Shown: positions 1-64,000 of the stretch, piece by piece | Position numbering within the stretch: the stretch's first letter is position 1 | Layout of the letters: every line of letters starts with the position of its first letter | Origin: Peristeroidobacter soli | Lineage (GTDB): Bacteria; Pseudomonadota; Gammaproteobacteria; Steroidobacterales; Steroidobacteraceae | Direction: 5' to 3' | Length of the DNA: 64,000 nt | NCBI RefSeq assembly: GCF_004138485.1 | Contig: NZ_ML142848.1 | Span: 1,090,640-1,154,639, forward strand | The notes under the pieces: model-generated | Told to the model about the DNA's origin: nothing | Seen by the model: only the letters and a program-made list of their open reading frames with translations | The model's database searches: none | Translations under genes and position numbers: made by a program

Positions 1-1
1 T

Positions 2-292
2 TCGATTTCCGTGGAAACCGGCGGCACGGCCTTTCAGCGCTCGGTGTGGCAAGGTCTGCGCAGCATTCCGGTCGGCACCACGATGAGCTATGGCGACTTC
101 GCCGCGCGCATCGGTCGCCCTAAAGCCGTGCGCGCCGTCGGTCATGCGAACGGCTCCAATCCCATCTGCATCGTCGTGCCGTGCCATCGTTTGATCGGCG
201 CCGACGGCTCGCTCACCGGTTACGGCGGCGGCCTGCCCCGCAAACGCTGGTTGTTGAATCACGAAGCAGCAGCGCAAGGCAGGCTGATCTGA
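2..292 (+). CDS. ogt: Methylated-DNA--protein-cysteine S-methyltransferase, 3' part
   Basis: Partial gene entering from the left edge; the frame is open from base 2. The visible 96 residues are the C-terminal active-site domain of the Ada/Ogt DNA-repair family, which removes alkyl groups from O6-alkylguanine by transferring them to a cysteine in a suicide reaction. The PCHR active-site motif is at about bases 179-190, preceded by the HTH-like segment ([19 protein letters not shown]) and followed by the [13 protein letters not shown] segment typical of the family end. The N-terminal half is outside the window, so I cannot distinguish a stand-alone Ogt from the C-terminal part of an Ada fusion. 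Confidence 0.9.
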
Positions 293-382
293 TAGATTTT
301 TGCGCTTCGATTTTTCGCCGCACGGATATCACAACTAATGCAGCAGCACGCTCATGCGCGCGGCGCCTCGCGTCGCCCGGTC

Positions 383-1825
383 ATGATTCCTTTGCTGGGG
401 TTCTTGCTGAGTGCCTGCGCGACCGCGCCGCAGTCGCAGACACCGACGCCACAAGCAACCCCCGCTCCATCGACACCCGCACCGTATACATCGACGTATC
501 AAGCGCCGGCATCCGGGCCGACACTGATTCGCGGTGCAACTGTGCTGACCGGCACAGGCACGCGCATCGACAACGGCGACGTGCTGATCGTCGACGGCAA
601 GATCTCGGCGGTCGGTACACAACTGACCGCGCCCGCCGGCGCCAGGGTCATTGCAGCGAACGGTCGCTGGGTCACGCCCGGCTTGATCGACGTGCATTCA
701 CACCTCGGTGTGTATCCCAGCCCCAGCGTCGACGCGCACAGCGACGGCAACGAAATGGTCGACCCGGTGACCGCGCAAGCGTGGGCCGAACACGCCATCT
801 GGCCACAGGATCCCGGTTTCGAAACTGCGCTCCAGGGCGGCATCACCACCCTGCAGATCCTCCCGGGCTCGGGCAATCTCATCGGCGGTCGCGGTGTCAC
901 TGTGAAGAACGTGCATACCACGACTTATCAGGCCATGAAATTTCCCAACGCTCCGCAAGGCTTGAAGATGGCCTGCGGCGAGAACCCCAAGGGCTTCTAT
1001 GGCGGCAAGGGTCAGGCGCCGATGACCCGCATGGGCAATGTCGCCGGCTATCGCCAGGCATTCGCCGATGCGCAGGCCTATCGTGAGGAGTGGAACAAAT
1101 ATCGCCGCGAGCTGGCCGAGTACCAAAAGAAACAAAAGGGCGAAAAAAAGCCGGACGACAAGCCGCCCTCACCGCCCAAGCGCGACCTGAAGTCGGAAAC
1201 GCTGGTCGGCGCCATGAATGGCGAGATCCTGGTGCACATCCACTGCTACCGCTCCGACGAGATGGCCATCATGATCGACCTGGCCAGGGAGTTCGGCTTC
1301 AAGATCGCCGCGTTCCACCACGCCGTCGAGGCCTACAAGATCGCCGACGTGCTCGCCAGCAACAATATCTGCGGCGCCGAGTGGGCCGACTGGTGGGGCT
1401 TCAAGATGGAAGCCTTCGATGGCGTGCTGGAAAACATCGCGCTCACCGACATGCCCAAGAATGCCTGCGCGATCGTCCACTCCGATTCGGCCGAGGGTAT
1501 ACAACGACTCAACCAGGAGGCCGCGAAGGCCATGACCTATGGCAACCGCATGGGCCTCGCCATCTCGCGCGAGCATGCGATCACGTGGCTCACGTCGAAC
1601 GCCGCGAAGGCGCTCGGCATCGACAAAGTCACCGGCACGCTCGAGGCCGGCAAGATGGGTGATGTGGTGATCTGGAACAGCGATCCCTTCAGCGTGTACG
1701 CGCTCGCCGAGCAGGTGTTCATCGATGGCACGCTGGCCTACGACCGCGCCAACCCGGCGACCCAACCCGCCTCGGATTTCCTGCTCGGCCAGTTTGAGAC
1801 CGCTGTGAAAGGGAGCGCACAATAA
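383..1825 (+). CDS. Exported metal-dependent amidohydrolase (lipoprotein)
   Basis: Member of the amidohydrolase superfamily (imidazolonepropionase-like branch) that hydrolyses C-N bonds using one or two metals; substrate unknown. I choose the ATG at 383 over the upstream in-frame ATG at 338 because it begins directly with a lipoprotein signal (MIPLLGFLLSAC, lipobox LSAC). A Pro/Thr-rich linker follows, then the beta-sandwich start (LIRGATVLTGTGTRIDNGDV), the first metal motif HSH (about residue 105, in GLIDVHSHLG), further His positions (HIHCY, FHHA, VHSD) and the usual C-terminal GTLEAGKMGDVVIW strand. A Lys/Pro-rich insertion lies around bases 1095-1190. The stop overlaps the next amidohydrolase start by one base, so the two are translationally coupled. 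Confidence 0.88.
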   Translation: MIPLLGFLLSACATAPQSQTPTPQATPAPSTPAPYTSTYQAPASGPTLIRGATVLTGTGTRIDNGDVLIVDGKISAVGTQLTAPAGARVIAANGRWVTPGLIDVHSHLGVYPSPSVDAHSDGNEMVDPVTAQAWAEHAIWPQDPGFETALQGGITTLQILPGSGNLIGGRGVTVKNVHTTTYQAMKFPNAPQGLKMACGENPKGFYGGKGQAPMTRMGNVAGYRQAFADAQAYREEWNKYRRELAEYQKKQKGEKKPDDKPPSPPKRDLKSETLVGAMNGEILVHIHCYRSDEMAIMIDLAREFGFKIAAFHHAVEAYKIADVLASNNICGAEWADWWGFKMEAFDGVLENIALTDMPKNACAIVHSDSAEGIQRLNQEAAKAMTYGNRMGLAISREHAITWLTSNAAKALGIDKVTGTLEAGKMGDVVIWNSDPFSVYALAEQVFIDGTLAYDRANPATQPASDFLLGQFETAVKGSAQ

Positions 1826-3075
1826 TGAAAGCTCTGATCGCCTCCGTGCTGGCGCTGAGCGCCAGCAGCGCCGCCCTCGCGCAGGATGTTTTGATTCGTG
1901 GCGCGACGGTCTATACGTCCACCGCCAAAGGCACGCTCACCAACACTGACGTGCTGATTCGCGACGGCAAGATCCACTCCATCGGCAGCGGCCTGTCCTC
2001 CAACGGCACCGTGATCGATGCCAAAGGTCGCGCGCTGACGCCGGGCATGTTCGCCGGCCTCAGCACCATCGGCATCCAGGAAGTCTCACAAGAGTCGACG
2101 ACCGACGACGCCTCCATTGGCCTCGGCGCGCCTGCATATGAGATGCAGTGGCGGCCGGAGTTCGACGTGTCCGCCGCGTACAACGGCCGCTCCGTGCTCG
2201 TGCCGGTCACGCGCATCGAAGGCATGACCTGGACCGTGCTGAATCCCGGCATCGCCGGCAGCGGCAACTTCCTCGCCGGCCAAGGCGCGGCGGTGACGCT
2301 CGATGGTCGTCAGGACGCCGTGCTCGATGGCAGCCGCTCGCTGTTCATCAATCTCGGCGGCGGAATGAACTCACATTCCGGCGGCAGCCGCGCGGCACAG
2401 TGGATGGTGCTCGAGCAGGCCGTGCATGAAACGCGCAATCGCGTCTCCGATCAGAAGACGCTGATGCATCCGCTGGGTCGCGAAGTGTTCGCTCGTTATC
2501 TCTCCGGCGGACGGGTGATCTTCAACGTCGACCGCGCCGGCGAAATCGTCAAGACGATCGCGTTCGCCAAACGTTACGGCATCAAGCCGGTGATCGCCGG
2601 TGGCGCGGAAGCCTGGGTCGTGGCCGATCAACTCGCTGAAGCCAAAGTGCCGGTGATCCTCGACGCGCTCAACAATCTGCCGAACTCGTTCGACCAGATC
2701 GGCTCGCGCCTCGACAACGCAGCGCTGCTTTACAAAGCCGGCGTGAAGCTAACCTTCACTCAGTTCGAAGACAGCCACAACGCTCGCAAGGTCCGCCAGA
2801 CCGCCGGCAACGCCGTCGCGCATGGCATGCCGAAGGAAGCGGCGATCACCGCGCTGACCGCCGACGCCGCCGAGATCTTCGGCCTCGGTGCGACTCGGGG
2901 CCATATCGCCGCCGGCCAGGTGGCCGATGTGGTGCTTTGGAGTGGCGACCCGCTCGATGTCACCAGCCTCGCCGACCAGGTCTGGATCGCCGGCCGCCCG
3001 ATCGACATGCGCTCACGCCAGACCGACCTGCGCGATCGCTACTTCGAACGCCTGAAGCGCGCGACCGCGAACTGA
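1825..3075 (+). CDS. Amidohydrolase-like periplasmic protein lacking the HxH motif
   Basis: Second amidohydrolase-superfamily protein (416 aa), starting on the ATG of a TAATG overlap with the upstream gene. It has a Sec signal peptide ending ALAQ. The fold landmarks remain: the N-terminal sandwich (VLIRGATVYTSTAKGTLTNT) and the C-terminal GHIAAGQVADVVLWSGDP. Where the family has TPGLIDxHxH, this protein reads TPGMFAGLSTIG, so the first two metal-binding histidines are missing. It may be inactive, may bind metal otherwise, or may act as a partner of the upstream enzyme. Coupled pairs of this kind suggest a two-subunit or two-paralogue system. Confidence 0.82.
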   Translation: MKALIASVLALSASSAALAQDVLIRGATVYTSTAKGTLTNTDVLIRDGKIHSIGSGLSSNGTVIDAKGRALTPGMFAGLSTIGIQEVSQESTTDDASIGLGAPAYEMQWRPEFDVSAAYNGRSVLVPVTRIEGMTWTVLNPGIAGSGNFLAGQGAAVTLDGRQDAVLDGSRSLFINLGGGMNSHSGGSRAAQWMVLEQAVHETRNRVSDQKTLMHPLGREVFARYLSGGRVIFNVDRAGEIVKTIAFAKRYGIKPVIAGGAEAWVVADQLAEAKVPVILDALNNLPNSFDQIGSRLDNAALLYKAGVKLTFTQFEDSHNARKVRQTAGNAVAHGMPKEAAITALTADAAEIFGLGATRGHIAAGQVADVVLWSGDPLDVTSLADQVWIAGRPIDMRSRQTDLRDRYFERLKRATAN

Positions 3076-3111
3076 GCGGTCAACCTCGCGGGCCGTGGTG
3101 CGTTGATGGGA

Positions 3112-3139
3112 GGAAGCGTTGGGTTGTACCAGCGCTTCC
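3112..3139 (+). other. Hairpin between amidohydrolase pair and EF-hand gene
   Basis: Inverted repeat GGAAGCGTTGG (3112-3122), 6-nt loop, CCAGCGCTTCC (3129-3139) with a single G-U pair. There is no U-tract, so it is more likely an mRNA-stabilising or weak termination element than a strong intrinsic terminator. Confidence 0.4.
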
Positions 3140-3161
3140 CCCGGATACTGAGGAACGCACC

Positions 3162-3590
3162 ATGCCCCGCTTGTTTGTATCGACCGCCCTGCTGATTCTG
3201 TTAAGCGCGCCCGCCATGGCGCAGATGCGCGGTGAAGGCATCTTCGAACGCGCCGACACCAACCACGACGGCTCCGTCACCCGCGAAGAATTCCTCGCCG
3301 CCCGCGCCGCGCAGTTCGCCAAATTCGACCGCAACTCCGACGGCTACATCGACAGCGCCGACGTCCCCGAGCGTCTCGCCAAGCGTCGCGGCGGAGATTT
3401 CCTCGCGACCCAGTTCGATGCCGATGGCGACGGCAAGGTGAGCAAGGAAGAATTCGTGAACGGCCCGACCACGCTGTTCGACCGCGCCGACACCGACAAG
3501 AACAACGTGCTGGACGCGAAGGAACTCGCCGCGGCGAAAGAGCTTGCTAAAGAGAAAGGCCAGGAGTGGCGCAGTCGCAAGAATCAATAA
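3162..3590 (+). CDS. Secreted EF-hand calcium-binding protein
   Basis: A 142-aa protein. The ATG at 3162 is preceded by an AGGAA ribosome-binding site and opens a Sec signal peptide ending AMAQ. Four EF-hand-like loops are visible in order: DTNHDGSVTREEF, DRNSDGYIDSADV, DADGDGKVSKEEF and DTDKNNVLDAKEL. The acidic and Gly positions are mostly intact, so calcium binding is likely for at least the first three. The mature part is charged and soluble, suggesting a periplasmic calcium buffer or sensor. It stands alone, separated from the amidohydrolases by a hairpin. Confidence 0.88.
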   Translation: MPRLFVSTALLILLSAPAMAQMRGEGIFERADTNHDGSVTREEFLAARAAQFAKFDRNSDGYIDSADVPERLAKRRGGDFLATQFDADGDGKVSKEEFVNGPTTLFDRADTDKNNVLDAKELAAAKELAKEKGQEWRSRKNQ

Positions 3591-3985
3591 ACCAGTTCTT
3601 ACGTCAGCCGGTACCTCCAAGATATCGGCAGCGCCAGGGGTGGGTATCTTCTCCCGGCAGATTCGAGGTACAGGGACGTGTCCTCGCATCAGCGCACACC
3701 AACCCGCTGGCACGGAACTGTTCCGCCTGCCGCTGCCGCTCATCGCCCGCCGTCATGCCGAACGCCGCACCAGCCCCGCTCATGGCCACGATACCGGGAG
3801 GTTTAACGTCGAGTAACGTCATTGGAAACAGCAAATAACTGGGGGAGGCAGGCGCGATTCACGACTGTGTGTCGTGCCCGCTAGTTTGCACGATGCGCCC
3901 GGCGCCATGGGGTAACGTGTGGGTTATGAAACAGTCCCAGCAGTTCTCTGCATCGTTCGCGGACGCCGTCTGGCCTGCAGACAGT
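3591..3985. other. Intergenic region without a convincing gene
   Basis: Short open frames here are not protein-like. A small hairpin lies at 3664-3686 (CGAGG...CCTCG), with an inner ACAGGGACGTGT core that resembles the GTACA/TGTAC hairpins near 20626 and 58340. The right end leads into the promoter of the toxin-antitoxin pair. Confidence 0.5.
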
Positions 3986-3991
3986 GGGCAT

Positions 3992-4020
3992 TTGGCATTC
4001 GGCCAATTGGCGCGTATAGT
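3992..4020 (+). promoter_or_regulatory. Sigma70-type promoter of the Xre/RES pair
   Basis: TTGGCA (3992-3997), 17-nt spacer, TATAGT (4015-4020): close to consensus at optimal spacing. The spacer holds the palindrome CCAATTGG (4003-4010). A larger operator begins at the end of the -10 box. Confidence 0.65.
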
Positions 4021-4037
4021 TATGCCACTTGGCATAA
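4020..4037. promoter_or_regulatory. Operator-like inverted repeat at the toxin-antitoxin start site
   Basis: Perfect inverted repeat TTATGCC-ACTT-GGCATAA. It overlaps the expected transcription start just downstream of the -10 box and 12 bases before the antitoxin ATG. The TGGCA half-site recurs in the -35 box (TTGGCA). This is the expected placement for autorepression by the HTH antitoxin (inference). Confidence 0.6.
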
Positions 4038-4048
4038 GTGAACCACCC

Positions 4049-4489
4049 ATGACCGAATCAGTACCGAGGGTCGCCGAGGTACTCGGCGGCGTCAGCGTCC
4101 TCGGAGAGCAGCCGAAGAACACCGACGCTTGGATGACTATGATCGAGACCGGGCTACCTGCAGCCGCCGCGGAGGCGCTCAAGGAAGTCGTGGGCCTGGA
4201 TGATCCAAGCCTGGCCGTAGCGCTGGGTGTCAGCATCCGCACTCTTGCACGCACGCGTGCCGTCCGAGGACGACTTGATTCTGTAGTCAGCGATCGCCTG
4301 TATCGACTGGCACGCCTCGTAGCCATCGCACGCGTGGTACTGGAGCACGACGATCAGGCCGTGTACTGGCTCACCCATCCGCAGCCCGGTCTTGGCGATC
4401 GCCGCCCCATCGACTTCGCGCGGAGTGAGCCTGGCGCACGGGAAGTCGAGAATCTGCTGCTGAGAATCGAGCACGGCGTCTATTCGTGA
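4049..4489 (+). CDS. Xre/MbcA/ParS-type antitoxin (DUF2384)
   Basis: A 146-aa antitoxin. The ATG at 4049 is chosen because it lies directly after the promoter and operator; the longer frame from 3869 would read through the promoter. Residues about 40-100 form an HTH-like helical domain (DPSLAVALGVSIRTLARTRA). The C-terminal part (AVYWLTHPQPGLGDRRPIDFA...EVENLLLRIEHGVYS) is the toxin-binding DUF2384 segment, where family members insert their tail into the RES toxin active site. It overlaps the toxin start by four bases (GTGA), giving coupled translation. Probably autoregulated through 4020-4037. Confidence 0.88.
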   Translation: MTESVPRVAEVLGGVSVLGEQPKNTDAWMTMIETGLPAAAAEALKEVVGLDDPSLAVALGVSIRTLARTRAVRGRLDSVVSDRLYRLARLVAIARVVLEHDDQAVYWLTHPQPGLGDRRPIDFARSEPGAREVENLLLRIEHGVYS

Positions 4490-4953
4490 GCGTGTACACG
4501 TTCCGGCTGGTCAAGGCCAAGCACGCGGCCACCGCCTTCTCAGGCGAAGGCGCGCGGCTCGCCGGTGGCCGTTGGAATCGTCCCGGAACGTCGCTCGTCT
4601 ACACCAGCGAATCCTTGTCGCTCGCTGCGCTGGAAACATTCGTGCATCTCCAGCCGGTCGACAAACGCATTCGCTACGTCTGGTTTCGTGTGATCGTTCC
4701 CGCGAATGTCGCTATCGACAAGTTGCCGTCACTGCCGAAGACGTGGCGCGATTCGCCGCCAGGTGAAGCAACTCAATCCGTTGGCAGTCGCTGGTCGAAA
4801 CAGGCGACGGCTGCCGTCCTGCGAGTCCCCTCCATCCTCGTGCCCGGCGAGCACAACCTGCTTCTGAACCCCCAGCATCCCCAGTTCAGGCGATTGAAAA
4901 TATCCGAGCCCGAGCCGTTCGAATTCGACGGACGACTCTGGAAAGCCAAGTAG
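4486..4953 (+). CDS. RES-domain toxin
   Basis: A 155-aa RES-domain toxin. Characterised family members modify or degrade NAD+ (MbcT/Res) or ADP-ribosylate a metabolic enzyme (ParT). The name-giving residues can be placed: Arg in GGRWNRPG (about 26-33), Tyr and Glu in LVYTSESLSLAALE (about 38-50), and the C-terminal NLLLNP segment (about 124-129). The GTG start overlaps the antitoxin stop (GTGA), and the antitoxin-first order is standard. A hairpin terminator follows 17 bases after the stop. Length and motifs look intact, so an active toxin is likely. Confidence 0.9.
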   Translation: MSVYTFRLVKAKHAATAFSGEGARLAGGRWNRPGTSLVYTSESLSLAALETFVHLQPVDKRIRYVWFRVIVPANVAIDKLPSLPKTWRDSPPGEATQSVGSRWSKQATAAVLRVPSILVPGEHNLLLNPQHPQFRRLKISEPEPFEFDGRLWKAK

Positions 4954-4969
4954 TCCCCGGAAACAACAA

Positions 4970-4990
4970 GGGCGCCCGAAGGCGCCCTCT
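4970..4990. terminator. Terminator between RES toxin and desaturase (convergent)
   Basis: Perfect stem GGGCGCC (4970-4976), loop CGAA, GGCGCCC (4981-4987), followed by TCTCTC on the plus strand. It lies between two converging genes; the U-tract is weak in both directions. Confidence 0.6.
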
Positions 4991-5017
4991 CTCAATCGAA
5001 CCAACCGCCCCGACCGA

Positions 5018-6160
5018 TCAAGTCGCCTGCACGGCGATCAGCCGCACGCGCAGGTACTGCTGACGCAGCGACTCTTCGAGCTCGCGCACGCGCTGGGCGA
5101 GCTCGGTGTGCTCGATGTGGTCGATGACGGCCTTCTTGGCGGCTTCGACTTTCTTCTGTTGCAGCATGGCCCAGTGAGCCAGCGTTTCCTTGAAGTGAGC
5201 CATTTCGGTTTCGAGCGACTGACGCAGGGCGGCCAGGCGGCCGTGGTCCTGGCACTGGCCGAGGTTCTCTTCGGCTTCCTGCAGCTGACGTTCGACCAGC
5301 GCCTGGCGGATCTGGAACTCGGGGACGCGCTTCAGGGAGCGGGCCAGGCCGACGAACTTGGCGGCGCAGATCAGCCACTTGGTCGGATCCCACTGGTACC
5401 AGCGGATGCCATTGCGGTAGTCCCACTGAAACAGGTGGTGATAGTTGTGATAGCCCTCGCCCCAGGTGAACAGCGCCAGCACGCCGTTGTCGCGGGCGGT
5501 GTTCTCAGTGGTGTAAGGACGGCTGCCCCAGAAGTGGGCCAGCGAGTTGATGAAGAACGTGCAGTGATGGCTGACGACCAGGCGCAGGAAGCCGCCGAGC
5601 AGCAGGCTGCCCCAGATGTTGCCATTCATCCAGCCCAGCAAGAGCGGCAGACCGAGGTTCATGGCCGTGGCGATCAGCACGTAATGCTTGTGCTGGAAGG
5701 CCACGATCGGATTGGCTTCGAGATCCTTGGCGTTACGGAAGTCCTGCTTGCCGCTCTCGTAGTTACGGAGCATCCAGCCCATGTGCGAGAACCACAGGCC
5801 GCGCTTGGCCGAGTACGGATCCTGATCCACGTCGTCCACGTGGCGATGGTGCACGCGATGAGACGACGCCCACACCAGGATGCTGTTCTGAAGCGCCATC
5901 GCGCCGAACAGCATGTAGAAAATCTGTAGAGGTTTGGACGCCTCGTAACTGCGATGCGCCCACAGACGGTGGTAGCCGGCGGTGATGGACATGCCGTTCA
6001 ACGCCCAGAGCACGAAGAAGCACGCCCACTCGAAGCCGTCGAAACCGAACTTTACCCAGTACCACGGGAGCACCGTCACCACCGGAATGGTAGTGAGCAC
6101 AAACATGATGAGCGCGGGCCAGTTGACGGGCGCGCGGTTCGGCATGGAATCAGCGGTCAT
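5018..6160 (-). CDS. Membrane acyl-CoA/fatty-acid desaturase (delta-9 type)
   Basis: Integral-membrane di-iron desaturase of 380 aa that introduces a cis double bond into saturated acyl chains, giving aerobic control of membrane fluidity. The three histidine boxes are present: HRLWAH (64-69), HRVHH (101-105) and HNYHH (238-242). Hydrophobic segments lie at about 15-35, 45-60, 80-97 and 160-200. Beyond the catalytic fold, about 100 C-terminal residues (from QIRQALVERQLQEAEENL) form a charged, heptad-like helix, making this protein longer than many bacterial relatives. It converges on the RES toxin gene. A large palindrome lies upstream at 6242-6269. Confidence 0.9.
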   Translation of the reverse strand: MTADSMPNRAPVNWPALIMFVLTTIPVVTVLPWYWVKFGFDGFEWACFFVLWALNGMSITAGYHRLWAHRSYEASKPLQIFYMLFGAMALQNSILVWASSHRVHHRHVDDVDQDPYSAKRGLWFSHMGWMLRNYESGKQDFRNAKDLEANPIVAFQHKHYVLIATAMNLGLPLLLGWMNGNIWGSLLLGGFLRLVVSHHCTFFINSLAHFWGSRPYTTENTARDNGVLALFTWGEGYHNYHHLFQWDYRNGIRWYQWDPTKWLICAAKFVGLARSLKRVPEFQIRQALVERQLQEAEENLGQCQDHGRLAALRQSLETEMAHFKETLAHWAMLQQKKVEAAKKAVIDHIEHTELAQRVRELEESLRQQYLRVRLIAVQAT

Positions 6161-6241
6161 CGGTACTCCGTCGAAAGCTTGAGGCTCGATCCTAACAGGG
6201 GCAGGCGGGAATTTCCGCGCAATAATGTCTCAGACCCACCC

Positions 6242-6269
6242 GGCCCGTACTTCGTGCGAAGTACCGGCC
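6242..6269. promoter_or_regulatory. 28-bp interrupted palindrome upstream of the desaturase gene
   Basis: GGCC-C-GTACTTCG-TG-CGAAGTAC-C-GGCC: a near-perfect palindrome 82 bases upstream of the desaturase ATG and 43 bases past the stop of the actin-like gene. A second 12-bp palindrome, AGGGAATTCCCT, lies at 6276-6287. No U-tract follows on either strand, which favours an operator (for example for a TetR-like fatty-acid regulator) over a terminator; this is inference. Confidence 0.4.
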
Positions 6270-6311
6270 AGTTTCAGGGAATTCCCTAGGTTTCCGAGCC
6301 GAATCTGTGAC

Positions 6312-7370
6312 TTAGCGCTCAGCCAGCGCTGCCACCAGGGCGCCGCGGGCGGTGGCTGTCAGTGGATCGCTGGCCATGCGCACCTCGCCGATCTGGAACG
6401 GCCAGGAGCGGCGGCGCAAGGCCTTCTCGAAGCGGTCCCGGAAGCCATTGGGCTTGGAGGTGCCGCCAGCCAGAATGATCGGCATGGGCTGATCGTTCCG
6501 GGGCAGTTTGGGGGTCTTCTGCACGGCCTTGCCCAGCTCCTCGACCAGCTGCTCGATCAGCTTGTCGTAATAGATGTGCAGCGCCTTGTCGATCTTGTCG
6601 CCACCCTCGCGGGTCAGGTCCAGCGTCTCTTCCTTGATGGCTTTGACGCGGGTGGCAGGCTCGTTGACGACCGCGCCGACCGAGGCGTCGATGAAGTCAC
6701 CGCCGTGCGCCAGGCTCATGGTCAGCGACGGAATCGACAGGTACGAGATGGCGACGTTGCACATGCCGCCGCCGCAGGAGATGCCGATGCCGGTAAATCC
6801 TTCCTTCGCAAGCTCGGCCAGCACCACCGCCAGGCCTTCGTTGACCGCCAGCGGCGTGTAGCCCCGGCCCTTCAGATAACGCTTGATGGTTTCTTCGTGA
6901 TAGGTCAGCTCATGACCCGTCTCGGGCGCGGCGGCCGGCACGGAGAACGCCAGCAATTCGCCAGGATTCCGGGACTGAGGCACCAGCGTGCTGAGCACGG
7001 TCTCGAGCACGTGAGTGGCCTGCGGCTCGCTGGGATTCAAGATGCCCTTGGCCATCGGCCGGCGCACGTTGGCGTTGAAGATGTGCGCGAACTTTTCCGA
7101 AGCGTCGCCGTAGACGATCAGCCGGTCGTTCTCGCGATAGAACGGCGTGCGATTCGCCTTCAGCCCTTGCTCGTGCAACGCCGAGTACGGCACGTCGAAG
7201 AATGCGTTGAGCTGCGAATCGGTGGTCGGTGAAATGTTGTCGCCGCGCGCGGAGACCACTTTGCTGGTGCCCACGTCGAGGCCGATGCGAGTGCGAGTAC
7301 CGCTCTGGCTCTGGCCAGTGTGGCTGCCCGAGCCCGACGATTCCGAGCCGTGATCGTTACGATCGTCCAT
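6312..7370 (-). CDS. Actin/MreB/MamK-fold ATPase
   Basis: A 352-aa member of the actin/Hsp70 ATPase superfamily. The ATG at 7370 is preceded by GAGGGTAA; the longer frame to 7541 overlaps the upstream gene and is not protein-like. A Ser/Gly-rich, hydrophilic N-terminal tail (1-27) precedes the phosphate-1 motif IGLDVGTSKVV (29-39). The phosphate-2 region reads GIGISCGGGMCNVAISY, with CGGGM replacing the usual DLGGGT. The adenosine motif is PIILAGGTSKPNGF (about 298-311). I cannot say whether it polymerises. The gene is 40 bases downstream of a membrane-anchored murein amidase in the same direction, suggesting a cell-envelope or morphogenesis role (inference). Confidence 0.72.
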   Translation of the reverse strand: MDDRNDHGSESSGSGSHTGQSQSGTRTRIGLDVGTSKVVSARGDNISPTTDSQLNAFFDVPYSALHEQGLKANRTPFYRENDRLIVYGDASEKFAHIFNANVRRPMAKGILNPSEPQATHVLETVLSTLVPQSRNPGELLAFSVPAAAPETGHELTYHEETIKRYLKGRGYTPLAVNEGLAVVLAELAKEGFTGIGISCGGGMCNVAISYLSIPSLTMSLAHGGDFIDASVGAVVNEPATRVKAIKEETLDLTREGGDKIDKALHIYYDKLIEQLVEELGKAVQKTPKLPRNDQPMPIILAGGTSKPNGFRDRFEKALRRRSWPFQIGEVRMASDPLTATARGALVAALAER

Positions 7371-7410
7371 AGCGTTACCCTCTTGTGTCTGCCGTCTGTA
7401 AAACCGCTGT

Positions 7411-8886
7411 CTACCGGTTGCGATTGGCCAGGCCAGGCTCGTCCCCGGCCGGCGTCGGAAGTTCCGCGCGCCAGCGGCGATATTCCGCCTGGCGCTCGTG
7501 CCGTAAATCATCCAGAGAGATCGCGCGCTGGCGAGCCTCACCGGCGAGCTGCTGCTCGGCCGCGATCAACCCGGGCCAGCGCTCGCCCATCGTGCGCAGG
7601 AATTCACTGTCGTAAGTGAAGCCGAACAGCGCCACGCTCGGCAGCGGCTGCGCATACAAGTCCGGCAAGCCAAAGGCTTTGAACGGAAACCCCCGCGCCC
7701 AGTCGAGGTGATATCCAATCAAGCCCCGCTTCGGCGACACGCTCGCGAGCCCGTGCGTCACGCACATCTCCGGCGCGATCGCGAATCGCTGCCGCAGGTA
7801 ATGAGTGAGATTGCGACCGGCGATCAGCTGAGCGCGCGTGATGGGCAACGTGCGCCCGCCCTCCCAGCGCGACTCGAACGATACCCCGAGGAATGCCGAA
7901 TTCAGATCCAGATAAACCTCGTCGCCGCGCGCCCACACACCGTGTCCGGCATGATTCGCCCGGCTGTCGTCATCGACGATGCGATACACGCGGCCGAAGC
8001 GATCGATCATGTAGTTGTAGGCCTGCTCACGCTTCACGAAGCGGAGCAACGCTTCCGAACCCTTGCGCAATTCTTTCTCGTAGCCCGGCTCGAGCGGCCA
8101 CAGGTCGCTCTCCGAGGTATGAAACAGGATGCCGATGGGACGATCGAGCTTGGTAGGTAACAACTTGCCATCGCGAGCGTGCACGCGATAGTCACGTGGC
8201 GTGCCCTTCACCGTGTACGCGGTCTCGATGCGCAAACCGTTGCTATACAACTCCCAGTCCGGCCCGCGATCCGCGAGCCATAGCATGCTGGGCACGATAC
8301 CCACATCGTCATCAGCCAATGATTCGGCGACCGGCGGCTGATTGACCGGCGTATTTTCTTCGACTGGCGCGGGCGTGGTCAGCGTCGTCGGTACGGAAAG
8401 CGGTGCGGTCGTAGCTTCAATCGCAGTGGCATTCGCTTCGGTGGAAGAACCCACCGACGCCACTTGCTCAGGCTCACTGCGCCATCGATTGACCTGCCAG
8501 GCGACGATTGCAACGAGCACAGGAACAAACAACATCGCGGCCGCCGACGCGCCAACGACAACGCGACGCGCAGTCTTTCGAGCCGCGAGCGTGCGCTCCG
8601 CAATCTCTTCATCGGCATCGGCAACGGCGTCGAGCGCGCGCAAACCTTTCAATCGATACCAGGCGCGACGCGCGGGAGGAATGGGCACGAGCTGCACGAG
8701 TGCGCTCTTGTCACCGTCTTCGTTGAGCGCCTTTTGCAAATAGCGCAGCTTGACGATGGGATCGTCAATGTCATCCGTGATGCGTGTCAGCTCCTCGCCG
8801 CACTCACGGCTCACGGGCGGCCGCTCACGCCGATAGCGCTCCGTGGGCGAGCCTCTCGCTGCAGCCGTCATGGGCCGGCCATCCAT
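7411..8886 (-). CDS. Membrane-anchored PGRP/Amidase_2-type N-acetylmuramoyl-L-alanine amidase
   Basis: A 491-aa protein. Residues 1-108 are cytoplasmic and charged, a single transmembrane helix spans 109-131, and a Thr/Pro/Ala-rich linker (about 138-195) leads to a periplasmic Amidase_2 domain (about 240-410). Candidate zinc ligands are the His in GILFHTSESDLWP and the two His in VTHGLASVSPKRGLIGYHLDW; a Tyr/Asn segment (YNYMIDRFGRVYRIV) matches the family core. Family members cut the bond between N-acetylmuramate and the stem peptide of murein. The C-terminal 80 residues contain an Arg/Glu-rich helix. Likely co-transcribed with the actin-like gene. The ATG at 8871 (residue 6) is an alternative start. 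Confidence 0.78.
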   Translation of the reverse strand: MDGRPMTAAARGSPTERYRRERPPVSRECGEELTRITDDIDDPIVKLRYLQKALNEDGDKSALVQLVPIPPARRAWYRLKGLRALDAVADADEEIAERTLAARKTARRVVVGASAAAMLFVPVLVAIVAWQVNRWRSEPEQVASVGSSTEANATAIEATTAPLSVPTTLTTPAPVEENTPVNQPPVAESLADDDVGIVPSMLWLADRGPDWELYSNGLRIETAYTVKGTPRDYRVHARDGKLLPTKLDRPIGILFHTSESDLWPLEPGYEKELRKGSEALLRFVKREQAYNYMIDRFGRVYRIVDDDSRANHAGHGVWARGDEVYLDLNSAFLGVSFESRWEGGRTLPITRAQLIAGRNLTHYLRQRFAIAPEMCVTHGLASVSPKRGLIGYHLDWARGFPFKAFGLPDLYAQPLPSVALFGFTYDSEFLRTMGERWPGLIAAEQQLAGEARQRAISLDDLRHERQAEYRRWRAELPTPAGDEPGLANRNR

Positions 8887-9123
8887 CCAACGAAAACAAT
8901 GGGATGCACGTTATGCCTGCGAACATTCTGCGTTGCAATCAGGGATTACAGTCGCGTTATGTCCGGCGAACCAGTACCTGGTTCACGGTCCCGCCAATTC
9001 CATGGCGGTGAGCACTCCAGAAATCGCGGTTCGCGAGCCGTTAGCCGCATATCGGCACGCGCGCGGCAAGCACCAAAAGCAGCAGCGATGGCAATGCGGG
9101 CCAAAGAGCCCACCGACGCGATG
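8887..9123. other. Intergenic region, no gene seen
   Basis: Open frames here have no recognisable domain. The right part merges into the receptor relic described next. The amidase promoter should lie near the left end, but I could not place it with confidence. Confidence 0.4.
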
Positions 9124-9392
9124 ACCAGCGCGCTTCGACAAATGCCGTACGGCCTGGATAAGGATGAGCTTGATATGCGTGTTCGTCGGTGAGGTTGTAG
9201 ACGCCCAGCGCGATGGAATCGCTGGCAGAGCGACGCTGAACGCCGTCTCCAACCCTCGGGCTCTGACCCGGGCGACGTTCTGAACGTTGGTGACATTCGA
9301 AGTCACCGTGAGTTCGTCTGACTGAAGATGCTGTCGCGCACGTCGTCCTGGAACAGACTCGCCCGCAACTTGCCCCAGCTGAACCAGCGCTC
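9124..9392 (-). pseudogene. Relic of a TonB-dependent receptor C-terminus
   Basis: On the minus strand, pieces of a TonB-dependent receptor barrel appear in different frames. From 9392 downwards: ERWFSWGKLRASLFQDDVRD then SIFSQTNSR and a stop. After a frame change: VTNVQNVARVRARGLE. After a further frame change: ALGVYNLTDEHAYQAHPYP and GRTAFVEARW, the last matching the usual receptor end. The frame breaks and the loss of most barrel strands between the pieces show decay. No N-terminal plug is visible nearby, so only a 3' fragment remains. Confidence 0.7.
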
Positions 9393-9673
9393 GACTGCAA
9401 GCAGACACCACCCAAGGTGAGACAGATTGCCCAACCTCACGAAGGTACTCGGCCGAGACGTTAGGTACATGGATGCACCCCGTCGCCGCCGGCGACGAGC
9501 GGCCGGTAAAAGTCACGCCTTTTGCCGGGCGCACGCCGGGCGGGGCAGGATGCCCCGATCCGGCGTCGTCAAAAAGGGCAGTACCCTTTTAGAGCAGTCT
9601 CTTTTTGAGCATTTTTTCTCTGCTCGTCGCTGCTTAGGATGCGTCCCATCGAGAACACTGATTGGGGAAGGCA
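9393..9673. other. Leader region of the LuxR-type regulator, with hairpin
   Basis: No gene seen. A perfect hairpin AAAAGGG-CAGTA-CCCTTTT lies at 9572-9590, followed by a second arm pair GAGCAG (9592-9597) and CTGCTC about 25 bases later. These sit in the 5' leader of the LuxR-type gene and could attenuate or terminate incoming transcription. Confidence 0.4.
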
Positions 9674-10036
9674 ATGGATACCGAGATCTGCGAGCAAGCC
9701 GATATCTACGAACAAGTCCGAGAGGCAGTGCGGCAAGCCGTAAGCGATACGCTGGCCCGGATCGCTACCCGGGACGATCTGAACACCCTGCTGCTGCAAC
9801 TCATGCCGACCCCGGCGGCCGCGCCACGCCCGTCCACCCCTCCCAGCCCGGTCCGGCTGACGGCGCGCGAACAGGAAATCCTCGAGCGCATCACCGCCGG
9901 CGACAGCAACAAAGAAATCGCCCGGGCCTTCGATCTCAGTCTGCATACGGTGAAACGTCACGTCGCGAACATTCTGACCAAGCTCGGCGTCAGCTCGCGC
10001 GTGCAGGCGGCCACCTGGAAGTACGCGCGCCACTGA
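9674..10036 (+). CDS. Small LuxR/GerE-type DNA-binding regulator
   Basis: A 120-aa protein. The ATG at 9674 has a GGGGAAGG ribosome-binding site. An N-terminal amphipathic helix (EQADIYEQVREAVRQAVSDTLARI) and an Ala/Pro linker lead to a complete GerE helix-turn-helix (about 62-118: RLTAREQEILERITAGDSNK then EIARAFDLSLHTVKRHVANI). There is no receiver or autoinducer domain, so the signal input, if any, must come through the N-terminal helix or a partner. The stop overlaps the next ATG by one base (TGATG), coupling it to the methyltransferase-fold protein. Confidence 0.88.
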   Translation: MDTEICEQADIYEQVREAVRQAVSDTLARIATRDDLNTLLLQLMPTPAAAPRPSTPPSPVRLTAREQEILERITAGDSNKEIARAFDLSLHTVKRHVANILTKLGVSSRVQAATWKYARH

Positions 10037-10887
10037 TGAGATCGCCTTCGGCCATGTTGTCCCCGGAGCACATTCTGCGGACGGGCTTCGGGTTCCGCGC
10101 TTCGCAGACGTTGCTGTCGGCGGTCGCAGTTGGCTTGTTCACCGAGCTCGGCAAGGGGCCGCGCTCGAACCGTCAACTGCGCCGCTCGCTCGGCTTGAAA
10201 CAGAGCGCCGTCGCCGAGCTGCTGGAGCCGCTCGTGGCGCTGGGTTTTCTGGAACGCGAAGGCGACGATGCCGGCGCCGTGTACGTCAACAGTAGGGAGA
10301 GCGGTCATTTCCTGGACCGGAACAGTCCCAGCTATCTCGGCGACGTGCTGTTACAGAACGCCCAACCCAAGGCTGCGCGACGGAAATCCTCGGCGACGGG
10401 GCTGATGACGATTGCCGCCTTGTTGCTGGCCGACCGGTTCGACTTCTCCGGCTATGGATCGATGCTCGACCTGGGCAGTACAGGCGGCCTGCTGGCGAGG
10501 GCCCTAGCCGCCCGACACGCGCACCTGGATTGCACGAGACTCGCCCTATCCGGCACCGCCGGCACCTTGCCTCGCGCCGATGTCATCGTCATGCCAATGA
10601 TCCTCCGGCGTTTCGACGAAGCCGATCGAACGCGGCTCATCAAGCGCGCTCATCAGGCGCTGGCACCCGGCGGCTGCCTGATCGCCATCGAACTTCTGAC
10701 CGGCGAGGATCGGCGTCGGGGCTCGTCCCTGGTCGCACTGCTGGGCGCCGACTCCCATCGCAACCGGGCACTCAGCTGGTCGGACCTGGATGACAGCTGT
10801 CGTGCAGCCGGCTTCGCACGCACCGAATTGTTGCCGCTGATCGGCCCGCTGACCGCGACCCTCGCCTACAAGCCGCCGAAACATTGA
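10036..10887 (+). CDS. Degenerate O-methyltransferase-fold protein with winged-helix N-terminus
   Basis: A 283-aa protein of the small-molecule O-methyltransferase plan. The N-terminal dimerisation/winged-helix part (about 8-95: AVAVGLFTELGKGPRSNRQL and LGLKQSAVAELLEPLVALGF) is well kept. The SAM domain is reduced: the glycine motif reads LDLGSTGG (145-152) instead of the usual GGGSG. About 40-50 residues expected between the first strands and the LPRADVIVMPMIL segment are missing. The rest (RRFDEADRTRLIKRAHQALA, PGG) is typical. Cofactor binding is therefore doubtful. Coupled to the LuxR-type regulator, it may be a ligand sensor rather than an enzyme (inference). Confidence 0.7.
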   Translation: MRSPSAMLSPEHILRTGFGFRASQTLLSAVAVGLFTELGKGPRSNRQLRRSLGLKQSAVAELLEPLVALGFLEREGDDAGAVYVNSRESGHFLDRNSPSYLGDVLLQNAQPKAARRKSSATGLMTIAALLLADRFDFSGYGSMLDLGSTGGLLARALAARHAHLDCTRLALSGTAGTLPRADVIVMPMILRRFDEADRTRLIKRAHQALAPGGCLIAIELLTGEDRRRGSSLVALLGADSHRNRALSWSDLDDSCRAAGFARTELLPLIGPLTATLAYKPPKH

Positions 10888-10944
10888 GTTGTCGGCTAGA
10901 ATCCGGGACCAAACTCCAGCCCAAGGTCCCCGTCCCAGAGATCC

Positions 10945-11931
10945 ATGGCCCGCAGCGACCCTCCCCGCGCCATCTCCCGTTTGCGTCATCGCCCGGTTGC
11001 GCGACGGGATGTCGACGAGTGTTTCGAGCTGCTGCCGCCGTGGCTCGGCGTGGATCAACAGCAAATCGCGGAAATCCGCCAGGTGTGGGACTGGCTCATC
11101 GACGAGCCGTCGCTGCTCTCGGGCATCATCGAGGATCTGGCGCTGCCGCCAGGCAAGCGCATCCAGGCGTCGGGCGTCACGCTCATCGTGCCGCGAAGCC
11201 TGGTGCAAGCGCTCGATCTGGACGGACAACCGCGAGCATTCATCACCCGGCGCATCTATAGCGCGCTCCGGGACGGCAGTTTCAAACCCATGACCAATCG
11301 GGAGATCGGCATCGAGAATGCCCGCGGCGATCTGACGATGATGATCCTGCACTTCTCCCAACGCGATCACGACATCGGCAATCCGTACGTCCAGGACGTG
11401 ATTACGATGGCGAACGACACGTTCCGCACCTTTCATGACGGTTTCAATCTGCGCGCCGTGTACTACGAGACCGGTGAGATCAACGACCTGGTCGCCGAGG
11501 CGTCGGGCTTCATCCGGCGCCAGTACGCCGATCAGGCGGAGCTGCAGAAGTTGCCGCGCGAACATCAGCCGGCTTTCTTCGGTCTGACCCGCGAGCAGGC
11601 CAAAGGCCTGCTGCCCGGCTCGCCGGCTCGCAATTGTTTCCAGAATCAACCGCCGCTGTTTACGTTCTCGGCATCGCAACGCCGCCTGCTGTGGTTCGCC
11701 TTGTTCGACGACTCCGACGATGCGCTGATGCCGTTGCTCGATGTGTCGGTGCACGGCCTGAAGAAACTATGGCGTGGCATCTACGAGCGCATCGAAGACC
11801 GCATGCCCGAGTTCTTCGGCGACACCAGCGGCAGTGACGAAGGCAAGCGCGGCCCGGAAAAGCGCCGGCAAGTGCTCGCGTATGTGCGCCAGAGGCCCGA
11901 AGAACTGAGACCCTGGTCCGCTACCGATTGA
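10945..11931 (+). CDS. Putative transcriptional regulator with C-terminal LuxR-like HTH
   Basis: A 328-aa protein I cannot assign to a named family. The first 220 residues look like an alpha/beta sensor domain. The C-terminus holds a helix-turn-helix-like stretch (FTFSASQRRLLWFALFDDSD, then LMPLLDVSVHGLKKLWRGIY), followed by KRRQVLAYVRQRPEELRPW, which resembles the tail of LuxR-like HTH proteins. It lies 57 bases downstream of the methyltransferase-fold gene in the same direction, so three consecutive genes carry regulatory features. Confidence 0.6.
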   Translation: MARSDPPRAISRLRHRPVARRDVDECFELLPPWLGVDQQQIAEIRQVWDWLIDEPSLLSGIIEDLALPPGKRIQASGVTLIVPRSLVQALDLDGQPRAFITRRIYSALRDGSFKPMTNREIGIENARGDLTMMILHFSQRDHDIGNPYVQDVITMANDTFRTFHDGFNLRAVYYETGEINDLVAEASGFIRRQYADQAELQKLPREHQPAFFGLTREQAKGLLPGSPARNCFQNQPPLFTFSASQRRLLWFALFDDSDDALMPLLDVSVHGLKKLWRGIYERIEDRMPEFFGDTSGSDEGKRGPEKRRQVLAYVRQRPEELRPWSATD

Positions 11932-12055
11932 TCGTCTGCGACATGCACTGAAGTGCATGGCTCCCCTCTCAGCGCCGGCATAGCTCCTCCGAGCGATTCG
12001 ACACCCGGCGCGCACCCGGAAACTTCGCGTCCATCGATCACCGCGGAGTCATCTC

Positions 12056-12667
12056 ATGTTCAAGCGACTTTCCATTCTCGCCTGTCTGGCGCTCTCCCTG
12101 TCCGGCTGCATCAGCTCGGTCGACGCTGCCACCCTGCCCATGCCTACTGTCGAATATTCGGCGGATCGCATCATCGAAACCTCGCAAGGTTCGTTCGAAG
12201 GCAAGATCTTCGCCGCCAGGGACAAGGAGCGCACCGAGACCAGCATGCAAGGCATGCAGAGCGTGATGATCCTGCGTAAGGATCAGCAGCTGGGCTGGAT
12301 GATCATGCCGGCGCAGCGCATGTATCAGAAGCTCGACTACAAGCAGGCCCAGCAGCAGAGCGGCTCGCAGCCCAGCGACGTGGAGATCACCGAAGTCGGC
12401 AGCGATACCGTCGAAGGCATCGCGGCCACCAAGTACAAGATGATCATGAAGGACGGCAGCGCCGGCGGCTTCCTGTGGATCACGCCCGAAGGCATCACGG
12501 TGAAGATGGACATGCTGTCCAAGGACGGCCGCGACAAGAACCGCACCACCGTCACGCTGAAGAACCTGGTGATCGGCCCGCAGGACGCCGCTCTGTTCGA
12601 CCCGCCCGCCGACTACAAGGCCATGCCGTCGTTCGGTGGCGGCATGAAAGGCCTGTTCAATCGCTAA
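12056..12667 (+). CDS. DUF4412-like outer-membrane lipoprotein
   Basis: A 203-aa lipoprotein: MFKRLSILACLALSLSGC with lipobox LSGC. The mature part is a beta-rich domain with the pattern of DUF4412/LolA-like proteins (YSADRIIETSQGSFEGKIFA, MIMPAQRMYQKLDY, DTVEGIAATKYKMIMKDG, FLWITPEGITVKMD). Function is unknown. Lys/Arg at the processed N-terminus are absent, so sorting to the outer membrane is plausible. The next gene follows after 30 bases and also encodes an exported protein. Confidence 0.75.
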   Translation: MFKRLSILACLALSLSGCISSVDAATLPMPTVEYSADRIIETSQGSFEGKIFAARDKERTETSMQGMQSVMILRKDQQLGWMIMPAQRMYQKLDYKQAQQQSGSQPSDVEITEVGSDTVEGIAATKYKMIMKDGSAGGFLWITPEGITVKMDMLSKDGRDKNRTTVTLKNLVIGPQDAALFDPPADYKAMPSFGGGMKGLFNR

Positions 12668-12697
12668 CGCGCGTACGTCATCACATCAGGTGCAATC

Positions 12698-13954
12698 ATG
12701 AAATCTCGACATCTCGCGGTGGCTGTGCTCGTCGCTACCTCTTTACTCACTAGCGCAGCCTTCGCGGACTGCGCCGGCGATGGCGTCGCCGACAAGAAGC
12801 GCTCGTTTCAAAAGGCACAGACTTTCGAGCACGACGGCAAGAAGGAACAGGCGTTGTTCGCTTATCAGGCGGCGCAGGGCTATGCGTGCGAACCCAACAA
12901 TCCGTACGAAATGGACGCGGCGAGACGCGCCGCGCCGCTGGGCCTGGAGCTCGGACAGGCCGCCGAGAAGAAAGGCGATCTGGCGCGTGCCTTTCAGTTG
13001 TATGAGGCCGGCGGTCACTTTGCTCACGCCGATCGGGTGTTCATCGAAACCATTCGTGCCGAGGACGCTCCGCAGGCGTATCAACGGGCGCTGGAGCACT
13101 ATCGAAATCGCGAAGGCGGCGCGTTCGTCAGCAACCATGCCGCCGCACTCAAAGTCACTGGCAGCTACGAGGTCGATCCCAAATACATGGCTGAAGTGAT
13201 GGCTATGCCGAAGCGCGGCGTCGAGCGGGCGGCGGAAAAGGAGAAGGCGGCGTTCAACGAGCAGTTCTTGCGCGAGTACGTGCAGCTGATTCAGTCACAG
13301 CCGGACGACCCGAGCGACTTCGCAGCTCTGCAACGCGCGGGAGACGCCCAGACGGCGTTCGCGAATAAGTGGCCTGACCAGGATCCGATGAAAACGTCGC
13401 GCGATGCGATTCAGGCCATGCGCATGTGGGGTCTGAATGGCAACGACGAAGCGCTGAGCAAGGCGGTCGACGGTCGCGTGAAGTCGTTGGTCGAACAGCG
13501 GGCAACGCTGCTGCGTGACAAGTTCTTCAATGCGCCGAAGTTGCTCGGCGATGCGATGGACTTCTATCGCGTGCTGGGCTCGGACGCCGGCGTCGGCGGC
13601 AAGATCAAGGCGATTCGTTCGCAGGCCAGGCAGCTCGCGGCGCAGGCGGATGCGAAGCAGCGATATGGCTTGGCCGCTGAGTACTACAACATCGCGGGAG
13701 ATGATGCCGCGGCCGATGCGTCCCGACAGAAACAGCAGCAGTTGGCGATGCAGAAGATGCAGCCGTCGATCGATGCGGCCCAGAAGCAAGCCGAGGAGTT
13801 GCAGAAGCAGTTCAGCGATCCGAAGGCGGTGGAAGCGATGCGCAAGCAAGCTGAGGCCGCGCAGGCTGCGATCCAGGCTCAGCAGAAAAAGCAGCAGAAG
13901 AACGGCGATAAGAAAAAGAGCGCGGAGGAGTTGGAGAAGGAGTTGGGAATGTAA
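12698..13954 (+). CDS. Periplasmic helical repeat protein of unknown function
   Basis: A 418-aa protein with a Sec signal peptide (cleavage near AFA-D) and one Cys pair in the mature N-terminal part. The body is all-helical, with TPR-like pairs (GKKEQALFAYQAAQG, GDLARAFQLYEAGG, AKQRYGLAAEYYNIAG). The last 100 residues are a Gln/Lys-rich coiled coil (QKQAEELQKQFSDPKAVEAM onwards). I do not recognise a family. Position 30 bases downstream of the DUF4412-like lipoprotein suggests a shared transcript. Confidence 0.65.
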   Translation: MKSRHLAVAVLVATSLLTSAAFADCAGDGVADKKRSFQKAQTFEHDGKKEQALFAYQAAQGYACEPNNPYEMDAARRAAPLGLELGQAAEKKGDLARAFQLYEAGGHFAHADRVFIETIRAEDAPQAYQRALEHYRNREGGAFVSNHAAALKVTGSYEVDPKYMAEVMAMPKRGVERAAEKEKAAFNEQFLREYVQLIQSQPDDPSDFAALQRAGDAQTAFANKWPDQDPMKTSRDAIQAMRMWGLNGNDEALSKAVDGRVKSLVEQRATLLRDKFFNAPKLLGDAMDFYRVLGSDAGVGGKIKAIRSQARQLAAQADAKQRYGLAAEYYNIAGDDAAADASRQKQQQLAMQKMQPSIDAAQKQAEELQKQFSDPKAVEAMRKQAEAAQAAIQAQQKKQQKNGDKKKSAEELEKELGM

Positions 13955-14049
13955 CAACTCAAAGGGTTGCCGGCTCGGCCTCGGCGGGGCAGCCCGGCCT
14001 GCTGAGCCGAATCCACTCGTAGCACGCCGCTCGCGTCGCAGTACTAATT

Positions 14050-14077
14050 GCATCGCCCGGCTCCGCCGGGCCGATGC
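14050..14077. terminator. Hairpin between convergent helical-protein gene and kdpE
   Basis: GCATCG-CCCGG-CTCCG-CCGGG-C-CGATGC, a strong stem with one bulged base, located between converging genes. It lacks a clear U-tract on either strand. Confidence 0.5.
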
Positions 14078-14101
14078 GACTCCATCAATGAACCACCGGC
14101 T

Positions 14102-14800
14102 TCAATCTCCAGGCAACAGTAGCCTGTATCCGACCCCTGCCTCAGTCAACAGGTACTGCGGCCGAGCAGGATCCGGCTCGACTTTGGTCCGCAGGTTCTT
14201 GATACAAACTCTCAGGCTCCGGGTATCGCCATGCTTATCCGGCCCCCACGCCTCGTTGATGAGCTGCCGCTGCGTGACGATCATGCCGGACTGACGCGCC
14301 AGACTCTCGAGCACGCGATACTCGAGCGGCGTGAAATGCACGTCCCCCTTCGGCCCGACCGCCTGCCGCCGGGTCAGATCGAGCGAGATCGAGCCGATCT
14401 GCAAGTTCGGCACCTGCTCCGCCCCACGAACGTTCCGTCGCAACGCCGCCCGCACGCGCGCCAGCAACTCCGGCGCGCTGAACGGTTTGGTGACGTAATC
14501 ATCCGCTCCCGCATCGAGCGCCTCGATCTTCTGCGACTCCATGGTGCGTGCCGACAGCACGACCACAGGCACCGGCGACCACTCACGAACCGATCGAATC
14601 ACCTTGAGACCATCGGCATCCGGCAACCCCAGATCCACCAGCAACAAATCCGGCTTGTGAGTTCGCGCCTCGACGATCGCCCGTGCCGCGGTTTCGGTTT
14701 CAATGACTCGATAGCCCGCCGTCTTCAGCAGCGTGCGCAGGATGCCGCGAATGTCCGGCTCATCTTCGACGATGAGGACCTGATGGAGAGCCTGCGTCAC
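14102..14800 (-). CDS. kdpE: Response regulator KdpE
   Basis: A 232-aa OmpR-family response regulator, partner of KdpD. The receiver domain has the acidic pocket (IVEDEPD), the phosphorylated Asp in LLLVDLGLPD, and Thr/Lys in TKPF. The C-terminal winged helix carries LTRRQAVGPKGDVHFTPLEY and GDTRSLRVCIKNLRTKVEPD, typical of KdpE. Its ATG overlaps the end of kdpD by four bases. In known systems it activates kdpFABC at low potassium; those structural genes are not in this window. Confidence 0.93.
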   Translation of the reverse strand: MTQALHQVLIVEDEPDIRGILRTLLKTAGYRVIETETAARAIVEARTHKPDLLLVDLGLPDADGLKVIRSVREWSPVPVVVLSARTMESQKIEALDAGADDYVTKPFSAPELLARVRAALRRNVRGAEQVPNLQIGSISLDLTRRQAVGPKGDVHFTPLEYRVLESLARQSGMIVTQRQLINEAWGPDKHGDTRSLRVCIKNLRTKVEPDPARPQYLLTEAGVGYRLLLPGD

Positions 14801-17496
14801 GAGCTGCCCTCCTTCAGCGGCAAAGTGAAAACGAATCGCGCCCCGCCGCCCGGCCGCGCGCCGGCGGTAATATCGCCCCCATGAGCGCGAACGATCGCGC
14901 GACAGATCGCGAGCCCCAGCCCCGCGCCAACCGTCGCGCCCTCGTCGTTGCCTCGCTGAAACTTGTCGAACAACCGGCTCGCCTCTCCTGCAGGCAATCC
15001 AGGACCTGAATCGTCACAAGTGACAGCCACCGCGTCGTCGCGAACCACGGCGGAGATCGTCACCGATGTCTCGGGCGGCGTGTACTTCACCACGTTTTCC
15101 AGCAGATTGACGAAGACCTGCACGATCAAATTCGCGTCGACATGAACCGGCGGCAGATCGGCGGGCAGCTGCGACGTGACCTCATGCGAGCCGAGCCGCT
15201 CCTGCATGCGAATCAGCGCAGTGCCGAGCAGATCATCCAACGTCTCCCATTCCCGGCGCAGCGCGACCTGCCCGGACTCGAAGCGCATCAGGTCGAGCAC
15301 GTTGGAAACCAGGTCCGTCATGTCACGTGCCTTGGACTCGATGGACCGCGCCAGCTTACGGCGCACCGCCGTGTCCAAATCATCGCCCTGCTCCACCAAC
15401 GTGCTACTGGCACCTGCGATCACTGCGAGCGGCGTACGCAAGTCATGCGAGATGGAGGCGAGCAAGGTATTCCGCAAGCTCTCGGTTTCAGCAGCAACGC
15501 GTGAGGATTCCGCAGTTTCGGCGAGCTTGCCCCGCTCCACCGCCAGACCGATCTGCGCAGCGAACGTTTCCAGCAAACGCCGCTGCTCAGGCAACAGGAC
15601 ACGACGCCGGTTCTGAGGCAGCACCGCCAGCACCCCGAGCTGCTGTTGCTCACTCCCTAGCGGCAGATACAACGCGGGAGCGGCGGGCAACGTATCCGAG
15701 TCGAGCCCGGCGCGACGCCCATGATCGAGCACCCACTGTGCAATCGACAGATCCGCACCTCTGAGCGAACCCGCTTCAGGCACTTCGCGCGGATGTTTGA
15801 GCTTGCCGGCGGCGTCCGGCAACAAGACCACGGCCTGACATTGAAACACTTCGGCGACGTGACGAACCGCAACGCGCGCCATCTCGGCAATACCACGCGT
15901 CGCCGCCAACTCGCGACTCATCGCATACAACAGATAAGTCCGCCGTTCACGCGCGCCTGCGACGCGAGTCTGCTGCCGCACGCTCGCCATGAGATTCGCG
16001 ATCACCAGCGTCACGATCAGCATCACCGCAAACGTCACGACGTACTGCGCGTCGGCAACCGAGAACGTGAAATGCGGTGGAACGAAACAAAAGTCGAACG
16101 CGAACACGTTGGCGATGGCCGTCAGCACGGCTGGCCCGCGCCCGAATCGAACGCCAGCGATGGTCGCGCCAAGCACATAGACCATCACGATGTTCGCCGC
16201 CTCGAAGCTGTCCTGCATCGAGAACCCGATCAGCGTGCAAATCAACGTGGTGGCCAGCGCCCACGCGTAGCGATCCCAATGCACGGGCATCGCCATTTCC
16301 GGCACATCGGACCGCTCGACCGCCACTTGCTTCGGCGAATCCGCGGGCGCAATGGTGATCACATCGAAGCCCTTCGCCTTGCGCGCCAGGGCCGTTGCCG
16401 TGGACGCCCGCAACAAAGCTCGCCAGCCCCGCCGCTTCGGCGCTCCAACGATCACGCGAGTGGCATTGCGAGTGTGCGCATACTCGGTCAATGTTTCAGC
16501 GGCCGTCGGGCCGTCGAGCGTCACCGTCTCCGCGCCCAGCGACTCTGCAAGACGCAGAACGTCGATGCGACGATTGCGCTGATGTTGTGACAGGCGCAGC
16601 AGCTCCGGCGTCTCCACATAAACAACCGACCAGACGGCATCGAGCGCGTCCGCCATGCGTTTGCCCGCTCGCACCAACTGCTCGGCCTGCTCATCCGGCC
16701 CTACGGCGACGAGCAGACGATCGCGCGCCATCCACGCGCGTGAGGCACGATCCAACGAAGCGGTTGCGCGAGCCGAAGCGTCGACACGATCGGCCATGCG
16801 ACGGAGCGACAGCTCACGTAACGCGATCAAGTTGGATTTGCGGAAGAAACGATCGGCCGCCGTGCGCGCTTCTTCCGGCAAATAGATCAGACCTGCCTGC
16901 AGCCGGCCGAGCAGGTCGTCCGGCGGCAGGTCGATCAGCTCGACTTCATCGGCTTCGTCGAAAATACGATCGGGAATGGTCTCGCGCTGACGCACGCCGG
17001 TGATCTGCGCCACCAGATCGTTCAGACTCTCCAGATGCTGGACATTGACCGTGGTCCAGACGTTGATGCCCGCTTCGAGCAGTTCTTCGATGTCCTGCCA
17101 GCGTTTCGCATGGCGGGGCGGCGGATCGCCGTCGATGAGATTGGAATGCGCCAGCTCGTCGACCAGCGCGATGGCGGGCCGGCGTTTCAGCGCGGCGTCG
17201 AGATCGAACTCCTGGCGGACCAGCCCGCGATAACGGACCGGCAAGGTGGGCAGTTGCTCCAGGCCCTCGCGCAGGCTCTCGGTTTCGGCTCGCCCGTGCG
17301 GCTCGATATAACCGACCACCAGATCGGCGCCGGTCTCACTGACCCGATGCGCGGCCTCGAGCATCGAATAGGTCTTGCCGACCCCGGCCGAACCGCCGAA
17401 AAAGATACGCAGCTTGCCGCGCCTGGCGCGAGCTTCCTGGTCGTTGACGGCCGCCAGCAATTGGTCGGGATCGGGGCGCATGCCCGATTTGAGCAT
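14797..17496 (-). CDS. kdpD: Osmosensitive K+ channel histidine kinase KdpD
   Basis: An 899-aa sensor kinase. The ATG at 17496 is preceded by GGGGTGG and gives the family start (MRPDPDQLL); a longer open frame to 17649 runs into the upstream symporter gene. Domains in order: KdpD N-terminal domain with Walker A (FFGGSAGVGKT) and IALVDELAHSN; a universal-stress-like domain ending near VIVGAPKRRG; four transmembrane helices; a GAF-like region; a HisKA box with the phospho-acceptor His in SISHDLRTPLAVIAG; and an ATPase domain (DDSGPGLP, GAGLGLAICRAIV). It senses potassium and turgor state and phosphorylates KdpE. Confidence 0.93.
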   Translation of the reverse strand: MLKSGMRPDPDQLLAAVNDQEARARRGKLRIFFGGSAGVGKTYSMLEAAHRVSETGADLVVGYIEPHGRAETESLREGLEQLPTLPVRYRGLVRQEFDLDAALKRRPAIALVDELAHSNLIDGDPPPRHAKRWQDIEELLEAGINVWTTVNVQHLESLNDLVAQITGVRQRETIPDRIFDEADEVELIDLPPDDLLGRLQAGLIYLPEEARTAADRFFRKSNLIALRELSLRRMADRVDASARATASLDRASRAWMARDRLLVAVGPDEQAEQLVRAGKRMADALDAVWSVVYVETPELLRLSQHQRNRRIDVLRLAESLGAETVTLDGPTAAETLTEYAHTRNATRVIVGAPKRRGWRALLRASTATALARKAKGFDVITIAPADSPKQVAVERSDVPEMAMPVHWDRYAWALATTLICTLIGFSMQDSFEAANIVMVYVLGATIAGVRFGRGPAVLTAIANVFAFDFCFVPPHFTFSVADAQYVVTFAVMLIVTLVIANLMASVRQQTRVAGARERRTYLLYAMSRELAATRGIAEMARVAVRHVAEVFQCQAVVLLPDAAGKLKHPREVPEAGSLRGADLSIAQWVLDHGRRAGLDSDTLPAAPALYLPLGSEQQQLGVLAVLPQNRRRVLLPEQRRLLETFAAQIGLAVERGKLAETAESSRVAAETESLRNTLLASISHDLRTPLAVIAGASSTLVEQGDDLDTAVRRKLARSIESKARDMTDLVSNVLDLMRFESGQVALRREWETLDDLLGTALIRMQERLGSHEVTSQLPADLPPVHVDANLIVQVFVNLLENVVKYTPPETSVTISAVVRDDAVAVTCDDSGPGLPAGEASRLFDKFQRGNDEGATVGAGLGLAICRAIVRAHGGDITAGARPGGGARFVFTLPLKEGSS

Positions 17497-17599
17497 GCCA
17501 CCCCGGTCGCCAGATAGACCAAACGTGTGAGGATTAGCCCGGGCAGCGTGACGCAGAAACGCTGTGAAGGGCATCCCGCGGGAGGGCTGCGCCCGGCAA

Positions 17600-18871
17600 C
17601 TAAGACGCTCGGCTCTCGCTGACGGCAGCAACCGGGCTGTCTTCGGCACCGGGGTTGCGCAGCTCGCCTTCCCACTTCGACACCACCGCCGTCGCGACGC
17701 TGTTGCCGACCACGTTGGTCGCGGAACGGCCCATGTCGAGGAAGTGATCGATGCCGAGCAACAGCAACATGCCGGCTTCGGGAATATTGAAATGGGGCAG
17801 CGTCGCCGCGATCACGACCAGCGACGCACGTGGCACGCCGGCAATGCCCTTCGACGTGAGCATCAGCACCGCGACCATGACGATCTGCTGACCGATGCTC
17901 ATCTCGATACCGTACACCTGCGCGATGAACATGATCGCGAACGTGCAATACATCATCGAACCGTCGAGGTTGAACGAATACCCCACCGGCAGCACGAAAC
18001 TCGCCACTCGATTGCTACAACCAAACCGCTCCAGCTCTTCCAGCGTCTTCGGATAAGCCGCCTCGGAGCTGGCGGTCGAGAACGCAAGGATCACCGGCTC
18101 ACGCACACGCCGCACGAGTTGGGTGATGCGCGGCCCGATCACGACGCCGCCGGCGATGACCAGCACCAGCCACAGGATCGCCAGGCCGAGATAGAACTCG
18201 CCGATGAACAATCCATACACGCCGATGATGCCCAGCCCCTCCCTGGCGACGGTGTTCGCAAGCGCTCCGAACACCGCGAGCGGCGCAAACAACATCACGT
18301 AACCGGTGACTTTCAACATGATGTGCGCGACCACGTCGAGCACTTCGATGACCACCTTGCTCCGCTCGCCCAACGACGCCATGGCGGTGCCAAAGAACAG
18401 CGAGAACACCACGATCTGCAGAATCTCGTTGCGTGCCATCGCATCGATGACGCTGGTCGGAATGGTGTGTTCGATGAAGATCTTCAACGACAGCGCATCG
18501 CCCTTCACGCCCGACGTCGCATTCGCTTCGGGAATCGGCAAGTGCATCGCTTTGCCGGGCTCGAACAGCTGCACCAGGATCAAGCCCAAGGTCAGCGAGA
18601 TCACCGAAGCCCCGATGAACCACGCCAGCGCCTTACCGCCGACCCGGCCCACGGTTGCGATATCGCCCATCTTCGCAATGCCGACCACCAGGGTGGCGAA
18701 CACCAGCGGCGCGATGATCATCTTGATCAACCGTAGGAATACGGTCGGCAGCAGCGATGTGAGTTCGGCGTAGCCGGCGCTCGACTCCGGGAAATACGCG
18801 TACGCGATGTAGCCGCTGAGGATACCCAGCACCAGACCGATAATGATCCAGCGAGTCAGGCGATTCGGCAT
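17600..18871 (-). CDS. Dicarboxylate/amino acid:cation symporter (DAACS family)
   Basis: A 423-aa membrane carrier of the GltP/DctA family that takes up glutamate/aspartate or C4-dicarboxylates with protons or sodium. Signature pieces are present: the serine-rich re-entrant loop (STASSEAAYPKTL), the NLDGSMMY motif of TM7, the GIAGVPRAS loop, and DHFLDMGRSATNVVGN in TM8. I cannot separate the two substrate classes from sequence alone. It starts nine bases after the uppP stop, implying an operon, and ends 103 bases before kdpD. Confidence 0.9.
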   Translation of the reverse strand: MPNRLTRWIIIGLVLGILSGYIAYAYFPESSAGYAELTSLLPTVFLRLIKMIIAPLVFATLVVGIAKMGDIATVGRVGGKALAWFIGASVISLTLGLILVQLFEPGKAMHLPIPEANATSGVKGDALSLKIFIEHTIPTSVIDAMARNEILQIVVFSLFFGTAMASLGERSKVVIEVLDVVAHIMLKVTGYVMLFAPLAVFGALANTVAREGLGIIGVYGLFIGEFYLGLAILWLVLVIAGGVVIGPRITQLVRRVREPVILAFSTASSEAAYPKTLEELERFGCSNRVASFVLPVGYSFNLDGSMMYCTFAIMFIAQVYGIEMSIGQQIVMVAVLMLTSKGIAGVPRASLVVIAATLPHFNIPEAGMLLLLGIDHFLDMGRSATNVVGNSVATAVVSKWEGELRNPGAEDSPVAAVSESRAS

Positions 18872-18880
18872 GAAGATCCT

Positions 18881-19663
18881 TTAGACGGCAACCAGCAACG
18901 CAATGCCCAGCGCGATGCGATACCAGGCGAACACAGTGAATCGATGTGTCTGGATATATCGCAGCAGCCACTTCACCGCGATGAACGCGACGATCGCCGA
19001 CACCACGAACCCCACCGCCAGGTCGCCCCAGTTCTCGTTCGCGAGCTGACCGTCTTCATACAACTTGAGCAATTCGTAAGCCGTCGCGGCGAACATGGTC
19101 GGAATGCCGACCAGGAACGCAAAATCGGCCGCGGCCGAACGCGACGTCATGCCGGCGAGCATGGCCGCGAAAATCGTCGCCGCCGAGCGCGACGTACCAG
19201 GAAACACTGCCGCGAGGATTTGCGCCAGACCGACCCAAGTGGCCACGCTCCAACTCAGCGTGTCACGGACCGGCTGCCGGCTGGCGTAAGCCTCGACCGC
19301 GAAAATCACGATGCCGCCGACGATCAGCGCCCAGGCAATCGGCGCCACCGTATCGGGAAGTTCCAAGCCGAGCTTCTTGGCGATCAGGCCGCCGATCACG
19401 GTGACGACGAACGCCCAGCTCAGCTTGTACAGATAATCGCGACTGACGGGATCCTTGAGATGGGTGACCAGATTCCACAACCGCTCCCAATAGATGAAGA
19501 CCACCGCGAGAATCGCGCCCGCCTGAATGGCGACCGTGAACAGTTCCGAGCGCCGGCCCAGCCAGTGCTGCGCGATCAACAGATGACCGGTGCTGGAAAT
19601 GGGCAGGAACTCGGTGATGCCCTCGATGATCCCGAGCAGCAGGACCTGTAAAAAATTATCCAC
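18881..19663 (-). CDS. uppP: Undecaprenyl-diphosphatase UppP (BacA)
   Basis: A 260-aa polytopic membrane enzyme that dephosphorylates undecaprenyl pyrophosphate, recycling the lipid carrier of peptidoglycan and other polymers. Both family motifs are present: EGITEFLPISSTGH (about 14-27, catalytic Glu and Ser) and PGTSRSAATIFAAM (catalytic Arg). The length is normal for the family. First gene of a likely transcript with the downstream symporter. Confidence 0.95.
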   Translation of the reverse strand: MDNFLQVLLLGIIEGITEFLPISSTGHLLIAQHWLGRRSELFTVAIQAGAILAVVFIYWERLWNLVTHLKDPVSRDYLYKLSWAFVVTVIGGLIAKKLGLELPDTVAPIAWALIVGGIVIFAVEAYASRQPVRDTLSWSVATWVGLAQILAAVFPGTSRSAATIFAAMLAGMTSRSAAADFAFLVGIPTMFAATAYELLKLYEDGQLANENWGDLAVGFVVSAIVAFIAVKWLLRYIQTHRFTVFAWYRIALGIALLVAV

Positions 19664-19836
19664 TCGTCCCCATCAGCATTCAGTGGCACATCGGCCCATG
19701 ATACTGGCGCGACGCAGCCGGGGACAGGGCCTGCGGGTTCACGAACCATGCATCCGGGCATTAAGTTTCGGCCACCCGCCGGCAACTGCCGTATTTACAC
19801 TGAAGTCAGCAACTGGCGACAGGACTTGGACAGGTT

Positions 19837-20481
19837 TCAGCCGCGGCCCGAATTGAACTCGCGCATCCAGGCATGCAGCTCGGCACGACCGGCCTCGCTC
19901 AGACCGATCATGATGTCGGCGAACACATCGTCACGCTCATCCTGACCCAGTTTGAATTTGGCCCGTACGTTGCGAACCCTGGCGCGAAAGCCGATGACGC
20001 GCTGGGCCAATGAACCATAACGCGCGCCCATGTCATCCACTTTCCATGCAGCTGCCGTCGACGAGCGCGGCGTTTGCTTTTCCATCGTGTTCACGAGCTC
20101 ACGCAGATGGGCTTCGATGGCTTCGGGCTGCTCGAAGAATTCCACGTCGACGAAGAACTGCACGCTGGCGTAATTCCAGGTCGGCGCCTGGGTCTTGTCC
20201 TGCATCCACGACGGCGAAATATAGCCATTCGTGCCCAGCACCAGCATCACCGCCTTGGGATTCTGCATCAGCAGTTTGTATTGATCGTTGGAGCGCGCGA
20301 AATGCCCTTCCAGCACGAGGTGGCCGTCGGCATCGGCTGCCGCGAGGATGGGCAGCAACGTCGAACGGTAGCTGTCTTCCGCGACCGAACCGGACACCAC
20401 CCAGGCGAGCGGCTGCTGTTGCACGAGACGTAACAGATCCGCGTCGGAGCGCGGCGCGAAACGATCGACCTTGGCGTTCAT
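19837..20481 (-). CDS. PaiB-type FMN-binding protein
   Basis: A 214-aa protein of the PaiB family (FMN-binding split barrel, annotated as negative transcriptional regulator in Bacillus). The ATG at 20481 matches the usual family start; an upstream in-frame ATG at 20553 adds 24 residues without a recognisable match. Typical segments: FAPRSDADLLRLVQQQPLAW, DADGHLVLEGHFARSNDQYK, PTWNYASVQFFVDVEF, and the C-terminal AKFKLGQDERDDVFADIMIG, where the family has KxSQNR. The exact biochemical role is unknown. Confidence 0.8.
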   Translation of the reverse strand: MNAKVDRFAPRSDADLLRLVQQQPLAWVVSGSVAEDSYRSTLLPILAAADADGHLVLEGHFARSNDQYKLLMQNPKAVMLVLGTNGYISPSWMQDKTQAPTWNYASVQFFVDVEFFEQPEAIEAHLRELVNTMEKQTPRSSTAAAWKVDDMGARYGSLAQRVIGFRARVRNVRAKFKLGQDERDDVFADIMIGLSEAGRAELHAWMREFNSGRG

Positions 20482-20625
20482 GGTGCTGGGGCCCTGATGA
20501 AAGTGCGCAATGCTATTGGCCGCCGCGACCGGCAGCTTTGCTATGCGGATCATTTATTACAGCGCGCGGGCCACACGCGCTACGTATAAGCGGATCACAT
20601 CTATGACTCGCCACCTGCGGTGGCG

Positions 20626-20643
20626 GGGTACATCCCTGTACCC
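20626..20643. other. Hairpin after lnt (GGGTACA/TGTACCC)
   Basis: Perfect inverted repeat GGGTACA-TCCC-TGTACCC, six bases past the lnt stop on the minus strand. Related GTAC-containing hairpins occur at about 3664 and 58340, all intergenic; possibly an extragenic palindromic repeat family. Confidence 0.45.
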
Positions 20644-20648
20644 GGACG

Positions 20649-22181
20649 TCAGCGCTCCGATTTACGCAGCGGCCAGAGTCCGGCCGCCAGGAGCAGGAAA
20701 CTCACAATGATGACGGGCCAGTTACCGACCTGCGCATAAGGCGTCAGCCCGACGCGCGGCTGCACATCGCCGGTCAACACGCCCGGCTTGAAGCGAGGGA
20801 ACGTTTTCTCGATCGCACCGTTGGCCGCGATGATCGCGGAGATGCCGTCATTCCCCGCACGCAGCAGCTGCCTGCCTGCCTCGAGCGCGCGCATGCGACT
20901 GATCTGCAGATGCTGATGGGCGGCAGTGGAATCGCCGAACCACGCATCGTTAGTCACATTCACCAGTAGCGTCGCGGTCTTGAGGACTTCGAGCTGATCC
21001 GAGGCGTAGGCGTCTTCATAACAAATCGTCAGCGCCAGCTTCTGACCGGCGGCGTCGAGCGGATCCTGATTCTCGACCCCGGCCCGGAAACCGCTGTACG
21101 GCAGATCCATGCCGCGCAGCCAGGAGGTGATCCACTTCGGCAGCTCCGGGAAATACTCGGTGAGCGGCACGAGCCTGCGCTTCGCGTACCACTGCGGCTC
21201 CTTGTCGAGCGCCAGCACCGCGTTGTAATACACCTGTTCTTCGAAGTCGTAACGCGCCTGGCCGAGGACCAGGGCCGAGCCCGCAGCGTGCGCGGCCGTC
21301 CACTCCTCGCTCAGCACATCGGTCAGCTCATGCGACAGACCGGGCAATGCCGCTTCCGGCCAAATGATCAGCTTGGTGCCGAGATGCTCGCGAGTGAGCT
21401 TGCGATACAGCTCGATGGTCTTGTCGCGCTGGTCCTCTTCCCATTTCATTTCCTGCGGGACCGCGCCTTGCACGATGGCGACGCTGATGGGTTCGCCGAT
21501 CTTTTGGGTCCACTCTTTGTTGTGAACCGACAGACCGATCAGCCACACGACACCGATGACGCTGGCCGCCGCGATGCGCGTGTTCTTGTTTCCAAGCACC
21601 AGCGCGGCGACGGCACCGGCGCATAGAGTCACAGCCAGACTGACGGTGTAAACACCACCCACCGGCGCGAAGCCCGCGAGCCACGTATCAGTTTGTGTGT
21701 AGCCGAGCGCGAGCCAAGGAAAGCCGCTGAGAAACCAGCCCCGGAACCATTCGAGAATGACGATGGCCGCGGGCAGCACGAGCAACCAACGAACCCAGCC
21801 CTGTGCCGGAATCCAGCGCTTCAAGGCATAGCCGACCAACGCCGTGTACGCCGACATGATGGCGACCAGCGCCAGCATCACGAACATCGTCAACCACATC
21901 GGCGCGTGACCGATGGTGTGAATGCTGTGATACAGCCAGTACGTGCCGGCGAGATACGTGCCGGCGGTAAACAAGAAGCCACGCTTGGCGGCCTGCTTCG
22001 GCGTCGCGTCTTCCCAGGCGAGGAACAGGAACGCGCAGCAAAGCACCGCTAGCGGCCAGATATTGAACGGCGCGAACGCGAGCGACACCGCGGCGCCGAC
22101 CGGCAAGGACGCGTGCGTGTAGAACTTGAAGGCTCGCACGCCCGGAGCGTGTTCCTTTTCGAGCAGCGGCATTGCCGCCAT
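20649..22181 (-). CDS. lnt: Apolipoprotein N-acyltransferase Lnt
   Basis: About 510 aa. Transfers an acyl chain from phospholipid to the N-terminal cysteine of lipoproteins, the last step of bacterial lipoprotein maturation, at the periplasmic face. The N-terminal half has six or so membrane helices. The C-terminal nitrilase domain shows the catalytic Glu (IIWPEAALPG), Lys (YAKRRLVPLTEYFP) and Cys (TICYEDAYAS). Start is uncertain: an AAGGGAG site precedes ATGs at 22181 and 22172, and a GTG at 22202 is in frame. It ends the miaB-phoH-ybeY-corC-lnt series and matches the many lipoproteins in this window. Confidence 0.95.
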   Translation of the reverse strand: MAAMPLLEKEHAPGVRAFKFYTHASLPVGAAVSLAFAPFNIWPLAVLCCAFLFLAWEDATPKQAAKRGFLFTAGTYLAGTYWLYHSIHTIGHAPMWLTMFVMLALVAIMSAYTALVGYALKRWIPAQGWVRWLLVLPAAIVILEWFRGWFLSGFPWLALGYTQTDTWLAGFAPVGGVYTVSLAVTLCAGAVAALVLGNKNTRIAAASVIGVVWLIGLSVHNKEWTQKIGEPISVAIVQGAVPQEMKWEEDQRDKTIELYRKLTREHLGTKLIIWPEAALPGLSHELTDVLSEEWTAAHAAGSALVLGQARYDFEEQVYYNAVLALDKEPQWYAKRRLVPLTEYFPELPKWITSWLRGMDLPYSGFRAGVENQDPLDAAGQKLALTICYEDAYASDQLEVLKTATLLVNVTNDAWFGDSTAAHQHLQISRMRALEAGRQLLRAGNDGISAIIAANGAIEKTFPRFKPGVLTGDVQPRVGLTPYAQVGNWPVIIVSFLLLAAGLWPLRKSER

Positions 22182-22417
22182 TTCTCCCTTCGAAGTGTTC
22201 ACTTGGATGCGCTTGTCGGCTGCCGATACCCGCCGCGCAGCGTAGCATTGCTCGAGGTCATGACAATGACGAATGACAGGATCGATCGTGCCAAGCCGGC
22301 CCCGCCCATTTCATGCTTTGCCGGGCGATTTCCGCCGGTGCCTGTACCCGCCGCATTCGAGCGCCTGTCCGGCACATCGCAGCGTCCTCGTCCACCACCG
22401 GACCGGCGCGCACCCGA

Positions 22418-23261
<844 letters not shown>

Positions 23262-23269
<8 letters not shown>

Positions 23270-23756
23270 AAGGGTTGTCGTATCCGAATTGCGCCAGAAT
23301 CTTCACTTCACGGGCTTCCATCGCCGTGGCGTCACGATCGTTCTCGTGATCGAAGCCCAACAGATGCAGCACGCCGTGGACCACCATGTGGGCCCAATGC
23401 GCCTGCGCCGGTTTGCCCTGTTCCTTCGCCTCGCGCGCCACCACGGGCGCGCAGATGGCGAGATCACCGAGCTCGGAAAACTCTTTGGCAGGAAATCGAG
23501 TCGGCACGCCGTTCTTGCCCGGCGCGAGCGCCGCGGCCGGAAACGACAGCACGTTGGTCGGTTTGTCTTTGGCGCGCCAGGTACGGTTGAGACGGCGGCT
23601 CTCGGCGGCGCCGACGACGCGAATAGTGAGCGCGAGATCGCGGTCGTCACGGGGCAGATAGGGGGCGCAGGCAGCCTGCGCCCACCGGTTCAGACTCCGG
23701 GCATGCGGTACGCCGCGACGCGAACTTGCCACTTGCACGGTCACGGCCAATTTCAA
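23262..23756 (-). CDS. ybeY: Endoribonuclease / rRNA maturation factor YbeY
   Basis: A 164-aa metal-dependent RNase that helps mature 16S rRNA 3' ends and takes part in ribosome quality control. The zinc motif is clear: HGVLHLLGFDH (three His). The N-terminal half contains RRLNRTWRAKDKPTNVLSFP, the usual substrate-site segment. The start is a TTG that overlaps the phoH stop (TTGA), consistent with coupled translation; no better ATG exists upstream within the frame. Confidence 0.94.
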
Positions 23757-24784
23757 GCTCCGTCGCCTCCAGGCCGGTCGGGAGCGGCCGCCTGTTTGCG
23801 TTCGTACGCCTGCACGATCCGCTGCACCAGCGGATGCCGGACCACGTCACGCGAGGTGAAGTGGGTGAAAGCGACGCCGTCGACGCCCGGCAGCACGTTC
23901 ATCACATGCCTCAGCCCCGACAGCTGCTGCTTGGGCAGGTCGGTCTGGGTGATGTCGCCGGTCACGACCGCCTTGGAACCGAAGCCCATGCGGGTCAGAA
24001 ACATCTTCATCTGCTCCACCGAGGTGTTCTGAGCTTCGTCCAGAATGATGAAGGAGTCATTAAGGGATCGGCCGCGCATGAACGCCAGCGGCGCGATTTC
24101 GATCACCTGGCGCTCGATGGCGCGCGCCACGCGGTCGAAGCCCATCATGTCATACAGGGCGTCATACATCGGCCGCAGATACGGATCCACTTTCTGGCCG
24201 ATATCGCCGGGCAAGAAGCCCAGGCGCTCGCCCGCTTCCACCGCCGGACGCACCAGCACGATGCGACGGACGCGATCCGTCTGCAGCGCCTCGACCGCGC
24301 AGGCCACGGCAAGATAAGTCTTGCCTGTGCCCGCCGGCCCGATGCCGAACGTCAGATCGTTGGTGTGGATGTTATGCAGATACTGTCTCTGATTCGGCCC
24401 CCGCCCGCGGATCCCGCCGCGTTGGGTATGAATCGTCACCTCATCCGACGGACGAGGCGCGACCAATACTGGCGCCGTTGTCGCTTCTTCCATGCCTGCC
24501 TCCTGCACAGCCAAGTGCACACGATCCGGTGTGATTGCTTCCTTCGACGACAGATCGAACAAACGTCGCAGCACCCGCTCGGCCGCACTGGCCGCGGCCC
24601 CGGGGCCGGACACTTCTATGTGACCGCCACGACGATGCACCTGCACGTTGAACCGCTGCTCGACGTGCCGTAGGTTCTCGTCCATGGGGCCTACGAAATT
24701 GGCGAGCCGGGCGTTGTCCACTGGCTCGAACGCGAGCTCGCGCGTTGCGATGGATGCGTTCAATTGCGACCCACGCGCGCTCAC
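23753..24784 (-). CDS. ybeZ: PhoH-like ATPase (YbeZ)
   Basis: A 343-aa cytoplasmic P-loop ATPase/helicase-like protein that works with YbeY. I choose the GTG at 24784 because it overlaps the miaB stop (GTGA); the much longer open frame upstream only reads miaB out of frame. An N-terminal KH-like region (about 25-90) precedes Walker A ([15 protein letters not shown]), Walker B ([11 protein letters not shown]) and the motif [12 protein letters not shown]. Family length is normal. Confidence 0.93.
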
Positions 24785-26157
24785 TGAGTAGCCACGGCAA
24801 ACTCCGCCGCGGCCGGGATGGAAGAAGTGTCGCCCGCGCCAACCAGCCGGCCACGCAGCGAATTCGGCATGGCTTCGGTGATCAACACATCGGCGAATTG
24901 ATTGATCAGCGAGTGCGGGCCATCGAAGTTGACCCAGCGCATGTTCTCGGTCTTGCCGGCAATCTGTCCTTCGTGTTTCTTCGCGGGCCGCTCGACGAGC
25001 ACACGCTGCACCGTGCCGACCATGCGACGACTGATCTCCAGGTGCTGCTGATTGATCCGCGCCTGAAGAATCTCCAGTCGCTTGTGCTTCTCTTCCTGAG
25101 AGACATCGTCCGGCAGCGACGCCGCCGGCGTACCGGGGCGACGGCTGTAGATGAAGCTGAAGGACTGATCGAAACCGACGTCGGCGATCAGGTTCATGGT
25201 CGCTTCGAAATCTTTCTCGGTCTCGCCGGGGAAGCCGACGATGAAATCCGACGAGATGCTGATGTCCGGGCGCACCGCGCGCAGCTTGCGGATCTTTTGT
25301 TTGTATTCGAGCGCAGTGTAACCACGCTTCATCGCCATGAGAATGCGGTCCGAGCCGGCCTGCACCGGCAGATGCAGATAATTCGCGAGCTGCGGCACGT
25401 CGCGATAAGCCTCGATCAGCGAGTCCTTGAACTCCACCGGATGTGACGTTGTGAAGCGGATGCGCTCGATGCCCGGCACGTCCGCCACGCAATAAATCAA
25501 CGTACCCAGATCGCAAGGCGTTCCATCGTCCATCGGGCCGTTATACGCGTTGACGTTCTGGCCGAGCAGATTGATTTCCTTCACACCCTGATCGGCGAGC
25601 TGACGGATCTCCGTCATCACCGACTCGAACGGACGGCTCACTTCCTCGCCGCGCGTGTAAGGCACGACGCAGAAGGTGCAGTACTTGCTGCACCCTTCCA
25701 TGATGGACACGAAGGCGGTCGCGCCTTCCGAGCGCGGCGCCGGCAGGTGATCGAACTTCTCGATCTCCGGAAAGCTCACGTCGACCACCGAGCGGCCGGC
25801 CGAGCGGATCTCGTTGATCATGTCCGGCAGCCGATGCAGGGTTTGCGGCCCGAACACCAGGTCGACATAGGGCGCGCGCTTGGTGATGCCGTCGCCTTCC
25901 TGACTGGCCACGCAGCCGCCCACGCCGATCAACAGGTCCGGCTTGTTCTTTTTCAGCTGCCGCCAGCCACCGAGCTGCGAGAACACCTTCTCCTGCGCCT
26001 TCTCGCGCACCGAGCAGGTATTGAGCAGCAACAGATCGGCCTGGGCCGGGTCGTCGGTCGGCTCGTAGCCCCCTGCCTCGCGCAGCACGTCCACCATGCG
26101 GGCGGAGTCGTACTCATTCATCTGGCAGCCGAAGGTGCGGATAAAGACGCGAGGCAT
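24781..26157 (-). CDS. miaB: tRNA-2-methylthio-N6-dimethylallyladenosine synthase MiaB
   Basis: A 458-aa radical-SAM methylthiotransferase that adds the 2-methylthio group to i6A37 of tRNAs reading UNN codons. The UPF0004 domain has three cysteines ([25 protein letters not shown]), the radical-SAM cluster motif is CSKYCTFC, and a C-terminal TRAM domain follows ([20 protein letters not shown]). First gene of the miaB-phoH-ybeY-corC-lnt order, which is conserved in many gammaproteobacteria. Confidence 0.96.
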
Positions 26158-26346
26158 TGGGTAGAACGGGCGGACGAACGCAAGCTATGAGGGCTGACAA
26201 GGATAAGGGCGCCGCCGGGGCTTTTCCACCGGCGCACGCAATTCGGGGCCCGGCAGCACAGTTGGCTGGCGGGCCCCGAGAGGTAGGGGCAATCTTTTGT
26301 TAATTCAAGAGCATGGCAACATTCGCCAGCCCCATTCCGGTGCGCT

Positions 26347-26847
26347 TCAGAACGGAATGTCGTCGTCGAAGCCGCCGCCACCGCCGTCATCGGCCGGCGG
26401 AGGCGCCGAACGCTCGCTCTGCTGGGGACGGGACGGGGCACGACGCGGCTGTTCGTCGTCGCCGCCAAAGCCGCCGCCACCCCCTCCACCACCGCCGCCT
26501 CCGCCACCACCCCGGCCGCCGAGCATCTGCATGTTCTGGCCGATGATTTCGGTGGTGTAACGGTCCTTGCCTTCCTTGTCCTGCCACTTACGGGTGCGCA
26601 GCGAGCCTTCGATGTAGACCTGCGAGCCCTTGCGCAGGTACTCCGCGGCGATCTCGCCGAGCTTGTCGTAGAGGACGATGGCGTGCCACTCGGTGCGCTC
26701 CTGCATGTCGCCGGTCTGCTTGTCCTTCCAGGACTCGGAGGTGGCGATGCGGATGTTGGTGACCGCCTTGCCGCTGGGCATGTAGCGCGTGTCGGGATCC
26801 GCTCCCAAGTTGCCCACCAGAATGACTTTATTGATACCGCGCGCCAT
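26347..26847 (-). CDS. ssb: Single-stranded DNA-binding protein
   Basis: A 166-aa SSB. The ATG at 26847 gives the family start ([19 protein letters not shown]). Residues 1-110 form the OB fold with the usual aromatic positions ([22 protein letters not shown]). A run of about 14 consecutive glycines and further Gly/Pro/Asp-rich sequence forms the linker. The last residues DDDIPF are the acidic tip that recruits repair and replication proteins. Divergent from uvrA, a common arrangement. Confidence 0.96.
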
Positions 26848-27020
26848 GACAGCGAACCTCGAATTCAGTGAAGGCGGGGATTGTAAACGCGGTTGGCCAG
26901 GCTCGCAGGACATTCTCGACAGCCAAACTGGCAGTTATTCAGCCCCCCGCTACCGCCCGATTCGTGCTTGGCGACGCTGTGCCGGCCGCAGGCCAATTCC
27001 TGCCGTTGGCTGACCAGGTT

Positions 27021-27049
27021 TTGCTCCAACTTGGCCGGCTCCGTATATT
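27021..27049 (+). promoter_or_regulatory. Putative uvrA promoter
   Basis: TTGCTC (27021-27026), 17-nt spacer, TATATT (27044-27049); the start of transcription would fall near 27056, about 28 bases before the uvrA ATG. No LexA-type CTG-N10-CAG box was found overlapping it. Confidence 0.55.
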
Positions 27050-27083
27050 GAACGATCCCCTTTTGACGCCACGTACGGTAGCC

Positions 27084-29939
<2,856 letters not shown>

Positions 29940-29963
29940 CGCCGCAGCCGACCCTGGCAGTCG

Positions 29964-30395
29964 CTACGGCTCATTCTCCACTTGCGGCCAGATGAGGTTC
30001 AAAATCCCGGCCACGGCGAACCCGATCACCGAAACGACAAAACATCCCATGGCCGCTATGGTGGCGGTGAACGACGCACCAAAGTCCATATCCCCTCCGA
30101 CCGGTCCGGTGGCCATGAAGTTTGCGCAGAACACAAACAACAGCACCGCCACACAGCCCCCTGCCACGCGAAGGAATCGATTCCGCCACCAGATCCACAA
30201 CGCCGCGCAAATCAGCGATGGCACGGCCAGCGATGCATAGCCTCCCAACGAAAGCTGGAACCGGGCATCCACGCTGGCGTAGCGCGCCCCGAGCGCAACA
30301 AGGCACGCCGCCGAGGCAAGCGACAGCAGAGCGATGAATGCGCTGTAACGCGACAACCTGAAACTCATAAATCTCGTTGAGCGGGTCTCAACCAT
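29964..30395 (-). CDS. Four-helix membrane protein, unknown function
   Basis: A 143-aa integral-membrane protein with four predicted helices (SAFIALLSLASAACLVALGA; YASLAVPSLICAALWIWW; VAGGCVAVLLFVFCANFM; ATIAAMGCFVVSVIGFAVAG). The ATG at 30395 follows an AGGACGG site; residue 10 is another Met. I recognise no family. It converges with uvrA and begins a long run of small minus-strand genes. Confidence 0.55.
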   Translation of the reverse strand: MVETRSTRFMSFRLSRYSAFIALLSLASAACLVALGARYASVDARFQLSLGGYASLAVPSLICAALWIWWRNRFLRVAGGCVAVLLFVFCANFMATGPVGGDMDFGASFTATIAAMGCFVVSVIGFAVAGILNLIWPQVENEP

Positions 30396-30482
30396 TACAG
30401 ACCGTCCTGATGCCCCATGAGCGTCTGGCTCAGCGCCGGAATCTCCAGCTCGAGATCGCCACCCGGCTGATGATGTCGCTAC

Positions 30483-30902
30483 TCAAACTGCCGAGCTGCC
30501 CGTGCTGCTTTCGGGATAGGAAGGCAACCCGTCTGCGAAGATCACCCAGCTTACGTTGTGGCTCAGCCACGAGTGATGCGTTGGAGGATACTGGTTCGGA
30601 TCATCTAGCGTGCACGTAGCAACGTCGATCTCTCCCGGGCACGATGCTGACCGATAGGTCAAAGGAGTGCCGCACGCCGGGCAGAATGTTCGCTCAACCG
30701 GATCGGATGACGAGAACCTTGCCGGCTCGCCTGTCATGAAACTGAAGTGGCGCTCCTCAACGGTGATCCAGGCGACGGCCGGCGCTCCGGAAATGCGCCT
30801 GCAAGTCTGGCAGTGACACACCATGCTGCCGATGGGCGGCGCCGACAGCCGGTATCTCACTTTGCCGCAGAAGCAACCGCCTTCAACGTCGACGCTTTCC
30901 AT
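30483..30902 (-). CDS. GFA/CENP-V domain zinc protein
   Basis: A 139-aa protein of the glutathione-dependent formaldehyde-activating (GFA) family. The zinc ligands follow the family order: GGCFCGKVRY (CxC), CHCQTC (CxxC region) and FCPACGTPLTY (CxxC). The end (SWVIFADGLPSYPES) also matches. Most members have unknown substrates, so the Gfa name alone should not be read as formaldehyde metabolism. Confidence 0.88.
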   Translation of the reverse strand: MESVDVEGGCFCGKVRYRLSAPPIGSMVCHCQTCRRISGAPAVAWITVEERHFSFMTGEPARFSSSDPVERTFCPACGTPLTYRSASCPGEIDVATCTLDDPNQYPPTHHSWLSHNVSWVIFADGLPSYPESSTGSSAV

Positions 30903-30928
30903 GACTCCCTCAGGCGTTAGTGGCGCGC

Positions 30929-31513
30929 TCAGTACCTCGGAATACTCACATAGATAGTGTATGTGCCACTCTTGGGATCACACAAATGGCTGTCGGCCTT
31001 CATCGGAGTCATAGGCTGCGTCGTCAACTGTAGACCCAGACGAGGATGATTCTCCCGCACGAATTGCTGCGCGGACTGTTCATCCATTGCAAATTGCAGC
31101 CGCATCGTCCCGTCCTCCATCGTGTAGGCGAGGTCTCCAACATAGTTCACCACACCCGGTTTCGCCTCGAACGTCGGTGACACTGAATCTCGGCACGGCC
31201 CGAAGTAAGTGCGGGTCGTCGGAAAAATCAGCGAGACACCGAGGCGCTCTTCCGGACGCGTCGCCTTCACCTTGACGAAGACATAACCCTGCTCTGGAAA
31301 CGCGTTTACCTCCGGCACATCCAGTCGAGGCCTTCGCCAGGTATTGTCGTGCACGGGTCCACGCACCAGATGGATTCGACTCTCGGGCCGAAACCCAAGC
31401 AGCAGAATCGCCTCGTCGCTTCTCAGACGCACGGACGAATCGGATTTGATATTGCTGACGCCGCAGGCGCTTACAGTCAAAAGAAGTAGGACAACACTCA
31501 ATATACGTTTCAT
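30929..31513 (-). CDS. Lipoprotein of unknown function
   Basis: A 194-aa protein beginning MKRILSVVLLLLTVSACGVS, a lipoprotein signal with lipobox VSAC. The mature part is beta-rich with two later cysteines (GPCRDS, HLCDPKSG) that could form a disulfide. No known domain recognised. Same strand and close spacing as its neighbours, but without overlap. Confidence 0.6.
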   Translation of the reverse strand: MKRILSVVLLLLTVSACGVSNIKSDSSVRLRSDEAILLLGFRPESRIHLVRGPVHDNTWRRPRLDVPEVNAFPEQGYVFVKVKATRPEERLGVSLIFPTTRTYFGPCRDSVSPTFEAKPGVVNYVGDLAYTMEDGTMRLQFAMDEQSAQQFVRENHPRLGLQLTTQPMTPMKADSHLCDPKSGTYTIYVSIPRY

Positions 31514-31611
31514 GTTTATATCGTTCCGCTGATGAACATTCCGGTGCGATGCTATCGCGGCCGCTGGATGGGGCCGACGTCCATGCCGTCATGATAGCGT
31601 GCGCCGAAGAA

Positions 31612-32085
31612 CTATTGAGATCGCTCGGCCGGTAACGACCACGGTGGACCTTTGGTGCACCGGAGTACGAGACTGCGCCTGCCCAGGATGAAGCAACTCA
31701 TCCGTCGCAACAGACCGGCAGCCAGGAAGCCGAGATTGCCGCGCACCGTCAGGGACCAGCGATCGTTGGTCCCGAAGAAGCCGAAGCAGATCGACGACGG
31801 CCCTTCGATCTCCAGCTCCTGGATGAACCCGAAGTAGTCCGGTGTAGTGGCACGATCCAGCACGGCGCCGCTGGCGTCCAGCAGATAGAACCAATGACTG
31901 GTCCCGTCGAAATAGTCGTAGCTGACGATGAGCAGATAGCCTGCGTCGCACTGAAATTGATGTCGCAACTCGTCGCCGCAAATGACTCCGACGGAACGAC
32001 CTTCCATCAGCAGAGGCCGGAGGTGATCCAACAATACTCCCCCGGCTGGAGTTGAACCTAATGCGAACCGGTGCGTTGCTTTCAT
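31612..32085 (-). CDS. Hypothetical protein
   Basis: A 157-aa protein I do not recognise. It has no signal peptide. The central part is beta-rich and aromatic (GYLLIVSYDYFDGTSHWFYL, SSICFGFFGTNDRWSLTVRG). The C-terminal 30 residues are basic with three cysteines. It ends 14 bases before the small membrane-protein gene region on the same strand. Confidence 0.5.
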   Translation of the reverse strand: MKATHRFALGSTPAGGVLLDHLRPLLMEGRSVGVICGDELRHQFQCDAGYLLIVSYDYFDGTSHWFYLLDASGAVLDRATTPDYFGFIQELEIEGPSSICFGFFGTNDRWSLTVRGNLGFLAAGLLRRMSCFILGRRSLVLRCTKGPPWSLPAERSQ

Positions 32086-32098
32086 GCCGTACGAGCCA

Positions 32099-32407
32099 TC
32101 AAGACTTCGCTTCGACCTTTCCGCGGAAACGTACCACCGCCCGGCCGCCGACCAGGTAGCCGATCAGAGTGGAGACGAGCCAAAGCAGCTGCACCACCCA
32201 CTTACCGTTCTGAAGCCCGAGCGCCCGGCTCAGAGCTTCGAGGCCGACGATGCATGCCGCGCAGCTGATGAGAGCAATGACATAGACGCCCATCCATTTG
32301 ACGAAGCCGAGCGCAACGCCTTGTCTCGCCTGTCTTCGCCACAGCACGACAACAATGATCAGCGCAGGCAGTACGGCCTGGGCCGCGTAATAGATTGGAT
32401 CTGACAT
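32099..32407 (-). CDS. Small three-helix membrane protein
   Basis: About 102 aa if started at the ATG at 32407 (MSDPIYYAAQAVLPAL); an upstream in-frame ATG at 32467 adds a hydrophilic stretch. Three hydrophobic helices are visible (VLPALIIVVVLW, WMGVYVIALISCAACIVGLE, VVQLLWLVSTLIGYLVGG), followed by a basic tail. Function unknown. Confidence 0.5.
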   Translation of the reverse strand: MSDPIYYAAQAVLPALIIVVVLWRRQARQGVALGFVKWMGVYVIALISCAACIVGLEALSRALGLQNGKWVVQLLWLVSTLIGYLVGGRAVVRFRGKVEAKS

Positions 32408-32494
32408 CTGAAGCTCTACAACCGCCACAACGGCTTGGATCGCTTGAAGCGCATCATCGGTGTGCATACCTGCTTGGTTACTGACAAATATCGC

Positions 32495-33496
32495 TCACCA
32501 AAATCTCCACCAGGGTCTCGCCGCCTGAGGTGACGATTTCCTGGCCTCAGCTTCTCCGTCATCACTCCCACGCGCGAGCGCCGAGTAATCAGCTCGACCA
32601 GCAACGGCGATCGCTACCGCGGTCGAAACAATAGGCAGCTCATCGTGCAGAGACAATCCGAAAGCCCGCATCAGTTGCTCTGTTTCCTTCATGTAGTAGC
32701 TTTCAACAGCCATGCCTTCTTCTTGCGGGAGGCGCGCGCCGGAGAAAGCGAGCTGCCCATCAGTGTTCTGAATCATTCGCCGCAGCTGCCCGGACTCGTA
32801 GCTCGAGAAGTACGCGCATCCGCCGGCGGTTTCGACGATGAAGGAAACGACCGAGCCGAACCGGACGCTCAGTTTCTCGAGGGCTGCCTCGTCTCCGGGA
32901 AGGACGAAGCTGAAGTCCATGAGGATGGCCCAAGGCCCGTCCTGGCACAGCACATAGGCCTCGACTCCTTGATTGTCCTTGGTCCAATCGGCCGCCGACA
33001 CAAAGCGCTCGTGGGCGCTCTTCCAGGACCAAACGTCGTCGACATTGGCGAACCCCTCGGCGGAATCGACAACCTCCAATTCTGGCCAGGTCTCCGAAAA
33101 AGCAGCCCTGAGCTCAGACAGCGACGTCTTCGCGGCGATGAGTCCGAAGTGCATGCCCATAGGTTTGCCTACTCCGCGAGAAACAGCGAATCGGTCCGAA
33201 CAAATGCGCCCATGTGACGTTTCCGCGGAAACGTCAGGCAGCAGTTCTATTTCAGAATCCAGAACATCGGCGACCCACTTCACGGTGCCGTCGGAATTGA
33301 TGCAGAAGACGATCCCCATCGACTCGCCATTCGGGCCGGTAAAGCCCTGATCGGGCTGTACGATGTCACCTATGGCGGGCAAAGATGACCCGTCGCCAAG
33401 CGTCAGGTCCACGCGATCCAACGGAATGTTGCTGATCGACCTGGCTTTCGGTGGGCGAAGCGCGCGCCCGTGACAACCTCGCTCGGCGCCACTCAC
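32495..33496 (-). CDS. Hypothetical protein, DUF4261-like C-terminal part
   Basis: A 333-aa protein if started at the GTG at 33496, which overlaps the stop of the next small open frame (GTGA). The open frame extends further to 33577 but that part overlaps the neighbour. The N-terminal part (SSLPAIGDIVQPDQGFTGPN and SDGTVKWVADVLDSEIELL) looks like a compact beta domain. The part from KPMGMHFGLIAAK onwards looks like a second domain and could start on its own at the ATG at 33160 behind a GGAG site. A perfect 22-bp palindrome lies at the join (33215-33236). Function unknown; an immunity-protein role is possible but unsupported. Confidence 0.5.
   Translation of the reverse strand: MSGAERGCHGRALRPPKARSISNIPLDRVDLTLGDGSSLPAIGDIVQPDQGFTGPNGESMGIVFCINSDGTVKWVADVLDSEIELLPDVSAETSHGRICSDRFAVSRGVGKPMGMHFGLIAAKTSLSELRAAFSETWPELEVVDSAEGFANVDDVWSWKSAHERFVSAADWTKDNQGVEAYVLCQDGPWAILMDFSFVLPGDEAALEKLSVRFGSVVSFIVETAGGCAYFSSYESGQLRRMIQNTDGQLAFSGARLPQEEGMAVESYYMKETEQLMRAFGLSLHDELPIVSTAVAIAVAGRADYSALARGSDDGEAEARKSSPQAARPWWRFW
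33215..33236. promoter_or_regulatory. 22-bp perfect palindrome sharing its core with 32118-32132
   Basis: The palindrome is centred on TTTCCGCGGAAA, with TGACG on the left and CGTCA on the right. A 15-base core, TTTCCGCGGAAACGT, recurs exactly at 32118-32132. Located 55 bases upstream of the internal ATG at 33160, it could be an operator for that start, or a target for a DNA-binding protein. Confidence 0.4.
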
Positions 33497-33693
33497 TTCG
33501 CGTCGTAACACGTCTTTGACTCCGACTCGCTTTCCTTGAGCTCGAGACATAAGTTGTGGGTGGCCCACAGCACACAATCCTCATCCTTGTCGCCGAAACA
33601 CATGACCGCGGCGGGCTGGTCGGTCGACTCGAGGAACTTCAAGTCGACGATGGCGACCAGATCGACCCTGCTGGCGGCATTGGCGATAGCCAT
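33493..33693 (-). CDS. Small hypothetical protein, possibly N-terminally truncated
   Basis: A 66-aa frame (MAIANAASRVDLVAIVDLKF..., ending ESKTCYDAK). The composition looks coding, and the same frame continues upstream to about 33830 with protein-like sequence (CLGAGDEKRESNFAHRIPSS) but without a usable start codon. The stop overlaps the GTG of the next gene by four bases. Either the real start is unusual or the 5' end has been lost. Confidence 0.35.
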   Translation of the reverse strand: MAIANAASRVDLVAIVDLKFLESTDQPAAVMCFGDKDEDCVLWATHNLCLELKESESESKTCYDAK

Positions 33694-33878
33694 GACAGTG
33701 CGAGCAAGCTGCCGACCGGAGCTTGGAATCCGGTGCGCGAAGTTTGATTCGCGTTTTTCATCGCCCGCCCCCAGGCACAGCGTCCGTGTGCCAGTGGCGA
33801 TGAGGATAGACGAGCGGCACGAGCGCGCGCCACCAACGTGGCGAACGCAGCTGGAGCGTCGAATGTCAAATGCCGGGG

Positions 33879-34391
33879 TCAGCGCACCCGCTGCCGATTC
33901 GTCGAAATGAAGGTCTGGTGCACCTCGCCGTGCGCCACTTTTTCAGCGAACTTGCCGCCGGTGTATTCCGTCAGGATGGCGCGCCAGAAACCGACGGCAG
34001 CTTTGTTGTGGAGGAATTCGGTGATCTCCCAGCTGCCGGCGAAGCGGTTGAAGATCAGTTGAGCGGCGTCGCGGCCGACGCCGAGGCGGCGGGACTTCAG
34101 GGCGATGAAGAATTCGGCCATGCGGAAGTCGACCTGGTCGCGGCGATTCCGCGGCGGGCGGCTGACGAGCGCGAAGCCGGCGGGGTGGTCGTCTTTCAGG
34201 ATGATCAGGGGATAGGAGCTGTCATCGGCGAACCACCGGGCCATCAGTTCCGTCTGCACCTCACGGGTGGCCGGGAACACGCCGGTGTTCATGCTCATTT
34301 GCGACAGGTCTTCGAGGTACTCCGGGTATTGAGCCTGGATCCATTGACGGTCGCGGGGAGAGTTCAGGGCATCGCGAATACTGACGGGCAC
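33879..34391 (-). CDS. GNAT-family acetyltransferase-like protein
   Basis: About 170 aa from the GTG at 34391 (VPVSIRDALNSPRDRQWIQA); the open frame upstream is Arg-rich and unlike the family. GNAT features: the N-terminal strand-helix (SIRDALNSPRDRQWIQ), the central strand (PAGFALVSRP), the acceptor strand (RMAEFFIALKSRRLGVGRDA, where RRLGVG corresponds to the acetyl-CoA pyrophosphate loop RxxGxG) and the late element HNKAAVGFWRAIL. Substrate unknown. Confidence 0.75.
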   Translation of the reverse strand: MPVSIRDALNSPRDRQWIQAQYPEYLEDLSQMSMNTGVFPATREVQTELMARWFADDSSYPLIILKDDHPAGFALVSRPPRNRRDQVDFRMAEFFIALKSRRLGVGRDAAQLIFNRFAGSWEITEFLHNKAAVGFWRAILTEYTGGKFAEKVAHGEVHQTFISTNRQRVR

Positions 34392-34511
34392 GGCTTGCTG
34401 GCGAGTCCCTTGCCACCTCCGAGTTCTAATTCCGCGAGTACGGTACTGAAAAAGCGGAGCCGGCGATATCGGTGATCCCCGCGGCCGAAGGATCCGGGCG
34501 ATCCTCAAAAC

Positions 34512-34540
34512 AACACCGGGCGGAAAGCCCGCCCGGTGTT
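34512..34540 (-). terminator. Strong intrinsic terminator of the Ala/Pro-rich lipoprotein gene
   Basis: Perfect 12-bp stem AACACCGGGCGG (34512-34523), 5-nt loop, CCGCCCGGTGTT (34529-34540). Read on the minus strand it is followed by GTTTTG. It lies 57 bases after the lipoprotein stop. Confidence 0.8.
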
Positions 34541-34596
34541 GGTGGGAACGGATGTTGCCATCCGCTCCTCAAGCTCGGTGACCGAGCCTGGCTCGA

Positions 34597-34839
34597 TTAC
34601 TGAGCCGGGGGCGGCGTGGTCTCGCCAGCCGGCGGCGCAGTGGCGGCGTCAGCAGGAGCTTCGGCCGGAGCGGCGCCTTCAGCAGGAGCGGCAGCAGCGT
34701 CGGCAGGAGCTTCGGCAGGAGCCGGAGCGGCTTCGGTCGCGGCAGGAGCAGCGGCGTCGGCCGGAGCCTCTTCCTTCTTGGCGCAAGCAGCGAGCGACAG
34801 CGACAACGCCAGAGCGGCGAGGATCATCTTTGTGTTCAT
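34597..34839 (-). CDS. Small Ala/Pro/Glu-rich lipoprotein
   Basis: An 80-aa lipoprotein: MNTKMILAALALSLSLAAC (lipobox LAAC), then AKKEE and a low-complexity stretch with repeated APAEAPADAA-type units. No folded domain is expected; such peptides often act as envelope spacers. The ATG at 34839 is chosen because it opens the signal peptide. It has its own terminator. Confidence 0.7.
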   Translation of the reverse strand: MNTKMILAALALSLSLAACAKKEEAPADAAAPAATEAAPAPAEAPADAAAAPAEGAAPAEAPADAATAPPAGETTPPPAQ

Positions 34840-35009
34840 GTGAACGATCACCCCAATGTGATGTAGGTTGATTGAACAGCAACGGATCAAGTGGCTCGCG
34901 CCACCATTCCCATGCGGCGGCGGGAGTCTAAGATGTTTCAGTTTGCTTTGAAACAGTCATGCAACATCCGATCGATCACGTCGCCGCATAAAGACAAATC
35001 ACAAACACC

Positions 35010-35852
35010 ATGAAAACCAGAGCCGCGCGCAGCGCCGCGTCGATGTCATTGATCTGTATCGTGCTCAGCGCGTGCAGTTCGACAGAACATCGGGTCGTTG
35101 ACGAAATAGTGACATCCTGGCGCGAACAGCGCTCGCTGCCCAACATTGACGAAACGTTGACAATCGATTCCGCGTATCGCGTGCAAACGCGCAGCGTGCG
35201 CGAGCGATTGCATGGCGAGAGTCCGGCAGGATTCAAAGCGGGACTCACATCCGCGCCCGCGCAAGCACGTTTCAAAACCAACGATGCGGTAGCGGGCGTG
35301 CTGTTCAAGGGAGGAGCAGTGCCTTCTACGAGCACAGTGAGCTTGCACGCAATGCGTGGTCTCTTCATCGAAGTCGAAGTGGCGATGCGCATCGGTACGC
35401 CGATCGACAAACCACTCGCGGACGTCGCAGCACTGCGCACACACATCGATGGCGTCGGCCCCGCGATCGAGCTTCCCAATCTCGACTACGCGCAACCGCC
35501 ATCGCTCGATGCCGTCGACATCGTCGCCACCAACGTCGCGGCAGCGAAGTACATCGTTGGTGAATTCGCTTCGCCTCAACAGCGCGATCCGAATGCGACC
35601 GACGTTCGCCTGGTGTGCAACGACAAAGAAATGCTCACCGGCAAAGGCACCGACGCGCTCGGCGATCAGTGGCGCGCGGCGTTGTTCCTGGTGAACAAAA
35701 TGGTCGCGCAAGGATGGACGCTGGAGCGCGGGCAGATCTTACTCACCGGCTCGCTGGGTCGGATGGTTCCCGGCACGACGGGGCACTGTGTCGCCAGTTA
35801 CCATGCGGGCCAGACGCAATGGGCGCAGCTCGAGATCAACGTAACGCCATGA
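35010..35852 (+). CDS. Lipoprotein of the 2-oxopent-4-enoate hydratase/FAH fold
   Basis: A 280-aa protein. An N-terminal lipoprotein signal (SMSLICIVLSAC, lipobox LSAC) is fused to a domain resembling MhpD-type hydratases and decarboxylases of the fumarylacetoacetate-hydrolase superfamily: AYRVQTRSVRERL, GFKAGLTSAPAQARFKTND, the metal-binding Glu pair in FIEVEVAMRIG, the IDGVGPAIELPNLDY segment, and the C-terminal GQILLTGSLGRMVPG. These enzymes are normally cytoplasmic, so export as a lipoprotein is unusual. The stop overlaps the peptidase start (ATGA). Confidence 0.78.
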   Translation: MKTRAARSAASMSLICIVLSACSSTEHRVVDEIVTSWREQRSLPNIDETLTIDSAYRVQTRSVRERLHGESPAGFKAGLTSAPAQARFKTNDAVAGVLFKGGAVPSTSTVSLHAMRGLFIEVEVAMRIGTPIDKPLADVAALRTHIDGVGPAIELPNLDYAQPPSLDAVDIVATNVAAAKYIVGEFASPQQRDPNATDVRLVCNDKEMLTGKGTDALGDQWRAALFLVNKMVAQGWTLERGQILLTGSLGRMVPGTTGHCVASYHAGQTQWAQLEINVTP

Positions 35853-37174
35853 ACGCCCCACTGAAATCCTCATACACGGCGCATCTGCAAATCCAGCGCC
35901 GCCACACCGACGAGGCGCTCGCCGCCACCGGCTTCGACGCGGTGGCGATCTACGCCGGCGGTCATCACATGCAGTTCCTGGATGACCAGCCCTACCCGTT
36001 CAAGCCCAATCCCCACTTTCGGCTGTGGACACCGCTGGCGGAACCGGTCGACTGCTGGATCGTGTATCGGCCCGGGCAGCGCTTGCAGCTCGTGTTCCTG
36101 CAACCGGTGGACTACTGGTACCAGCCGCCCGAGATGCCGAACGATTTCTGGACCGATCAATTCGACTTCAAAGTCATTCGTGAAGCATCGGCAGCGAAAG
36201 CGCACATTGCTGGCGTGGGTCGCTGTGCATTCATTGGTGAATGGCGCGACGAATTTACCGATTGGGGTTTCACCGGACGCAATCCCGAGCCGCTCATGCA
36301 TCGCTTGCATTACGTGCGCGCGTTCAAGACGGAGTACGAGCTCGAATGCATGCGTCGTGCGTCTCGCATGGCTGCACGCGGGCACAAAGCCGCTGAAGCG
36401 GCGTTTCGAGCTGGCGGTTCGGAGTACGACATCAACATGTCGTATATCCGTGCGACGGGACAAACGGAGAATGAACTGCCCTATCCCAATATCGTCGGGC
36501 TCAATGCCAACTCGGCGGTACTGCATTATCAGAATCAGGAACGGACGGCGCCTGCGCAGTCGCGTTCGTTTTTGATCGATGCGGGGGCGCAGTTTCATGG
36601 TTACGCAGCTGATGTCACGCGCACTTACTCGCGTGAGAACGATGACTTTGCGGCGTTGATCAAGGCGATGGATGACGAGCAGCAGGGTCTGTGTTCAGAG
36701 GTGCGTGCTGGCGTTGATTACGCCGATATTCATTTCAGTGCGCATCGGCGCGTTGCGAAGATTCTGCGTGAGTTTGGAGTGATCACGGCCGCGCCGGAGG
36801 AAGCGCTGGCGAGTGGACTGAGCAGCGTGTTCTTCCCGCACGGCGTCGGTCACTTGCTGGGACTGCAGGTCCACGATGTCGCGGGTTTCACTGTGACGCC
36901 GGATGGCCAGCAGAAGGCGCGTCCGCAAGGACACCCCTATCTGCGACTGACACGGACGTTGCAGCCGGGCTGCGTCGTCACGATCGAGCCGGGGTTGTAC
37001 TTCATCGATCAATTGCTGGAGAAGGCGCGCACGTCGCCGCTGGGCAAGCAGATCAACTGGGAAACGGTGGCGCAGTTCAAGCCGTTTGGCGGGATTCGCG
37101 TCGAAGACAACGTCGCCGCGACGACGGGTGAGCCGGAGAACTTGACGCGTCCGGCGTTCGCCGCCGTGAACTAG
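35849..37174 (+). CDS. pepQ: Xaa-Pro dipeptidase (M24 family)
   Basis: A 441-aa M24 metallopeptidase that cleaves Xaa-Pro dipeptides; PepQ proteins may also hydrolyse organophosphates. The ATG at 35849 overlaps the previous stop. The five metal ligands can be placed: Asp in FLIDAGAQFHGYAADVTRTY (two Asp), His in FFPHGVGHLLGLQVHD, Glu in VTIEPGLYF and Glu in GIRVEDNV. The N-terminal creatinase-like domain is complete. No signal peptide, so cytoplasmic despite its coupling to a lipoprotein gene. Confidence 0.92.
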   Translation: MNAPLKSSYTAHLQIQRRHTDEALAATGFDAVAIYAGGHHMQFLDDQPYPFKPNPHFRLWTPLAEPVDCWIVYRPGQRLQLVFLQPVDYWYQPPEMPNDFWTDQFDFKVIREASAAKAHIAGVGRCAFIGEWRDEFTDWGFTGRNPEPLMHRLHYVRAFKTEYELECMRRASRMAARGHKAAEAAFRAGGSEYDINMSYIRATGQTENELPYPNIVGLNANSAVLHYQNQERTAPAQSRSFLIDAGAQFHGYAADVTRTYSRENDDFAALIKAMDDEQQGLCSEVRAGVDYADIHFSAHRRVAKILREFGVITAAPEEALASGLSSVFFPHGVGHLLGLQVHDVAGFTVTPDGQQKARPQGHPYLRLTRTLQPGCVVTIEPGLYFIDQLLEKARTSPLGKQINWETVAQFKPFGGIRVEDNVAATTGEPENLTRPAFAAVN

Positions 37175-37205
37175 AGCCGTCTTGCACGGGGAAAGCGTAG
37201 ACGAG

Positions 37206-37300
37206 CGATACGCAGGCGTCGGCACGATACGTAAGCGTCAGCGCGACATGCGAGCACCAGTGCGATACGCAAGCGCCAGTGCGACACGTGAGCGCCAGCG
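37206..37300. repeat. Five tandem 19-bp repeats
   Basis: Five contiguous imperfect copies of a 19-base unit (type CGATACGCAAGCGCCAGTG) at 37206, 37225, 37244, 37263 and 37282, in the gap between pepQ and mscL. Copies differ at several positions but keep the CGAYAYG start. No coding frame is needed to explain them, and there are no spacers, so it is not a CRISPR array. Confidence 0.8.
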
Positions 37301-37378
37301 GAGCGCAGGCGTGCCCCGCGAAGCGACTGCCGCGCAACGCAGGGTCGGCGCAAAGCGCCAACCCGCGTCAGCGACACC

Positions 37379-37795
37379 TCAGCGCTGCTGCTGTTTGAGC
37401 AGATCGCGAATCTCTTCGAGCAGAACTTCCTGGCGAGGCGGCGGAGGCGGCACTGCGGGAGCGGCGGGCTTGGCTTCCTCGGCGCGACGCAGGCGGTTGA
37501 TCAGCTTCACGATCATGAAGATGGCGAAAGCCACGATCATGAAATCGAACGTCGCTTGCAGGAACACGCCATAGCGGATGGTCACCGGCTCCACGCCTTC
37601 CCGAATCGTCGGTAAGGTCACCGCGAGCTTGGTGAAATCCACGCCGCCGATGAGGTAGCCGAGCGGCGGGGTCACCACATCGCTGACCAGCGAGCTGACG
37701 ATCTTGCCGAACGCGGCGCCGATGATGATACCGACGGCCATGTCGACCACGTTGCCCTTGACGGCGAATTCCCGGAATTCCTTGACGAAGCTCAT
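37379..37795 (-). CDS. mscL: Large-conductance mechanosensitive channel MscL
   Basis: A 138-aa channel that opens under membrane tension to release solutes on hypo-osmotic shock. The ATG at 37795 has a GAGG site five bases upstream. The family start [20 protein letters not shown] is followed by TM1 ([17 protein letters not shown]), a periplasmic loop, TM2 ([20 protein letters not shown]) and the C-terminal helical bundle ([10 protein letters not shown]) behind a Pro-rich linker. It is cytoplasmic at both ends and homopentameric in the family. Confidence 0.95.
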
Positions 37796-37990
37796 AGCCA
37801 CCTCGATTGGAGTTGTTAGCGCAACGAACGATACGCCAACCCAGGTGACAATTAGAAGCCGCCAGGTCAGCCGATGGAGCCGGCATGGGCCGCGACCGAC
37901 GCAGCTCAGGGACAGATTATAAATCCGCCCCCATGACGAGCTGACGATCAGAAGCCGCGACGGCCTGGCCGGGGAACGGATTGAAGTCCG

Positions 37991-38280
37991 CTAGGGCCTG
38001 TTAACACTCATTGGATGGGCTGCGTTGCGCCTCCAATCGCCTGCAGCAAGGCGCAAAGCGCAGCCCATATGTCGATATGGGCAAGCTTTGTAACGCAGCG
38101 GCAGGCGATTCGAGGCGCAACCCGTTTAATGAATAAATATCCTTAGATGGGACGAGCTATTGCGGTTCAGGACGTCGTTGCTCCTCCCTTATGTGCAGAG
38201 AGCACACGGCGCTCGTCCCGCCTAGCCCTGAACCGCAATAGCTCGTCGCAGCCCATCCAATGAGTGTTAACAGGCCCTAG
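37991..38280. mobile_element. 290-bp MITE-like non-coding inverted-repeat element
   Basis: Ends are perfect 34-bp terminal inverted repeats (37991-38024 and 38247-38280) beginning CTAGGGCCTGTTAACAC. The outermost CTAG on both sides may be a 4-bp target duplication, which fits IS5-type (YTAR) insertion. Inside lie two nested hairpins: arms 38025-38044 and 38101-38120 (one mismatch) around a CCCATAT-GTCG-ATATGGG core, and perfect 21-bp arms 38151-38171 and 38227-38247. There is no open frame. The right-hand CTAG contains the TAG stop of sthA. Confidence 0.8.
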
Positions 38281-39668
38281 GTCAGCCGGTTGATGCCGTT
38301 ATACGCCGCCACCCGGTACGCCTCGGCCATGGTCGGATAGTTGAAGGTGGTCTGGGTGAAGTAACGAATGTCGTTGTTCGGGCCGGCCATCACCGTCTGG
38401 CCGATGTGCACGATTTCCGAAGCGTTGTCGCCGAAGCAGTGGACTCCCAGCACCTGCATGGTCTCGGCGTGGAAGATGATCTTCAGCATGCCGACGCGCT
38501 CGTCCGTCATCTGCGCGCGCGCCAGGTTCTTGAACGAGCAGTGACCGACTTCATACGGCACCTTCGCTTCCTGCAGCTCGCGCTCGCCGCGACCGATCGA
38601 GGAGATCTCAGGGATCGTATAGATGCCGCTCGGGATGGTCGCGGTGCTATGGGGCGGAATGGAGGGATCGAGCATGTGCTGAACGGCATGCGAGCCCTGC
38701 ACATACGCGGCGCTGGCCAGCGCCGGCGGTCCAGTAATGTCGCCGACGGCGTAAATGTGAGGCACGGCCGTCTGGTAGTGCTGATTCACTTCGATCTGGC
38801 CACGGCTGTTGGCCTTGAGGCCGACAGCATCGAGCTTGAGCTTGTCGGAGTTGCCGGTGCGGCCGTTGGCCCACAGCAGCAGATCCGATTTGATCTTGCG
38901 GCCCGATTCCAGATGCAGGACCACGTCGCGCTCGCGGGCTTCCAGTGCCTTGAACTGCTCGTTATGACGAATCACGCAGCCCTGTTCGCGCAGGTGATAT
39001 GACAAAGCCTCGGCGATCTCATCGTCCAGGAAGGACAACAGCCGGTCGTGAGTATTGACCAGCGTCACCTTCGCGCCTAAGTTGATGAAGATCGAGGCGT
39101 ACTCACAACCAATGACTCCCGCACCATAGATGGTCACGGAGAACGGATGCTGGTCGTAGCGCAGGATGGAATCGCTGTCTCGAATGCGTTCGTGGCTGAA
39201 GTCCACTTCGGGTGGATGGTACGGCCGCGACCCTGCCGCTATCACGATGTTCTTGCCGCTGACGCGCGTCGGCTTGCCGGTCGACGGCTGGATCTCCAGC
39301 GTGTTGGCGTCCACGAAGCTGGCCTCGCCGAAAAACACCGGAATCCGGTTCCGTTCATAAAAGCGCCGGCGGCTCGCCACCTGGGCCTCGATGACCTTGC
39401 CCGCCGAAGCCAACAGCTGCGGGTAGGTCAGCTTCGAGGCGTCGTGAAACTCGCGGAGCAGCGGGTTGCGCCTCAGGTCGTGGAGGATCTTCACCGCATG
39501 ACGCAGCGCCTTGCTGGGGATGGTGCCCCAATGGGTACAGCCGCCGCCCACCTCGAAGTAGCGCTCGACGATAGCCACGCTGCGATGATTCTTGGCCGCC
39601 GTGAGCGCCGCGCCCTCGCCGGCGGGACCGCTGCCAATAACCACGAGATCGAATTGTTCGGTCGCCAT
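38277..39668 (-). CDS. sthA: Soluble pyridine nucleotide transhydrogenase SthA
   Basis: A 463-aa flavoprotein that exchanges reducing equivalents between NADPH and NADH in the cytoplasm. The ATG at 39668 opens the family sequence (MATEQFDLVVIGSGPAGEGA). The FAD motif GSGPAG is at 12-17. The segment around residue 44 (GGGCTHWGTIPSKAL) keeps only one of the two redox cysteines found in lipoamide dehydrogenases, as expected for SthA. The NAD motif is TIYGAGVIGCEYASI, and the C-terminal dimer domain is complete. The stop codon lies within the flanking CTAG of the mobile element. Confidence 0.95.
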   Translation of the reverse strand: MATEQFDLVVIGSGPAGEGAALTAAKNHRSVAIVERYFEVGGGCTHWGTIPSKALRHAVKILHDLRRNPLLREFHDASKLTYPQLLASAGKVIEAQVASRRRFYERNRIPVFFGEASFVDANTLEIQPSTGKPTRVSGKNIVIAAGSRPYHPPEVDFSHERIRDSDSILRYDQHPFSVTIYGAGVIGCEYASIFINLGAKVTLVNTHDRLLSFLDDEIAEALSYHLREQGCVIRHNEQFKALEARERDVVLHLESGRKIKSDLLLWANGRTGNSDKLKLDAVGLKANSRGQIEVNQHYQTAVPHIYAVGDITGPPALASAAYVQGSHAVQHMLDPSIPPHSTATIPSGIYTIPEISSIGRGERELQEAKVPYEVGHCSFKNLARAQMTDERVGMLKIIFHAETMQVLGVHCFGDNASEIVHIGQTVMAGPNNDIRYFTQTTFNYPTMAEAYRVAAYNGINRLT

Positions 39669-40060
39669 GCTCGGTACCAGACTCTGATTCAAAGACTCCA
39701 GGCCGGTCCTGCGCATCCATGCGCCCCCGGCATTCGGGCGTCCTGCCCAGCACCGCGCATCATCCCCGACTCGTTGTCGACGAACAACAGTTCAGTACTG
39801 CAGAACGCAACAACCACGAGCCCGGCTCGGCCGACACCTGGGGCTAGCCCGGACTGCATGGCGCAATCCCCGAATATCCCGGCCTGCAGTCGCCATGTTT
39901 GAATCATTTTGGTGCTTTTGCGAACGTTGCTTTTACGCAAAGTCTCTTTCGCTGGCGCGCCGAACTCAGTTAGTCTTCGGGTGCTGAGTAACAGCAGCGG
40001 GCCAGTGAGCCCCGCCATGACAAAGTTCTGAATCTGGTTGGATCTAAACAAGGGGGATCC
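39669..40060. other. Divergent promoter region between sthA and the TonB receptor gene
   Basis: 392 bases without a convincing gene. The right end has an AGGGGG ribosome-binding site eight bases before the receptor ATG. A TTTTGCGAACGTTGC-TTTTACGC stretch near 39916-39940 is AT-rich and could hold promoter elements, but I could not fit a clear -35/-10 pair. Confidence 0.4.
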
Positions 40061-42553
40061 ATGAAAGATCGAAGTGAGCGGCTGCGCCGTGCAGTGGTGG
40101 GTGCACTGGCTCTGGTGACCTTGCCTGCGCTGGGCCAGCAGGCATCGGAACCTCAAGAATCACGCACCATCGACACGATCATCGTCACTGCGCAGAAACG
40201 CGAACAAAGCCTGCAGGACGTGCCGATCGTAGTGACCGCCGTGTCCGAGCAACTGCTGAAGGACACCGGCGTCAAGGACATCAAGGATCTCACCATCCTC
40301 ACGCCTGGCCTGCTGGTGACGTCGACCTCGAACGAGTCGGTCACCACCGCTCGCATCCGAGGCATCGGTACGGTGGGCGACAACGCCGGCCTGGAATCGT
40401 CGGTCGGTGTGGTCATCGACGGCGTGTATCGGCCGCGTAACGGCGTCGGCTTCGGCGACCTCGGCGAGCTGGAACGCATCGAGGTGCTGAAAGGCCCACA
40501 AGGCACGCTGTTCGGCAAGAACACCTCGGCCGGTGTGATCAACGTCGTCACCAAGCGGCCGTCGTTCGACTTCGGCGCCGACGTCGAGCTCACCGCCGGC
40601 GATTACGGCGCGATGGAAGGCGCGGCATCGGTGACGGGCCCGTTCTCTGAAAAGGTGGCCGGTCGTTTGTATGTAGCCTCGCGCGAGCGCGACGGCTATC
40701 TCGACATCGTGCGGGGCCCTGGCCCGCGCACCGACGACGAAGACGTCGATCGCAAGTTCACCACCGCGCGCGGTCAATTGCTGATCAAGCCCAGCGACGC
40801 GCTGGATATTCGCTTGACGGCCGACTACACCGATCGCGACGAGAACTGCTGCGCGGCTCCGCAAGCCATACTGACGCCTGTCACCGGCGTGCTCACGGTG
40901 CTGAACGCGTTGCAGCCGGGCTCATTCCGCAATCCCGCCGATCCGTTCGATCGGGTCGCCTACTCCAATCGCTCCACCAAACAGGAAGTGACCGACAAGG
41001 GCGTGTCGATGGAGCTCAATTGGGATCTCGCCGGCCTCGGTGGCGCGACGGTCACCTCGATCACCGCGTATCGCGATTGGGAAACCATCAACGGCCAGGA
41101 CGCCGACTTCACCACGGTCGACATCCTGTATCGCAACCCCGACGGCAACTTCGGCAACGAGTTCAAGCAGCTCTCGCAGGAATTGCGTCTGGCCGGCGAG
41201 AGCGACAAGCTCAGCTGGCTGGTGGGCCTGTTCTACGCCGACGAAGACCTGGACTCGCGCGACCAGCTGATTCAGGGCACGCAGTTCCAGAATTACTTCG
41301 TCGGCTTGACGGGTGGCCCGACCGCGAGCCCGCTGGTCACGCTCGGCATCCTGACGCCCGGCTCGTATCCGGCCAACGCCGCGACCAAGGACGTGTATCA
41401 GCAGAATTCCAAGAACTGGGCGCTGTTCACCAACAACAGCATCCGCTTCACCGACGCGCTGGAACTGACGCTGGGTCTGCGCTACACGGATGAGTCGAAG
41501 GACCTCGACTCGCATTATCAAAACCTGCACGACGGTCTGGGCTGCACCCAGCTGCGCGCCAACGCCACGCTCCGCAACGCTGCGATCGCCGGCAGCTCGG
41601 GCGCGCAGACCATCTACGGCATCGGCTGTAGCGTCACCTACGCCGATCCGATCTTCGGCAACGTCCAGACCAAACAGTCGCTCGACGAAGAACAATGGAG
41701 CGGCACCGCCAAGCTCGCCTATCGCTTCACCGATGAAGTGATGTCGTATCTGTCGTACGCGAAGGGCTACAAGGGGGGCGGCTTCAATCTTTATCGCGAG
41801 CGCAACGGCGTGTTCCTGTTACCGGTCGGCGCGCCTGGTGGCCCGACGGTCGACACCGACACTCACTTCGAGAAGGAGACCGTGGACTCCTACGAGTTGG
41901 GCGTGAAGACACAGTGGGCCGGCAACAGCCTGCTGGTGAACGGCGCGGTGTTCTACCAGGACTACAGCGACTTCCAGCTCAACACCTTCACCGGCCTGCA
42001 GTTCATCGTGACTTCGCTGCCGCAGGTCGTGTCGCAGGGTGTGGACGTGGACTTCGTATGGTTCACTCCGCTCGAGCAGCTGAGCCTGCAAGGTGGCGTG
42101 ACCTACGCGGAAACGACCATCGAGGACTTCGGCGGCCCGGCCAACCTCGCGTTCTTCCGTCCCGAGCGCAAGGACGACACGCTGTCGTTCGCACCGAAGT
42201 GGTCGTCGAGCCTGTCGGCGACTTACGACCAGCCCATCGGCAACAGCCTGCTCCTCCGCGCCAATATCGGTGCGCGCTACACCTCGGAGTACAACACCGG
42301 CTCGAACCTGGATCCGCGCAAGATGCAGGATGCAATGACGCTGGTGAACGCACGCCTGGGCTTCGGCGCTGCCGACGAGAAATGGATGGTCGAGCTGTGG
42401 GCGCTGAACGTGACCGACGAGGACTACTACCAGGTGCTGTTCGACGCCACGCTGCAAGGCTCGTCGACCGCTCCGAATCGCTCCGAAAGCACGCTCAACG
42501 GCTTCCTGGGCGCGCCTCGGACTTACGGTGTGACGGCCCGGTTCAAGTTCTGA
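40061..42553 (+). CDS. TonB-dependent outer-membrane receptor
   Basis: An 830-aa receptor for energised uptake across the outer membrane. The signal peptide ends near ALGQQ. The TonB box is in IDTIIVTAQKRE (about 37-48), the plug domain covers roughly 50-160 (VPIVVTAVS, RIRGIG, VGVVIDGVYRPRNG, EVLKGPQGTLFGKNTSAGVI), and the barrel runs to the C-terminal aromatic residue (YGVTARFKF). The sequence style is that of the proteobacterial receptors for sugars, steroids or aromatic compounds rather than classical siderophore receptors; the ligand cannot be read from sequence. A strong terminator follows. Confidence 0.92.
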   Translation: MKDRSERLRRAVVGALALVTLPALGQQASEPQESRTIDTIIVTAQKREQSLQDVPIVVTAVSEQLLKDTGVKDIKDLTILTPGLLVTSTSNESVTTARIRGIGTVGDNAGLESSVGVVIDGVYRPRNGVGFGDLGELERIEVLKGPQGTLFGKNTSAGVINVVTKRPSFDFGADVELTAGDYGAMEGAASVTGPFSEKVAGRLYVASRERDGYLDIVRGPGPRTDDEDVDRKFTTARGQLLIKPSDALDIRLTADYTDRDENCCAAPQAILTPVTGVLTVLNALQPGSFRNPADPFDRVAYSNRSTKQEVTDKGVSMELNWDLAGLGGATVTSITAYRDWETINGQDADFTTVDILYRNPDGNFGNEFKQLSQELRLAGESDKLSWLVGLFYADEDLDSRDQLIQGTQFQNYFVGLTGGPTASPLVTLGILTPGSYPANAATKDVYQQNSKNWALFTNNSIRFTDALELTLGLRYTDESKDLDSHYQNLHDGLGCTQLRANATLRNAAIAGSSGAQTIYGIGCSVTYADPIFGNVQTKQSLDEEQWSGTAKLAYRFTDEVMSYLSYAKGYKGGGFNLYRERNGVFLLPVGAPGGPTVDTDTHFEKETVDSYELGVKTQWAGNSLLVNGAVFYQDYSDFQLNTFTGLQFIVTSLPQVVSQGVDVDFVWFTPLEQLSLQGGVTYAETTIEDFGGPANLAFFRPERKDDTLSFAPKWSSSLSATYDQPIGNSLLLRANIGARYTSEYNTGSNLDPRKMQDAMTLVNARLGFGAADEKWMVELWALNVTDEDYYQVLFDATLQGSSTAPNRSESTLNGFLGAPRTYGVTARFKF

Positions 42554-42583
42554 TAGCAACGACGAAGACTCTCGCAGGAGTCG

Positions 42584-42620
42584 GGGCGGCTTGGGCTCAA
42601 CCAAGCCGCCCTTTTCTTTT
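42584..42620 (+). terminator. Intrinsic terminator after the TonB receptor gene
   Basis: Perfect 11-bp stem GGGCGGCTTGG (42584-42594), loop GCTCAA, CCAAGCCGCCC (42601-42611), then TTTTCTTTT. Located 31 bases past the stop. Confidence 0.9.
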
Positions 42621-42696
42621 ACGAAGGATCGGGCATCCTGCCACGACCTCGCCGCCGCCATGGCGGCGGGCTCACCTGTTCGGGCTTCGATTCAAT

Positions 42697-43674
42697 ATGA
42701 AACACCTGCTATCGACGGTCCTGGCGCTGTTCGTTCTGGTTCAACCGGCCCGCGCCGAATGGATGGAGCGCGTCGAGGACGGGATCATGGGGACGCGCAT
42801 CACGGTGGAGCTGTGGGCTACCGACGAGGCGCAAGGCAACGCCGCCATCGAGGCCGTGCTCGCGGAGATGCGGCGGGTCGATCAGGCGATGAGCACCTAC
42901 AAGCCGACCAGCGAGCTGTCCATCGTCAATGCGCGCGCGGCGCAGGAGCCGGTCAAGGTTTCGCCCGAGCTGTTCGATCTGCTCACCACGGCGCTCGAGT
43001 ATTCGCGCATCACCGACGGCGCGTTCGATATCACTTACGCGAGCGTCGGCTACATGTATGACTTCCGGAAACATATCCATCCGGATGAGAAACAGATCGC
43101 CGCCGCCTTGCCGGGGATCAACTATCGACACCTCGAGCTGGACAAGAAAAACAGCACGGTGCATTTCGCCCGCGCCGGCATGCGCATCGATCTGGGCGGT
43201 ATCGGCAAAGGTCACGCAGTCGATCGAGGCATCGCCATTCTTCAGGCGCGCGGCATCGACCATGCCCTGGTGACCGCCGGCGGTGACAGCCGGATCATTG
43301 GAGATCGCTTCGGTCAGCCTTGGGTGGTGGGCATCAGGCATCCCGATCGCAAGGATGAAGTGATCGCGCGGATTCCACTGGAAGATGCGGCGCTGTCAAC
43401 GTCGGGCGATTACGAACGTTACTTCGATGAGGGCGGCGTGCGCTATCACCACATCATCGACCCGAAGACCGGTCACTCCGCCAGCAAAGTAAGAAGCGCG
43501 ACCATCATCGGGCCGACGGCGACGCGCACCGACGGGCTCTCCAAAACGGCCTTCGTGCTGGGGCCGGAGAAGGCCATCGAAATCTACAACCGGCTGGAAG
43601 ACATCGATGCCGTGCTGGTGACGCCGGAAGGCAAAGTGCTGTACACCAAGGGCCTGGAGCCACCGAAACAATGA
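42697..43674 (+). CDS. apbE: FAD:protein FMN transferase (ApbE family)
   Basis: A 325-aa periplasmic enzyme that attaches FMN covalently to Thr/Ser of flavoproteins such as RnfG/NqrC subunits. Sec signal peptide MKHLLSTVLALFVLVQPARA. Family landmarks: GIMGTRITVELWA, MSTYKPTSELSIVNA, MRIDLGGIGKGHAVDRG, ALVTAGGDSRIIG, the STSGDYERYF and HHIIDPKTGH metal/FAD segment, and TDGLSKTAFVLG. No acceptor flavoprotein gene is visible nearby. Separated from the receptor gene by a terminator, and convergent with the next gene after seven bases. Confidence 0.9.
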   Translation: MKHLLSTVLALFVLVQPARAEWMERVEDGIMGTRITVELWATDEAQGNAAIEAVLAEMRRVDQAMSTYKPTSELSIVNARAAQEPVKVSPELFDLLTTALEYSRITDGAFDITYASVGYMYDFRKHIHPDEKQIAAALPGINYRHLELDKKNSTVHFARAGMRIDLGGIGKGHAVDRGIAILQARGIDHALVTAGGDSRIIGDRFGQPWVVGIRHPDRKDEVIARIPLEDAALSTSGDYERYFDEGGVRYHHIIDPKTGHSASKVRSATIIGPTATRTDGLSKTAFVLGPEKAIEIYNRLEDIDAVLVTPEGKVLYTKGLEPPKQ

Positions 43675-43681
43675 GACGCCG

Positions 43682-45790
43682 TCAGTTCTTCGCGAGCACT
43701 TCGACGTCCGGATACTTGCCGTAGCACGGGCAACGCTTGACGGCTTTCGAGAGCGCGCGCCGCGCCTTCTCCATGTTTTTCTCGAGCAGCCACGCTTGCG
43801 TCACGCGCAGCAGCGCCGTCGGTTCGCTGCTGGCCTCGTACGCTTCGTCGAGATCGCGATCCAGCGATGCCATCACTGCCTTGGGCGGACGCTTCGGATC
43901 GAGCTGCGACAACGTCAGGTAATAGTAGGCTCGCGCGCCCTTGTCGCCGGTCGTGCCGTTGCCCATCAGGAAGTCGCGCTCCACGATATCCAGCGCCTGC
44001 ACATACGCATCGATGGCTTTCTGGCGGTCACCGGCGTGTCGATAGGAATCGGCGAGCGCGCCCCACATCTGATGAATCTCCGCGCTGCCGCCGGCCCGCG
44101 CCATGTCGAGCGCCGTCTGGCGCAGGCGCGCCGACTCGGAAAAATCCTTTAGATAGTAATAAACCAAGCCGAGAAACTCGGTGCCGGCATACGACGCCGG
44201 CGCCATCTCTCGCGCCTTCACGTAGAGAGTGCGGGCCGCCTCGAAATCGCCTCGACAGAAATACATCGTGCCGAGATTGGTCGTCACATACTCGTTGGAC
44301 GGATCCAGCTCGTAAGCCTTTTGCAAAGCCGTGATTGCGGCATCGAGCGTGCCGATGCCGGATTCATACACGCCCAGCCACATGTACGGCTTCCAGAAGG
44401 CCGGCGTGATCCTGGTTGCTTCGCGTGCATGCTCCAGCGAAACGTCGGCCCATTGCTGTTCGCCGGTACGCCGCTGCATTTCGAACTCGACGTTGGCGAG
44501 TGCGAGCACGATCTCCATATCGTCGGGCTCCCGCTCTCGCGCTTTCGCGAGCATCGTCATCGCCTGTTCCGCGCGGCCCGATCGATTGAGAAACGCGGCC
44601 TGCGCACGAACGACTTCAGGAGCTTCCGGCGCCAGCTGGGCCGCGCGAATACAGGACTTCTCGGCATCCGCGAGCTGGCGCTCTTCGCTGTCGATCCAGA
44701 CCGCATCGAGGATGACTTCGCAAAGGCCGGCATGAGCGGCCGCGTAGTTTGCGTCGTGACGAAGGGCTGCGTTGAAGTTGCCGGACGCACGGCGCAAGTT
44801 CAGCTCGCTCGGCGCCTGATCCATGAACCAGCGAGCACGCAGATATTCGTCTTGAACCGGCGCCAAGGGAAAGTGCGCTGGCGCGCGGGCGTCGCCCGCC
44901 GGCAAGCCGAACAACCGATGAACGGCGGAAGTGACGTGATCGGCGACGGAAGCCAATTTTCGAGCGCGGCTGGACGCCGGCAGGCTCTCGGCCCAGATCT
45001 GTTCTCGCCGTCCGCGAGCGTCGACGTAGGCGTAGACACGCACCGCCAGCAACTGACCGACCTGAACCACTTCGCCGTCGATCAGCGCGTCAACCCGGAA
45101 ACGTTTGGCCAGCTCGGCGCGATCCTCGTTGCCGGTGATGGCGGGCAAGGCTGCCGACGCGACGCCCAGCGTGCGTTCCAGGCGTTCGCGAACCAGGACG
45201 GCCAACTCGCCGTCCGGGTCGTCCTTGAACTGGGTGATCGCGACTTTGAAGCGCCCGAAGCGCGGCTCCAATGGGGCGGCCTTCGTCTCCTCGGCCACGG
45301 ATTCGCCGCCGGCGCCGCGCGCGAATAGATACCAGAGACCGCCGCCGATGACGCTGGCCAGAACAACGCAGAGCACGACCAATGGGGCGACGCTCCGCCA
45401 CTCCCACCCATTCGGTGTTTTCACCGAGGTGACCGGAGCCGGCGCAACGGATACATCGGCAGCTTCGAGCGAACGCTCCGGCGCAGTCGATCCGACATCG
45501 GCTTTCGCGGCGCCAGCTTCTGTCTCATCGTCATCGGCGGTGAGATAGAGCAGATAGGCCTCGGTCCCGAGCGCCCGCGCGAGGCGTTCGAGCGTGGCCG
45601 GGTCGACGGGCTGCTCCCGAAACACGCGGTTCACCACATCCTTCGGTGCCGCGTCGAGCCCTTCCAGATCGGCAATGCGCTCGGCCAGAGCGGCCTGGGT
45701 TTTGAAGCCGGCAGCCGTCAATGCCCGCGTGAGCTTCTGGCGCGATGCCCGGACGCCCCGCCGGCGACTGCGTGGATCGCTTTCAGTCAT
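43682..45790 (-). CDS. HTH-like, single-TM, TolB-like and TPR protein
   Basis: A 702-aa protein with an unusual domain order. Residues about 14-85 resemble an Xre-type helical domain (ASRQKLTRALTAAGFKTQAA ... VDPATLERLARALGTEAYLL). An acidic linker precedes one transmembrane helix (133-157). A periplasmic TolB-N/FlgO-like beta domain follows (about 168-310: RFGRFKVAITQFKDDPDGEL and VDALIDGEVVQVGQLLAVRV). The rest is TPR repeats (about 330-700: YELDPSNEYVTTNLGTMYFC and others). This plan resembles CadC-like membrane regulators that read a periplasmic signal, but with an Xre-like rather than OmpR-like head. Target genes unknown. Confidence 0.7.
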   Translation of the reverse strand: MTESDPRSRRRGVRASRQKLTRALTAAGFKTQAALAERIADLEGLDAAPKDVVNRVFREQPVDPATLERLARALGTEAYLLYLTADDDETEAGAAKADVGSTAPERSLEAADVSVAPAPVTSVKTPNGWEWRSVAPLVVLCVVLASVIGGGLWYLFARGAGGESVAEETKAAPLEPRFGRFKVAITQFKDDPDGELAVLVRERLERTLGVASAALPAITGNEDRAELAKRFRVDALIDGEVVQVGQLLAVRVYAYVDARGRREQIWAESLPASSRARKLASVADHVTSAVHRLFGLPAGDARAPAHFPLAPVQDEYLRARWFMDQAPSELNLRRASGNFNAALRHDANYAAAHAGLCEVILDAVWIDSEERQLADAEKSCIRAAQLAPEAPEVVRAQAAFLNRSGRAEQAMTMLAKAREREPDDMEIVLALANVEFEMQRRTGEQQWADVSLEHAREATRITPAFWKPYMWLGVYESGIGTLDAAITALQKAYELDPSNEYVTTNLGTMYFCRGDFEAARTLYVKAREMAPASYAGTEFLGLVYYYLKDFSESARLRQTALDMARAGGSAEIHQMWGALADSYRHAGDRQKAIDAYVQALDIVERDFLMGNGTTGDKGARAYYYLTLSQLDPKRPPKAVMASLDRDLDEAYEASSEPTALLRVTQAWLLEKNMEKARRALSKAVKRCPCYGKYPDVEVLAKN

Positions 45791-45823
45791 GGGACAACAT
45801 TCTTCTCGAACTAGGGGCGCATC

Positions 45824-45850
45824 TTAACCAGCGTTAAGTGGCGTTAACCA
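45824..45850. promoter_or_regulatory. Paired TTAACCA repeats upstream of the TPR regulator and small lipoprotein
   Basis: TTAACCA at 45824-45830 and again at 45844-45850, 20 bases apart (two helical turns), with a near copy GTAACCA at 45870-45876. They occupy the divergent promoter gap between the HTH-TPR gene and the small lipoprotein gene; a possible binding array for the HTH protein. Confidence 0.4.
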
Positions 45851-45898
45851 CCCGCTTCTGTCGACGCGTGTAACCAATTGTTCGAGCAGTGTGGCGGC

Positions 45899-46213
45899 AT
45901 GCATCCCACCCTCGCGTGTTCCCTCGTGCTGCTGGCATCGATCTCGATCGGCGGCTGCGCCCGTGCCCCGGTCGGCATCTATGCCGACGCCAGCGGTGCC
46001 ACCCGCTACGAGTTCAGATCCGACGGACAGGTCTTCATCTCCGTGCTGGGCACGACTGTCAGTGCCGCCTACGAAGCCAACCGCGACCGCATCCTCGTCA
46101 GCGGTCCGCAAGGCACGGTCGTACTGGTGCGCAAAGCAGACCGCCTGCAAGGACCGATGGGATTGGAGCTGCTGCCCCAACCCAAGCAACCCGCCGCCCC
46201 GCGCCGTGGCTAA
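45899..46213 (+). CDS. Small lipoprotein of unknown function
   Basis: A 104-aa lipoprotein, MHPTLACSLVLLASISIGGC (lipobox IGGC). The mature part is a short beta-rich domain (VGIYADASGATRYEFRSDGQ, VFISVLGTTVSAAYEANRD) with a Pro-rich tail. Its end overlaps the convergent gene at 46210 by four bases. No family recognised. Confidence 0.6.
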   Translation: MHPTLACSLVLLASISIGGCARAPVGIYADASGATRYEFRSDGQVFISVLGTTVSAAYEANRDRILVSGPQGTVVLVRKADRLQGPMGLELLPQPKQPAAPRRG

Positions 46214-47121
46214 CGAACGTTGCCGCACTGAGCGACGGCGGCGGCGCCCGAGGCGGGCAGCCGTTGTTGGAGCACGCTTTCCAGGCATCGCACCCAGTGC
46301 TGCATGCTGGCCGCCGGCTGATCCAGGCAGCTCTGCTGGGCTGGCAACCGCCCGGCGATCTGCTGGCCATACACCGTTCTCAAGCAATTGACGTACGGCT
46401 CGTCGATGCGCGCGGTGGCGGGATCTTGTGTGACTGGAGCGGTCGAGGAGGCGCAGGAAGCCGGCGTCCCCGGCACGACCACGCCGCCGACCTCAGGACA
46501 CGCGAACGGCTTGAGGGTCTGCTCCATCTGGCGCCAGAACTGGCCGGGCGCGCTCGACAGACAGCCCGCGCCCTCGCCGGGCTCGACCTGCCGTCGCAGA
46601 CAGCTCTCCAGCTCGTTCGGCTCGTTCTTGTTCACCACGCAAACGTTGGCGATGCGGGTCACCTCAGCGCCACCGCTCCGGCCGGCCGCTTGCCACAAGC
46701 AGGCGATGCGCTCGGTCTGCGCATCGCCGGCCGCGCGCAGCGGCGCTTCGAAGTACTTGCACAGGTCGCTGATGCCCTCCACCGGCATGTTCTCGCAGAC
46801 CAGATTGAATTTGTCCCCGGACGACGTGTTGTTCCAGATGTCGCGACCGGCGCCGAACAGATCGGAGAGCCAGCCGGTGAAACGGTTCCAGGTGCGCGCC
46901 ACGGGCCACGTCACGTTACGTCGCCACGCGTCGCTCGCGGCATCGCCGGCAGCCGAAGCAACGCTGCCGGTGATCTCGGCGACCGCCTGGCCCGCCAACT
47001 CCGGAGCTCGCTTGATGCAACTGCCGCCGGCGCCGAACAGCGTGAACACCACCGCGACCAGCAGGATGAGTTTGATCAGGCTCCAGGCCGCGCCTCCGCG
47101 GCTGTGTTCGCGGCTCGTCAT
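46210..47121 (-). CDS. Cysteine-rich membrane-anchored protein next to the AAA locus
   Basis: A 303-aa protein of unknown family. The ATG at 47121 is chosen (MTSREHSRGGAAWS); one hydrophobic segment (LIKLILLVAVVFTLFGAGGS) acts as signal anchor or uncleaved signal, and the rest should be periplasmic. About ten cysteines are spread through the mature part (VCENMP, DLCKYF, IACLWQ, NVCVVN, SCLRRQ, GCLSSA, FACPEV and more), suggesting several disulfides. It is divergent from the giant AAA gene with a 126-base gap, so shared regulation is possible. Confidence 0.55.
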   Translation of the reverse strand: MTSREHSRGGAAWSLIKLILLVAVVFTLFGAGGSCIKRAPELAGQAVAEITGSVASAAGDAASDAWRRNVTWPVARTWNRFTGWLSDLFGAGRDIWNNTSSGDKFNLVCENMPVEGISDLCKYFEAPLRAAGDAQTERIACLWQAAGRSGGAEVTRIANVCVVNKNEPNELESCLRRQVEPGEGAGCLSSAPGQFWRQMEQTLKPFACPEVGGVVVPGTPASCASSTAPVTQDPATARIDEPYVNCLRTVYGQQIAGRLPAQQSCLDQPAASMQHWVRCLESVLQQRLPASGAAAVAQCGNVR

Positions 47122-47152
47122 ACAATGTTTCTTTTGTAAGTTAATTCGACAA

Positions 47153-47188
47153 CCGTCGGGCACGACGGGCTACGGTCTGTGCCGACGG
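47153..47188. promoter_or_regulatory. Inverted repeat in the divergent promoter of the AAA gene
   Basis: CCGTCGGGCAC (47153-47163) pairs with GTGCCGACGG (47179-47188) with one bulged base, in the 126-base gap between the Cys-rich gene and the AAA gene. An operator or leader hairpin is possible. Confidence 0.35.
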
Positions 47189-47247
47189 GCACCGATATTG
47201 TATTTTTTCAGTTCACGCGACAAGCGATGAATTGCGGGAGAGTTCTC

Positions 47248-50200
47248 ATGTATCGCCACCAGGCGGCCACCCGGGCCGTCGTCATTGTATTCACAACGCT
47301 GGTTGCGTGGTTATGGGCCGCGCCGTCCGCGCATGCGCAATCGTTGTTCGCCAACCCGGTGGCGACCCAGATCGCGAAGAAACAGGTCGAAGCGCAGGAG
47401 CTGCGTTTCCTGTTGCAAACCAAGCAGATCAGCGCCCAAGACTATGAGGCCCGGCTGCAAAGTAACAAAGCGCAGATCGCGTTGTTACAGAAAGTGGTCT
47501 CGCGCATGTCCAAGGAACAACAGGCGGACGTCCGTGCCCAGACCAAGGCGGCCTACAACGACGGTATGGCGCAATTGAAGGAGTATCAGAAGCAGTACGT
47601 GGCACAGCAGCGCCAGCTGCAGGCCGAAGAACGGCAACGGCAGGCCGACGAAAAACGCCAGGCACAAGTAGCGGCCCAGGAACAAAAGCAGCTGGAACGC
47701 GAGGAACAGCAGCGTCAGCAACAAGCCGCGCGTGAAGCACAAGCTGCCGCTCAACGACAGCAGGCAGAAGAACGCCAAGCGCAGGCAGCGGAACAGAGAC
47801 GTTCGCAACAAGAGGAACAGCAGCGCCAGGCAGCCGAGCGACAGGCTCAACGCGAAGCGCAGCTCGCGGCCCAGCGTGAACAACAGGCAGCGACGCCAGT
47901 TCAGCAACCCCGCACCACGCCCTCGCCGCAAGTCGCCGCCTCGAAACAAAAGCAGGCGCCGCTCGCTCCGCCAGTATTCGCGCCGCCGCCTGAATCGTCC
48001 GGCTTCAACCTCGCTTATCTGTGGTTGCTGTTGATTCCAGTCGCCGGCGGCGCTTGTTTCATGTTCGTGAAGAGGCGCAAGCCGGCGCGCGCGGAGTTGT
48101 CGGCGCTCTCGGAGGAAGCAGGTTTCTCGGCGCTGCCCGAATTCGCTGCCGTGAAAGTGACGGCGACGCAACCCGCCCCATCAGTCGCAGCCGCCGCGGT
48201 GCCGACCCAATCCGGCGCCAGCGCCAAGGATCGTCTGCTCGCGCAACAGCGCGCGAAATATCAAGCCGCGATCACGGCGGCTACCGATCAGCTGACTCAA
48301 ACGCAACTGGCCTTGCAGGAACGCGCGGCAATTCCGGAGGCCATCCGACAGGATCTGCGTCGTATCGCCGCCATGGTTCAGAACACGGCCAGCCAGCTGA
48401 TGCGCGAACGTTATGCCAGCGTGCCCAAGGCGCTGCGCAATGCCGTCGTCCTGATGCCTTTCTTCCGGCGCTTCAAGCGCGCTGGCGGCGGCATGAAGAT
48501 CCTGATGTTGATCGGCCTGGTGTGGCTGGCGATGACTCTGCGCGCCGTCGCGCTCCAGACCAGCATCGTGATTCCGATCCTGATCTATGCGCTGGTGCTG
48601 GTGCCCATCATGTTCTTCTTCGAGCGGCGCGCGCAGATCAAGGCGCCAGTCTCCGCCTTGCAGAAGAGCGCGGCCACGCTGAAACATCCGATGCTGACTT
48701 ACTGCTATCCGGAGCAGGCCGCCAGCGCTCAGGGCACTTATCAATCGCTGCGAGTGAATGCAGCTCCGGAGCGCACAGTGCTCGAAGACGTGCCGTTCGC
48801 ACAGTTGCCGAACGATGTGAGCCCGCCGCCCGGCGGCTTCTTCCTCGCGTTCGGCGATATCGCCACGTATCGGCTGAACATCAGCGGCACGCTCGCCCTG
48901 GTCGATTCCAAACAAGGCAACGATCTGATGCGCCTGTACGGCGCCGTCTGGACCGAAGCGCTGACCAGACACGCCGGCGAGCTCGCGCCATTGCTCCAAC
49001 ACTTCACGCAGTACGGCCAACTGAAGTGGACCGAACAGCAGCAGCGCCAGGAGATCCCGCGACTGGAGAATCTGCTCGCCAAGGTGCGGCGGCTGGAGCA
49101 GATCTGGCGACCGGTGTACACCGCCGAAAAAGTGTTCGAGTTCCTGATCCGCCGCATCGATCTGTTCAACTTGCGTGACCGGGCCACGCCGCCGGGCCTG
49201 TTGCTGTACGGCTATGCCGGCAATGGCAAGGAATTTCTCGGCCGCAGGATCGCGGATTCCGTGTTCGGCCAGTTCGTGAAGCCGAGCGCCGAACAACTCG
49301 CCTCCGCCAAGGACATCAAGGAACTGTGGAGCGCGCACACGGGACGCGGCCCCACCGTGCTATTCATCGATCATGCGGATCACGTGTTTGCACGCCCCGG
49401 CTCCGAGCACGACAGTGCCGGCACCAAGGAAGCAGTCGCGGCGTGGCTCGAGCAATGGAGCAAACATGAAGCCGCGCTCACGAATGTCTGGGTCGTGCTG
49501 AGCGCGCAGAGCGAACAGAACCTGCATCCGCGCATGCTTGCTCAGCTCGGCAGTTCCAAGATCGAGATCGTCGCCCCCGACGCGGCGGGTCGTCAGATGG
49601 TGCTGCAGGCTGCGTGCCTGGAAAGCGAGTTGCCGGGCAAGCCCCCGCAGTGGGTCGCCGAGGGTGCCAGCGGTGCTTCCATTCGCGAGCTGCGCGAAAT
49701 CGTGCGCGAAACCAAGGTGCATTCGGTGCCCGACATACCCACCGATGAGCACTGGCGCGCTGCCGTGCGCACAGTGCGCGGTTCGGATGCGTCGTTCCGC
49801 GATGAAAGCAAAACCTGGAACCGGCTGGTGCTGCCGCCGGAGATCAAACAAGAGCTGCAACACGCTGCGCGAGTGTTGCGTGAAGCCGATCGCTATAAAG
49901 GCAAGGCCGACATTCCCAACATTCTCTTGTTCGGTCCGCCCGGCACCGGCAAGACCGACATCGCGCGCACCATTGCCAATGAAAGCGGCGTGAAGTTCAT
50001 TGAAGCCAAGACCGCCGACCTCAAGGCGCAGTACATGGGGCAATCGGCGCATTTGGTACGTGAACTGTTCAATCGCGCCCGCGCCAGCGCGCCCTGCGTG
50101 CTGTTCATCGATGAGATCGACGCCGTGGCGGTGAAGCGCGGCTCGGGCGATGCGTACACCAACGATATCGTCACCGAAATGCTGGCGCAGATGGAAGGCG

Positions 50201-53200
50201 CTCAGAAATCCGATCGCCCGGTGATCGTGCTGGCCGCGACCAATCACAAGGAACAGATCGATCCAGCCATCCTGCGGCGGTTCACTTACGAGTTCGAGAT
50301 TCCGCTGCCCGACGAGGCCGCGCGCGCCGAACTGCTCAAACGTTTCATCGCCGAGCGCCCGCTCGACCCGGCGCTGGACGTCGAAGAGATCGCCGCGTTC
50401 CTGGCCAAGCGACTCAACCGCAAGAGCGGCAGCGATCTGTCGATGCTGGTCAAGCGCGCCATGCAGCGTGCCGTGCGCGTCAGCAACTCGCCCGACGATG
50501 TGCGCCTGACTCGCGAGCTGTTGCTGGAAGAAGCGATGCCCAAAGGCAAGGAAGTCACCGATCAGGACTTGCAGCGTATCTGGAGTCAGATCGTGCTCAA
50601 GCCCGAGGTCAAGGAAGATCTGCTCGACAAGATTCGCATGTTCAACCGCGCCGACAAGGCGGCGCCCAAAGGCCTGCTGTTGTACGGGCCGCCGGGCACG
50701 GGCAAGACGGAGATCGCGCGCCGGATCGCCGACTCCGCGAGTTGTTTCTTCATGTCGCTCAAGGGCCCGGATCTCAAGGCGGGTTATATCGGCCAGAGTG
50801 GCGAGCGGGTCAAAAAGATCTGGGAACAGGCGCGCAGCCGCGGTCGCTGTGTGATCTTCGTCGATGAGTGCGAAGGCGTGTTCGCGCGCCGGGGCGGGAG
50901 CAACTCCGACTCGGCCTCCGAAGAGCTGGTGCAGGCGTTCCTCGCCGAATGGGATGGCGTCGGCACCGAAGACCAGCGCGTGTGGGTGATCGGTGCCACC
51001 AATCGCCGCGACCTGCTCGACGACGCCATCGTGTCGCGCTTCGGCGCGGACGTGCAGATCGATCTGCCGGGCGCGCCCCAACGAATCGAGATCCTGCGCC
51101 TGGAAATGGCCAAGCTGGAACGGCCGATGGAAATCCCCACCTTCCTCGGTCAGGCCACCACCGGTCTGTCCGGTCGCAACCTGGCGCGCGTCGCCAGCGA
51201 CGTGTGTACGCTCGCCAGCAAGAGCGGAGGTGTGATCACTGAAGCAATGTGGCGCGAAGTGTTGAATCGTCACGTCAAGGCCGGCAGCGAAGCCGTCGAT
51301 GAATCGGCGCGCTGGGATTCGCTGATCCTCGCCGATGAAACCCTGGCGAAGCTCAAAGGCGTATGCGAATCGTTGCGACACGTCGAAACATTGCGCGCGC
51401 AGGGCGTGCCGCCGCCGAAGGGCGCATTGCTCTACGGTCCGCCCGGCACCGGCAAGACGCAGATCGCGCGCACGCTCGCGAACGAGAGCGGTCTGCCGTT
51501 CATCGCCGCGTCCACCGCCGATCTGAAAGCAGGCTTCACGGGTCAGTCCGGCCAGAAAGTTCGCGAGCTGTTCGAGCGCGCGCGTGGCAAGGCGCCGTGC
51601 ATCCTGTTCATCGACGAGATCGACGCAGTCGCTCCAGCACGTGGCGGCGCCAACGCCGACCAGTTCACCATCGAGATCGTCAATCAGCTGTTGCAGGAGA
51701 TGGACGGCGTCAAGAAGACCGACCGCCACGTCTATGTGCTGGCGGCAACCAATCGACCCGAGGCGGTGGACGACGCGGTCCGTTCACGTCTGAAGGAAAC
51801 CATCGAGATCCCGAATCCCGATGCCCGCCTGCGGCAACGTTTGTTCCGCGTGTTCCTCGACAAGCTCAAGACCGACTTCGACATCGACGAGATGGCGGCG
51901 GAGCTGGCGCGACGGACCAACAACATCGGCGGACGCGCCATGTCGGCGATCGTCGAGAACGCGTCGCAAGAGGCGGTCAATCGCGCGATCCGTGCCGGCA
52001 CACCTGACAAGGTCGTACTGACTCGCGACGACCTGCTGCGCGAAGTCACTCCGCGCGGCAGGGAAGTGAGCGAGGCGGACCTGGCGAAGATCTGGGAGCG
52101 CATCGTGCTGGCGCCACAGATCAAGAGCGATCTGCTCGACAAGATCCGTCTGTTCAACGCCGCCGACAAAGCCGCCCCCAAGGGACTGTTGCTGTACGGA
52201 CCGCCGGGCACCGGCAAGACCGAGATCGCACGGCGCATCGCCGACTCGGCGAGCTGTCAGTTCATGTCGTTGAAGGGCCCCGATTTGAAAGCCGGCTATG
52301 TCGGTCAGAGCGGCGAGAAAGTGAAAAAGATCTGGGAGCAGGCGCGCGGGCGCGGGCGTTGTGTGATCTTCGTCGACGAATGCGAAGGCGTGTTCGCGAG
52401 GCGCGGCGGCAGCAACGCGGATGCCGCGTCGGATGAAGTCGTGCAGGCGTTCCTGGCCGAATGGGACGGCGTCGGCACCGAGGGGCAGCAGATCTGGGTG
52501 GTGGGCGCCACCAATCGTCGCGACTTGCTCGACGACGCCATCGTGTCACGCTTCGGCGCGGCCGTGCCGATCGACCTGCCCGGCCCTGCGGAACGGTTAC
52601 AAATATTGTCGTTGGAACTGGAAAAACTGGAGCGACCGAGTGCCGTTCCGGAATTTCTCGGCCAGGCCACGACAGGAATGTCGGGGCGCAATCTGTCGCG
52701 GCTGGCCAGCGAAGTGTGCACTCTCGCGAGCAAGGATGGCGGTCAGCTCACCGACGAATTGTGGCGCGAAGTTCTCAAACGCCACACGCAAGCGAGCAGC
52801 GAGGCCGTCGATCAAAGCGCGCGCTGGAGCTCGCTGGTGCTCGGCGATGACATCCTCGACAAGCTCAAGACCTTGTGCGAGTCGTTACGTCACAGCGAGG
52901 AATTCGCGGCCCAGGGTTTCGATATTCCCAAAGGCGCGCTGCTGTATGGGCCGCCCGGCACGGGCAAGACGCAGATCGCACGCACGCTGGCCAATGAGAG
53001 CGGCCTGACTTTCATCGCCGCGTCGACGGCCGACATGAAGGCCGGCTTCGTCGGGCAGTCGGGACAAAAGGTGCGCGAGCTGTTCGAACGTGCGCGCGGC
53101 AAGGCACCGTGCATCCTGTTCATCGACGAGATCGAGTCGGTTGCCTCGGCGCGCGGCGGCAGCAATGCGGATTCGTTCACCGGCGAGATCGTCACTCAGC

Positions 53201-53625
53201 TGCTGCAGGAAATGGATGGCGTGAAAAAATCCGAGCGCCCGGTCTTCGTGCTGGCCGCGACCAACCTTCGCGAACAGATCGATCCGGCGGTGCTGTCGCG
53301 CTTCGAGGAACAGATCAAGATCGGTCATCCCGATGCCGAACAGCGCAAACATCTGTTCACGTTGTTCCTGGGCAAGCTGCCGGCCGAGTTCGATCGCGCG
53401 TCGGTGGCGACGGAACTGGCGCAGGCCACGCACGACATCGGCGGGCGTGATATTCGCAACATCATTCAGAAGGCGTCGCAGAAGGCGATCCGGCGCGCGG
53501 GCGGCAATCCCAAGAACGTGAAATTGACACGCGAAGATCTGCTGAGCTCGCTGCCCACGCCGCCTCGTTCCGGCTCGCCGTCGCGGCCGGCTCAATCCCC
53601 GACGCCATCGGAGCTGAGACCATGA
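47248..53625 (+). CDS. Giant membrane protein with six tandem AAA modules in one chain
   Basis: A 2125-aa protein. The ATG at 47248 has GGGAG seven bases upstream and opens a signal peptide (cleavage near AHA-Q). Then: a short helical domain (35-85), a long Gln/Arg-rich coiled coil (about 85-225), TM1 (254-275, followed by KRRK), a helical region, TM2 and TM3 (about 416-459), and six AAA modules, which should be cytoplasmic. Walker A glycines are at residues 655, 896, 1147, 1397, 1651 and 1901. Modules 2-6 have GPPGTGKT, an intact DE Walker B, sensor-1 Asn (ATN) and a conserved Arg in the second region of homology. Module 1 is degenerate (GYAGNGKE; LFIDHAD near 705-711). Odd modules share VDECEGVFARRGG-type sequence; even modules share FIDEIDAV-type sequence. 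Classic p97/FtsH-like clade, without a protease domain. Probably a mechanical unfoldase or remodelling motor working with the next gene (inference). Confidence 0.85.
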   Translation: MYRHQAATRAVVIVFTTLVAWLWAAPSAHAQSLFANPVATQIAKKQVEAQELRFLLQTKQISAQDYEARLQSNKAQIALLQKVVSRMSKEQQADVRAQTKAAYNDGMAQLKEYQKQYVAQQRQLQAEERQRQADEKRQAQVAAQEQKQLEREEQQRQQQAAREAQAAAQRQQAEERQAQAAEQRRSQQEEQQRQAAERQAQREAQLAAQREQQAATPVQQPRTTPSPQVAASKQKQAPLAPPVFAPPPESSGFNLAYLWLLLIPVAGGACFMFVKRRKPARAELSALSEEAGFSALPEFAAVKVTATQPAPSVAAAAVPTQSGASAKDRLLAQQRAKYQAAITAATDQLTQTQLALQERAAIPEAIRQDLRRIAAMVQNTASQLMRERYASVPKALRNAVVLMPFFRRFKRAGGGMKILMLIGLVWLAMTLRAVALQTSIVIPILIYALVLVPIMFFFERRAQIKAPVSALQKSAATLKHPMLTYCYPEQAASAQGTYQSLRVNAAPERTVLEDVPFAQLPNDVSPPPGGFFLAFGDIATYRLNISGTLALVDSKQGNDLMRLYGAVWTEALTRHAGELAPLLQHFTQYGQLKWTEQQQRQEIPRLENLLAKVRRLEQIWRPVYTAEKVFEFLIRRIDLFNLRDRATPPGLLLYGYAGNGKEFLGRRIADSVFGQFVKPSAEQLASAKDIKELWSAHTGRGPTVLFIDHADHVFARPGSEHDSAGTKEAVAAWLEQWSKHEAALTNVWVVLSAQSEQNLHPRMLAQLGSSKIEIVAPDAAGRQMVLQAACLESELPGKPPQWVAEGASGASIRELREIVRETKVHSVPDIPTDEHWRAAVRTVRGSDASFRDESKTWNRLVLPPEIKQELQHAARVLREADRYKGKADIPNILLFGPPGTGKTDIARTIANESGVKFIEAKTADLKAQYMGQSAHLVRELFNRARASAPCVLFIDEIDAVAVKRGSGDAYTNDIVTEMLAQMEGAQKSDRPVIVLAATNHKEQIDPAILRRFTYEFEIPLPDEAARAELLKRFIAERPLDPALDVEEIAAFLAKRLNRKSGSDLSMLVKRAMQRAVRVSNSPDDVRLTRELLLEEAMPKGKEVTDQDLQRIWSQIVLKPEVKEDLLDKIRMFNRADKAAPKGLLLYGPPGTGKTEIARRIADSASCFFMSLKGPDLKAGYIGQSGERVKKIWEQARSRGRCVIFVDECEGVFARRGGSNSDSASEELVQAFLAEWDGVGTEDQRVWVIGATNRRDLLDDAIVSRFGADVQIDLPGAPQRIEILRLEMAKLERPMEIPTFLGQATTGLSGRNLARVASDVCTLASKSGGVITEAMWREVLNRHVKAGSEAVDESARWDSLILADETLAKLKGVCESLRHVETLRAQGVPPPKGALLYGPPGTGKTQIARTLANESGLPFIAASTADLKAGFTGQSGQKVRELFERARGKAPCILFIDEIDAVAPARGGANADQFTIEIVNQLLQEMDGVKKTDRHVYVLAATNRPEAVDDAVRSRLKETIEIPNPDARLRQRLFRVFLDKLKTDFDIDEMAAELARRTNNIGGRAMSAIVENASQEAVNRAIRAGTPDKVVLTRDDLLREVTPRGREVSEADLAKIWERIVLAPQIKSDLLDKIRLFNAADKAAPKGLLLYGPPGTGKTEIARRIADSASCQFMSLKGPDLKAGYVGQSGEKVKKIWEQARGRGRCVIFVDECEGVFARRGGSNADAASDEVVQAFLAEWDGVGTEGQQIWVVGATNRRDLLDDAIVSRFGAAVPIDLPGPAERLQILSLELEKLERPSAVPEFLGQATTGMSGRNLSRLASEVCTLASKDGGQLTDELWREVLKRHTQASSEAVDQSARWSSLVLGDDILDKLKTLCESLRHSEEFAAQGFDIPKGALLYGPPGTGKTQIARTLANESGLTFIAASTADMKAGFVGQSGQKVRELFERARGKAPCILFIDEIESVASARGGSNADSFTGEIVTQLLQEMDGVKKSERPVFVLAATNLREQIDPAVLSRFEEQIKIGHPDAEQRKHLFTLFLGKLPAEFDRASVATELAQATHDIGGRDIRNIIQKASQKAIRRAGGNPKNVKLTREDLLSSLPTPPRSGSPSRPAQSPTPSELRP
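50560..53583 (+). repeat. Two in-register 1512-bp units (two-AAA cassettes) inside the giant gene
   Basis: Unit A (about 50560-52071) holds AAA modules 3-4 and unit B (about 52072-53583) holds modules 5-6. Walker A codons of equivalent modules are both exactly 1512 bases apart (50686/52198 and 51436/52948), so no net insertion or deletion has occurred. Long stretches are near-identical in protein (for example KGALLYGPPGTGKTQIARTL). Modules 1-2 form a third, older and diverged copy. Confidence 0.85.
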
Positions 53626-53650
53626 TCGTCGCATCGGAGCAGTGGCACTC

Positions 53651-54835
53651 ATGAATCAGCAACGACCTCCGCAATCGCCCCAGCAGCAACGGTCGCAGAC
53701 GCAATCGCGACCCGCGCCCGCGTCCACACCGACCGCGCCGGCAGCCGCTGATGTCACGAAGGCGGCGATGCCGCCGCCGGCATCGGCACCAGCGGCACCT
53801 GCCGCGAGCGGGCCAGTCGCCATCGAGCCTGTCGAAGGAGCAAACAACGATGCGTCGTTGAACTTCGAATGGCGCGTGGTGGAACTGAGCGGGAATCGAT
53901 CCTTCGGCTGCACGGTGAGCAGCGCGGCCGGTCATCCGATCAGCGTAAGGATCGAGCAGCTCTCGTATCAGAAAACATTGCGCGAGGACGGAGCGATCAC
54001 GATTGCCGTGATTCCCGCGGGCCCAGCCGGCACGCCGGGAAAATTGACCGCCCGCGACGAAGCCACCGGTGCGACGGCGGAATTCACCTGGCAATGGCAA
54101 CCTATCGGCAAGTCGAGCGGCGGTTCCGCGCTTGCATCGAAGCTGCTCAAGAAAGCAGCGCCGGCAAATGCTCCAGCCACGAAACAGGCGACGCGAAACG
54201 CGAAAGCAGCGGCTAAGAACAAGGCCGGCTCGGCAACCACCGCGTTCTTCGGTCAGCAGGCCAGTGGCCGACGCTTCGCGTTCATCCTCGACATGTCCGG
54301 CTCCATGGCGGGCACGCGTTGGGCGACGTGCACACGCGAGCTGTTCGCGTCGCTGCAGGCACTCACTTCGCAGGCACAGTTCTTCGTCGTGCTGTTTTCT
54401 TCCAGCGTCGCCGAGCCGCCGGGTCAGTCCGGCTGGATGGATGCGAGCGCGGACAACATCGCCTCGGTCGTCAACTGGATCTCCGGCATCCATCCCGACG
54501 GCGGCACGTATCCGAAGCCGGCGTTCGAACGCGTCTTTTCGCTGGGCGGCAAGCCCGACGCGGTTTACTTTCTCACCGACGGCGAGCTGTACGACTTCAC
54601 GCCGTCGGACGCCCAACGATTGCGAGACGGCGGCAGCACGTCGCTGTGGGGCTCGCTCGCGAGGTTCTTTTCTTTCTCGGGCAACGACAACGAAAGCACC
54701 GGCACGGTGATCAACACGATCTCCCTGGACGACCGTTCCAGCAGCAAAGCGCTGGAGACGATGGCCGAGGAGTCCGGCGGGCAGTACCTGCACATCTCAT
54801 CCAGCGACACGCCCGATCCGGAAGCCGGCGCCTAA
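53651..54835 (+). CDS. Cytoplasmic von Willebrand A (MIDAS) protein, partner candidate of the AAA protein
   Basis: A 394-aa protein. The ATG at 53651 follows a GGAG site, 25 bases after the AAA stop, so the two are almost certainly co-transcribed. Residues 1-60 are Pro/Gln/Ala-rich, and about 65-155 form a beta-sandwich-like domain (LNFEWRVVELSGNRSFGCTV). A low-complexity Ala/Lys linker precedes a VWA domain from about 205 (RRFAFILDMSGSMAGTRW), with the MIDAS motif DMSGS at 214-218 and a later acidic metal position in YFLTDGELYDF. No signal peptide. AAA-VWA pairs such as RavA-ViaA and MoxR-linked systems use the VWA protein as substrate or metal adaptor. Confidence 0.85.
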   Translation: MNQQRPPQSPQQQRSQTQSRPAPASTPTAPAAADVTKAAMPPPASAPAAPAASGPVAIEPVEGANNDASLNFEWRVVELSGNRSFGCTVSSAAGHPISVRIEQLSYQKTLREDGAITIAVIPAGPAGTPGKLTARDEATGATAEFTWQWQPIGKSSGGSALASKLLKKAAPANAPATKQATRNAKAAAKNKAGSATTAFFGQQASGRRFAFILDMSGSMAGTRWATCTRELFASLQALTSQAQFFVVLFSSSVAEPPGQSGWMDASADNIASVVNWISGIHPDGGTYPKPAFERVFSLGGKPDAVYFLTDGELYDFTPSDAQRLRDGGSTSLWGSLARFFSFSGNDNESTGTVINTISLDDRSSSKALETMAEESGGQYLHISSSDTPDPEAGA

Positions 54836-54901
54836 CCGGGACGAGAGCCATCCCGGGCGGGCCGTCGTCACCATCGCTTCGGCAACCATCGTCTCAACAG
54901 A

Positions 54902-54933
54902 AAAAGGCCCTGAGCTTGCGCCCAGGGCCTTTT
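54902..54933. terminator. Bidirectional terminator between the VWA gene and rplQ
   Basis: AAAAGGCCCTG (54902-54912), 10-nt loop, CAGGGCCTTTT (54923-54933), then GTTT. The A/T-flanked stem gives a U-tract in both directions and ends both the AAA-VWA transcript and the alpha operon. Confidence 0.9.
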
Positions 54934-54971
54934 GTTTCGTCGGCGCACGCCGCGTCAGGCGCGGCGCAAGC

Positions 54972-55610
54972 TCACTTCTTCGCGGCTGCTTTCTTCTTGG
55001 CAGCGCCGCCGGCCTTCTTCTTCGGCGCGGCAGTCTTCTTGGCAGACTTCTTCGCGGCGGCAGCCTCGACCTTCTTCGCCTTGGCGGCGGCCTTGGTCTC
55101 GGCCTTGGCCTTCTTCTCGGCCTTCTCAGCGTCGGACTTCACGGCCTTCTTGGTCACGCGCTTGGAAGCGGCCTTCTTCTTGGAAGCAGCCTTCTTCTTC
55201 GGTGCGGCCTCTTCGCCTTCGGTCGACGGAGCGGCTTCGGCATCGGCCAGCTCTGGCTGATCCAGCAGCTGCATGAGCGCCATCTCAGCGGCATCGCCCG
55301 GACGCGGGTTCATGCGCAGGATGCGGGTGTAGCCGCCCGGACGCGTCTGGAAGCGGGGGCCAAGCGTTTCAAACAGCTTCACGACCACTTCGGCGTCGCG
55401 CAGCAGGGAGAACGCACGGCGGCGGTTGGCATCGCTGTCGTCCTTGCCGAGCGTGATCAACGGCTCGACCACACGACGCAATTCCTTGGCCTTCGGCACC
55501 GTGGTGCGGATGGTCTCGTGACGCAGCAGCGAGGCCGCCATGTTACGGAGCATCGCCTGGCGATGCGGGGCATTGCGGCTGAGCTGCCGGCCGGAGAGTT
55601 GGTGACGCAT
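54972..55610 (-). CDS. rplQ: Ribosomal protein bL17 with long basic C-terminal extension
   Basis: A 212-aa protein. The first 115 residues are standard bL17 ([20 protein letters not shown] ... [20 protein letters not shown]). They are followed by about 95 extra residues: a short acidic piece ([13 protein letters not shown]) and then Lys/Ala repeats ([13 protein letters not shown] and similar). Such histone-H1-like tails can contact rRNA or nucleic acid; whether it is retained on the ribosome is unknown. Last gene of the alpha operon. Confidence 0.95.
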
Positions 55611-55632
55611 TGTTCTAGGTCCTTACACAGAA

Positions 55633-55657
55633 CCGGGGCTCACATCGTGAGCCCCGG
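55633..55657 (-). other. Hairpin in the rpoA-rplQ gap
   Basis: Perfect 11-bp stem CCGGGGCTCAC-ATC-GTGAGCCCCGG. No U-tract follows on the minus strand, so it is more likely an RNA processing or stability element, or an attenuator that lowers rplQ expression, than a full terminator. Confidence 0.55.
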
Positions 55658-55666
55658 GTTTAGTCT

Positions 55667-56671
55667 TTAGATGACGTCTCTATCGTCATCGCGCTTGAGG
55701 CTGACCGGCGGCCAGTTGTCCAGGCGCATGCCGAGCGACAGGCCGTGGCTCTCCAGGACTTCCTTGATCTCGGTGAGCGACTTCTTGCCGAGGTTCGGAG
55801 TACGGAGCAGCTCCACTTCGGTCCGCTGCACGAGATCGCCGATGTAATGGATGTTCTCGGCCTTCAAGCAGTTCGCGCTGCGAACCGTGAGCTCGAGCTC
55901 GTCCACCGGACGCAACAGGATCGGATCGAACTGCTGCTCGGCAGCCTTCGACGCGCCCTCGTCCTGGCCCTGCAGATCCACGAACACCGACAGCTGATCC
56001 TTCAGGATCGAACCGGCGCGGCGAATGGCTTCTTCCGCATCGATCGTGCCGTTGGTCTCGATGTCCAGGATCAGCTTGTCCAGGTTCGTGCGCTGCTCGA
56101 CGCGCGCGCTCTCGACCGTGTAGGTCACGCGGCGGATCGGGCTGAACGACGCATCGAGCTGCAGACGGCCGATCGGGCCGCTGGACTCTTCGAACGTGGC
56201 GCGCTGGATGGCCGGACGGTAACCGCGGCCGCGCTCCACTTTGAGCGTCATATTCAGTTCACCAGCCTTCGTCAGATTCGCGATCACGAGGTCGGTGTTC
56301 AGCACTTCCACGTCGTGGTCGAGCTGGATGTCGCCCGCGGTCACGGGGCCCGGGCCCTTCTTGTGGAGGCGCAGCTCGGTCTCTTCACGCGCGTTCAAGC
56401 GGATCGCGACCTGCTTCAGATTCAACAAAATGTCGACGACGTCTTCCTGCACGCCCTCGATGCTGGTGTACTCATGGAGCACGCCATCGATCTCCGCTTC
56501 GGTGATCGCGCAGCCCGGCATGGAAGACAACAGCACGCGGCGCAGGGCGTTACCCAGCGTGTGTCCGAAGCCGCGCTCAAACGGCTCGATCACGACTTTC
56601 GCCTGCTTGGCGGTCGTGGGAGTCACTTTGACGACGCGAGGCTTCAGGAATTCGCCAACGGATGCCTGCAT
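55667..56671 (-). CDS. rpoA: RNA polymerase alpha subunit
   Basis: A 334-aa subunit that nucleates RNA polymerase assembly. The N-terminal dimerisation domain ([20 protein letters not shown]) and the C-terminal DNA/activator-binding domain ([34 protein letters not shown]) are both complete. It lies between rpsD and rplQ as in the canonical alpha operon. Confidence 0.98.
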
Positions 56672-56772
56672 GGACCATTCACCTGTTTAGGTAAGTGTTG
56701 GGGATAAATCAGATATCGATCCCCGGAAGATATGGGCTGGAGGCGGATTTAACATCCGCCCCCAACGCAAAC

Positions 56773-57396
56773 TTATTTCGAATACAACTCGACCACGAGG
56801 TTCTCGTTGATCTCGGGCAGAATCTCTTCGCGGTCGGGCAGCTGCTTGAACGTGCCGGTAAATTTCTTCTCATCGACCTCAACCCATGCCGGGAACCCGA
56901 CCTGGGACTTGATCTGCAACGCGGTCTGGATGCGCAGCTGCTTCTGCGCCTTGTCACGAACCGCGATCACGTCGCCGGCGCTGCACTGGTACGAAGGGAT
57001 GTTCACCACTTCGCCATTCACCGAGATCGACTTGTGGCTGACCAGCTGACGGGCTTCGCTGCGCGTGGCGGCGAATCCCATGCGGTAGACCACGTTGTCG
57101 AGACGGCCTTCCAGGAGCTGCAACAGGGTCGAACCCGTCGCGCCCGGACGACCGGTGGCCTTGATGTAGTAGTTGCGGAACTGTCTTTCAAGGACGCCGT
57201 ACATGCGGCGCAGCTTCTGCTTCTCGCGCAGCTGCAGGCCGTAGTCGGACAAACGACCACGACGCTCACCCTTGATGCCGCCCGGCGGCACTTCCAGCTT
57301 GCACTTCGATTCCAGCGACTTGACGCCGCTCTTCAAGAACAAGTCGGTGCCTTCGCGGCGGGACAGCTTGCACTTCGGACCAAGATAACGAGCCAT
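56773..57396 (-). CDS. rpsD: Ribosomal protein uS4
   Basis: A 207-aa small-subunit assembly protein that binds 16S rRNA early and, in E. coli, represses the alpha operon by binding its mRNA leader. Family start [20 protein letters not shown]; the S4 RNA-binding domain ([20 protein letters not shown]) is complete. No zinc-binding CxxC is present at the N-terminus beyond the single Cys, as in the zinc-free type. Confidence 0.97.
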
Positions 57397-57416
57397 GCGA
57401 CTTCCTTAGCGACGCG

Positions 57417-57830
57417 TCAGACGCGGCGCTTTTTGGGCGGACGGCAGCCGTTGTGCGGGATCGGCGTGACGTCGGAAATGTTTGTAATCTTCAGACCGCA
57501 GGCGTTGAGCGCGCGGACAGCGGACTCGCGGCCCGGGCCGGGGCCCTTGACGCGCACTTCCACCATCTTCACGCCGTGCTCCTGAGCGGCGGTGCCGGCC
57601 TTCTCGGCGGCAACCTGTGCGGCGAACGGCGTGCTCTTACGCGAACCGCGGAAACCGCAACCACCGCTGGTCGCCCACGACAGGGTGTTGCCCTGACGAT
57701 CGGTGATCGTGACGATGGTGTTGTTGAACGACGCGTGCACGTGGGCAATCGCATCGGTCACATGCTTTTTGACCTTCTTGCGAGCGCCACCCTTGGCGCC
57801 GCCCTGGCCCTGTTGCTTCTGTTCAGCCAT
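57417..57830 (-). CDS. rpsK: Ribosomal protein uS11
   Basis: A 137-aa 30S platform protein. Core: [20 protein letters not shown], then SAGG-equivalent [20 protein letters not shown] and the C-terminal [12 protein letters not shown] short Gln/Gly/Lys-rich N-terminal tail makes it a few residues longer than E. coli S11. It starts nine bases after rpsM ends. Confidence 0.97.
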
Positions 57831-57839
57831 AACTATCTC

Positions 57840-58220
57840 TTAGGCCTTGCCGGCCGGGGTGTTCATCTTCACCGCCGCCTTACGCGGACCCTTACGGGTG
57901 CGGGCGTTGGTGCGCGTACGCTGACCACGCAGCGGAAGGCCACGGCGATGACGGATGCCGCGGTAGCAACCGAGGTCCATCAAACGCTTGATGTTCATGG
58001 ACACTTCGCGGCGCAGGTCGCCTTCGACGGTGAGCTTGCCGATCGCCGAACGCAGCGCAGCCACTTCCGCGTCGGTGAGGTTCTTCACCAGCGTGTTCAG
58101 CTTGACGCCCGCGGTCTCACAGGCCTTCTGAGCCTGAGTGCGGCCAATACCGTAGATATGTGTGAGGCCAACCCACACATGCTTGTTCATCGGAATGTTG
58201 ACGCCGGCAATGCGAGCCAT
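57840..58220 (-). CDS. rpsM: Ribosomal protein uS13
   Basis: A 126-aa head protein of the 30S subunit that contacts the 50S subunit and P-site tRNA. Family start [20 protein letters not shown]; the conserved [20 protein letters not shown] segment is present. First gene of the alpha operon after a 189-base leader that follows rpmJ. Confidence 0.97.
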
Positions 58221-58223
58221 CTG

Positions 58224-58409
58224 CGGACTACTCCCCGCGACGAAAAGCGCGGAACTTTAAACTAAAAAACCCAGTAACTCAATGCTTTAAAAAGATCTAA
58301 AGCGCGTCTCGAGCAGCCGTCCCTGGAGCCTCGGCCAGCCCGTACCTCCGTGTACGGTCGTTCGGCCGGCGCGACGACACGTTAAGTGTCCTCGCGAAGA
58401 CATCCGGCC
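58224..58409 (-). promoter_or_regulatory. Leader region of the alpha operon
   Basis: 186 bases between rpmJ and rpsM, longer than any other gap in this cluster. It contains an imperfect hairpin built on CCGTAC (58340-58345) and GTACGG (58352-58357), flanked by GGCC arms, and an A/T-rich stretch (about 58255-58295) that could hold a promoter. In E. coli the equivalent region carries the S4 repression pseudoknot; I cannot prove that structure here. Confidence 0.4.
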
Positions 58410-58523
58410 TCACCCCTGACGCTGCTTATGTCGCGCGTCGGAGCAGATTACGTACACCACGCGGCGGCGGCGCACGACCTTGCAGTTCTTGCAGATCTTC
58501 TTGACTGATGCACGGACCTTCAT
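58410..58523 (-). CDS. rpmJ: Ribosomal protein bL36
   Basis: A 37-aa protein, found by reading the minus strand between secY and rpsM. It starts [20 protein letters not shown] and ends [12 protein letters not shown]. The zinc-binding pattern is C-x2-C at CKNC, then a later Cys and His (ICSDARH), so this is the zinc-containing form. Conserved position directly after secY. Confidence 0.95.
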
Positions 58524-58568
58524 GACTCACTCCCGCGGATCGCTCACGCGCCCGCCATCAAATGCTGA

Positions 58569-59915
58569 CTAATTCTGCTGACCCGGGCGGCCGTAACCGC
58601 GCAGATTGGCCTTTTTCATCAGGCCCTCGTACTGGTGCGACATGAGGTGTGCCGCGACCTGCGCCTGGAAGTCCATGATCACCACCACCATGATCAGCAG
58701 CGAGGTACCACCGAAGTAGAACGGCACGCTGAAGCGCGAGATCAGGAACTCAGGCAGCAAGCAGACGATGGTCACGTACAGCGCACCCCACACCGTCAAC
58801 CGCGTCAGCACCTTGTCGATGTACTCACCGGTCTGCTGACCCGGGCGGATGCCCGGAATGAAGGCGCCCGACTTCTTCAGGTTCTCCGCGGTCTCGCGCG
58901 AGTTGAACACCAGCGCGGTGTAGAAGAAGCTGAAGAAAATGATCAGACCGCCGTACAGGATCATGTGTGCCGGCTGACCCGGGGTCAGCGCCGCGGACAC
59001 GTTCTGCAGCCAGGCGAAATTGCCCGAGCTGCCGCCCCAGCTGGCGATCGTCGCCGGAAACAGCAACAGGCTGGAGGCGAAGATCGGCGGAATCACGCCC
59101 GACATGTTCAACTTGAACGGCAGGTGAGTGCTCTGACCGGCGTACAGACGACGGCCCTGCTGACGCTTCGCGTAGTTCACCTGGATACGACGCTGGCCGC
59201 GCTCCACGAACACCACGAACGCGGTCACCGCGATCACCATGATGAACAGCACCAGCGCCAGCGCCGCGTTGATTTCACCGGTGCGCACCAGTTCCAAAGT
59301 ACCGCCGATAGCCGCGGGCAAGCCCGCCACGATACCGGCCAGAATGATCATCGAAATGCCGTTGCCCAGACCGCGCTCGGTGATCTGCTCGCCCAGCCAC
59401 ATCAGGAACATGGTGCCGGCGATCAGCGTCATGGTCGCGACGAACACGAACTGCGGACCCGGCTGCAACACCACGCCCTGATTCTGGAACGCGATCGACG
59501 CCGAAGCGCCCTGCACCGCCGCCAGAATCACCGTGCCGTAACGCGTGTACTGCGTCAGCTTGCGACGGCCCGACTCGCCTTCCTTCTTGATCGCGGCCAG
59601 CGACGGCACGACCACCGCCATCATCTGAATGATGATGGACGCGGAGATGTAGGGCATGACGCCCAGCGCGAAGATCGACAGGCGTTGCAGCGCGCCGCCC
59701 GAGAACATGTTGAAGATGTCCAGGATGGTGCCCTTCTGCTCCTGGAAGAAGCGGGCGAGCGCCACCGGGTCGATACCCGGCGCTGGAATGAACGTGCCGA
59801 TGCGATACACGATCAACGCGCCCAGCAAGAAGAACAACCGCTGTCGCAGCTCTGCGAAGCGGGTCATCTCGCCGAAGGCGGACAGAGACGCAGCGGTGGC
59901 GGGTTTGGTGGCCAC
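58569..59915 (-). CDS. secY: Preprotein translocase subunit SecY
   Basis: A 448-aa channel-forming subunit of the Sec translocon with ten membrane helices. Family segments: [20 protein letters not shown], the plug and early helices ([20 protein letters not shown]), [16 protein letters not shown], the cytoplasmic loop [16 protein letters not shown], and the C-terminal [20 protein letters not shown]. Its cargo would include the many exported proteins in this window. Confidence 0.97.
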
Positions 59916-59965
59916 GGAGTCCTTGTCGTTCAGTGAATCGTTACGATCGCGGCGTCAGAGGCTGC

Positions 59966-60430
59966 TTACTTGGCAGCCTCGAGCGCTTCGATCTTGCCGC
60001 CAGCCGCCTCGATGGCAGCCTTGGCGCCCTTGGTCAGGTGCACGCCCTTGATGGTCACGGCGCGGCTGATACCACCCGACAACACGATGCGTGCACGCTG
60101 GGCGAACTCCGGCACCAGGTTGGTGGCGCGCAGGACGTCCAGATCAATGACGTCGCCTTTGACCTTTGCAAGCTCCGACAGGCGCACTTCGGCGACGGTC
60201 GGGGCAATCCTGGAGCGGAAGCCGAACTTCGGCAGCCGGCGCTGGAGGGGCATCTGGCCGCCTTCGAAGCCGACCTTGTGATAACCACCCTTACGGGCGC
60301 GCTGACCCTTCACGCCGCGGCCGCAGGTCTTACCCTGGCCGGCGGAAGCGCCGCGACCGACGCGCAGACGCGTCTTCTTGCTGCCCGGAGCGGGCGAAAT
60401 TTCATTGAGGCGCATGGTTTCGGTACTCAT
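59966..60430 (-). CDS. rplO: Ribosomal protein uL15
   Basis: A 154-aa 50S assembly protein. Residue 6 ([20 protein letters not shown]) matches the common family start, so the first five residues are optional. The Gly/Arg-rich N-terminal extension ([20 protein letters not shown]) and the globular C-terminal domain are complete. The start overlaps the rpmD stop by one base. Confidence 0.96.
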
Positions 60431-60624
60431 TAGCCCTTCACCTCTTCGACTTTCAGCAAGTGGCGCGAGGCGCTCAGCATGCCGCGAATTTCCGGCGTGT
60501 CCGACACAGTCACGGTGTCACGAATCCGGCGCAGACCCAGACCGCGCACGGTGGCGCGATGAGCCTTGAGCTGGCCGAAGACGCTCTTCACGAGCGTGAC
60601 CTTGTAGCCCTTGTTGCTTGCCAT
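60430..60624 (-). CDS. rpmD: Ribosomal protein uL30
   Basis: A 64-aa 50S protein ([40 protein letters not shown]). Short bacterial type. The TAATG overlap with rplO couples their translation. Confidence 0.96.
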
Positions 60625-60668
60625 GACGACTTCCTACTTCTATGAGGGCGCGTGAGTGATCGCCGGGC

Positions 60669-61175
60669 TCAGCCCAGGATCTCTTCCACGCGCTTGCCAC
60701 GCTTCGCCGCGATGTCATCGGGCGACTGCGCGCTGTTCAACGCATTCATCGTGGCGCGCACGATGTTGATCGGGTTACGCGAGCCGTAGCTCTTCGCGAG
60801 CACGTTGCGCACGCCGGCACACTCGAACACGGCGCGCATGCCGCCGCCCGCGATCAAGCCGGTACCGTCGGCGGCCGGCTGCATGAACACGCGTGTTGCG
60901 CCGTGACGGCCGTGCACCGCGAAGTGCAACGTCGCGTTCTTCAGCGACACGTTCGACAGGTTCTTGCGGGCCGCCTGCATCGCCTTCTGGATCGCGACCG
61001 GCACTTCACGCGCCTTGCCGTAACCGAAGCCGACCTTGCCGCGTCCGTCGCCGACCACGGTCAGCGCGGTGAAGCCGAACTGACGGCCACCCTTCACGAC
61101 TTTGGCGACGCGATTCACCGCGACGAGCTTTTCGATGTACTCGTCGCCCGCCTGGTTCTTTTCAACTCTTGCCAT
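60669..61175 (-). CDS. rpsE: Ribosomal protein uS5
   Basis: A 168-aa 30S protein involved in decoding fidelity and mRNA unwinding. The S5 double-stranded-RNA-binding fold ([40 protein letters not shown]) and C-terminal domain ([20 protein letters not shown]) are complete. Confidence 0.97.
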
Positions 61176-61186
61176 GGGTGTCTCTC

Positions 61187-61537
61187 TTAGAATTCCAGAC
61201 CGTTTTCACGCGCGGCATCGGCCAGCGCCTTGATACGACCGTGGAACTTGAAGCCGGAACGATCGAAGGCCACTTTCGTGATGCCCTTCGCCTTGGCACG
61301 CTCGGCAATTGCCTTGCCGACGGCGGCAGCGGCAGTCGAATTGCCGGTGCCTGTCAAACCCTCGCGCACGTCCTTCTGCAAGGTCGACGCCTGCGCCAGC
61401 ACCTTCGACTCGGTGTCGAAGATCTGCGCGTAGATGTGCTGAGACGTGCGATGCACCGACAGCCGCAGAACCTTCAGTTCGCGGATCTTGGCGCGAGCGC
61501 GGATCGCGCGGCGCAGTCGTTGAGCATTTTTGTTCAT
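61187..61537 (-). CDS. rplR: Ribosomal protein uL18
   Basis: A 116-aa 5S-rRNA-binding protein of the 50S central protuberance ([59 protein letters not shown]). Confidence 0.97.
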
Positions 61538-61604
61538 AAATAAAATCTCTAAAAAGTAACCGTTGCACCCTGGTATTCCATTCGGAACCCAGCGGCGCCG
61601 ATGT

Positions 61605-62141
61605 TTACTTCTTCTTGGCTTCCTTCAGTTCGATCTTCTCGCCGGCATAGCGCACGCCCTTGCCCTTGTACGGCTCCGGCGGACGGAACGCGCGGATGTC
61701 GGCACAGACCTGGCCGAGCTTCTGCACGTCCGAACCCTTGACCAGAATTTCGGTCTGGCTCGGCGTTTCGATCGTGATGCCCTCGGGCGCCGTGTAGACG
61801 ACCGGGTGCGAGAACCCCAGCGTGAGGTTCAGGTTCTTGCCCTGCGCAGCGGCGCGGTAACCGACGCCGACCAGCTCGAGCTTGCGCTCATAGCCCTTGC
61901 TGACACCGAGCACGATGTTCGCCAGGTGCGCGCGCGTCGAGCCCGCGACCATGTCGGCTTCGCGACCGTCGTTGGCCTTCTCGACCTTGAGCGTCGAGGC
62001 GTCCTGCACCACTTTCACCAAGCGGGCATTGAGCGCGAGGCTCAGCGTGCCCTTCGCGCCTTTGACGCTGATGGCGTCGGCGCTGATGGTGGCGGTCACG
62101 CCTTGCGGCAGTGGGACCGGCTGTTTTGCTACTCGAGACAT
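61605..62141 (-). CDS. rplF: Ribosomal protein uL6
   Basis: A 178-aa protein near the factor-binding site of the 50S subunit. Two repeated L6 domains are visible; the C-terminal one holds the conserved [20 protein letters not shown]. The end is Lys-rich. Confidence 0.97.
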
Positions 62142-62156
62142 TGCTGTGCGTCCCTA

Positions 62157-62552
62157 TTAGGAAACGACGCAGATGACTTCGCCGCCGTGGCCCGCAGCGC
62201 GTGCCTGGCGATCGGTCATCACGCCCTTAGACGTGGAAACGATGGCAATACCCAGTCCGCCCAGGATGGAAGGCAGCTCGTCCTTCCCCTTGTAGACGCG
62301 CAGGCCGGGGCGGCTGATGCGCTCCAGGCGGTCGATGACCGGGCGGCCCTGGTAGTACTTCAGCTGTACCGCCAGCGTCGGCTTGCCCTCGACGTCGGTT
62401 GCGGAGAAATCTTCGATATAGCCTTCGTCCTTCAGCACCTTGGCAATCGCGACCTTCACCTTGGAAGTCGGCGCGTTGATTTCGGCTTTGCCAGAAGACT
62501 GCCCGTTACGAATACGGGTCAGGAAGTCGGCGATCGGATCCGTCATGCTCAT
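62157..62552 (-). CDS. rpsH: Ribosomal protein uS8
   Basis: A 131-aa 16S-rRNA-binding assembly protein ([20 protein letters not shown]; the C-terminal [20 protein letters not shown] and VICVVS). In E. coli it also represses the spc operon by binding the rplE mRNA start; I did not attempt to fold that site here. Confidence 0.97.
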
Positions 62553-62579
62553 TTATGCGTGCTCCAGAGGTACCAGCTG

Positions 62580-62885
62580 TTACCAGCTGGCCATGCCGAG
62601 GCCCGGAATTTCGCCGCGCATGGTCGCTTCGCGCAGCTTGGTGCGGCCCAATCCGAACTTGCGGTAGAAACCGCGCGGACGGCCGGTGATTGCGCAGCGA
62701 TTACGCTGGCGGCTCTTGCTCGAGTCGCGCGGCAGAGCCTGCAACTGAGCGACAGCAGCTTCGCGTTCTGCCGGCGTGGAAGTCGGCTTGCGAATGATCT
62801 CTTTCAGCTTCGCGCGCTTGGCGGCGTAGCGCTTGACGAGCTTCGCACGCTTTTCTTCGCGATTGACCATCGATGTCTTGGCCAT
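62580..62885 (-). CDS. rpsN: Ribosomal protein uS14 (zinc-free type)
   Basis: A 101-aa 30S protein of the long, zinc-independent form: the CxxC pairs of the short type are absent. The core [20 protein letters not shown] and the end [18 protein letters not shown] are standard. Confidence 0.97.
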
Positions 62886-62901
62886 AACCTAACTCCCGCC
62901 G

Positions 62902-63447
62902 TTACTTGCGGAACGGAAAATTGAACGCTTCCAGCAACGCGCGGCCGGACTTGTCGTCCTTGGCGGTCGTGGTGATCGTGATGTCCATGCCCCGGATCGC
63001 ATCGATCTGGTCGTATGCGATTTCCGGGAAGATGATCTGTTCCTTGACGCCGAAGTTGTAGTTGCCCTGGCCGTCGAAGGAGCGCGCGCTCACACCGCGG
63101 AAGTCGCGGATACGAGGCATCGCGATGCTCACCAGACGATCCAGGAACTCATACATGCGCGCGCCGCGCAGAGTCACCTTGGCGCCGATCGCGAGACCGT
63201 CGCGGACCTTGAAGGTCGCAACCGACTTGCGCGCGCGCGTCACCAACGGCTTCTGACCGGTGATCTTGGTGAGATCGCCGACCGCGTTGTCCATGATCTT
63301 CTTGTCCGCGACCGCTTCGCCGACGCCCATGTTGACCGTGATCTTGGTGATCTTCGGCACTTCCATGACGTTCGCGAGGCCCAGCGTCTCTTTGAGCTGG
63401 GACACGATCGTGTCGCGGTAATACTGTTCGAGTCTTGCCTTAGCCAT
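62902..63447 (-). CDS. rplE: Ribosomal protein uL5
   Basis: A 181-aa protein of the 5S rRNA complex (start [20 protein letters not shown]; middle [21 protein letters not shown]-terminal [20 protein letters not shown]). Confidence 0.97.
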
Positions 63448-63495
63448 CTTCGTTTAACCTTTGTGGACCCGCTCCGACGCCCATATCTATGGACA

Positions 63496-63810
63496 TTAGG
63501 CGTCGACGGTTTCCTTGTTGGACTTGAAGAAGCGCACTTTCTTGCCGTCGGCAAGCGTACGGATGCCCACGCGGTCACCCTTCTTCGTCACGGGATTCCA
63601 CAACGCCACGTTGGACAGATCGATCGAGGTTTCTTTCTCGACGATGCCACCCTGCACGTTACGCTGCGGGTTCGGCTTGGTGTGCCGCTTGACCATATTG
63701 ATGCCCTCGACGACCACGCGGCCTTCGAGAACTTTGGTCACCGTGCCACGGCGGCCTTTGTCTCGGCCGGTGGTCACGACGACTTCGTCACCCTTACGAA
63801 TCTTGTTCAT
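63496..63810 (-). CDS. rplX: Ribosomal protein uL24
   Basis: A 104-aa 50S assembly-initiating protein with the KOW motif at the start ([20 protein letters not shown]) and the conserved [20 protein letters not shown]. Confidence 0.97.
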
Positions 63811-63820
63811 GACCCAACTC

Positions 63821-64000
63821 TCAAAGAACTTCGGGAGCCAGCGAAATGATCTTCATGAACTGCGCGGTACGCAGCTCACGAGTCACGGGTCCGAAGATAC
63901 GGGTGCCCACCGGCTCCAGCTTGTTGGTCAGCAACACCGCGGCGTTGCCGTCGAAGCGGATCAGCGAGCCGTCGGCACGACGCACACCGAACTTGGTGCG
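63821..64000 (-). CDS. rplN: Ribosomal protein uL14, C-terminal part
   Basis: Partial: the last 59 residues, running off the right edge (in-frame from base 64000). The sequence [20 protein letters not shown], then [20 protein letters not shown] and the end [11 protein letters not shown] are diagnostic of uL14. It precedes rplX by 10 bases as in the canonical spc operon. Confidence 0.95.

Follow-up and report, generated by a model that had tools for sequence, protein, structure and literature searches.

A single bacterial protein chain with six classic-clade AAA modules: a candidate membrane-anchored pseudo-hexamer

Six AAA modules in one bacterial chain

The window, a stretch of 64,000 nucleotides from Peristeroidobacter soli, carries a gene (47248..53625, + strand, ATG at 47248) that encodes six AAA modules in one chain of 2125 residues. 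Elsewhere, six ATP-driven motor modules in one chain are a feature of giant eukaryotic proteins, dynein and midasin among them; the protein described here may be a protein-pulling ring made from a single chain, and its modules are of a different motor type. In line with the preliminary description, which knew of no bacterial equivalent, no account of a bacterial classic AAA protein with six modules in a single chain was found among the open-licence papers listed, and the NCBIfam and PADLOC collections contain no single family that covers the whole chain.

Translation gives an open frame with no internal stop. The Walker A glycines are at residues 655, 896, 1147, 1397, 1651 and 1901, exactly as listed when six P-loops were first noticed, and the spacing of 241–254 residues also agrees. 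Against Pfam AAA (PF00004) the whole chain is matched in six stretches (E 1.4e-197). Searched separately, each module matches this family by itself, with E values from 1.5e-11 (M1) to 4.9e-40 (M2); the module scores of 45–137 bits all lie above the curated cut-off of 21.2 and are far beyond chance.

Scoring the modules one by one upholds the earlier assignment of all six to the classic clade. The dynein-related family AAA_5 passes its cut-off of 22 in M2, M4 and M6, at 26–28 bits, which is more than 100 bits below PF00004. Alignment of M4 with FtsH- and Cdc48-like modules reveals no insertion after the pore loop, and the same is true of M2–M6 among themselves. Midasin/Rea1 (Mdn1) and the dynein heavy chain also have six AAA modules in one chain, but an excerpt of PMC7159879 places dynein and midasin in the helix-2-insert (dynein-midasin/MoxR) clade, whereas the chain described here is of the classic clade. 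It further differs from them in having membrane segments and no visible linker or stalk, and its ring is putative.

The modules are of two types, arranged in the order A-B-A-B-A-B, i.e. as three A-B pairs; this alternation was missed by the preliminary description. M2 (49768..50517, B type), M3 (50518..51282, A type), M4 (51283..52017, B type), M5 (52018..52788, A type) and M6 (52789..53535, B type), all on the + strand, are complete, with Walker A, the Walker B Glu, the sensor Asn and the Arg finger present and with pore loops that follow the pattern K-A-x-[YF]-x-G-Q-S. M1 departs from this set of motifs, which bears out the claim of five complete modules and a degenerate first one. M5 is 78% identical to M3 and M6 is 68% identical to M4.

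The possibility that the module count is an artefact was rejected: the frame is free of stops, exact internal repeats are no longer than 29 bases and the same six-module plan is found in a second genus. The longest exact DNA repeats within the six-module genes, of no more than 29 and 33 bases, make collapse of the assembly unlikely. The MYRH.. N-terminus is found in MAG-237 too. The host is a bacterium related to Steroidobacter; no second six-module gene was seen in its genome, where the other 16 matches are partial and lie in shorter ORFs of 123 to 1020 aa, those listed having 439–1020.

The degenerate first module and the membrane part

M1 (49045..49767, + strand), an A-type module, reads GYAGNGKE / FIDHAD. 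As had been pointed out before, the Walker A Thr (GNGKE) and the Walker B Glu are lost; the sensor Asn and the arginine finger are gone as well, and a deletion of six residues has removed pore loop 1. In all five genomes that bear the gene, M1 is without pore loop 1 and without these two Walker residues; the arginine finger is lost in four of the five, G076 having kept an Arg at that position. In Rea1, AAA1 and AAA6 are without Walker B and are inactive modules, according to an excerpt of PMC6286127.

M1 is under strong purifying selection. Between the host genome and MAG-237 it has a dN of 0.045 and a dS of 1.058 (dN/dS about 0.04), and dN is 0.02–0.04 in M2, M3, M5 and M6. Over M1, M2, M3, M5 and M6 dN/dS is 0.03–0.07, these ratios being rough since a dS of 0.6–1.1 is high. 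Gene decay was considered and is rejected by these values.

The N-terminal part is hydrophobic, as claimed, but in place of the three helices proposed hydropathy gives four hydrophobic segments: residues 6–28, residues 256–274 and a double peak at about 418–458. The first probably belongs to a signal-peptide-like or first TM segment (residues 1–30, 47248..47337), the second is a TM segment (48013..48069) and the double peak is read as a TM hairpin before the AAA part (residues 413–462, 48484..48633), all on the + strand. Between the first two segments sits a Gln/Ala/Glu/Arg-rich coil, delimited by composition (residues 89–235, 47512..47952, + strand), which is thought to be periplasmic, the topology having been judged by eye from the charges. 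The hairpin region is alignable in all five genomes, its first helix exceeding the hydropathy threshold only in the host, G076 and G014, and a region conserved in the alignment (48634..49017, + strand) leads from the hairpin to M1.

In FtsH and the m-AAA and i-AAA proteases, too, a classic AAA module comes after membrane segments, and M4 of our models fits FtsH-type ATPase structures at 1.7–2.9 A. However, FtsH (TIGR01241) has the zinc protease motif HEXXH after its AAA module, whereas the chain described here has six modules and no HEXXH.

Distribution of the gene and number of repeats

The gene is rare, occurring in five of the 396 genomes of the order that were sampled, host included. Six modules lie in one contig in two of them and are split over two contigs in a third, a fourth has exactly four modules and in the fifth the gene is cut off. 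The four-module version, that of G076, is 1617 aa long and its stop codon lies well within the contig; no other A-type module in this genome passed E 1e-50, with seven of the 40 candidates scored. Module number varies even within a genus, G076 having four and its congener G086 six, and two families of the order have forms of at least three modules with a common non-AAA part. Four weak matches, in G016, G019, G023 and G033 (E 8e-7 to 3.5e-4), three of which overlap the coil, were left out of the count of relatives; none is among the five gene-bearing genomes.

The AU test on eight units rejects a single ancestral duplication of M3M4 to M5M6 on the A modules (p 0.0017) and on the A and B modules together (p 0.004). 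On the B modules alone such a duplication is not rejected (p 0.38), and gene conversion of the A modules could therefore mimic independent duplication. Two lineages seem, from these comparisons, to have stopped at six modules independently.

In plasmids, the N-terminal 589 residues have no match. The A-B protein matches 1296 plasmid records, with coverage of at least 80% only in two Geminicoccaceae plasmids among the matches listed. The A-B proteins of the Geminicoccaceae plasmids p1 and p2 (WGF90971.1, WGF91092.1) have the same module types in the same order and an A-to-B spacing of 247, the range in the family being 238–250; the p1 copy is 40–46% identical in A and 49–51% identical in B to the family units compared. 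They differ in having one pair only and an intact A module, and homology of their N-terminus to the hairpin region was undetected (hhalign probability 0.1%). In viral contigs, none of the 133 stretches from the scan with the A module is a relative, and the matches listed for the A-B and B scans (at least 30 loci; best 80 of 204) are ordinary AAA proteins.

Arrangement of the modules

The three tandem A-B pairs are most likely arranged next to each other in the chain and would close into a pseudo-hexameric ring beneath the inner membrane. M2–M6 would bind and hydrolyse ATP, and their aromatic pore loops would draw polypeptide through the centre of the ring. M1, joined to the membrane hairpin, would act as a hard-wired dead seam, having no hydrolysis, pore loop or arginine finger, and the neighbouring VWA protein is probably a substrate adaptor. 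Taken as a whole, this account of a membrane-anchored single-chain AAA remodeller, with a pseudo-hexameric ring, dead seam, threading and VWA adaptor, is held tentatively, at a little short of an even chance. The bolder proposal, that a self-contained classic-clade ring of six modules, with its dead seam, tripled A-B pair, six modules reached at least twice independently and VWA partner, is an inner-membrane-tied convergent counterpart of midasin, is possible but rather doubtful.

Structure prediction, suggested earlier as a check, was run with AlphaFold2 on three- and four-module parts. The modules themselves fold (mean pLDDT 81.9 and 80.4, respectively), but their arrangement is not fixed, pTM being low at 0.42 and 0.35. 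Alignments of 13 and 11 rows were used, and one for a four-module model that was out of register was dropped. In the four-module model the B to A junction has 8 coil residues, between lid helix H499-506 and H515-522, and the A to B junction has 9, from H238-252 to a short helix at 262, with a linker pLDDT under 50. Walker-to-Walker spacing is 238–254 in the family, compared with 267, 273 and 288 in three Cdc48-like two-module proteins. M3-M4 of the three-module model fits Rix7 and several p97/Cdc48 chains at 6.1–6.9 A over 463–494 residues; in the four-module model only two Rix7 entries fit M3-M4, at 7.2 and 7.6 A, and M4-M5 fits two-module chains only at about 12–19 A. Dynein and Rea1 are absent from the 50 structure matches listed, but the comparison covered chains of up to 3,000 residues and therefore excludes neither of them.

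That the six-module chain closes into its own ring, as first proposed, is plausible. Equal, short linkers and the fact that six modules were apparently reached twice speak for it; the four-module relative and the low-pTM models with their Rix7/Cdc48-like stacking speak against it. In a stacked double ring the chain would have to make a long return from B to A, and the short, equal linkers thus suggest modules side by side. The G076 protein, with four modules only, cannot be a one-chain hexamer.

The stacking seen in the models leads to an alternative in which the A module of each pair is stacked on its B module, as in a D1-D2 protomer of the Cdc48/Rix7 kind, so that the chain is a covalent trimer of such protomers and two chains form a double-ring dodecamer; the four-module relative would then need three chains and the plasmid A-B protein six. 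The pair numbers 1, 2 and 3 all divide six, the resemblance of M3-M4 to Rix7/Cdc48 (6.1–7.6 A over 463–494 residues) appears in both models, Foldseek gives TM-scores by target length of 0.60–0.61 with p97 chains 9yrc_B and 9yrc_C, and the best sequence matches are two-module classic AAA proteins. Cdc48/p97, Rix7/NVL and Drg1/Afg2, classic-clade too and the top sequence matches among solved structures, have two modules, however, whereas the chain described here has six (or four in the relative), shorter junctions, membrane segments and a dead first module. Linkers from B to A are no longer than those from A to B, and 8 residues would be too few to climb two ring heights, which disfavours stacking. 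Both junction spacings are below those of the three Cdc48-like proteins measured; M2–M6 all best match the second half of the CDC48 model (from position 451), which suggests that the A modules are unlike D1; and with pTM low the network may reproduce a remembered arrangement. We consider stacking unlikely, though a serious contender. An open arc, a filament or beads with no fixed ring, or else a ring to which other AAA proteins contribute, with the number of A-B repeats drifting freely, would fit the varying repeat number within one genus and the low pLDDT of the inter-module linkers (pTM 0.35), but M2–M6 retain two elements that act between or within closed rings, the Arg finger and the pore loop, and dN is low in M2, M3, M5 and M6; this, too, is unlikely, and somewhat more so.

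The chain could also belong to the FtsH, IetA, Cdc48 or proteasome-ATPase family, having been enlarged by recent duplication while keeping the ordinary function of that family. Whole-chain scores do exceed the cut-offs for FtsH (698/600), IetA (606/510) and the proteasome-activating nucleotidase (703/500). However, these totals add up the repeats: the best single module has 175 bits for FtsH, 150 for IetA (NF042959; 149.6 against 510) and 167 for the nucleotidase, and the CDC48 score (TIGR01243), itself summed over five stretches, is 729.2 of the 802.65 bits of the cut-off. IetA of the IetAS defence system pairs with the protease IetS, and no IetS-like protease is present among the eight neighbours scanned; nor is there a HEXXH motif in the eight sequences checked, two of them incomplete. 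The multi-module forms with a shared non-AAA part span two families of the order and so are no fresh artefact; this explanation is improbable.

In the current picture of AAA rings, one subunit sits at a seam that moves. If the self-closing ring is real, a permanently dead M1 would fix the seam and each site could be changed alone, without engineered linked subunits, and one-chain six-module AAA machines would have arisen outside the dynein/midasin clade. The two-, four- and six-module relatives would provide a series for probing how such rings evolve.

Neighbouring genes

A gene overlooked by the preliminary description lies downstream (53651..54835, + strand), 25 nt past the AAA stop codon, and encodes 394 aa from a probable start at ATG 53651. 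The protein consists of a Pro/Gln-rich tail, a small conserved domain of about 80 residues (53858..54103, + strand), thought by eye to be beta-rich, and a VWA domain with the MIDAS signature DMSGS, T, D (54278..54787, + strand; Pfam VWA_3 1.1e-9). A partner gene with the small domain adjoins the AAA gene in all four genomes with an intact right end; the VWA domain is fused to it in the host and MAG-237, and G086 and G076 keep the small domain alone. Adjacency is the sole tie of the VWA protein to the AAA chain.

The Rea1 system includes a VWA/MIDAS domain, whereas here VWA is encoded by a separate, adjacent gene and is missing from two relatives. MoxR AAA+ proteins with a VWA partner (NorQ/NorD, RavA/ViaA and the ternary systems) also have the AAA gene beside a MIDAS-bearing VWA gene, but their AAA proteins are of the MoxR class with separate subunits, unlike this chain. 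An excerpt of PMC13036017 describes a VWA finger that enters the pore in NorQD, and the excerpt of PMC7159879 mentions a classic AAA protein (FtsH) as an extra component beside a MoxR-vWA couple.

The divergent neighbour on the other side (46210..47121, − strand) has, by eye, a hydrophobic N-terminus and a Cys-containing tail. It has no match in Pfam, NCBIfam or PADLOC and, among the loci compared, recurs only in MAG-237. The genes of the plasmid A-B proteins lie in secretion-like surroundings, close to a RepC-like gene and to genes resembling VirB3, VirB6/TrbL, TraG and VirB11.

The six-module chain

The window encodes a 2125-residue protein at 47248-53625 (+), with no internal stop on translation, in which Pfam finds six PF00004 stretches. 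The preliminary description had counted six AAA modules here (M1-M6) and placed their Walker A glycines; each module, cut out singly, scores above the PF00004 cut-off and the glycine positions agree exactly. Searched singly against NCBIfam, M2-M6 score much alike with the CDC48, FtsH and proteasome-activating nucleotidase models, and no model matched M1 at E 1e-8. Several NCBIfam cut-offs, including those of FtsH and IetA, are exceeded by the whole-chain scores. These are sums over repeats and do not place the protein in those families; that it is an ordinary family member is improbable. PMC7159879 assigns dynein and midasin to the helix-2-insert clade, whereas the modules of the window chain are all classic. 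A literature search of titles and abstract openings found no description of a bacterial single-chain six-module classic AAA protein.

Module types and their history

Two types of module alternate along the chain. The A type, as seen in M3 and M5, has KKIWEQA, FVDECEG and FLAEWDG, and the B type (M2, M4 and M6) has FIDEI and, ahead of the sensor strand, an [LQ]Q[ED]M motif. In the module tree, the A types, M1 and the A modules of two plasmid proteins (see below) form one group with a support of 0.999. M1s, M2s and M3/M5s form groups within the tree, and M4s and M6s are intermixed with low support. The aromatic pore loop is retained in M2-M6. M1 lacks the Walker A Thr and the Walker B Glu, both losses having been recognized earlier and being seen in the sequence, as well as pore loop 1, the sensor Asn and the Arg finger; among five genomes only G076, which has a four-module gene, has Arg at the finger position of M1.

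Between the window genome and Steroidobacter sp. MAG-237, M1 has a dN of 0.045 and a dS of 1.058, and M2, M3, M5 and M6 have dN values of 0.021-0.041 and dS values of 0.589-0.815 (M4 was left out because it is cut by a contig end in MAG-237). At the protein level M1 evolves a little faster than these four live modules. Its dN/dS of 0.04 lies inside their range (0.03-0.07), so selection is retaining the dead module.

M3 and M5 are 78% identical and M4 and M6 68%. AU tests on constrained trees of eight units, with a single ancestral M3M4-to-M5M6 duplication as the constraint, rejected such a duplication on the A modules (p 0.0017) and on A and B together (p 0.004) but not on the B modules alone (p 0.38). 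Either two lineages each arrived at six modules from an ancestor with four, resembling the G076 gene, or gene conversion has homogenised the A modules. The longest exact repeats within the genes are at most 29 bases (window) and 33 bases (G086), so the module counts are unlikely to be an assembly artefact.

Distribution of the gene

The own genome has one copy of the chain. A scan of named genomes gave matches in MAG-237 (86 and 92% identical in the best segments) and a distant archaeal Cdc48-like protein. With a hairpin-region profile the gene turned up in at least five of the 396 genomes sampled in the order, the own genome among them, and an A-module profile used independently (E 1e-50) gave at least the same five; each count scored only part of the first-look candidates, and misses are possible. 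Two of five genomes of the other family concerned have it, both within the five counted, and in the class sample it is confined to the own genome (1 of 369). Among 13 further genomes of the genus it is present in one only (G008), apparently MAG-237 since its coordinates equal those of the MAG-237 locus L009, showing that its distribution is patchy.

There are six modules in the window genome, in MAG-237 (over two contigs) and in G086, four in G076 and at least three in G014, where the contig ends in M3. In MAG-237 one contig ends and the other begins inside M4 (L009/L010); module counts from metagenome bins need caution.

Two Geminicoccaceae plasmids encode A-B proteins of 746 and 744 aa with hydrophobic segments (L012:7227-9467 on p1; L013:7233-9467 on p2). 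The gene is flanked by genes for a RepC-like protein and a VirB11-like ATPase, and nearby are VirB3-annotated genes or matches to TrbL and TraG models below cut-offs. The A-B protein could be an additional AAA motor in a type IV secretion system. The own genome also has, on another contig, a run of AAA matches (G000:C2:474676-482768) whose open frames measure 510-1020 aa.

Membrane part

By hydropathy, the modules are preceded by a signal-like segment, a Gln/Ala-rich coil, a transmembrane segment and a probable transmembrane hairpin. The charges, judged by eye, suggest a periplasmic coil and cytosolic modules. The hairpin region can be aligned in all five genomes, its first helix being above the hydropathy threshold only in the window genome, G076 and G014. 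The part before it is similar in the window genome and MAG-237, is another sequence in G076 and is absent from G086.

Ring or stack

The preliminary description proposed that the six modules close into a ring of their own and called for structure prediction. AlphaFold2 was run with shallow alignments on M3-M5 (13 rows; mean pLDDT 81.9, pTM 0.42) and M3-M6 (11 rows; mean pLDDT 80.4, pTM 0.35). The modules fold, but with such low pTM the models do not fix their arrangement. That there is no fixed ring at all is unlikely. A double ring, with A stacked on B in each pair, is somewhat unlikely. M3-M4 of the first model superposes on Rix7 and several p97/Cdc48 D1-D2 chains (rmsd 6.1-6.9 Å over 463-494 residues), and that of the second on two Rix7 entries only (7.2 and 7.6 Å); M4-M5 fits solved chains only at about 12-19 Å. 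These model comparisons weakly favour A stacked on B, and the four-module protein of G076, as three chains with two pairs each, is easier to reconcile with stacking than with a ring from one chain. Against stacking, the coil linkers in the model are short (B to A, 8 residues; A to B, 9) and the Walker spacing is 238-254, compared with 267, 273 and 288 in the three Cdc48-like two-module proteins measured. We infer from these lengths that a return from lower to upper ring is hard to see. Closure of one chain's six modules into a single ring is our tentative preference, at a little short of even confidence.

If such a ring closes, M1 would have M6 and M2 as its neighbours. The lack of an Arg finger in M1 would cripple one adjacent site and, as M1 has no pore loop, five gripping loops would remain. 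In substrate-bound AAA spirals one subunit is off the substrate, and the five loops may be likened to this.

Partner gene and neighbourhood

The gene directly downstream encodes a 394 aa protein and begins, from its inferred start, 25 nt after the AAA stop. It has a VWA domain (Pfam VWA_3, 1.1e-9) with the DxSxS...T...D set, and MAG-237 has the same VWA partner at this place (dN 0.118, dS 0.877 between the two). The partners in G086 and G076 share only a small middle domain with the window protein (E 2e-10 and 1e-4) and have a hydrophobic-basic end, with no VWA in sight. It is therefore the small domain that is conserved in the partner, the VWA domain being an addition. The small domain is beta-rich by eye and has no Pfam match. 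Gene adjacency suggests that the chain and its partner interact. If its ring closes, the chain would act on a polypeptide near the inner membrane by pulling or unfolding it. The analogy with NorQD (PMC13036017) and midasin (PMC6286127) makes the VWA protein a candidate adaptor.

A divergent gene at 46210-47121 (-), 74% identical in MAG-237, encodes a protein with a hydrophobic N-terminus and a Cys-containing tail. It has no Pfam or NCBIfam match and is possibly a further component. Around the four-module gene of G076 are genes for a hydrophobic protein with Cys (L145:2999-3622, -) and a glycine-zipper/SH3 protein (L145:9682-10494, -), neither of which recurs in the other loci compared. The AAA gene and its VWA partner directly adjoin 54972-63985 (-), which we take to be the end of the ribosomal protein operon with rplQ and rpoA, and the same neighbours follow in MAG-237.
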